From IMG/VR virus record IMGVR_UViG_3300031772_000185, positions 1-31,112 of that record: a stretch of 31,112 nt of DNA; one strand, given 5' to 3'. Below are positions 1 through 31,112 of this stretch, in pieces. Source of the DNA: a virus. Position numbers and translations under genes: made by a program. Under the pieces are notes generated by a model, which was not told the origin of the DNA, did not search any database, and saw only the letters and a program-made list of their open reading frames with translations. Position 1 is the first letter of the stretch. Each line of letters begins with the position of its first letter.

Positions 1-510
1 CGTAATCGTGTACGAAACCGTGAGCGTGTCGTTCAGGAGGAGGGTTCTCTGGACGAACTGGACCTCGTGATTGATGACGCCGCTGATCGGCGGACCTGCC
101 GAGTCGAAAAGGGCGCACTTCTGAACGCCCTGGGGTGCTCCGCCCGTGTACGTGAACAAGTGCAGGATGCTCGTCTGATTTCCCGCGCCCGTGGGTAGTG
201 TCACTGTACCCTGAGCCCGACCGAGCCCGTTGCTGGTCAGCTCCGCCAGAAGAGAGGCGTCCGCAGCAGCAGGTGGCGTCGCGTCGTTCGACAGACCGAT
301 GTAGTTGAAACCGTTCGCACGAGCGACGGTGCCGTAGGCGAAGTTGTGGAGTTGGACCCGGCCCGTGTTCGTGAGGATGTTGAAAACCTCCTCATCCTCG
401 TCCACGTGGCGGTACAACCAGAGGCCCCGAGCCTCGTCGTACTCGTAAGGGCGCTCTTGGCGGATCCGAACCTTAGCGCGGACGTTGGGAACCGTCTCCA
501 GGATGTGCAT
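1..510 (-). CDS. Tail appendage/fibre-type structural protein, 3' end cut by window edge
   Basis: The frame runs open from an ATG at 510 to the left edge (170 codons). The start is fixed by a perfect AGGAGG at 522-517, six bases upstream; an in-frame ATG at 537 lies before this site and is less likely. The product begins MHILETVPNVRAKVRI, then has a beta-rich part with NYIGLSNDATPPAAADASLL and, near the edge, HEVQFVQRTLLLNDTLTVSY. This pattern (an 'IGLSND/TP' strand, a GLGRAQGT strand and a final LTVSYTIT strand) is one I know from small phage tail structural proteins, where the last strand lies close to the C-terminus, so only a few residues may be missing. It follows the wedge genes, the usual place for fibre or fibre-attachment genes. 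Function beyond 'tail structural' is inference. Confidence 0.6.
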   Translation of the reverse strand, partial: MHILETVPNVRAKVRIRQERPYEYDEARGLWLYRHVDEDEEVFNILTNTGRVQLHNFAYGTVARANGFNYIGLSNDATPPAAADASLLAELTSNGLGRAQGTVTLPTGAGNQTSILHLFTYTGGAPQGVQKCALFDSAGPPISGVINHEVQFVQRTLLLNDTLTVSYTIT

Positions 511-516
511 GCAGAC

Positions 517-522
517 CCTCCT
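517..522 (-). promoter_or_regulatory. Ribosome binding site that decides the start at 510
   Basis: On the minus strand this reads AGGAGG, followed by six bases and an ATG at 510. It is the best Shine-Dalgarno match I found in the window. It lies inside the alternative longer reading from 537, which argues for the shorter protein. Confidence 0.7.
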
Positions 523-545
523 CTTCCGAGGACGCATGAAAGGAT

Positions 546-1361
546 TCAGAAGTCGTCTGAGTGGTCTTCGTCCCCGACGTTCTGGTTCACCTTACGGCCA
601 AGGCGGTCCCGGTTCCGGATTCCCTGCCAATACGCCCGAAAGTCGTCGTAATAGTACGCGCCCATGTTCCACCGCATGGCGTCGAGGATTTTCCCGAGGG
701 TGTCGTTCGGGATGTACTGGTCGTTGAAAATGTAGCGGATCCGGAAAAGGGTGTGCGCAGGCCGGGTCAAGTCGAGCACCATGCGGATCGCCGAGTCAGC
801 TCCAAAGACATTCGGAGGGAACCCGCCACCTGGGGGCGCCACAACGTCGATGTCGAAGACGAACTGGTCCGAAATATCGAGACCCGACGCCCCCTTGCGA
901 ACGAGGAGGAAGTCTTCGGTGACCCTGATGTCACCGGTCAAGAAGAGCTTGACCACGTCCGCCATCGACTTTGGGATCGAGCCCTGGAAGTAGATTCGAA
1001 GGAGATTGAGCAGGAAGTCCCGGAATTCTGAGTCATTGAACTCCAACGGAGGGAGCCGCCCGTTGACGAGCATGAGGTACCCAACGATCGAGTACAGGAA
1101 GTCCGAGCGGGTTGTGGTGAAGTCCCGATCCGTGTTGATGTCCTCAAGCGACAGCTCAATGCGGGCCAATTCAACCGCGACAGCCTTCAGTTCGTTCGTG
1201 TAGTTGGGACCTTGGATCGCCGAGATGTAGTTCGACGGGAGCAAGTTCAGGAGCGTGGTGAAGATGGTCTGCGCCCGTTGAAGGAGCCGGAGGTTGTATT
1301 CCTTGCCCTTCTGGTCGATCGTGTGATTTAGCCGGTTCGTATCCGGTTGAAACCGTGCCAT
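546..1361 (-). CDS. Baseplate wedge/tail protein downstream of J (position of tail protein I)
   Basis: The product has 271 residues. The N-terminal half is helical (LLQRAQTIFTTLLNLLPSNY, then a segment rich in VELARIELSLEDIN) and the middle contains DFLYSIVGYLMLVNGRLPPL and an FRDFLLNLLRIYFQGSIP stretch. The second half is beta-rich and aromatic, ending in an acidic tail (DEDHSDDF). It directly follows the J-like gene and the 72-residue gene, the slot filled by P2 gpI or T4 gp7-like wedge proteins in contractile tails, so a wedge or fibre-adaptor role is likely by position. I cannot show homology to gpI from sequence alone. The ATG at 1361 overlaps the upstream stop by one base (TGATG), which indicates translational coupling. 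Confidence 0.6.
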   Translation of the reverse strand: MARFQPDTNRLNHTIDQKGKEYNLRLLQRAQTIFTTLLNLLPSNYISAIQGPNYTNELKAVAVELARIELSLEDINTDRDFTTTRSDFLYSIVGYLMLVNGRLPPLEFNDSEFRDFLLNLLRIYFQGSIPKSMADVVKLFLTGDIRVTEDFLLVRKGASGLDISDQFVFDIDVVAPPGGGFPPNVFGADSAIRMVLDLTRPAHTLFRIRYIFNDQYIPNDTLGKILDAMRWNMGAYYYDDFRAYWQGIRNRDRLGRKVNQNVGDEDHSDDF

Positions 1362-1579
1362 CAGACCCCCCTACGGCGAAGAACATAGGGTGCATGCGTG
1401 CTTTGGTAGGCTTTGATGGCAGGCCACCCTTGCTCCACTACATCGCTGGGCACGAGCCAGCCCTGGAGTCGATAATACAGCTTCCCGTCGATGTACTCGG
1501 TGCCGCCACATCGGATGGGCTGCACCATGCTCGCCGCGAGCCGCATCCTCTCTTCGTGGGTCAACTTGGCGAGGTCCAT
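1361..1579 (-). CDS. Small protein of unknown function between two wedge genes (72 aa)
   Basis: This 72-residue protein starts MDLAKLTHEERMRLAASM (a short helix) and continues with a beta-like GGTEYIDGKLYYRLQGWLVP segment and a basic C-terminus (LRRRGV). It is locked between its neighbours by one-base stop/start overlaps (TGATG) at both 1579 and 1361, so it is very probably a real, translationally coupled gene. It has no recognisable family. Its conserved position suggests a minor baseplate component or an assembly factor, but that is inference. Confidence 0.6.
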   Translation of the reverse strand: MDLAKLTHEERMRLAASMVQPIRCGGTEYIDGKLYYRLQGWLVPSDVVEQGWPAIKAYQSTHAPYVLRRRGV

Positions 1580-4500
1580 CAGGTCGCTTCCCGATAGGTG
1601 ATCGTAAAGTTGCCCAAGTCGATAAACTCGACGTCGGCCGCTACGATGTCATGGGACCGGGAGTCCTTGTTGATGATGTAGCTCGCCTGGTAGGCGTGGT
1701 TCGACGGGTCGTCCGGCGGCAGCCCAGCCCCAGAGAGAGCGATGGCTACGTGGTTGGCCGTGCGTCGTAGGCGTTCAGCCGCAAGTTGATCCGGCAAGAA
1801 GCCCGCTGCAAGAAGTGTGGCGTCATCGGAGTAACCCGCAATCACCGCACCCGTGTACCCGATGATGTAGGCCTGCTTGGGGTTCTGCCCAACGTTCGTG
1901 AGAGCGCTGGAGAGGGTGAGAGACACGTCGTCCTGAAAGACTCCCTTGTGCTCGGTGATGAGGCCACCACCGTCGATTGTGGGGTTCTGGAGAGGGTTCG
2001 TCAGAAGGAAGACGCGGTTGCCTCCGATGTCGAGCGAGCCCACACGAACGAAGGTCGAGAGGACCGCCTCACGTAGCTTCCTGGAGCCGTCCGCATAAGC
2101 CATCCGTGCGAAGGGGACGACCTGGAAGTCGACACCTGGAGTCGCGTCGATGGCGTGGATGACGTCCGATTGGGCGATCCCCTGTCCAATCACTTTCTTG
2201 TTCAGCTCCAAAGAGACGTTCGACCGCACGGCGGGGTCGGTCTTGTCCTTGGTCGCACCCTTGTTGAGCTGGACAGTCGTTTCGATGTCGATCTGGTTCT
2301 CGATGGCCTGCTTCACCAAGACGTCGGCTGTCACGTGACGCTTGTTGTTGATGATCTGCTGGAGCGCTTGGAGCAGGTCGTTGATGACGTACGTGACCGT
2401 GAAGTTCTCGTCGTGAACGTAGTCAACTGATACCGCCAGACCGTTATCGATGGCCGAAGACGAGGTCCTCACGATCTTCGCAGGAGTCGTGGGGGTCCCC
2501 TCTACGACGTCATAGTCGGGCAACGCGGAGCCAGGGCCATTGTACTGGATCGTACGCGGTGCGTTGAAGACCTTGATCGTAGCCGTATTGATCCCGATCG
2601 AGTCGAGAGGCTCTTGGACGAACCCGATCAGGGTGTGGGGTTCATCGTTGATCGTGATGGTGTCGCCGCTCGGCTTACCCCCGAATTGGATGATCGAGAG
2701 GTTGTCGAGAGCGATGGTGCTCTCTCCCGTGATGAGAGGGTCGTCGGTCTTGTAGAGCTGGTAGTTGTTGGCGGGGTCAAGCGGCCCCGCGACCTCACCA
2801 ACGACGGAGATGACGCGACGAACGGGCTGAAGCGTGAAGAGGAACTGGTTGATGACACGGAAGCGGTAATCGGCGTTGATGATGTCGTCGATGAACGTGG
2901 GGGGCTGGGCGATCGACGTGTTGATCTGGAACGTCTGGTAGTCGACGATGATGACGCCCGTGAGATCGTAGTCGAGGCCAGACGTCACATTGTGTACGCC
3001 AAGTCCCTGGAGCGGGTTGTTCAGGATCTCGATGATCGGCGTCTGTGCCGTGACACGTGAGTCGAGAACGCGGAAGATCAGGTTCGTCAGATCGATAATC
3101 TGGATCTGGATGTCGCGAGCGATGTCGAACGTGAAGGCGAACTTCTCCGAGACCTGTCGCTCACGAAGACCCTGGATGTAGATGTCGACTTTCCCACCGA
3201 TGTGCTTGTGACGAACATCGTCGTAGTCACGCATCATGAGCGAGTCGCCGCTCTTGACGATCTTAGCCTTAATGACCCCTAGTTCGGCCGCAGCGGTGGC
3301 CGCGTAGCCGCCTTCGGTACCCGTGTCGACCGAGGCGAAACCGAGGATGGCCCGCGACGAAAGGTCGGCGTTGGACTCACGGTCGTCACCGAAGACTGTT
3401 GCTTCCGTGTTAACGGCCGAGACCCCGGAGACCCCGAGGATCGAGTTGATGGTCCCCGCAGGTCTGTTACCAGCCCCACCGATGTTCTCCGCAACGATAT
3501 CGGCAGTGATCTCGTAACGCTTCGTGTTGAAGTTGAAGAAGGCCTCAGCACCTACGACGGGAAGCACGAAAGAGCCGCCGATGCGGTAGCGCTGAGCAGG
3601 GATGCCCGTTGTAGCATCTGCATCGGAGGTAACGAAGGTGCCCGCTGGGATGACGAGGTCGGTCGTGGGCTTCGTCGGCGTGTAGATGACGACCTGTCCG
3701 ACCGACGGACGACCCGCAAGCCTCGACACGTTGTCATTGGCTGCGAGCTTGTCGAACTGCTGATCGATGAGCGACTGGACTGTGTCGTCGCTTGTGTACC
3801 CAACAGCGGCCTTGAGAGCTTGCTTGTAGGCGCTGCTTGCCACGGGATCCGAAATCCCGCTTCCGCTCACATTGTCGATCGCGAGGAGCGTGAGGAAGCT
3901 CTGGCTGCGATGAACGAAGTCGACGAGAAACCAGATGCGCTCCGCCTCGGAGGCGAACGGGTCGACGTTGATATCCCGAGTCGTCGATCCAGGAATGAGG
4001 CTGATCTCGGTGTTGACCCGCTGAACCGAGTTGATGTAGTCGGTAACGATCTGCGTCTGGTTGCGACCAGGTAGGTCTCGAATCGAGGTGTCGAGAACGA
4101 GCGGGGTACCCAAAACTTCTTGTGAGAAGGGGGTCTCGATCTCTGTGTTGGTGGTCTGATCGAAGTAAACGCCCGTGATCACGTAGTACAGGGGGTCGTT
4201 GTTGGAGACGTTTGAGAACTGATCGGAGTTGAGGGTGCCGGGGGCTCCCGTTCGGATGTGGTTGAACGTCACGAACTCGTTGAGGACGAAGTTATCTGTC
4301 GTACTCTGGAATCGTAGCCGTCCTGCTAATGTGGAGGTGTCGTGGAACGAGTCGAGTCGAACGGCCAGCTCGTTGCCGAAACCATCCTCTTCAGTTACCC
4401 GGATGCGGACTGTGTTGTGATCGATGTTGTCCCAGACCGCGAAGTCGTCCAGCGTCCCGAGAACATCCTCCTCGAAGACGGTCGAAGTTAGAATCGGCTT

Positions 4501-5079
4501 GGCGTTGAGCTTGAAGTACCCCGTGGAACCGCCCGCCGGTGCCGTCGCAGCATAGAAATTGAACCCAATGGGGGTCGGGGTGTCTACGGTGACAAGGAGG
4601 CCCGTTTGGAAAGGGGTGATGCTACCGCTGCCACTTTGACCGCTCGGGACAATGAGCGTGGCCGTCTGGGGCTTCCCTGCCAACAAGTCTACGGAGTTGC
4701 GGCGGCGATGGACTCGGATGCCCGTCGGAATGGGGGCTGCGCTGCTGTCAATCGACCGTACCCTTGTGATCGCGACCGTCGAGATGGCCGAGACACCACC
4801 TACGATGTCGATCGTGCGGAGCTGGATGGTGTTGAGTCCCACCTCCAAAAGCAGCCCCGTGGGGAACGACGCCAAGTTAGGGACCGTGAAGGTCTGGAGT
4901 GCGAAACTGACCAGCGTTGGATCCGAAACGAAGGCGGCCCCGTTGATCGACACCTGGATGACTGACGTGTTGACGTCCACCGTCCCCACAATGGTGGTGG
5001 AGTCTTGGTTCGTCGTGAAGACGAGGTTCGTCGTGAACCCAGAACCGTCGCGAAGAGCAATTTGGGGCGCTGTTGCCAT
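1579..5079 (-). CDS. Baseplate J-like wedge protein (gp6/gpJ family), enlarged
   Basis: At 1166 residues it is about three times longer than P2 gpJ. The J-like signature lies in the middle: a TDLVIPAGTFVTS strand (about 473-485), GGAGNRPAGTIN (534-545) and VFGDDRESNADLSSR (562-576), the usual 'agN.paGtI ... GG.D.Es..dlr.R' pattern. A second conserved part near the C-terminus (ELNKKVIGQGIAQSDVIHAI) matches the end of the fold. Known J/gp6 proteins form the ring of wedges around the hub and trigger sheath contraction. Residues 1-455 are extra: an Ig-like beta segment (about 35-105) and a fibronectin-like stretch (around 295-325). The ATG at 5079 lies three bases after the gp25-like gene stop and the stop overlaps the next start. 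Confidence 0.85.
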   Translation of the reverse strand: MATAPQIALRDGSGFTTNLVFTTNQDSTTIVGTVDVNTSVIQVSINGAAFVSDPTLVSFALQTFTVPNLASFPTGLLLEVGLNTIQLRTIDIVGGVSAISTVAITRVRSIDSSAAPIPTGIRVHRRRNSVDLLAGKPQTATLIVPSGQSGSGSITPFQTGLLVTVDTPTPIGFNFYAATAPAGGSTGYFKLNAKPILTSTVFEEDVLGTLDDFAVWDNIDHNTVRIRVTEEDGFGNELAVRLDSFHDTSTLAGRLRFQSTTDNFVLNEFVTFNHIRTGAPGTLNSDQFSNVSNNDPLYYVITGVYFDQTTNTEIETPFSQEVLGTPLVLDTSIRDLPGRNQTQIVTDYINSVQRVNTEISLIPGSTTRDINVDPFASEAERIWFLVDFVHRSQSFLTLLAIDNVSGSGISDPVASSAYKQALKAAVGYTSDDTVQSLIDQQFDKLAANDNVSRLAGRPSVGQVVIYTPTKPTTDLVIPAGTFVTSDADATTGIPAQRYRIGGSFVLPVVGAEAFFNFNTKRYEITADIVAENIGGAGNRPAGTINSILGVSGVSAVNTEATVFGDDRESNADLSSRAILGFASVDTGTEGGYAATAAAELGVIKAKIVKSGDSLMMRDYDDVRHKHIGGKVDIYIQGLRERQVSEKFAFTFDIARDIQIQIIDLTNLIFRVLDSRVTAQTPIIEILNNPLQGLGVHNVTSGLDYDLTGVIIVDYQTFQINTSIAQPPTFIDDIINADYRFRVINQFLFTLQPVRRVISVVGEVAGPLDPANNYQLYKTDDPLITGESTIALDNLSIIQFGGKPSGDTITINDEPHTLIGFVQEPLDSIGINTATIKVFNAPRTIQYNGPGSALPDYDVVEGTPTTPAKIVRTSSSAIDNGLAVSVDYVHDENFTVTYVINDLLQALQQIINNKRHVTADVLVKQAIENQIDIETTVQLNKGATKDKTDPAVRSNVSLELNKKVIGQGIAQSDVIHAIDATPGVDFQVVPFARMAYADGSRKLREAVLSTFVRVGSLDIGGNRVFLLTNPLQNPTIDGGGLITEHKGVFQDDVSLTLSSALTNVGQNPKQAYIIGYTGAVIAGYSDDATLLAAGFLPDQLAAERLRRTANHVAIALSGAGLPPDDPSNHAYQASYIINKDSRSHDIVAADVEFIDLGNFTITYREAT

Positions 5080-5082
5080 CGA

Positions 5083-6222
5083 TCACCCGGTAAGGACAAA
5101 GTCGCTGAGGGATTGCCGAATGACACCCTGTTGAGCTGTTGAGCCCAAGAGGTCCGACGGCTGAGGAAGCTTGAGGCCCCGCTCCAACTGGATAGGGTCG
5201 TTCGATCGGTTCTGGACCGTGATGCTGACGAAAACCACCGTGGGATCCTGTGTGCTCTGCTGGAGATCAACGGAAAGCAAGCGAAGGGGGTACTCCTTGT
5301 CAGAGACGTTCTGACCGACCTTCTCTTCTTGCTGCCGCTTGATGCTCTGCCAACGGTTGAATGCCTGGTAAATATCCGAGACGATGAGGTTCTGGATGAG
5401 CCCACCGGCTGAGAGCTTCTTGCCGATGGTTTCCAAGAGACCGGTCCCGTACCAGATGTGAAACGGGTTCGTCCCTCGGATCGTGTAGAAGTTCTTCTGT
5501 AGCTCTTGGATGAGTAGAGCCTCATCGCGAACTTGAACGGGGTCGCCGTGTAGGCCGTAACGGAAGTCGTTTTCGACCCCCGTTCCACCACACCTACGGC
5601 ACTCTTGCCGAGTGGTCGTGTAGTTGATCTCGACGAAATCCGAGCCGCTGCGAAGGGGCTGATCAAAGATGATGAGCCGAAGGGGGCGATCCGGGAGCGT
5701 GTTGGGGGCGCTCACGAGCGTCCAACCGGGAGCTACTTGCTGCCCTCGAAACTCGCGGTTCACCGCAATCCCAAGGGTGGCCGCCAACGTGCTTGTGGGC
5801 AAAATGAAGACGCTGGCCCCCCGACCCTTGGATGTCGTTCGGAAGGCGATGCGATTCCCGAGCAGCTCGAAAGAGAGCCCTTGGAAGGACCTGTCGAGGA
5901 GGTCCACAAGCCGGTCCACGGGGAGCTTGTTAGCCGTTGGGATGACGGCCGTTTGCGGGGCCCCCTGATTGACCGAAACGACAAAGGTGTCGTTCACACC
6001 CTGCATGATGTTGAACGGACCCTCTTTGGTGCCCGCGCTAGTCCCCGGTGAGGCCACACCCACTGAAGGGACCTCGAAGGCGCCATCCAACCGCACGCGA
6101 ACGGAGTTCGAGGAGGCGATGGGACGAAGTGGGCGGACCGTCAAGTAATCGGTCTCCACGAAGAGGGCCTCTTCGGCCACCAAGTGGTGGCAGACCTGAT
6201 CGATTTGGCGATCGTAACTCAC
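5083..6222 (-). CDS. gp25-like baseplate wedge protein with CxxCxGxG motif
   Basis: This 379-residue protein starts with GTG at 6222, overlapping the upstream stop by four bases (GTGA), with an AAGGGA-like site upstream. The C-terminal part (about 235-350: ELQKNFYTIRGTNPFHIWYG, then helices and the strands YPLRLLSVDL and VVFVSITVQNRSNDP) fits the gp25/gpW wedge fold, which joins the baseplate to the sheath. Preceding it is CRRCGGTG (208-215), a zinc-ribbon-like CxxCxGxG. The N-terminal half contains a beta domain (about 68-165; VNDTFVVSVNQG, RIAFRTTSKGRGASVFI) resembling in-domains of flagellin-type proteins; this is a weak impression. Its location immediately before the J-like gene is the canonical gp25-J order. 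Confidence 0.7.
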   Translation of the reverse strand: MSYDRQIDQVCHHLVAEEALFVETDYLTVRPLRPIASSNSVRVRLDGAFEVPSVGVASPGTSAGTKEGPFNIMQGVNDTFVVSVNQGAPQTAVIPTANKLPVDRLVDLLDRSFQGLSFELLGNRIAFRTTSKGRGASVFILPTSTLAATLGIAVNREFRGQQVAPGWTLVSAPNTLPDRPLRLIIFDQPLRSGSDFVEINYTTTRQECRRCGGTGVENDFRYGLHGDPVQVRDEALLIQELQKNFYTIRGTNPFHIWYGTGLLETIGKKLSAGGLIQNLIVSDIYQAFNRWQSIKRQQEEKVGQNVSDKEYPLRLLSVDLQQSTQDPTVVFVSITVQNRSNDPIQLERGLKLPQPSDLLGSTAQQGVIRQSLSDFVLTG

Positions 6223-6965
6223 GTCCCCGTCCCTTCCGGTACGGCGGGCCCATCGAGTGTGCGCTCGAAGTCCGTGACCTCAGACCGGTCTGGACCGGGC
6301 ATGTAAGCGGCGAACGGAGCGTACGCGAGTTTTCCGTGCGGGTCAGGCTTGCTGCTGTCGTTCGATGCCGCGAGGTATTGACGATCCGAGATCAATGCGT
6401 TGATCCCGTTGAGGATGAACTCCAGCGCTCCGTTGATCGTGGCGTCCGCTTTGATCCGGTTGAGCGTGTTGATCTCAACTTGGAGCTGGTCCCCGTAGTC
6501 GACCGCCCGACGGATCTTCCGTTCTAGGGCTTCGCGGCGGTAGGTCAGAATGTCTTGTACCCAGGCGCTCGCCTGCCCCATCGAGTTCGCAGTCTGAGCA
6601 TCCGAGAGGCCGGGAGTCCCGAGAACGTCACCGTTGCTCATCTGCTGGGGCGTTTTGGTCTCATCCCCCGTAGCCCGGAAAATCGCCTGCCCCGTGCTTC
6701 GGACTTGGAGGTCGAACTCAGCATCGCCGCCGAGGCCCTCGTAGACACCGAAAAGCTTGCCAACGTACGTTGAGGTCGGAGGGTCCGCAGACATTGCTGT
6801 AGGCACCCCTCCTGCGTCGAACGCGAACGCGAGGTTGCCTATCCGAGCCTGCTCCGCCTTCAAGTGAGCGATACGAGCGTCGATCGTGGACGTTTGAGCC
6901 CGAACGAAGGTTGAAAACCTGTCGAACTGGCTCTTCGTGAACGTGCCTTTGAAATCGAAGCTCAT
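6219..6965 (-). CDS. Probable baseplate protein of unknown family (248 aa)
   Basis: The protein begins with a helix (KSQFDRFSTFVRAQTSTIDA), has a beta-rich middle (YVGKLFGVYEGLGGDAEFDL) and then a long helical part (DILTYRREALERKIRRAV followed by GDQLQVEINTLNRIKADATI), ending in a Pro/Gly-rich tail. No enzyme motif is seen. It lies 41 bases after the preceding gene, the second-largest gap in the module, with an AGGA about nine bases before the ATG. The position just upstream of the gp25-like wedge suggests a baseplate or wedge-connector role. I do not recognise the family. Confidence 0.6.
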   Translation of the reverse strand: MSFDFKGTFTKSQFDRFSTFVRAQTSTIDARIAHLKAEQARIGNLAFAFDAGGVPTAMSADPPTSTYVGKLFGVYEGLGGDAEFDLQVRSTGQAIFRATGDETKTPQQMSNGDVLGTPGLSDAQTANSMGQASAWVQDILTYRREALERKIRRAVDYGDQLQVEINTLNRIKADATINGALEFILNGINALISDRQYLAASNDSSKPDPHGKLAYAPFAAYMPGPDRSEVTDFERTLDGPAVPEGTGT

Positions 6966-7006
6966 ACTGCCCGATCCTGTGGGGTTACAAGAGGAAAACA
7001 GCCCTC

Positions 7007-9142
7007 CTAGAAGATGAGCTTGAACGCCGCGACGAAGGCCCCGACGTCCACCGCCACATAGGCCAGGGAAATCCCGGCGGTATACCCACCCGGTCCGCTT
7101 GGCGGCTTGTCCCCACCTGCGTTTTCAACGAGGCTTGCCCATGTACCGGCGTCGCCACCCGTTTCCGGGACGGCCAGAACGAAAAATCCGGCCGAAAGAG
7201 CGTCGATGAAGTCGAGGATCGACAGGAGGTACGCGATGAACTGCTCCAAGACATTGATCTTGCGGATGATGAGGTCGATGAAGTTCTTGATCTCGTCGAG
7301 CATCCCCTTGAAGGCGTCGAGGAGCGCTTGGATCTTCGCGATCAGCTCGTAGAGCATCTGCCCCGACCAAGGGATGATGTCGCGAAGGATGCTGATCTGG
7401 ATCCAGTCCGGCGGGACACCCCCAAGGGTGAACCCCTTGATGAAGTTGATGACCGACAAGATGTCTACTCGGGCGTTGGCGTCCGTAAAGGCGTTTGAGT
7501 AGAGGATGGCGGTGTCCTGGCTGACCGTGCCATCAGCCTGGATGTCCGTCAGAGCGAACACCATGGCTGAGATCGATGTAGACGGGAGTTTCGCGGTCGT
7601 GGGTGCCTTGGGCGGTGGTCCTTGCATGAGCTGCCGGAAGGCATCCGCCGACCCGCTCTCCAACATAGCCCCCGAAACGATGTTCGCGAGCCGAGTCGAG
7701 TTGGCTCGAACGCTGGTCCTCTGCCATGGCAGATCGTCGGGCGCCCCCGTCGCGGGGTTGGCAGCGAGCGATTTGGAGATGGCTGTACCCACCGCAGGAA
7801 TCGCTTGGAAAGAGGCGAGAGGACCGGCAAACTTCGTGAGCGAACCTGTCCCCACCTGGGACGCCGGGGTCGCGTCATTCAGCGGCAATCCGGACGCGTC
7901 GAATTGCGAGCCCTGGGCGGGCGGGAGATGGAAGTTGAACGAGAAGGCCGTTTGGAAGACACGCTTCAGGTTCTCGATCACGTCAAAATTGGGGACGTTG
8001 GGCATCCGCACACGAACGAACGGGGTGGCCTTCCCCATGGTGGGCGTGTCCCCAGGCCACTCGACATAGGCGGCCTTCTCCACGACGTTCTTCACGACCT
8101 TGAATGGGACGCTGGTACCACTCAATGTGAGATTGCCGCTGTAGGCTCGCACGCGGTACCAGTAGGTCTTGTCGGGCACAACGTCGTGGTCGATGTAACG
8201 GAACGTCCCGAGCTGACCCAAGAGGAAGGTCGCGGTGTTGTTGCTCGTGTCGATCACGATGTACTTCTGGGCTTTGATGAAAGGGTCCCCATCCGTATCG
8301 TTCAGCCGGACCTTGCGCTGGATGATCTTACCCGGCTGCCCCCGGACCTCGAAGTTGGTGTCGACAAGCGTAGTTACCCGCCCGGTAGCGCTAGCATTCC
8401 CCAATTGAGTGTCGGGGATCTCACCGTTGGGACTGACCTCACTCTTCTCTATGAGAAACCGAGGGGGGACGAACTCGGTCGCGACGGATCCTAAGAGATC
8501 CGCGAAGCCTGGGTCTCCAGCTCGCGTGCCTTGAGGGAGCGTCCACTCCACAACGAGGGACTTCGGCTTTTCCTGGAAGACTTTCACGATCGAGAGAAGC
8601 GGGTCCCCTTTCGATCCGACAGGCAGCACCTTGAAGTTGGCCGGGGGTGCGTACTTCGGGTTCAGGAACTCCTTGCCGAAGAACCTGAGCAGGATTCGAA
8701 TGAGGCGAATGAGCCCGATCGCGGCCTCGGCGTCAGCAACGATGAGAACGAACCCGCTCTGGGTGGCCCCTGCGATGGGTTGCGGACGGTTCGGATCCTT
8801 GGTGTCGAAAAGGGACCCTCGGAAGCGAGTCGTGAACGCGGCGAAGCCACCACTATGGTTGACGAAGTTGGGATCGAGGGATGGGTTTGGGATGTCGAAC
8901 AGAGCATAGATACCCGTTCGCTTGAGGGCCTCGAAGAGCGTAAGGATCAACTTGATCAGGGCTTCGACGAGAGCCTTGATAGGGTTTCCGAAGTCGATAA
9001 GGAACGCCTTGATCGTCTCCAGGATGGCCTTCAGGATCTCCAAAAAGATAAGCAAGGTCTCAAGGACAGACCGGACGCCTTCCAAGAGATCCTGACCAGG
9101 GATCTGGATCTTGAATGCTTGCCAATTGGGAGTCGCGGCCAT
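7007..9142 (-). CDS. Large baseplate protein with FN3-like core and Leu/Ile-rich helical arms (711 aa)
   Basis: Residues 18-75 form a long helical stretch rich in Leu, Ile and Phe with charges spaced along it (LETLLIFLEILKAILETIKA). Residues 131-160 are similar, and 592-655 form another (LLDAFKGMLDEIKNFIDLII). Between them, residues 165-350 look like a fibronectin type III domain with a long insertion: it opens with PPANFKVLPVG and LVVEWTLPQG and closes with DKTYWYRVRAYSG. No signal peptide is present, and the helices are amphipathic rather than classical membrane segments. An AAGGGG lies four bases before the ATG. The place between the giant beta-repeat gene and the wedge genes suggests a baseplate structural role; the exact part is unknown. 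Confidence 0.6.
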   Translation of the reverse strand: MAATPNWQAFKIQIPGQDLLEGVRSVLETLLIFLEILKAILETIKAFLIDFGNPIKALVEALIKLILTLFEALKRTGIYALFDIPNPSLDPNFVNHSGGFAAFTTRFRGSLFDTKDPNRPQPIAGATQSGFVLIVADAEAAIGLIRLIRILLRFFGKEFLNPKYAPPANFKVLPVGSKGDPLLSIVKVFQEKPKSLVVEWTLPQGTRAGDPGFADLLGSVATEFVPPRFLIEKSEVSPNGEIPDTQLGNASATGRVTTLVDTNFEVRGQPGKIIQRKVRLNDTDGDPFIKAQKYIVIDTSNNTATFLLGQLGTFRYIDHDVVPDKTYWYRVRAYSGNLTLSGTSVPFKVVKNVVEKAAYVEWPGDTPTMGKATPFVRVRMPNVPNFDVIENLKRVFQTAFSFNFHLPPAQGSQFDASGLPLNDATPASQVGTGSLTKFAGPLASFQAIPAVGTAISKSLAANPATGAPDDLPWQRTSVRANSTRLANIVSGAMLESGSADAFRQLMQGPPPKAPTTAKLPSTSISAMVFALTDIQADGTVSQDTAILYSNAFTDANARVDILSVINFIKGFTLGGVPPDWIQISILRDIIPWSGQMLYELIAKIQALLDAFKGMLDEIKNFIDLIIRKINVLEQFIAYLLSILDFIDALSAGFFVLAVPETGGDAGTWASLVENAGGDKPPSGPGGYTAGISLAYVAVDVGAFVAAFKLIF

Positions 9143-9151
9143 GTTACCCCT

Positions 9152-9334
9152 TCAAGAGCCGTACTGGAGTTTTTCGAGCTTACGGCGGAGGAGTTTGATC
9201 TCCGCTTCGGTTGCCGAGACCGTCAACCGAACGACCTCACGCATCTGAGTGTTGATGCCGAACTCCGTCTTGTACTCCCACTTGGGGGCTTCGGGAGCGG
9301 GTGTCTCTTCCTTGGGCTTGGTTTCGTCCGACAT
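9152..9334 (-). CDS. Small acidic-N/basic-C protein of unknown function (60 aa)
   Basis: The protein opens with a Pro/Glu/Lys-rich flexible segment (TKPKEETPAPEAPK), then WEYKTEFGIN and a helical end with regularly spaced Leu (EAEIKLLRRKLEKLQYGS). An AGGGG lies eight bases before the ATG at 9334. It starts two bases after the stop of the 2101-residue gene and is followed nine bases later by the 711-residue gene, so it fits perfectly into the operon. It could be a helical clip or minor baseplate subunit. No family is recognised. Confidence 0.6.
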   Translation of the reverse strand: MSDETKPKEETPAPEAPKWEYKTEFGINTQMREVVRLTVSATEAEIKLLRRKLEKLQYGS

Positions 9335-9336
9335 GA

Positions 9337-12300
9337 TTACGACCCCTGTACGGTGAGGAGTTTGATGAGCTGGTTCAAGATATCTGCTTGCGCCTTGATT
9401 CGATCAGCCACGGCACGCTGCTCTTTCACGAGGTAGCCTGTCTCCTGGTTGATCCGGGCATCAATCCACGAATACCGCTTGTCATAAAGGCGATCCGAGC
9501 CGGTGAGTGCCTTCTGAATCTTGGCGATCGGACCCGTCCCTGGGTTGGTGAGGTAAGCCAACCGCGTCTGAGCCTGCGTGGTTCGGGTATCGAGGTCCAC
9601 GGTAAGAATGCCGCGAGCAAAGGACGCCGGGTCCGGTAGGGTTACCAAGAGCACGGGAACGGGTGTGTTGACGAGAGCCTGGAAGGCAAGCGTCTGCGTC
9701 GTGAACGTTTCGTTCGCCGCGAGGATGCTGAAGATGTCCTGGAAGGTCATGAGACCCGCCCCGAAGTAGCTCACGATCTGGTAGGTGATTCCGGCTCCGG
9801 CTACTGGGAATGGCGTCTGAACGGTGATCTGCGTTGGGGAGTCCACGCTCGCGATGGAGTAAATCCCTGCGTTCGTTCCCGTCTGGATGTAGACGAGATG
9901 AGAAGTGTTCACCCCAGAGGTGATGTAGTTCGCGGTGATGTCCGTGAGCTGAGTGAGGACCGTAACCGACCCATTCACACTCGACACGATGGTCGTGAAG
10001 ATCGTGGCAAGGAAGGCGAGGAGGGCCGCCTGCTCAGAATTGGGGTTCGTGTTGATGGTTGCCAGCTCGGTCGCCACCGCTGAGGAGATCGCGGCAAGGA
10101 TGGTCAGCGGACCACCGTATGTGTCGAGGGGATTGTCGATCCTGTACGTGCCACCGATGACGGGACTCGAAAAAGCGGAGTCTAGCGTGAGTTGGGTATT
10201 CGAGACCACCGTAACGATTTGCCGGCGTTCCGCGATGTTAGGCCCGCTTGTCATCACAACAGTCCAGCCAATCTGCGCAGTCGTCGTGAAGAGGGCGAGG
10301 GCATCCGTGAGGGTTGTGCCCGCCAAAGTAGCGGTACCCGTCACAGTCGTTGAGCTGACAGCGATCGTGTAGCTGAACCCGGCATCCTGAACCACGAAAG
10401 GTGAGTCGACCGTGATCGTGTTGACGCCAACTACTGTGATGCGTCGGAACTCCGTGGCCCCATTGAGCCCTGTCAGGATACGTACAAGGTCGTGGACTTG
10501 AGGGAGTGGAGCGGGGAAAGAGGGGTTTGCATCGGTGATAATGGTCGTGGTGACGTCGAGAGACCCCGTCCCCAAGTAGGGGGCCGTTGTTGCGAGACGG
10601 ATCGTACCCGTCACGGGCTGCTCCGCTGTGATCTCCACATTGAGGGGGCCGCCGCCTGCCGCCGTCAACTCCCCGTCAAACGTCGGGCCGACAATGGGGA
10701 GCGCTTGATCCCTATCATCATTCGTCGTCCCCCCGTAGAGAGCGGGGAACTTGTCGGGTGCGGTAGCGCTGATGTTCAACCCTGCCCCAAAGACTTGGAG
10801 GATGTCCCCGTTTTGGACTGGGAAGGTATCGAAGAAGGGGCCGAAGGGCCGTACCAACGGGGGAAGAATTGAGAGGATCCCGTTGTATGGGAAGCTTCTT
10901 TCTGAGAAGAGAAACTCACCCGTCGAGAGGTTGAAGTCCAAGTCGTGGCCGAAGCGGTACTGCATCATGTACGCGCCATTCGTGCCGGCGGCAGGAGGGT
11001 AGTCACCCTTCTCCAACGAGGTGTTCGCGTCGCTCGGGGAAAGGTAGATCGTCGACCCGGCCGGAAGGAAACCGGGATCAGGACCCGGTGTCGGGGAGTG
11101 CGCCCCCACGCTGATTGTCACTGTCGTCGCGGTGAAGCTGGAGACGGTGGCTGTATCCGAGTCGAGGACGAAGAAGCGTCCCTGGGGATCCTCGATGACG
11201 ACACGCATCTGGTTGACGAACGAGGGACGCTGGAGGGCGTCGTTCGTGCCGTTGGCGTTGTCGACGGTGAAGGTGGTCGTACCGTAGGGGTAGTCGAACT
11301 GGATCTGAGCCCTGGGCGTCCGCTTGAAGGCGACAGTGGGGAGAGACGAGAGGTTGTTGAATGTCGCCTTCGCGATGGCATCCCCATCCCCCGTACTACC
11401 CGAGACCATAGCCGGAGAGGTCGCGAAGAGGTCGCGAAGGTTCTTGAAGAACCGGCTGTACGGGCCTTGGAGGTAGATGGCTTGGGTCGTGCCCGAAGGG
11501 AGCGGGAAGGGGGAGACGACCAGCTTGTCGTCGATCTGATTGGTCACCGCCGCCGGGTTCGGACGAACAGGGTTGGTGATGTTGCCGTCGAACAGGAACC
11601 GGCCGTTGTTACCACCCACGACACGCCCATCGAGCGCATGGAGGGCGTCTTCGAGGTAGTTGACCGCATCGTTGAAGAACTTGAGGCTTCCGCGAGCAAC
11701 GAGATCCTGGTTGGCGAGATGACCCTCAGGGAAGAAGACGGATTCCCGACCCTGTTGGAAGAGCTGAGGCGAAGACGAGTTCGACGTCTGCGGGCCGCTT
11801 GACGGAGAGCCCGCTTGAGCTGCCGCCTGGATCTCTTGGGCCACCTCCCCCTTGAAGTTGGTGAGAGTCTCAACCCGGTAGTAGAAGTTGTCCGGCGAGA
11901 AGACGTAGTAGTTGGCTTGGAGGATTTGGCCTTCCAAGCCATTCGCTGCCGTGGGGGCAATCGAGAATGTGTACGAAGCCCTGACACGAGGGCCTGCACC
12001 CACGATTCGATGACCCGTGTAGAAGATCGACACCTCTTCTTTGGGCCGCAAGGCTGGGGTGTACTTGACGGCACCCGCGTCGTCGATCTGGTAGTCCGTA
12101 GGGGCCAAGAGCAGGATACCCGCCTCACCCTCTGCCCGTCGGAACAGCGAATAGGGTTGGGTGAGAACAGGCGCCTTGCTCGTCAAGGCCGTCGTCGTCC
12201 CTTCCTCGAAGATAGGACGAACCGTGTACTGGAGGATTTGGGGCCCGTGCATGTATTGGCGAAGTGCGTTCGCCGCAAGGGTCACCTCAGTCTTACCCGT

Positions 12301-15300
12301 GTCCGCATGGAATTGGGCCCCCGTCACCTGAATGAAGTCAGAGAACGAGGAGGTACCATCCGTGAAGTAGACCGTCACCCCAGAGCGGTACGAAGACGTC
12401 CGGTCTCCGAAGACGAAAATCTTGTTCATCCCCCTCGCAACGGGGTCGTAAGCCTGTAACTCGGGAGTGAAATAGGCCGGGAAGAAGAGAAAGCTCGTGA
12501 GCCGCGTCGGTCCTGACGAGACGAAAATCTTGGGATCCGAGTACGAATTCTGGAACGTCTGCGCCCCAAAGAGCGTGACGGTCGTTAGATCGGCTCCCAC
12601 ATCGTACGAAGATGCACCGATGAGATAGACCTCCTCCTGCTCGATCCGCATGAGAAAGCCAGCCGGGAAGTTGGTGGTCTGGTCCCCATGAACGACGAAG
12701 AAGTTGTCGCCCTCGGTGATGTTGACGAGAGCTGTCAGCATCGGGGGTTGAAGAATCGTTGTCGTCTTCTCTCCGCCAAGAGCTTCGAAGACGAAGTAGT
12801 CCACGAGAACGCGCTCGCTCGGCCCGATGATCGCCCCGTGCGGGATAACGTCGGTGACCTGAGCGTCAGGAAGGAACGTTACCGTGAAAGCAGCGAGATC
12901 CACGTTGCATTGGACCCCGGTTTGCTGCGGTCGTCCTCCTCTGAACACAGCCGGAGGCGGGTTGTCCGCGACCGTACGCCCCGTTGGGTTGAAGCTAACT
13001 GTATTTGTGGGTGTCGGGTGTGGTTGGCTCTGCTCTTTACGGACGAGGAACGTTGCCCTCTCTTGTACGAGGGGTCCGGCTGGCGTTGGGGGTGTCGTCA
13101 CCGGAGGGGCCGGTGTGTAAGTGACGAGAACCTCCTCGAACGAGAGCATCCGGTCCGTGAACTGAATGAGGCCGAGCTGTGGGGAGAGCTTGTAGTCGAT
13201 TCGAGGCGTGAGCTTGCGGATCCAGTAGATTTGGAGCGCAGGAACGATGTCTGCGTTGCTGAAGTTGAGGTTGCCGGTGACTTGGCTTACCTCGACAATG
13301 CCGGACAGAAGGGTGACGGGGTTGGTGAACGAGCTGTCGTTCGGGACCGGGTTCACCGACGTAGATAGCGTATTCAACCCAAAGCGAAACCGGGAAGTCC
13401 CAATCGAGGAGATCGGGATGCGGAGGCGGCGAGTGATCGAGTACGTCGCTGCCGTGAGGAACGCGAACGGGAGGTTCGAGGCGACCGTCAGCTTGTTCTG
13501 CTCAACGAACGTGACCGTTCGAGTCGTACCCGTGTCGGGACCCGAGTTGAGGAGGATCGTGTCGCCAACCTGGACGCCTGACGTGATGAAGTTGGTCAGC
13601 GGATCTGAGAGTGTGAGGAAGTCCGGGAAAGTCGCGTTCTGGGTAGCGACGATGACCGTAGCGTTCTGGATGACGCCGATCCCACGGATGCGTTCGAGCA
13701 TCGTACTCGGGTCGATGAGCACCACCTCTTGGAAGAAGCGATCCGCTAGGATCTCTTTGCCTCTCTCGATGGTGTACGCGGCGTTAGTGACCGATACCGG
13801 CGCTGGAGGGCCCGTCAGGCTCGGGGTCTGCGCCACAACGTCCGTTGTGAGCTGCGTCGGGGAAACGACCGCTGCGACCGTGTAGACGCCCTTGGCAGCC
13901 GAGCTGGAGATGACGATGAAGTCTCCAGGCTGAACCCCGGCAGCCACAAAGCCCCCTGCCGCGTCCGTGAAGGTCAGGCCAGAGAACGAGGCGGTGGCCC
14001 CGGTGGCGATGGTGAGGCCTTGGGTTGTCGTGAAGGTGGCGAGCCCAGGGGTGGGATCAAGGAGAACGTCTGTCCCGATAGTGAGAGGGTTGTAGATCCC
14101 CGTGCCGGTCCCCGTCTCCAGCTCTAGGACGACATTTCCAGGGAGGACGAGGGGGTCAGGGAGTGCCACCGTCCCCGATGACTGGAGGAGGGGGATGAGA
14201 GTTTGGTTCTTCCGCTGAGCGTAGTGGAACGTTCGAGCGTCGAAGTCGATGAAGTAGCCCAGGCCCGGTGGGGGTCCAGGCACATCGAGGCGATTGAGCG
14301 TGCCCGTGAAACTGCCCGTCCCTTGGACGACGCTCACTGTAAGCGGGTAGGCCAGGGCATCGATGGGAACCGAGGGTAGGAAGACCTGAGGTGAACCGAT
14401 GATAGGGCTCGCCCACACGGCGTTCTGGACTGCGTAGATCGTCGTGACGTCTTTGGTCGTGCTGCTGGCGTCGAGGTTGACCGGCGTTCGGAAGAGCCTG
14501 ATAGAGACGCCGTGATCGATCACGAGATCGCCAAAGACCACCTCGACAGGTGAGCCTGTGTAGATGGCCCGATCCGAAACGGAGAACTGAACCGCCCCCG
14601 TACCAGGGTTCACCTGGACCTCGTTCGCCTTACCGACCGCATCGAAGGTTGTGGTCCGCACAACCTGGGCGAACTGCACGTAGGGAACGTGCGATGGAAG
14701 GTCGAAGATGATGTCCCCACCATCGGGAGGGAGTCCCACGATGGGCGTAGGAGCGTCGATCAGCCCGATGCTCTGCCGAGGTAGTTGAAGAGCAATCGCG
14801 AAGAGGGTGCCGTCGTAGTAGATCGGGAACCCGAGGTGGGCCGCAATGTCTGCGGAGTGGAACTTGAGCCGGCCCGTGTTGAGGGCCCACTCGACCGTCC
14901 CGGCTGCCGGGTCAGGGGAGAACCCCGCCTCGTTCGGCCTCTCAATGGGTGTGAGGTAGAGGCTGAATCCGATGCGGATGAGAGGGAATTGACCTGTCCC
15001 CGGAATGGGGTTGAGGAGAAGGACCGGGGCGTTGATGAGCCCGATGTCCCCGGTGGATTTGTCGTAGTCGAAGTACGCTTGCTGCTGGTACCGGAGCACC
15101 TGGCCGTCGTACGCCACCAGGTCTGAGGGGTTCCAGTTGAGGTTCCCTGTCGCTAGCGACAACTCCGTCGTGCCCGCCGGAGGTGCTCCGAAAGCCCCAT
15201 CGTTGAGCACAAGAACAACGGTCTGGGTGTTACCGCTCCCAACGGTCCCGATAGAAAGCCGGAAGGGGGCGTCTGCAAGGGCTTGCAGAGGAGCTGGGAC

Positions 15301-15642
15301 AGCCTTCAGACGTTGGGTGTTCGAGTTGGGGCCGATAGGGCCCGCTGTGACGATGGTGCCGCCTGGAAGGGGCTTGAAGCGGCCGTCCCGGCTGGCGTAG
15401 TCGAAGCGACGGACCACCTCGTTCTTCGTCCAGCCAAACGAGGCGTTCCGAAGAAGACCCCCCACGCCCTCGTTGGTGACGAGGGTGAGGTAATCAGCAC
15501 GAGGATTGGCTTCGGTGTTGGGGTACGCGATCCCGAACGCGACGGGGTCGGAGATGAAATTGGCCGGAGAACTCGTGAAAGGCGAGTTTGACTGCCCCAC
15601 ACGCGGGGGCTCCAACACGTAGCCGCGAATGCTGAATCCCAT
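9337..15642 (-). CDS. Giant modular beta-repeat baseplate/tail protein (2101 aa)
   Basis: This is the largest gene in the window and is almost entirely beta-rich (Thr, Val, Gly, Pro). I see three repeat classes. A 'GVQ.GD.v...sG...G.y.i..V.spTqLt...Y.I' unit occurs at residues 553-626, 673-737, 1693-1761, 1767-1836 and 1890-1957. A roughly 90-residue unit with a 'TG.L.f...Di' strand is tandem at 113-378 and reappears around 740-830. A 'FVVHGDQTTNFPAG' / 'IFVFGDRTSSYRSG' unit occurs at 978-1042 and 1072-1138. A helical segment (about 1320-1345, then 1395-1430) interrupts the beta part and a coiled coil (2036-2097) ends it. It follows the spike and triple-repeat genes and precedes wedge genes, so it is probably a very large baseplate-peripheral or fibre-like protein. 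No enzymatic motif was found, and there is no good Shine-Dalgarno before the ATG at 15642. Confidence 0.75.
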   Translation of the reverse strand: MGFSIRGYVLEPPRVGQSNSPFTSSPANFISDPVAFGIAYPNTEANPRADYLTLVTNEGVGGLLRNASFGWTKNEVVRRFDYASRDGRFKPLPGGTIVTAGPIGPNSNTQRLKAVPAPLQALADAPFRLSIGTVGSGNTQTVVLVLNDGAFGAPPAGTTELSLATGNLNWNPSDLVAYDGQVLRYQQQAYFDYDKSTGDIGLINAPVLLLNPIPGTGQFPLIRIGFSLYLTPIERPNEAGFSPDPAAGTVEWALNTGRLKFHSADIAAHLGFPIYYDGTLFAIALQLPRQSIGLIDAPTPIVGLPPDGGDIIFDLPSHVPYVQFAQVVRTTTFDAVGKANEVQVNPGTGAVQFSVSDRAIYTGSPVEVVFGDLVIDHGVSIRLFRTPVNLDASSTTKDVTTIYAVQNAVWASPIIGSPQVFLPSVPIDALAYPLTVSVVQGTGSFTGTLNRLDVPGPPPGLGYFIDFDARTFHYAQRKNQTLIPLLQSSGTVALPDPLVLPGNVVLELETGTGTGIYNPLTIGTDVLLDPTPGLATFTTTQGLTIATGATASFSGLTFTDAAGGFVAAGVQPGDFIVISSSAAKGVYTVAAVVSPTQLTTDVVAQTPSLTGPPAPVSVTNAAYTIERGKEILADRFFQEVVLIDPSTMLERIRGIGVIQNATVIVATQNATFPDFLTLSDPLTNFITSGVQVGDTILLNSGPDTGTTRTVTFVEQNKLTVASNLPFAFLTAATYSITRRLRIPISSIGTSRFRFGLNTLSTSVNPVPNDSSFTNPVTLLSGIVEVSQVTGNLNFSNADIVPALQIYWIRKLTPRIDYKLSPQLGLIQFTDRMLSFEEVLVTYTPAPPVTTPPTPAGPLVQERATFLVRKEQSQPHPTPTNTVSFNPTGRTVADNPPPAVFRGGRPQQTGVQCNVDLAAFTVTFLPDAQVTDVIPHGAIIGPSERVLVDYFVFEALGGEKTTTILQPPMLTALVNITEGDNFFVVHGDQTTNFPAGFLMRIEQEEVYLIGASSYDVGADLTTVTLFGAQTFQNSYSDPKIFVSSGPTRLTSFLFFPAYFTPELQAYDPVARGMNKIFVFGDRTSSYRSGVTVYFTDGTSSFSDFIQVTGAQFHADTGKTEVTLAANALRQYMHGPQILQYTVRPIFEEGTTTALTSKAPVLTQPYSLFRRAEGEAGILLLAPTDYQIDDAGAVKYTPALRPKEEVSIFYTGHRIVGAGPRVRASYTFSIAPTAANGLEGQILQANYYVFSPDNFYYRVETLTNFKGEVAQEIQAAAQAGSPSSGPQTSNSSSPQLFQQGRESVFFPEGHLANQDLVARGSLKFFNDAVNYLEDALHALDGRVVGGNNGRFLFDGNITNPVRPNPAAVTNQIDDKLVVSPFPLPSGTTQAIYLQGPYSRFFKNLRDLFATSPAMVSGSTGDGDAIAKATFNNLSSLPTVAFKRTPRAQIQFDYPYGTTTFTVDNANGTNDALQRPSFVNQMRVVIEDPQGRFFVLDSDTATVSSFTATTVTISVGAHSPTPGPDPGFLPAGSTIYLSPSDANTSLEKGDYPPAAGTNGAYMMQYRFGHDLDFNLSTGEFLFSERSFPYNGILSILPPLVRPFGPFFDTFPVQNGDILQVFGAGLNISATAPDKFPALYGGTTNDDRDQALPIVGPTFDGELTAAGGGPLNVEITAEQPVTGTIRLATTAPYLGTGSLDVTTTIITDANPSFPAPLPQVHDLVRILTGLNGATEFRRITVVGVNTITVDSPFVVQDAGFSYTIAVSSTTVTGTATLAGTTLTDALALFTTTAQIGWTVVMTSGPNIAERRQIVTVVSNTQLTLDSAFSSPVIGGTYRIDNPLDTYGGPLTILAAISSAVATELATINTNPNSEQAALLAFLATIFTTIVSSVNGSVTVLTQLTDITANYITSGVNTSHLVYIQTGTNAGIYSIASVDSPTQITVQTPFPVAGAGITYQIVSYFGAGLMTFQDIFSILAANETFTTQTLAFQALVNTPVPVLLVTLPDPASFARGILTVDLDTRTTQAQTRLAYLTNPGTGPIAKIQKALTGSDRLYDKRYSWIDARINQETGYLVKEQRAVADRIKAQADILNQLIKLLTVQGS
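9772..10566 (-). repeat. Three copies of a ~68-residue beta unit near the C-terminus of the giant protein
   Basis: Copies lie at 10360-10566, 10135-10344 and 9772-9975. Each ends with a Y-x-I strand (SYTIA, TYRID, TYQIV) and carries a central 'V..Vs.tqlTld/V.TPF' element, for example QIVTVVSNTQLTLDSAF and YSIASVDSPTQITVQTPF. The match is at protein level; the DNA copies are strongly diverged. Confidence 0.65.
13432..13986 (-). repeat. Two further copies of the same beta unit in the first half of the giant protein
   Basis: Copies lie at 13765-13986 (AAGVQPGDFIVISSS, VVSPTQLTTD, AYTIERG) and 13432-13626 (TSGVQVGDTILLNSG, TFVEQNKLTVASN, TYSITRR). They share the 'SGV..GD.i.i.sG' opening with the downstream copy at 9772-9975 (TSGVNTSHLVYIQTG). 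Confidence 0.65.
14509..15306 (-). repeat. Tandem ~90-residue beta units at the N-terminus of the giant protein
   Basis: Residues 113-378 contain three successive units. Recognisable anchors are 'D/NAP' openings (ALADAPFRLS, IGLINAPVLL, IGLIDAPTPI) and a late 'TG.l.f...D' strand (ATGNLNWNPSDLV, NTGRLKFHSADIA, GTGAVQFSVSDRA). The period is close to 90 residues. Confidence 0.55.
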
Positions 15643-15657
15643 CCGATCAATCCAATC

Positions 15658-16233
15658 TCATATGACGAACCCGAAACCGACCCCAGCTCCGCCGGCCGGA
15701 GAAGCGGACCCGACAATAGGTATAGGCATAACGAAACTCTGAAAAACGATGTCGAGCCCGATGCCGATCGCTGAAGCAAGCTTAATCGAGCCGTCGTTAA
15801 CCATCTGTACAGTGGCGAATCCTGCGATCATCGCAGGAACAGCCGAGCTACCTACGACACGCATGAGCCCGGTCCCAAGCCCGATGCCCGGATGAACGAC
15901 TTGCACGATAGCGAGAGCAGCGAGTCCGGCGGCAATCCCGTTGGCTACACCAAGCGCATTCAGCGGTGCCATTGGCCCGAGAATGCCCATCGAGGCGTAA
16001 CCCACGAGGATCGACGAGTACAGCAGTGGAGGCGGCACGATGAGGGGTGCGGTCGTGTTCCCAGCCCCAAGGGAACCTGTATCGATCGAGGTGACCTTCG
16101 CGAACGTGCCGAAAAAGGTGCACACACCCGTCGCGATACCGAGCGCGAGTTTGGGCATCCCGGTCCCAATTTGAAGCGTCGAGATGAGGTTGACCGCGAT
16201 AAGCGGCGTAAGAGCTGAAGGATTGAGGGGCAT
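15658..16233 (-). CDS. Hydrophobic triple-repeat protein next to the spike (191 aa)
   Basis: This 191-residue protein is rich in Ala, Gly, Ile, Val and Pro with almost no charge. It consists of three internal repeats of about 60 residues (6-62, 68-121, 130-188). Each has a hydrophobic helical pair containing LALGIATGV, NALGVANGI or LASAIGIGL, followed by a Gly-rich turn (GSLGAGN, GIGLGTG, GGAGVGFG). The Gly pivot positions are 36, 99 and 159. The gene starts 13 bases after the spike stop and ends 15 bases before the giant gene, with no clear Shine-Dalgarno, so translation is probably coupled to the spike. A threefold-repeat protein encoded next to a trimeric spike suggests a tip or adaptor comparable in role to PAAR proteins. 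A membrane-active role is the alternative. Both are inference. Confidence 0.65.
   Translation of the reverse strand: MPLNPSALTPLIAVNLISTLQIGTGMPKLALGIATGVCTFFGTFAKVTSIDTGSLGAGNTTAPLIVPPPLLYSSILVGYASMGILGPMAPLNALGVANGIAAGLAALAIVQVVHPGIGLGTGLMRVVGSSAVPAMIAGFATVQMVNDGSIKLASAIGIGLDIVFQSFVMPIPIVGSASPAGGAGVGFGFVI
15670..16218 (-). repeat. Three internal repeats encoding the spike-adjacent protein
   Basis: Units lie at 16048-16218, 15871-16032 and 15670-15846. They align around L/N-A-x-G/A-I/V-x-x-G (residues 29-36, 92-99, 152-159) with spacings of 63 and 60 residues. The repeat is visible in protein only. Confidence 0.6.
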
Positions 16234-16246
16234 CAGGCGTGCGAAG

Positions 16247-18418
16247 TTAAAGTAGACTTCGGAAGGTGGCAGAGCCCATAAGGGGGAGGGCAGTGATCCA
16301 ACACAAGCTTGGCGTACCAGGAGGCATTATCGGGGCTCCCCGAGCTACACCAAGGACGGCAGCAGGCCCGCCAACAAGCACCTGAAGAGAGGTCAGGATG
16401 ACCGCTACGGGAGACGTCAGGTTGATCGCAAGACCTGCCGTGATTGCAACAGCAAGGCCCCCCGTGATGGCGACTGCGCCGGCCCCGGCAGTGATAGCCA
16501 CGGCTCCGGCCCCAGCCGTCATCGTGATGCCACCGGCTCCAACCGTGACCGCGTAACCTCCAGCCGCAACTGCTGTAGACATCGCCCCGGCTGCCACGAC
16601 GATCGAACGTGCCCCCGCGAGGAGATTCTCGATCAGGCCTCCCGCAAGAATCGTCGAGACTTTTCCGCCCAACACGATGGTCTCCAGGACGGCCAAGGCG
16701 TACTGGTACTGGCTCTTGCCCGAGCACATGAAGTCCATCTGCCCAACGTTTTGAGAGGCGCCCGAGTGAGCGTTCAAGTTCCAGCGATCACTCATAATGG
16801 CGTACGATCCGTTGACCGTTGTGGCCTTACCGCCGCCGACGTTCTGAACGATGTCACCCGAGGTCGCGACGTACTTGTTGCCCTGGTGGTCCTCGGTCCA
16901 CGCGAAGCCATCACTCTCCGTGTCCTGAGGACCGACGGTAGAGAAGTTCATCGATGAGTGGCTTCGGAATTCCAAGCCCTTACCCGCAGCACCGCCACGG
17001 AAGTCAAAGACCGCGCCACCTTCAAGCGTGAGGTGAAGCGCGATGCCATCCGGGGTAGCGGCCCCACAGCGCATTTTCAGGGCGCCATCCATGTTCACTT
17101 CAGCGGAGACGTTCTTGGTCCCTGAGGGGTAACGCTCGACCCTCGACCCAGGGATGTTGACGAAGAGCTTCCCCTGTTTCGAGACCGCCACCGCGAAAAC
17201 GCTGTTGTCCGTAGCGCCACCGACTTGAGGTGGGGGGTTCATACGAAATAGGTAGGCACCCGCCGTCGTGGTCGATTCGAGATCGTCCGTCGGAGCACGT
17301 GGACATTCTTCGAGAGCGAAGATGCCGGGACGGGTCGATTCAAAGTCATCGAAGACCTTGGGACGTAGGACCTTGCCGTATTGCCTCAGCCCCGTCTCGT
17401 TCGACGTGTCGTTACCGACGACCGTGCCCATGACGTGCTCGATGTAGAGCGGCTTGCGGTCCATCAGCAGCCCGTCGATTTCTTCGCGGACCTCCTGAAC
17501 GCAATCGGTCGAGTGGAGCATCTCCATGCGCCACTCGGTAAAGGGCTCGGAGCCACCCCCCGTGTCCGGGTCCTCGAAATTCACAGCGGGTGTTGTGACT
17601 GGGTACGAAACCCGCCTCCCGTTCGAGTACGTGACAGGCGGGAAGGACGTTGTGTCGTTGAAAACGTTGAGGACTTGAGCCGACGCGTTCGTGAAGCGTT
17701 TGAGGATCGTTCGCCCGAAGTAGCGTTCGGGGGCCGCCGCATCCTTGAGGGTCACGCCATCCTTGCGGAAGATGTCGGAGGGAAGGAAGAGCCCGCCTCG
17801 GCGAACAGGACCAGAGAGGCGAAGGACACCCGCCTCGTTCTCAACCCGGTGGATCGACTGCGCGACGATCGCCCGCTCAGCGTCTCGAAGCTCGAAGAGG
17901 TCGCCCGCACGATTAACCATGCGGATGTCCTTGGAGAGCACTAGCTCCGACCCCTCCGAGGACATCCCACCGACGTTGCCAGGACGGATCTTCAGTCGCT
18001 TGTAACGGATCGTCCCGCCGAAGATCGCCTCGAAGAGTTCCTTGTCCTCAGCGTCGACGTTGGTGGGGTCGTCCGGGGTGAGAGGATCAAACTTGAGCGC
18101 AATGCGGTTGCCGACAGGGAGGTAACCGAGGATCACCGCCTCGTGGAGATTCTTGTGCCTTCGACGGTACCCGATGATGACCACCGAGTTGACTTCAGGT
18201 ATGCCCCCCCAAAAGCTACGGGGGCCCGTCATCGCCTGGGTGAGATCGATCTCGTGGCGGTCACCACCACCGCCGGTGATGATCTTCACGTCCGCCTTCA
18301 TCATCAGCTCATCGACGCGTGTGATGAGCCCTATCTTCAGGCCATAAGGATCCCCCCCGGCAACGAACTCTTTGCCGATATGATGCCCGGAGGCGTACTT
18401 GGGGATGCCGCTGTTCAT
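16247..18418 (-). CDS. Central spike protein: gp5/gpV-type OB fold plus octad beta repeat
   Basis: Residues about 1-105 match the OB-fold domain of contractile-tail spikes: YGLKIGLITRVDELMMKADV, then EIDLTQAM, then SFWGGIPEVNSVVIIGYRRR and EAVILGYLP. The middle (105-585) is a large beta-rich insertion unlike simple spikes. Residues 619-682 form an eight-residue repeat of the type G-x-A-V-x-I-T-x (GAGAVAITAGAGAVAITGG), expected to wind into a trimeric beta-helical needle as in T4 gp5. The C-terminus continues with a conserved-looking RGAPIMPPGTPSLCWITALP. No lysozyme domain is visible here; the wall-degrading activity sits in the gene at 21977-23893 instead. The ATG at 18418 has GAGG four bases upstream and lies ten bases after the hub stop. 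Confidence 0.8.
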   Translation of the reverse strand: MNSGIPKYASGHHIGKEFVAGGDPYGLKIGLITRVDELMMKADVKIITGGGGDRHEIDLTQAMTGPRSFWGGIPEVNSVVIIGYRRRHKNLHEAVILGYLPVGNRIALKFDPLTPDDPTNVDAEDKELFEAIFGGTIRYKRLKIRPGNVGGMSSEGSELVLSKDIRMVNRAGDLFELRDAERAIVAQSIHRVENEAGVLRLSGPVRRGGLFLPSDIFRKDGVTLKDAAAPERYFGRTILKRFTNASAQVLNVFNDTTSFPPVTYSNGRRVSYPVTTPAVNFEDPDTGGGSEPFTEWRMEMLHSTDCVQEVREEIDGLLMDRKPLYIEHVMGTVVGNDTSNETGLRQYGKVLRPKVFDDFESTRPGIFALEECPRAPTDDLESTTTAGAYLFRMNPPPQVGGATDNSVFAVAVSKQGKLFVNIPGSRVERYPSGTKNVSAEVNMDGALKMRCGAATPDGIALHLTLEGGAVFDFRGGAAGKGLEFRSHSSMNFSTVGPQDTESDGFAWTEDHQGNKYVATSGDIVQNVGGGKATTVNGSYAIMSDRWNLNAHSGASQNVGQMDFMCSGKSQYQYALAVLETIVLGGKVSTILAGGLIENLLAGARSIVVAAGAMSTAVAAGGYAVTVGAGGITMTAGAGAVAITAGAGAVAITGGLAVAITAGLAINLTSPVAVILTSLQVLVGGPAAVLGVARGAPIMPPGTPSLCWITALPLMGSATFRSLL
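16373..16564 (-). repeat. Octad repeat of the spike needle
   Basis: Codes for residues 619-682 of the spike. Successive eight- to nine-residue units read AVTVGAGG, ITMTAGAG, AVAITAGAG, AVAITGGL, AVAITAGL, AINLTSPV and AVILTSLQ. The DNA shows imperfect 24/27-base periodicity. Confidence 0.65.
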
Positions 18419-18428
18419 TGCGCCTCGG

Positions 18429-21400
18429 TTACTTAATAGTGTTCAGCTTCGCCTGATCGTTGGCGATCTCCTGCTGCAACCGTCGGATGTCAGCGTCGAG
18501 TGCGTTGATCCGACTCTGCGGACTCGGGATGACTGCCGAGTGGGCATCAACCGATGCTTGCAACTCAGCTCGCTGTTTCTGGAGACGGGTCAAGTCTCTC
18601 TTGTCGTTCGCGATCTCTTGGTTAAGCCCCGCCTTCTCCGCGTTCCCCTTCAGCTTACTCCCGAAGTCACTCCAGGCCTTGGAGAGATCGTCGGTTGCCG
18701 TGCTCGCCTGAAGGGCGATGGCATTCGGGTCTCCGACGGCAAAGCGAGCGGGAGCCGAAAACGGAGGCGCAAACTCCGATGGTGCAGGCGGTTCGAACTC
18801 AACATCGGGGTTGGTGCCGTTGGGCCCAGCCCCGCCGGGTCGAAGGTCACCACGGATAGCGTGCTCGTACGTTTGATGAGGGCCATCGAGCTTCATGTAG
18901 AGATCGGTGAGGAATGTCTCGACCCGATCTTGAAGCTCAGGCCTTTTCACGGCGGGGCCCCCCGTCCCACTGGTGGTGGACTCTCTCGTCAACGCACTCC
19001 GCTTCGCTTTGGCCTCAGTGTTATCCTTTTGGGCCAAGTCAATTCGACGTTGAAGGTCCTTGACCTCGTTGTCCGCCCTCATTTTGTCAGCGTTGGTGGA
19101 CTTGGGGTCCGTGAATACCTTAGAAGCTTGTAGGATCGCTTCCGAACGCTGATCGCCCAGTATTTCAATAGCGGCTTGAGTACCAGAGATCGTCCCGTCC
19201 AGTGATTGGGACGCGCCTGCGGTAATAGGTCCGAGTTCTTGGGGTTTCCCTTCTGAATTGACGAAGTTTTGGCCGTAAAGGCCAGTGGTGTCGGAGGACG
19301 ACGTGTTGAGGATCTTCACCTGGTAGCCCACGTTGATGAAGGCCAAGTCCGCCCGACCGATCACGCAGGGGCAGTCATCACCGCCTTGCTTCTGACTGTA
19401 CGCCTCTTTGATCGTAAGCTCCGCGAGCGTGAGCGCACGAGAGAGCTGCCCCGCCTCTACGCTCGCAGCGGTGCCCTTCTGAGCAGGCGACCCCAGAGGT
19501 GCCGTATCGACGAAGGTGTCACCGACGTCGGTAAACTTGACCGCCTTAGTCTCCGGGTTCGTGATGATACCTGCCGTCTGTTGATCCTCAGGAGAAAGCG
19601 TTGCCAACGACGTCGCGGGGTTCGGATACGCTGATTGAATTGTAGTAAGCCCTTGCGATTGGGCCGCGAGTGTCTCAAAAAGGCCGCCGGACAGAGCGAG
19701 TTGCAGGTCGATGTTGGTCTTGTCGTTGACGTTCCCCGTGAGGACGAGGCGCCCGTCTCTGAGAGAGACCCGGCGCCCATAGCGGAAGTGACCGATGACC
19801 TCGAAGCCTCGCTCATCCGACACCGGACGGATCATGCTGGTCTTACCCCGGAGGGTGATGTTCTTGGCCGTGTCCGGTGGATCGATCGTCACGTTCGCCG
19901 TGGGAAGGGTGAGGATCTCCCCGATGACGCCCGCACCATCCATCGAGTTGTCATGCGCGTAGATGTACACACCAGCCGAGTTCAACCCGTACTGGTACCG
20001 ATTCGTCAAATGCTTCTCTTTGAGCCTGTCGGTTGCCGTCGTCGTGAACCTGGTTAGCTCTGCCTCACCTTGTGCGGCAACAGCTTTGGCCCTACCGGCC
20101 GATGCCTTAGAGGCTTGGGGGTTTGGTTTGGTTTTCTCTCCGGCAGCTTCTTTGATACCTTCATTCGCAGGGGCGAATGGCCGCGTGTAGGCCATGACAA
20201 CGTTGGGGTATCCGACGATGCGTCCTGTTTTGGGGTGCCGGAGGACGAGAGGATCGTAGGGGTTGTCTCCACCCGTAGAGGCACCATCAATTGCAGCCTG
20301 AGTCGGAGGGAGCGTGGCCGCGCCTCCAACTTTCAGCTTGAATTGAGCCCCCTTGGAGAGTTGCTTTGAGGTATACGGGAACGATAGTTTGACGTTTTTG
20401 CTGATCTGGGCGGGAGATGGAGTAGTCCCCTTAAATCCGGTCAGATTGATCGTCCCGATGCCTTTGGGTGCAATGAACTTCGACCGCTTTGCCGTGAGCG
20501 TGAGCGTCGTGGACGCCCGACCGCCAAAGGCGATGTTGTGCGAGATCCCCGAGACGTACCACATCTGATCTTTGGGGGCGAGGTAGATAGGGAACCCGAG
20601 ACGCAGCTCAGGACGGAGAGGGATGGTCACGTTCCCCCGGTGCCGACGCGCGTTCAAGCGATCCATGACATCCATCCCATGGTAAAACATGAGCTGGGGG
20701 TCACCGAGGAACTCGGAGTTGTAATTCTGGGAACGCCAGCCGTACTTCCGGAGCAAGTGGTAGTCGGTGACCGAGGTGAACGGAGTCAAGCTTTCATCGA
20801 GGCCGTAATCCGTGGCCCCGTACATGGATCCCTGCATCACGACTTGCGTGACGACCTCGGACTCCGATTCGGAGAGTCCCCATTCGATAATGTCGATGTC
20901 CTGGATCCAACTCACCGGCTTGTTGGCGAGGATGTCCAGGTTGTAGAACGGCGGCTTGAAGACGATCGTACCATCGACGTCCATGTAGAACTCGAAGCCG
21001 GCAGCTTCTTTCGCCGCATGCGCAAGCTCCAACTTCGTCTGGTATTCCGTCTGCCAAAGGTTGATCTGTCCCGCTTGTTGGAACTGCGTACGGAACGCCA
21101 CCACTCCGGGGTCGGTAGGGTCGAAGACCATCTGGCCGCCATCGGCACCACCATTGGCGTTACGCACGGCGGCCGAAGCGAAATGGCTCGGCTTCTCGGC
21201 GGTCCCGGTGTTCCCAACACGACTGTATTCCTGGTTGAGCGAATCACCACGAACCGCAACCCCGTTCGTTCCGTAGAGGAGGAGATTCGACCGGACGCGC
21301 GAGAAGCGCTGCTCCCAGTACAGCATGAGATCGGACAGGGCGGCGTCGAACGTGGGCCGTTGACTTTGCTCTTTGACGAGCGAAACAAGCGAGCCGGTGC

Positions 21401-21977
21401 CGACCAGGACGTCCCCGTACGATTGGAGCGCGAGGCTCCAGATCACGTCGTAGGGGTTCATTCCGAAGTAGACGTTGCCGAAGATGCTCGACCCTTGCTG
21501 CCCCTTGGGCGCCGTATAGGCAGGGTTGATGTTCATCTTGCACAGTTCCCACCACTTCAGGATGTCTGCGCAGTGGATACTGACCGTATGCTCGCCGCTG
21601 GAGTAGTCGTCGGAGACCTCCGTAACGACGCCCCAAAAGATCGGGTAGTACTGGGGGAGCCCTTCGACGAGGTAGTACCCCTTGGCGAAGATTTCGACCT
21701 CCATCATGGGAGTGATGACGGGGTTGCCGTCAAAGTAGAAGTCGTCGATCGTGTGCCTCGGCACCGAGAGACTCAATGAGGCACTGCCCGGAACGCTGTC
21801 GATGCTCAGATCGACCTGGACCGACGTGATGTATTTGTTGAAGTCGAAGAAGCGGTTGCACTGCGGGCAACCGATGACCTCCGCCTCGCCGTTGATGTAG
21901 ACCAACGCATCCGGGGCCGTCACGACCGTCGGACGAGCGTTCGGCTGGAAAGTCCCTGAGAACGGGCTTCTGGCCAT
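18429..21977 (-). CDS. Baseplate hub protein (gp27/gpD-like) with long C-terminal extension
   Basis: This 1182-residue protein has an N-terminal part (about 1-500) showing the gp27/gpD hub pattern: VQVDLSIDSVPGSASLSLSV, then MMEVEIFAKGYYLVEG, PIFWGVVTEVSDDYSSGEHT and VSIHCADILKWW; a second domain ends with a strand TLTLTAKRS. Such hubs form a trimer that connects the tail tube to the spike, which is the next gene. A CPQC pair (residues 37-40) sits near the start. Residues beyond about 505 are an unusual extension with beta segments, a CPC (in DDCPCVIG) and a terminal helical hairpin (about 1115-1182) whose arms repeat QEIAND. The ATG at 21977 overlaps the upstream stop by one base (TAATG). 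Confidence 0.8.
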   Translation of the reverse strand: MARSPFSGTFQPNARPTVVTAPDALVYINGEAEVIGCPQCNRFFDFNKYITSVQVDLSIDSVPGSASLSLSVPRHTIDDFYFDGNPVITPMMEVEIFAKGYYLVEGLPQYYPIFWGVVTEVSDDYSSGEHTVSIHCADILKWWELCKMNINPAYTAPKGQQGSSIFGNVYFGMNPYDVIWSLALQSYGDVLVGTGSLVSLVKEQSQRPTFDAALSDLMLYWEQRFSRVRSNLLLYGTNGVAVRGDSLNQEYSRVGNTGTAEKPSHFASAAVRNANGGADGGQMVFDPTDPGVVAFRTQFQQAGQINLWQTEYQTKLELAHAAKEAAGFEFYMDVDGTIVFKPPFYNLDILANKPVSWIQDIDIIEWGLSESESEVVTQVVMQGSMYGATDYGLDESLTPFTSVTDYHLLRKYGWRSQNYNSEFLGDPQLMFYHGMDVMDRLNARRHRGNVTIPLRPELRLGFPIYLAPKDQMWYVSGISHNIAFGGRASTTLTLTAKRSKFIAPKGIGTINLTGFKGTTPSPAQISKNVKLSFPYTSKQLSKGAQFKLKVGGAATLPPTQAAIDGASTGGDNPYDPLVLRHPKTGRIVGYPNVVMAYTRPFAPANEGIKEAAGEKTKPNPQASKASAGRAKAVAAQGEAELTRFTTTATDRLKEKHLTNRYQYGLNSAGVYIYAHDNSMDGAGVIGEILTLPTANVTIDPPDTAKNITLRGKTSMIRPVSDERGFEVIGHFRYGRRVSLRDGRLVLTGNVNDKTNIDLQLALSGGLFETLAAQSQGLTTIQSAYPNPATSLATLSPEDQQTAGIITNPETKAVKFTDVGDTFVDTAPLGSPAQKGTAASVEAGQLSRALTLAELTIKEAYSQKQGGDDCPCVIGRADLAFINVGYQVKILNTSSSDTTGLYGQNFVNSEGKPQELGPITAGASQSLDGTISGTQAAIEILGDQRSEAILQASKVFTDPKSTNADKMRADNEVKDLQRRIDLAQKDNTEAKAKRSALTRESTTSGTGGPAVKRPELQDRVETFLTDLYMKLDGPHQTYEHAIRGDLRPGGAGPNGTNPDVEFEPPAPSEFAPPFSAPARFAVGDPNAIALQASTATDDLSKAWSDFGSKLKGNAEKAGLNQEIANDKRDLTRLQKQRAELQASVDAHSAVIPSPQSRINALDADIRRLQQEIANDQAKLNTIK

Positions 21978-23893
21978 TATGCGCCCCCTCGGGAGCCCGT
22001 AGAACTACCACGTTGAGCAGCAATATCGGCAGCAATACCTGGAGGCAGAGCAACGTTCGGAGATGGCTGCGGGTTGTTGGTCGGAGTCGAAGACAAGGGG
22101 GATGTCGGACTTCCCGTCGTCGGAGGCCGGAACTGGCCCTGGAAGAACTGCGATGCCCCGTACGGGGTACCTTGCGATGCCTCCAACGGGGAAACAGACG
22201 TGCGATCGAGGAGGAACGAAGCCCGAACCGTGAAGGAGAAGTCGTACGTCAAAGAGAAGGGGACGCCCTCTTCTTCGTTGAGGTTGAAGCTGTCGAACGA
22301 GCCGATGTAAAGGATGTCATCGTAATAGATGTAGACAGACCCCAAGAGGTAAAGACTCTTCGGCTTGGTGCTAACGGCTTCCGTGAGGTCGGAGAGCCAG
22401 ATCCCTCCGTTGTTCTTGTAGATCAACCAAAGCGACAAGAGGTTCTGATAGCTCGCGGAGAACTGCCGAGCTGTTCGCCCGAGACCGGGACCGTTTCCCG
22501 CATCGCCCTCTTGATTCGGGCCGCCGACCGCATCGAGCGAGTAGAAGGCTGCGACCTTCCCTGAGGCTTCGAGCTTGTCTTGCTGTTCACCCCAATGCTC
22601 AACGATGGGTCCGTTACGGCCCCAATTTCCATCGTTGAGGATCTTCTCCAACCCGTTCTTGAACGACGTCGGGTTGACGAGCAGTCGGAGCGGAGGCGTG
22701 TTCTTGATATCGTCGATCCGCCTTTGCAGCTCTTTGATCGTCGCGAGCTGAGCACCCAAGAACTGCTTCCCGAGACCGGTCAGGTTGAGGTTCTTGCCCG
22801 ACGTCTGAGCAAGGTTCTTGGCCGCCTCGCCAGCGTTATTGGACCCATTCCCCTGCCACGCATTCGCCGCTTGTGCGTCCCCCGCTATTTTAGGGACGGC
22901 CTTCGCGGACATACCCAATCCTGAACGTGCTGCATTGATAGCGGCCAGACGGCCGGGGGCCAAGGGTCGCATGCTCGACGCTAGGTCGTCTGGCGTGATG
23001 TAGCCTTTTTTTCCTTTATCGAGACCGATGTTGGCCTTGTACGCCGCCGCTTGCTTCGGGATGCTGCCATCATACATCGAACCGTTGGGGTTGTTGTACG
23101 ACCCGAAATTCGAGCAGTAAATTTGGGCAGCGGTTTTACCCCGCACCCCAACACCCTGCATGTACTTCTCCACCCACTTCAACTGCTGCACATCTGATTG
23201 CTGTTCGTAAGTGGCCCATTCTTCAGGGGACATCCCCAAACCCTGCTTGAAGGTGCCGTCTTTTTGTTTCACCCCTACGGCTGTCGCGAAGGTGAGTTGG
23301 TTCAGCCCTTTAGCGACGGGCTGACAAGAATCTCCTTGGGGGTTGTACGGAGGGAGACCTCTCGCACATTGCTTACCATCCTTGTCACGCCATGCGATAG
23401 CATCTGGGTGAAACCCGCTTTCAGATTGGATCACCTGTGCGAGAGCGTCAGCCTCACACCCAAGACGATTGCTCATCGCCACGAACTGGGGCCAGAAGTT
23501 CGGATCAGAAGACGATTTAGGTCCCATCGGAACCGAGCCCGTCCCCTTAACACCCGATTGATCCACGGAGGTGTCGATCGCCCCCTGCTGCTTAGGTGGG
23601 CCCTCCAAAGTGGCGACTGTGGCCGAACGATCAAGAAGGCGGCCGGAGATGTTCGCCGACGGGGGGATGAGCCCCACTGCGAAAATCTTGACCTCACTTG
23701 GCCTCCTATCTTTGACCGAGGTGAGCGGGATGAACTGCCCGCTCGCTTCATCGTTCTGGAGCTGTAGCGCGGAGTAGAACGTGAGCAGCTCGTAGAGCGC
23801 TGGCTCGTAATAGTCCGCCGCTGCTTCGATCTGCTCGTTGATCGGCTGGTTGGTAGCCGCCGGCTGGTTGGTAGCGTTCGGTGAATTTGCCAT
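21977..23893 (-). CDS. Tail-tip protein with lytic transglycosylase (SLT-like) domain and baseplate domain
   Basis: The protein has 638 residues. Residues about 130-290 look like a soluble lytic transglycosylase domain: helix ADALAQVI, then QSESGFHPDA with the probable catalytic Glu158, then KGLNQLTFATA (195-205) and an ending with YCSNFGSYNNP. It would cut peptidoglycan during injection. Between the catalytic Glu and the GLNQ motif is an insertion with two Cys (176 and 190); Cys146 and Cys260 flank it. Residues 400-560 are a separate domain (LLVNPTSF, VEHWGEQ, LIYKNNGG, YIGSFDSFN, PFSLTYDFSF) also present in the upstream neighbour. N- and C-terminal ends are Asn/Gln/Pro- and Ser/Pro-rich linkers. 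The ATG at 23893 has GGAG six bases upstream. Confidence 0.75.
   Translation of the reverse strand: MANSPNATNQPAATNQPINEQIEAAADYYEPALYELLTFYSALQLQNDEASGQFIPLTSVKDRRPSEVKIFAVGLIPPSANISGRLLDRSATVATLEGPPKQQGAIDTSVDQSGVKGTGSVPMGPKSSSDPNFWPQFVAMSNRLGCEADALAQVIQSESGFHPDAIAWRDKDGKQCARGLPPYNPQGDSCQPVAKGLNQLTFATAVGVKQKDGTFKQGLGMSPEEWATYEQQSDVQQLKWVEKYMQGVGVRGKTAAQIYCSNFGSYNNPNGSMYDGSIPKQAAAYKANIGLDKGKKGYITPDDLASSMRPLAPGRLAAINAARSGLGMSAKAVPKIAGDAQAANAWQGNGSNNAGEAAKNLAQTSGKNLNLTGLGKQFLGAQLATIKELQRRIDDIKNTPPLRLLVNPTSFKNGLEKILNDGNWGRNGPIVEHWGEQQDKLEASGKVAAFYSLDAVGGPNQEGDAGNGPGLGRTARQFSASYQNLLSLWLIYKNNGGIWLSDLTEAVSTKPKSLYLLGSVYIYYDDILYIGSFDSFNLNEEEGVPFSLTYDFSFTVRASFLLDRTSVSPLEASQGTPYGASQFFQGQFRPPTTGSPTSPLSSTPTNNPQPSPNVALPPGIAADIAAQRGSSTGSRGGA
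23843..23875 (-). repeat. 15-base direct repeat at the start of the transglycosylase gene
   Basis: The plus-strand sequence CGGCTGGTTGGTAGC occurs at 23843-23857 and 23861-23875, a perfect copy with an 18-base period. It encodes a repeated ATNQP near residues 7-17 and looks like a recent small in-frame duplication in a flexible N-terminus. Confidence 0.85.
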
Positions 23894-23896
23894 GAC

Positions 23897-24661
23897 CTAC
23901 TCCGCCACCTTCGCTGCTTGCGCCTTTGCCGAATCAGAAAGAGCCTGCGCTGCCGCAGCATTGAACTCGTTGGTCTGCGCGAGATTTGTGTTCGGCGTGC
24001 TCCTCGGGATGGTCGCGTTTTGGCGCTGGAAGGCGGGGGCGTTACCCACGAGGCCTCGCTGAGAGGGAGCCTGCACCAGCCCAGGGATCTTCATCAGCTC
24101 CTCCTGAACCTTGAAGGTCCACGACATCTTGAAGGCGAAGGGTTGATCGTCCGTCTCCTCGACGTCGAACTTGTTGAAGTACCCGATGTACGTCCCTCGG
24201 TCGTACATGAGCATCACGTTCCCTTGGAGGACAATGTTGCCGAAGGGGTCGTAGAGAGACCCGTTGTTTCGGTAGAGGTCGTGGAGATCGCGGTACCTGT
24301 CCCATGCGATCGTCCGGTGCCTGAGAACGCTCGTCAGGCCCGTGTAGATGTTCATGAACGCGCCCGTAGAGCCGTCCGCACTGATCTCGGTGAGATCGTC
24401 CCCCCAGTGCTGCTCGACCCAACCCCCACGTGTCTGGATGCGTTCGACCTTTTTGTTATGGGTCTCTGACCACGTTTGAGGGTTGATGTGCATGACGAGA
24501 GCGTGAGGGAGGAGGACCCTCTTGTTGTCGAAGGGGCTCGTGATCTGGAACGCCACCGGGATGAAGGATCGCCTCTTCTCCAACCCATGGGTGTAGTTCG
24601 GCTTGTTGGACGGTACGTCCAACGCGGCGAAGTCAGGGTTGGCAGAGTTGATCCTCGCCAC
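23897..24661 (-). CDS. Baseplate/tail-tip protein sharing a domain with the next gene (254 aa)
   Basis: The start is GTG at 24661, three bases after the tape measure stop; no strong Shine-Dalgarno is seen, so coupling is likely. Residues about 50-190 contain ALVMHINPQTW, GWVEQHWGDDLTEISADGST, DLHDLYRNNGSLYDP, MYDRGTYIGYFNKFD and PFAFKMSWTFKV. The same order of motifs occurs at 400-560 of the neighbouring transglycosylase protein. This type of protein, encoded directly after the tape measure, is usually annotated as a LysM/XkdP-like or gp53-like baseplate protein that docks the tape measure end to the hub; no LysM repeat itself is visible to me. The C-terminus is Ala/Gln/Asn-rich and probably flexible. 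Confidence 0.65.
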   Translation of the reverse strand: MARINSANPDFAALDVPSNKPNYTHGLEKRRSFIPVAFQITSPFDNKRVLLPHALVMHINPQTWSETHNKKVERIQTRGGWVEQHWGDDLTEISADGSTGAFMNIYTGLTSVLRHRTIAWDRYRDLHDLYRNNGSLYDPFGNIVLQGNVMLMYDRGTYIGYFNKFDVEETDDQPFAFKMSWTFKVQEELMKIPGLVQAPSQRGLVGNAPAFQRQNATIPRSTPNTNLAQTNEFNAAAAQALSDSAKAQAAKVAE

Positions 24662-24664
24662 CGG

Positions 24665-27600
24665 TCACCGCGTCTTCGCGTTCTTGTTGAACTTGACGTT
24701 CCCGTCGATGACCCGAGCGTCGATGAACCGTGTGAGGTCCCCGGTCGTACGAAGCTCAATGACAGCCCCACCCCCGCCACCTCCGAGCTTGTCGAGGGGG
24801 ATGATGGCTTCCGAAAGGGGCTTGATCGAAGCGAACACCTCTCCGGTAGCCGGGCGCATAGGAACGCCTCCCGCTGCGTTTCCTGGCTGTTTGGGACCTG
24901 CGGCCTTAAGGGCATCTGCCCCGATGTCTTTCGCCCCCTTACCCTCTTTGAGAGCTTTCATCGTGCCCTCTTTATCCGCAGAGTAGACGAAGTACTCCAG
25001 GAGGGACTGGCGGCTCCCTTCGAGAACCCCCTTCTCGATGATCGACTCAGCGTCGTCCTTGTGGAACTTCCAGTCCATACGGACGCCCTTGACGCGGAGG
25101 GCCTTGTAAATATCCCCAAGCGTATTACCCGACTCTGTAGCGGCTGCGAGTTGCTCCTCGTTGAGTCCCACAGCAGCCGACGAATTCTTGACGGCGGTGG
25201 CTCCAGCCATCGCTAGATTCGGAGGAGGGGCGGCGGCAGGCGCGGCTGCCACGGGTGCTGCCCCGCCAGCCTTGGGGGCTGCCGCTGCTGCGGTACCTGG
25301 GGCGGCTGCTTTCTGAGCTGCATGTGCCTGAGCAGAGGCGGGCTTTGCCCCGGATCCGGCTACTGGGGAGGGGGGTCCGATGAATCCTTTGGGACCCTTG
25401 TTTGGATCGGGGGGGCCAATAAAACCGGGAGGAGGCGCGTTCTTGGCATCCTCTGCCGCCTTTTTGGCCTCCGCCGCCTTCTTATCAGCGGCCCCCTTTG
25501 TGTCGTACTTCTTCGCGAAGTCCGCCAAGGCTTCGGATGTAGTTGTTGTACTCCCCGCAGCGCCAATTATCTTGGACTGTGCGTCATGAGCAGACTTGAA
25601 CCTAGCCTCGGCGGCGTCGATATCCCGCTGAGCGGCTTCAATCTGCTTGTCGAATGACGCAGCAGCTTCAGGGGTCTTGGCGGCTGCCTTCTTGGTCTCC
25701 AGCTCCGCCTTCGCTTTCTTCAGGTCCTCCCGCTCTTTCTTACCTTCCTCCCCCATCACACGAGCAATTTCTTTGGCGGGGCTGGTCTCCATGAGGGCCT
25801 TCTTGACCTGATCCCCCGTCTTACCCTTCGAGGCCGCCTCCATCAGCTCCTTGTTACCCGTTTTCGCGACCTGCATCTGCCCCTTTGCAGTGTCACGAGC
25901 GTCGCTGTTCCCCACTGTCAGAGTATCCCAAATGTCCTCAACGATCTCCCAGATACCCATGAAGGCGTTGTACATCTGGTTCAGGAGCCAATCCATGATG
26001 ACCCCAAGCTTGTCGAGAGCGCTGGATTGATACCCTGCGATATCTTTTTGGTAGTCGATCGTTTTGGTAGAGTTCTCTAGGTCCTTCTTCTGGTCAGCCG
26101 ACATCGCATCCCAGACGTCCCTCGCCCTCAGGGCAGCCTCTTTGTCGTCTTTACCGCGAATGTACGCCGCCTTTTCCTGATCCGTTCCCGTGAGGTTGAG
26201 CCGTTCGAGTAGCTTCTGTTCCTCTTGGGTCAAAGCGGCTCCGGAGTCCAACTTCTGCGCCAGGTTTTGCGACATCTGCAAGACACCCTGCTTCTGCTTG
26301 GCCATCTGGTCTTGCAGCTCTTCGCTGATACCTGCCGCCTGCTCCGCCGCGAGACGCTCAACGTCTGTCAGTTGGTCGATGGGCTTGCGGAACAAGGTCT
26401 GGCCGATATCGTCCAGGTGATCCATTACGGCGAACGGGCTCGCGTCCTTGAGCGCGGATGCCACGTCAACGAGACCACCCTTCGACAACTTGCCCTGTTG
26501 TCGCGCTGCATCGAGGATTGCTTCGTTCTGGGCTCCGGACAGCTTGTCCTGGTGCTTGGCCATGAACTCCGTGAGTTTCTTCTGGCGCAACCCTGGGTTC
26601 AACTTGGGGTTCTTAAAAATATCCTTCAGCTCGTCCCCCATGACCCCGCCCAAGTCCCCTGCCAGGCCTCCAACCTTGCGATTGAGATCCTCCTGAAGTT
26701 TCCCGCCCACCTTCTTCGCACCACCCCCGAGAAGAACGGACTTAGTACGGTCCATGAGCCCCATCCCCTTGGTGAAGCCCATGATGGTCTGCATAAATTT
26801 CTGAGCGTTCCTAGGGCTCATCACCTTGCCGACTTGCGTGAGCAACTTGACCGAATCCTGCATCCGGTTGTTGAACAAGGACATGTCAGAGGAGATGCCG
26901 CGAATGATCCCAAAGAACTTGTTGCTCGCGATGCCCGACTGCTCAGCCCCCTGAGCCATGTACTGGAACGAGGCTTGAACACTGTTCAAACCCATCCCAA
27001 TTTCGCTCATCATCTCGCCCTGGAGACTTGTGATTTCATTCAAGCTGACGCCGAACGACCGTCCGTAGGCGACGGACATCTGAACCATCGACCCCCAATC
27101 CTTGGCGTACCCGGAGGCCTCTTTTGCGGCCCCCGCAACCGCTTTGAACTCCTGCTCGATCTTACCCAAGGACACGCCTTCGGCCGTCAGAGCACCGATA
27201 ACCGCAGTGTGGGTCTCTTTTGTCATGCCCCACTTCAAGTTGTCGAGGCTTGTAGCGGCGTCACGAATTTGGCCGAGGGTGTTCCCAAGATCCTGCGCGG
27301 CTGCTTTGGCATTCCCCATATTGCGCCCCAAGAACTCGCCACTACCCGCACTCGCCAAAATCTCCTTGTTCATGTCCTTCGCAGCAGCTTCCGCGTCGAT
27401 GAACATCTTAACGACACTCACAACCGACGAAGCGACAGCACCCAACAGAGGACCCATCTTGCCGAGCGTGTTGAGTATGGGTCCGATAGACTTCATCATC
27501 GGAGCGATGGTCTTGAAGATACCTGCCATGGGGCCACCACCCGCAGCACCCTTCTCTACCCCCCGAGTGATCCCAGCGCCCGCTCCTTTGAGCCCTGCAC

Positions 27601-28177
27601 CAATACCACCCGCGAGGCCCTTGATCATCCCCCCGAAGTCCTTCGCGCGAAGGCCTTCGATACCGTCCTTGAATCCGTCGAACATATCCTCGCCGGCTTT
27701 GCTCTTGGTATAGCCGGTGAACTTTTCGTAGGCCTCGTCACCTTCCTTCGCGTTTGCTTCCTTCTTCTCCGTGGCTTTAGCGGCCTCCAGTCCTGCCTTC
27801 TGGGCACGGACGATGACCCCGATCTTCTTCTCGAAGACGCCGATCTGCTTCTGAATAGCCGCCGTCTCCTCGTCGGTGGCGTCACGCAATTGGGCTTGTA
27901 GCTTGAGCATGTGACTAGCCATGCCCGTGTGCGTTTTTGAAAGCTTCTCTTCAGCTTTCTTCACACGTACCGTAGCCATTTCCCAACGCTTCGTTGCTGG
28001 GACGAGCTTCTTGTGCATATTCTGGAGCTGCTTGTCCAGTTGGCCTGACGTCTTCCGAATGATCCCCATATCCTTCGAGATACGTGAGGAGAACTTTTTG
28101 GAAGCCGCTAGAGCTTGCACGTTGTCGAGCGCAATGTGCATATCCAGGACTACGGGAGTCGCGTTGTCACCAGGCAT
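24665..28177 (-). CDS. Tail tape measure protein (1170 aa)
   Basis: It has the typical layout of a tape measure: a helical, coiled-coil N-terminal part (about 40-145, rich in Lys/Glu/Ala), a hydrophobic Gly/Ala/Ile-rich region (183-262; GGMIKGLAGGIGAGL and LLGAVASSVVSVVKMFI), long helical stretches (about 270-860), an Ala/Pro-rich linker with two GFIGPP motifs, and a C-terminus with GEVFASIKPLSEAIIPLDKL, which resembles the end of many phage tape measures. Such proteins fill the tube lumen and set tail length; 1170 residues at about 0.15 nm each gives roughly 175 nm. It sits between the chaperone-position genes and the hub cassette. A GGAGG lies 13 bases before the ATG at 28177, which is long spacing. 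Confidence 0.9.
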   Translation of the reverse strand: MPGDNATPVVLDMHIALDNVQALAASKKFSSRISKDMGIIRKTSGQLDKQLQNMHKKLVPATKRWEMATVRVKKAEEKLSKTHTGMASHMLKLQAQLRDATDEETAAIQKQIGVFEKKIGVIVRAQKAGLEAAKATEKKEANAKEGDEAYEKFTGYTKSKAGEDMFDGFKDGIEGLRAKDFGGMIKGLAGGIGAGLKGAGAGITRGVEKGAAGGGPMAGIFKTIAPMMKSIGPILNTLGKMGPLLGAVASSVVSVVKMFIDAEAAAKDMNKEILASAGSGEFLGRNMGNAKAAAQDLGNTLGQIRDAATSLDNLKWGMTKETHTAVIGALTAEGVSLGKIEQEFKAVAGAAKEASGYAKDWGSMVQMSVAYGRSFGVSLNEITSLQGEMMSEIGMGLNSVQASFQYMAQGAEQSGIASNKFFGIIRGISSDMSLFNNRMQDSVKLLTQVGKVMSPRNAQKFMQTIMGFTKGMGLMDRTKSVLLGGGAKKVGGKLQEDLNRKVGGLAGDLGGVMGDELKDIFKNPKLNPGLRQKKLTEFMAKHQDKLSGAQNEAILDAARQQGKLSKGGLVDVASALKDASPFAVMDHLDDIGQTLFRKPIDQLTDVERLAAEQAAGISEELQDQMAKQKQGVLQMSQNLAQKLDSGAALTQEEQKLLERLNLTGTDQEKAAYIRGKDDKEAALRARDVWDAMSADQKKDLENSTKTIDYQKDIAGYQSSALDKLGVIMDWLLNQMYNAFMGIWEIVEDIWDTLTVGNSDARDTAKGQMQVAKTGNKELMEAASKGKTGDQVKKALMETSPAKEIARVMGEEGKKEREDLKKAKAELETKKAAAKTPEAAASFDKQIEAAQRDIDAAEARFKSAHDAQSKIIGAAGSTTTTSEALADFAKKYDTKGAADKKAAEAKKAAEDAKNAPPPGFIGPPDPNKGPKGFIGPPSPVAGSGAKPASAQAHAAQKAAAPGTAAAAAPKAGGAAPVAAAPAAAPPPNLAMAGATAVKNSSAAVGLNEEQLAAATESGNTLGDIYKALRVKGVRMDWKFHKDDAESIIEKGVLEGSRQSLLEYFVYSADKEGTMKALKEGKGAKDIGADALKAAGPKQPGNAAGGVPMRPATGEVFASIKPLSEAIIPLDKLGGGGGGAVIELRTTGDLTRFIDARVIDGNVKFNKNAKTR
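25370..25426 (-). repeat. Duplicated GFIGPP motif in the tape measure linker
   Basis: Two 18-base units encode GFIGPP at 25409-25426 and 25370-25387, 13 residues apart, with mostly different synonymous codons. The first contains a run of seven C on the coding strand (25409-25415) and the second a run of six. The surrounding linker is Pro/Ala/Lys-rich. Confidence 0.7.
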
Positions 28178-28184
28178 GACTCAC

Positions 28185-29462
28185 TCACTTCCTCCCGAAT
28201 GGGGTGCCACGAGGGCCGTTGGGAGGGATGGGGATAGGGATGACGTTGGAGACATCCTTGTTGGTCTCGGAGACAGTGGAGTTGACCTCGGCATCGGTCA
28301 TACCCCACTTATCGATAAAGGCACCCATCTTGGGATCCGTCAGTTCGGGATGAACCATGCCGCGAGCTGCCGCCTGGAACTCCAATTGCTTCGCGCGGAG
28401 AATTCGCTCTTGAACTTCTATGGCTGAAAGCCCGGCGATGTTGGTGCCGCCCGTGATCGTCTTCCGGCCGAACTCTTGCTCGTGAGATTGAGCGAGCTGC
28501 TCCAAGTGATCACGCCGACCTTGCAAGTTGGTGCGTATACGCTGTTCTTGAGCCTCGACAACCTGGTCGTGCCAGTCCTTCTCTCCGCGCAAGTCCGCCC
28601 CCAACTGCTCCGCCAACTCATCGACCGAACGTGCCGCCACCACGACAGCGCCTTGAAGCTGCTGTGCCTTGTCGTCAGCGGACTCGCCCATGTAGACCTG
28701 CCGTAGAAGACGATCTTTCCTGGCGAGCCGTTCGTCTCGTTCCTTCCGTCGGCGCTCGGTGTCTTGTTGATAGACCTTCGAGATCCCTTTGCCGACCATA
28801 CAGGACCCGATGAACTTGGCGTTCTCCCACTCACGCTCAGCGTCCTCGTTTCGATCCTCGTAGTAGTTGAGCGCCCGCCACACATACTGCGACCAATTCA
28901 TCCCGAGGCGTTCAGTCCCGTACAACCCCGTCGCGGCTGCCGACGTCAGGTCGAGGCCCCGGAGTTGGGCCCACCGGAACCGGGAGTAGGACTCCATCAT
29001 GTAGCACTCGGTGAGGGTCACCGCGTTGTTGGCTCGCCGGTTGACCTCACTGAGATGGCGGATGACCCGTAGTCTCGCATCCAGCGGGAATTCCGCGAAC
29101 GTCTCGGCGATCTTCGGGATGAACTTCTCCCTCTCGGGAAGGATGTTCACCCCGTCAACCATGAAGACCCCATAGGCGAGGAACGTGTCCCAGAACTTTT
29201 GGGACGCGGAACCTCGACTACTACCCGCGAAGTTGAGAAGCTCGTATTCGTGGTGGTTCAGGCTCTTGAAGACGAAAGTGACGCCGTTGATCTCCGCCGC
29301 GAGCGCAAGGAATCCCTTAAAGAGCATCGACTCCACATCCCGGTAAAGAGCCGGGTTGACCTCAGGCTCCTTCGGGGCCTGGATGTGGATTTCCGAATTA
29401 CCCTCCAATTGCTTGGAGAGCTTCTCTTGCTCAACGGCGTACGATTCGGCGGCTGCCACCAT
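28185..29462 (-). CDS. Tail assembly protein upstream of the tape measure (chaperone-like position, 425 aa)
   Basis: Residues about 40-180 are helical and hydrophobic with INGVTFVFKSLNHHEYELLN, LAYGVFMVDGVNILPEREKF and MMESYSRFRWAQLRGL, a layout like tail assembly chaperones that bind the tape measure. A charged helix follows (DTERRRKERDERLARKDRLL) and the C-terminal half is helical with Gln/Glu/Arg-rich segments, ending in Pro-rich PIPIPPNGPRGTPFG. It lies three bases after the upstream gene and seven before the tape measure, exactly the slot of the second chaperone product. The start at 29462 has GAGG nine bases upstream. The chaperone role is inferred from position and composition; it is longer than typical chaperones. 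Confidence 0.55.
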   Translation of the reverse strand: MVAAAESYAVEQEKLSKQLEGNSEIHIQAPKEPEVNPALYRDVESMLFKGFLALAAEINGVTFVFKSLNHHEYELLNFAGSSRGSASQKFWDTFLAYGVFMVDGVNILPEREKFIPKIAETFAEFPLDARLRVIRHLSEVNRRANNAVTLTECYMMESYSRFRWAQLRGLDLTSAAATGLYGTERLGMNWSQYVWRALNYYEDRNEDAEREWENAKFIGSCMVGKGISKVYQQDTERRRKERDERLARKDRLLRQVYMGESADDKAQQLQGAVVVAARSVDELAEQLGADLRGEKDWHDQVVEAQEQRIRTNLQGRRDHLEQLAQSHEQEFGRKTITGGTNIAGLSAIEVQERILRAKQLEFQAAARGMVHPELTDPKMGAFIDKWGMTDAEVNSTVSETNKDVSNVIPIPIPPNGPRGTPFGRK

Positions 29463-29465
29463 GCG

Positions 29466-30602
29466 TTATGCCCTCGAAGGTGGGCGGTAACGTGGGTTAA
29501 TTCCTGCCGACGGGCCCTTCTCGACGATCTGATGAAACGCCTTCGCGTCGACTGCCTCTTGGCCTCTCGCCCTCAACTCGGCCACTTCCTCCCGTTGGGG
29601 TGGCGACACGGGGATTGGCGCCTCCCCAGGGCCGGGGAGGTTCGTCAGCTCAGGGTGAACCGCAAGGCCGGCGTCCGTCTCCAGAGCGGCGTACTCAGCC
29701 GCCTTGGTGAGCACGCCAGGAGTCGTTGCAGGCGGCTGGTGGGCCTGCGCTTGGGCCAACCGCGCTTGAATGTTGTGAGGGTCCACCGGCATAGCCGCAC
29801 GATTGAGCGGCTGTCGACGAGCCATGAGGTCCTCGCTCGTAGGTGCCGCTGCAACGGGCGGGGCAGCGGGGGGTGGTGCCTGAGGCGGAGGAGGGGCAGC
29901 GGGGGCTGTAGCGGCCGGTGGGGGCGTCCCAGAGTCCTCCTCGTCCGGCGGAGGTTGTTCCGTCTCCGCTGCCGCCTCAGCCTCACGAGCGAGCTTGTCG
30001 GCCTTCTCCATGGCTGACTTGATCTCAGCAGCCGTCGACTTCCTCATGAAGCCGTAATCGTCGAGGACCTTGTCAATGAGGACCGATGGGATCTCGTCCT
30101 CGATATCCTTCAGCTCCCCGAGCACCCGACGGAATTTGTCCTCGGCAGACTCCTCGGGGATGATGAACGTGATGCCAGCTTTCGCCTTGTCCTCAGCCTT
30201 CTTCACCACGTCACCGAACTTGCGGTACGCAGTGAAGATCGCCTCTTTGGACCACGAGTCGAGGAGCGTCCTACGGATGTAGGCGTGCAGCTCCAGCTTG
30301 ACCGTCTTGGTCTTGCCGGGCTTTTGAGCGTCCTCTTCTTCGACCTCGATGAATTCGACGTCACGAAAGCTCAAGCCGTTGATCTCAACGACCGCTCGTG
30401 ACACGTGGCCCTTCTCATAGCCGTAGAGGTAGTCCAGCTCCTCCAGCTCCTTGCACTCCTGGAGTACGGCTGTGTACTCGTCAGGACGAAGGTTGCGGAG
30501 TGTGAGTGAACAGTCGTCGAGTGTAAACTCTTCCTCGACGATCCCTACGTTTTTCGCCTTCGCGAGCGCATCAGTGATCTTCTTCGCTGAGATCGTTCCC
30601 AT
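29466..30602 (-). CDS. Tail assembly chaperone-like protein with Pro/Ala-rich linker
   Basis: I place the start at ATG 30602 because GAGG (30612-30609) is six bases upstream of it; an in-frame ATG at 30608 directly abuts the GAGG. The N-terminal domain (about 1-190) contains TLRNLRPDEYTAVLQECKEL, HVSRAVVEINGLSFRDVEF, LLDSWSKEAIFTAYRKFGDV and EDKFRRVLGELKDI, an arrangement seen in phage tail assembly chaperones. A Pro/Ala-rich linker follows (about 217-255), then a tail with MARRQPLNRAAMP and a basic end (NPRYRPPSRA). The gene is first after the tail tube, matching tube-chaperone-tape measure order. I found no slippery heptamer at its end, so the usual programmed frameshift appears to be replaced by two separate genes. 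Confidence 0.65.
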   Translation of the reverse strand: MGTISAKKITDALAKAKNVGIVEEEFTLDDCSLTLRNLRPDEYTAVLQECKELEELDYLYGYEKGHVSRAVVEINGLSFRDVEFIEVEEEDAQKPGKTKTVKLELHAYIRRTLLDSWSKEAIFTAYRKFGDVVKKAEDKAKAGITFIIPEESAEDKFRRVLGELKDIEDEIPSVLIDKVLDDYGFMRKSTAAEIKSAMEKADKLAREAEAAAETEQPPPDEEDSGTPPPAATAPAAPPPPQAPPPAAPPVAAAPTSEDLMARRQPLNRAAMPVDPHNIQARLAQAQAHQPPATTPGVLTKAAEYAALETDAGLAVHPELTNLPGPGEAPIPVSPPQREEVAELRARGQEAVDAKAFHQIVEKGPSAGINPRYRPPSRA

Positions 30603-30785
30603 TTGCATCCTCGTTTCATTTGACCCCGAGGATGACGACGAATCGAATGTGAGAAGTGGCGATCTACATTTGGGTTCGGATTTGCAACCCGGAGCTGTCG
30701 GAAATCTCCATCATGGTCCGATATGATGCCATTCACATTTGGATAGTCGTCGCCACCCGTGGGGGTGTTCGCGTATCAGATGGCG
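30603..30785 (-). promoter_or_regulatory. Only sizeable intergenic gap; four CAAATG copies and the chaperone RBS
   Basis: This stretch between the tail tube stop and the chaperone start is the only gap above 50 bases. On the coding strand CAAATG occurs at 30741-30736, 30672-30667, 30622-30617 and (at the start codon itself) 30605-30600. A GAGG ribosome site lies at 30612-30609. A five-base-pair hairpin (CACCC 30754-30758 with GGGTG 30763-30767, four-base loop) sits about 20 bases after the tube stop but has no T run. I see no convincing -35/-10 pair. A processing site, attenuator or internal late promoter is possible but not shown. Confidence 0.3.
30609..30612 (-). promoter_or_regulatory. Ribosome binding site choosing start 30602 over 30608
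   Basis: GAGG on the minus strand, six bases before the ATG at 30602 but directly touching the ATG at 30608. Normal spacing therefore favours the second Met of the MQMGTIS reading. Confidence 0.5.
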
Positions 30786-31112
30786 TTAGGCCAGGCCCAA
30801 CGTGTTGTTGTTGCTGCTGTTCGCGAAGCGGAGGGAGAAGCCCTTGCCCGGACCGCCGTTGGCCGACGTGGGCGCGAGGCCCGTGTCGATGAACTCACCG
30901 TACTGGCTGATGCCGTCGATGATGTCGGTCACGGTGACCGACGCGTTCTCAGCAACCATGGCCGCATCGGCAGTGAACGACGCCGAGTAGCTGTTGAGCC
31001 AGCACCCCTCGAAGAACGTGAGGAGCGCCTTGGGTGTCACGATCGGGTTGTCCGCACCCGTCGGCCCAGTCGTCACCCTTGCTTGAACCGCAGTTCCGTT
31101 GGGGTCTTGGAG
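30786..31112 (-). CDS. Probable tail tube protein, C-terminal part (5' end beyond window)
   Basis: The frame is open to the right edge; an internal GTG at 31076 is not needed as a start because coding continues upstream (QDPNGTAVQARVTTGP). About 109 residues are visible. The segment LLTFFEGCWLNSYSASFTAD followed by VAENASVTVTDI resembles the C-terminal strand pair of T4 gp19-like tail tube subunits ('f.n.wi.sys...ta.d..v.e...'), which form the inner tube. It ends with GFSLRFANSSNNNTLGLA and TAA at 30788-30786. The place immediately before the chaperone and tape measure genes supports the tube call; the sheath gene would then lie to the right of the window. The call rests mainly on position and a short motif. 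Confidence 0.55.
   Translation of the reverse strand, partial: LQDPNGTAVQARVTTGPTGADNPIVTPKALLTFFEGCWLNSYSASFTADAAMVAENASVTVTDIIDGISQYGEFIDTGLAPTSANGGPGKGFSLRFANSSNNNTLGLA

Follow-up and report, generated by a model that had tools for sequence, protein, structure and literature searches.

A hydrophobic three-repeat protein encoded beside the central spike is a candidate non-PAAR spike tip in a clade of jumbo phages

PAAR proteins contain an internal repetition that is able to match threefold symmetry, and the zinc site at their apex is made of three His and one Cys. To our knowledge, the spikes of the phages P2 (gpV) and Mu (gp45) have no separate tip protein. In T4, one gp5.4 monomer is found per gp5 trimer, a 3:1 stoichiometry by MALS, and the tip complex is reported not to bind liposomes (PMC7600766). 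Among gp5-like spikes, conservation drops along the helix but is high again in the final strand, to which gp5.4 binds (PMC4576200). Type VI secretion systems (T6SS) offer two further variants: PIPY tips, without the PAAR motif and the zinc site, have a hydrophobic surface that has been proposed to aid membrane penetration (PMC11883445), and the TMD-bearing prePAAR effectors place hydrophobic helices at the spike tip, together with a PAAR domain and a toxin (PMC7773334). A monomer composed of three like units is one way in which a trimer might be expected to be capped.

The stretch of DNA analysed here, referred to as the window, comprises the 31112 bases of a virus record. On its minus strand, genes for a baseplate hub, a central spike, the candidate tip and a 2101-aa protein follow each other in this order (Table 1). 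The initial annotation had drawn attention to the third of these, as a 191-residue, strongly hydrophobic product made of three repeats of about 60 residues and encoded 13 bases after the spike. The reading frame is real and lies on the minus strand, running through 191 codons and a stop, and the plus-strand reading of the same interval is interrupted by stops. The three anchor motifs that had been proposed, LALGIATG, NALGVANG and LASAIGIG, are indeed found at residues 29-36, 92-99 and 152-159, the hydrophobicity is high (GRAVY 1.09), and the distance from the spike stop to the start codon of the candidate tip is 13 nt, as measured in an identical copy of the locus (L041).

Table 1. Features of the window discussed in the text, with coordinates given as positions in the 31112-base record
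Feature	Coordinates	Strand	Description
Candidate spike-tip protein	15658..16233	-	191 aa; three predicted helix-helix-strand-strand repeats; very few charged residues
Repeat 1	16036..16221	-	Residues 5-66; predicted helices 5-18, 26-44; predicted strands 45-55, 58-63; contains D51
Repeat 2	15850..16035	-	Residues 67-128; predicted helices 68-81, 89-107; predicted strands 109-114, 117-128; contains H114
Repeat 3	15661..15849	-	Residues 129-191; predicted helices 132-141, 147-166; predicted strands 168-175, 181-190
Central spike	16247..18418	-	723 aa; OB-like N-terminal domain (about 20-104); C-terminal short-strand repeats, gp5/VgrG beta-helix-like at low confidence
Conserved spike C-terminal tail, proposed tip docking site	16250..16378	-	Spike residues 681-723; from conservation
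Baseplate hub	18429..21977	-	gp27-like by a weak PHROG hit; 42% of length homologous to Tunturi_5 gp254, annotated as a tail protein
Tail protein, possible transglycosylase region	21977..23893	-	Weak hits
2101-aa protein after the tip gene	9337..15642	-	No Pfam match
Baseplate_J / baseplate wedge protein	1579..5079	-	Pfam E 1.6e-13; phrog_6 E 1e-21

The repeats are borderline in the single sequence and significant at the level of the family. Within the candidate tip alone, the best self-alignment score of 51 is reached in 14 of 300 shuffles; the unit pair 1-2 stands clearly beyond shuffled sequences (6 of 2000 reach its score), and pairs 1-3 and 2-3 do not (163 and 282 of 2000). For the family-level comparison, 17 loci were gathered via a first profile search and 72 spike loci via a spike search, giving 56 distinct members, of which one is truncated at a contig end and the other 55 are full-length. 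Aligning the thirds of the protein with hhalign, using boundaries that were picked by eye ahead of the tests, gave E-values of 1.3e-6, 5.8e-4 and 3.8e-5 with 13 sequences (0 of 200 column shuffles for each), and of 2e-9 (1-2), 6.6e-6 (1-3) and 3.9e-7 (2-3) with 55 sequences (0 of 100 column shuffles for each pair, the closest approach being 28.0 against a real score of 29.4 for pair 1-3). A scan of ungapped offsets at the family level, which requires no choice of boundaries, ranked 123 at the top, a result matched in 1 of 1000 permutations, with offsets 60 and 63 ranking next, each of them by itself inside the permutation range. The internal repetition claimed at the outset thus holds up in both family alignments, and the three repeats, with a unit of about 62 residues, are real.

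The same periodicity is seen in the predicted structure. An AlphaFold2 model built from the 13-sequence input is confident (pLDDT 92.5, pTM 0.85), and in it the order helix-helix-strand-strand recurs three times, at the residues listed in Table 1. In space, the three units may form a closed ring or may lie in a line. A Foldseek search of the PDB with this model gave no clear match (best E 0.077), and PAAR chains are absent among the Foldseek and VIA matches listed, which excludes nothing. The best VIA match, a spidroin repeat with a Z of 4.3 and an rmsd of 3.3 over 94 residues, was judged not meaningful. Among predicted viral structures, the best BFVD match is A0A8S5RUZ0, a viral protein of 207 aa (E 4e-3, probability 0.97, TM 0.39), which may be a true distant relative extending the family to other phages. 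The fold is apparently unrelated to those of known tips, and the lack of a solved match is no proof of novelty.

Across the family, the mean GRAVY of the 55 members is 0.90 (range 0.45-1.21), charged residues (DEKR) make up on average 4.7% of the sequence (range 1.6-9.1%, 51 members), a 19-residue window with a mean hydropathy of at least 1.6 is present in 52 of the 55, and helical moments are low, with means of 0.13-0.31. Ten columns are invariant in all 55 members, namely M1 and nine glycines, six of which fall in the predicted hairpins (G53, G56, G58, G120, G175 and G188) and three within or between predicted helices (G23, G86 and G99). His is found at position 114 in 48 of 55 members, and Cys at position 38 in 12 of 55. 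D51 and H114 occupy equivalent hairpin positions in repeats 1 and 2, and all five members that lack D51 have lost H114 as well (Fisher p 6e-6 over 55 rows), with two further members having N114 and still retaining D51. The losses of D51 amount to two events on the best tree, with one independent pair on well-supported branches, and because independent events on the tree are so few, the joint loss is weak evidence. More generally, covarying pairs are enriched about twofold at the repeat offset, with p between 0.002 and 0.15 depending on cut-off and alphabet and uncorrected for descent, and the top of the covariation list includes pairs between hairpin 1 and hairpin 3. Covariation between equivalent hairpins in the alignment is suggestive, and would be in line with threefold repetition.

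The gene is tightly linked to that of the spike. Of the 72 spike loci, 65 extend beyond the spike ORF by more than 700 nt, and all 65 carry a candidate tip gene there on the same strand, within about 1 kb past the spike; since several contigs copy one phage, fewer than 65 of these cases are independent. Pairing with spikes yielded 51 distinct tips. With adjusted start codons, 66 loci could be measured, the additional one having its tip truncated at the edge of the contig. In 33 of these the spike stop and the tip start overlap by 1 nt (TGATG or TAATG), in 21 they are 0-30 nt apart and in 2 they are 31-150 nt apart; a longer apparent overlap in 3 loci involves an unsure choice of start. The gap exceeds 150 nt in the other 7 loci, each with at least one small ORF in between. 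Small ORFs separate spike and tip in L044, L047, L049, L054, L071, L097 and L099. Of the inserts scanned ahead of the tip, the one in L004 and the two in L022 gave no hit in Pfam at E 0.01, and Pfam identifies an insert behind the tip gene in L008 (7800-8528) as an HNH endonuclease. In T4, the gene order is 5, 5.1, segC, 5.3 and 5.4, with the homing endonuclease gene segC between genes 5 and 5.4. In L094 (5989-8145), the spike ORF looks broken, with a first part of 401 aa, through either a sequencing error or a real break. Beyond the tip gene, most loci continue with a long ORF, with similar starts among the loci compared.

The sheath and baseplate genes are those of a contractile tail. By its sequence, the baseplate wedge/J protein is certainly identified. 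The spike of the window is recognised weakly (PHROG E 0.0055, along with weak HMM hits, as also for its relative in L031), and its structural model has a mean pLDDT of 67.6, with a poorly predicted beta-helix part and a C-terminus too poor for a docking model; Foldseek with this model returned nothing below E 0.06. The predicted OB-like fold at the spike N-terminus aligns, among other matches, with P2 gpV (Z 7.1, rmsd 3.6, 75 aligned) and with a Mu baseplate chain (Z 6.7, rmsd 3.1, 73 aligned), matches with which many unrelated OB folds tie. A homologue of the tail sheath is present in all 21 related records, including the query's own, and the sheath ORF of the clade (L143, L144; G001-G020) aligns with the annotated tail sheath of Tunturi_5 at E 1.4e-60. 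The tail of that phage has been observed both extended and contracted by EM (PMC11924767). Pfam sheath models gave a match above cut-off in 0 of 19 and 0 of 21 records, the clade sheath being too divergent for these models and clearly related to that of Tunturi_5, and the Pfam and PHROG scans of the window proteins named no sheath in the 31-kb record.

Conservation of the spike bears on where a tip might sit. The mean frequency of the majority residue is 0.75 at residues 681-720, compared with 0.57-0.65 at 601-680, and residues 61-80 and 141-180 are conserved as well as or better than the C-terminal tail. The consensus of the tail centres on PPGxPSLDWITGLPLxGSA, with a regular expression for this motif matching 40 of 57 spikes and the remaining 17 having variants recognisable by eye. 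The tail is thus conserved as in gp5-like spikes, which leads us to propose that the hairpins dock on the three tails of the trimer. A mirror-tree comparison of the tip with successive spike windows did not single out this region: the partial correlation is -0.02 for the C-terminal window, which several other windows exceed, and the best value, 0.19, is found at 511-555.

The hosts of the gene family are jumbo phages, with contigs of up to 529 kb. From these we picked for length 19 family records of 251-529 kb, with other long family records existing, and searched them for PAAR proteins together with LR745208 and Tunturi_5. The PF05488 PAAR profile had no match at E 0.1 in any of the 21 records, and PF13665 had none in the 19 family records; PF14107 failed to match even in control genomes and is hence uninformative. 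The PAAR profile was positive in T4, phiKZ, G and Atu_ph07, and negative in SPO1, Mu, Lak-A1, LR745206, LR756502 and LR756504. Conversely, the candidate tip profile found nothing at E 1 in any of these ten genomes. Tip and PAAR therefore occur together in no record tested: the tip is found without PAAR in LR745208 and the 19 family records, PAAR without the tip in four records, and neither of them in seven, if a match in Tunturi_5 is taken as chance. That match, seen with both the 13-sequence and the 55-sequence profile (E 1.9e-4 with the latter), was rejected, as it lies on the opposite strand to the annotated gene gp276, runs through a stop and extends over just 58-68 positions of the profile. 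The family records being interrelated and of unknown completeness, we report the exclusion as a pattern and attach no statistic to it. At the scale of the window, the initial annotation had seen no PAAR gene, and a Pfam scan of eight of the encoded proteins found none.

LR745208 (485 kb) contains a distant homologue of 192 aa, which scores 25.6 bits against the family, whereas the highest score among 500 shuffles of its own sequence is 1.8; it was found by the 55-sequence profile, and the 13-sequence profile gave none at E 1. Its gene (L157 1480-2058, minus strand, at about 226.7 kb) lies some 240 kb from the spike gene, behind an ORF that appears HNH-like by eye. The spike gene of this phage is followed, where the tip gene would be expected, by an N-acetylmuramoyl-L-alanine amidase (PF01510; L014 10389-11162). 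As this homologue is unlinked, the statement that the gene is always beside the spike holds for the main clade. Linkage is in any case not required of a tip gene, given that the PAAR gene is not beside an annotated spike in G and Atu_ph07; in phiKZ a gene for a structural protein lies 9 nt away from it. Tunturi_5, whose hub is related, lacks PAAR as well as any convincing tip homologue, so its tail either needs neither or uses something undetected. Further relatives of the family were not found: a tblastn search against isolate phages (one run at E 10) gave no match, which is uninformative since the low-complexity filter probably masks a query so rich in Gly, Ala and Leu, and short peptide patterns retrieved no relative from bacterial and archaeal genomes, an approach that could overlook remote ones. 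Neither Pfam nor PHROG yielded a significant match for the family, a Pfam scan of the candidate tip at E<=1 returning DctQ below cut-off and nothing else, PF05488 and PF13665 included, and no description of the family was found among the titles and abstract starts of the open-access papers listed in literature searches.

Taken together, the repeats, the linkage to the spike and the failure to find PAAR are as one would expect for a replacement tip, and we consider it probable that the protein tips the central spike of a contractile jumbo-phage tail as a structurally new alternative to PAAR. A single copy, with its three helix-helix-beta-hairpin units, would cap the trimer at its blunt end, the Gly-rich hairpins (G53/G56/G58, G118/G120/G122 and G184/G186/G188) presumably facing the three conserved spike C-terminal tails. 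By closing into a ring, the monomer could fit a threefold trimer, as PAAR does, and the hydrophobic helices would then form the leading end, directed toward the target membrane. The pseudo-threefold tip put forward in the initial annotation is in this way partly supported, by the repeats, by the three units of the model, by the linkage and by the failure to find PAAR. The mirror-tree and the one unlinked distant homologue count against it, as do the equal or higher conservation of other spike regions, the tail of Tunturi_5 and the weak recognition of the spike itself.

Compared with known tips, the candidate resembles T4 gp5.4 in being a small protein encoded past the spike, a few genes away in T4 and directly adjacent in most of our loci. 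It differs from PAAR (PF05488) in having no Pfam PAAR match, in being twice as long, with six predicted helices, and in being very hydrophobic; with one His and one Cys in the protein of the window, a site of three His and one Cys could not form within a single copy. PIPY (DUF4150, PF13665) and DUF4280 proteins set a T6SS precedent for spike tips without the PAAR motif, and PIPY tips come closest as a conceptual precedent, although they are predicted to keep the PAAR cone, whereas the candidate is a helix-rich repeat without a PF13665 match. Unlike the prePAAR effectors, it has no PAAR and no further domain in its 191 aa. P2 gpV and Mu gp45 share with our spike the OB-like domain predicted for it, but here the candidate tip is a separate protein.

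The pronounced hydrophobicity allows for more than a passive cap. One could speculate that the protein is a monomeric pseudo-threefold cap with a new fold whose hydrophobic helices insert into the membrane of the host once the spike has penetrated, such that the tip would open, or dock on the inner membrane, rather than just sharpen the spike; we regard this stronger version as rather doubtful. Further removed from a structural tip, and quite unlikely in our estimate, the protein might reside in the membrane, delivered there by the tail or acting like a holin, and form or line a channel in the host inner membrane with no structural role in the spike. The hydropathy windows in nearly all members, the low helical moments and the scarcity of charge would all suit such a function, but a beta-hairpin in every predicted repeat and the invariant Gly motifs would be atypical of a membrane protein built simply of helices, the first helix of each repeat (5-18, 68-81, 132-141) is too short to span a bilayer, and a holin need not adjoin the spike gene in every one of the linked loci.

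The linkage itself, including the overlapping stop and start codons, would also be explained by an assembly factor or chaperone that masks a sticky spike C-terminus before assembly and is absent from the virion. The great hydrophobicity of the protein would fit this role, and the spike tips of T6SS do have dedicated chaperones, Eag and DUF2169 (PMC7773334, PMC11883445). A chaperone would, however, have no need for three like units. It would also leave these phages without a recognised tip, although, as far as we know, the Mu and P2 spikes do without a separate one as well, and we deem this explanation improbable. An adaptor elsewhere in the hub, connecting hub and tape measure, for instance, or holding the protein of about 2100 aa, rather than a distal tip, would agree with the long ORF that comes next in most loci and with a mirror-tree that shows no preference for the spike C-terminus. 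Yet inserted ORFs part the tip from the long ORF in some loci, such as L008, and the fact that PAAR was not found would be left unexplained; such an adaptor therefore strikes us as very improbable.

If the protein is indeed the spike tip, PAAR and PAAR-like cones would not be the sole means by which a single chain caps a threefold spike, and a clade of jumbo phages would use an unrelated, helix-rich and greasy tip instead. A tip nearly devoid of charge would give a direct test of how the tube of a contractile phage meets the inner membrane. Since the family has gone unnamed in Pfam and PHROG, it may also serve as a marker for the annotation of spikes in huge phages.
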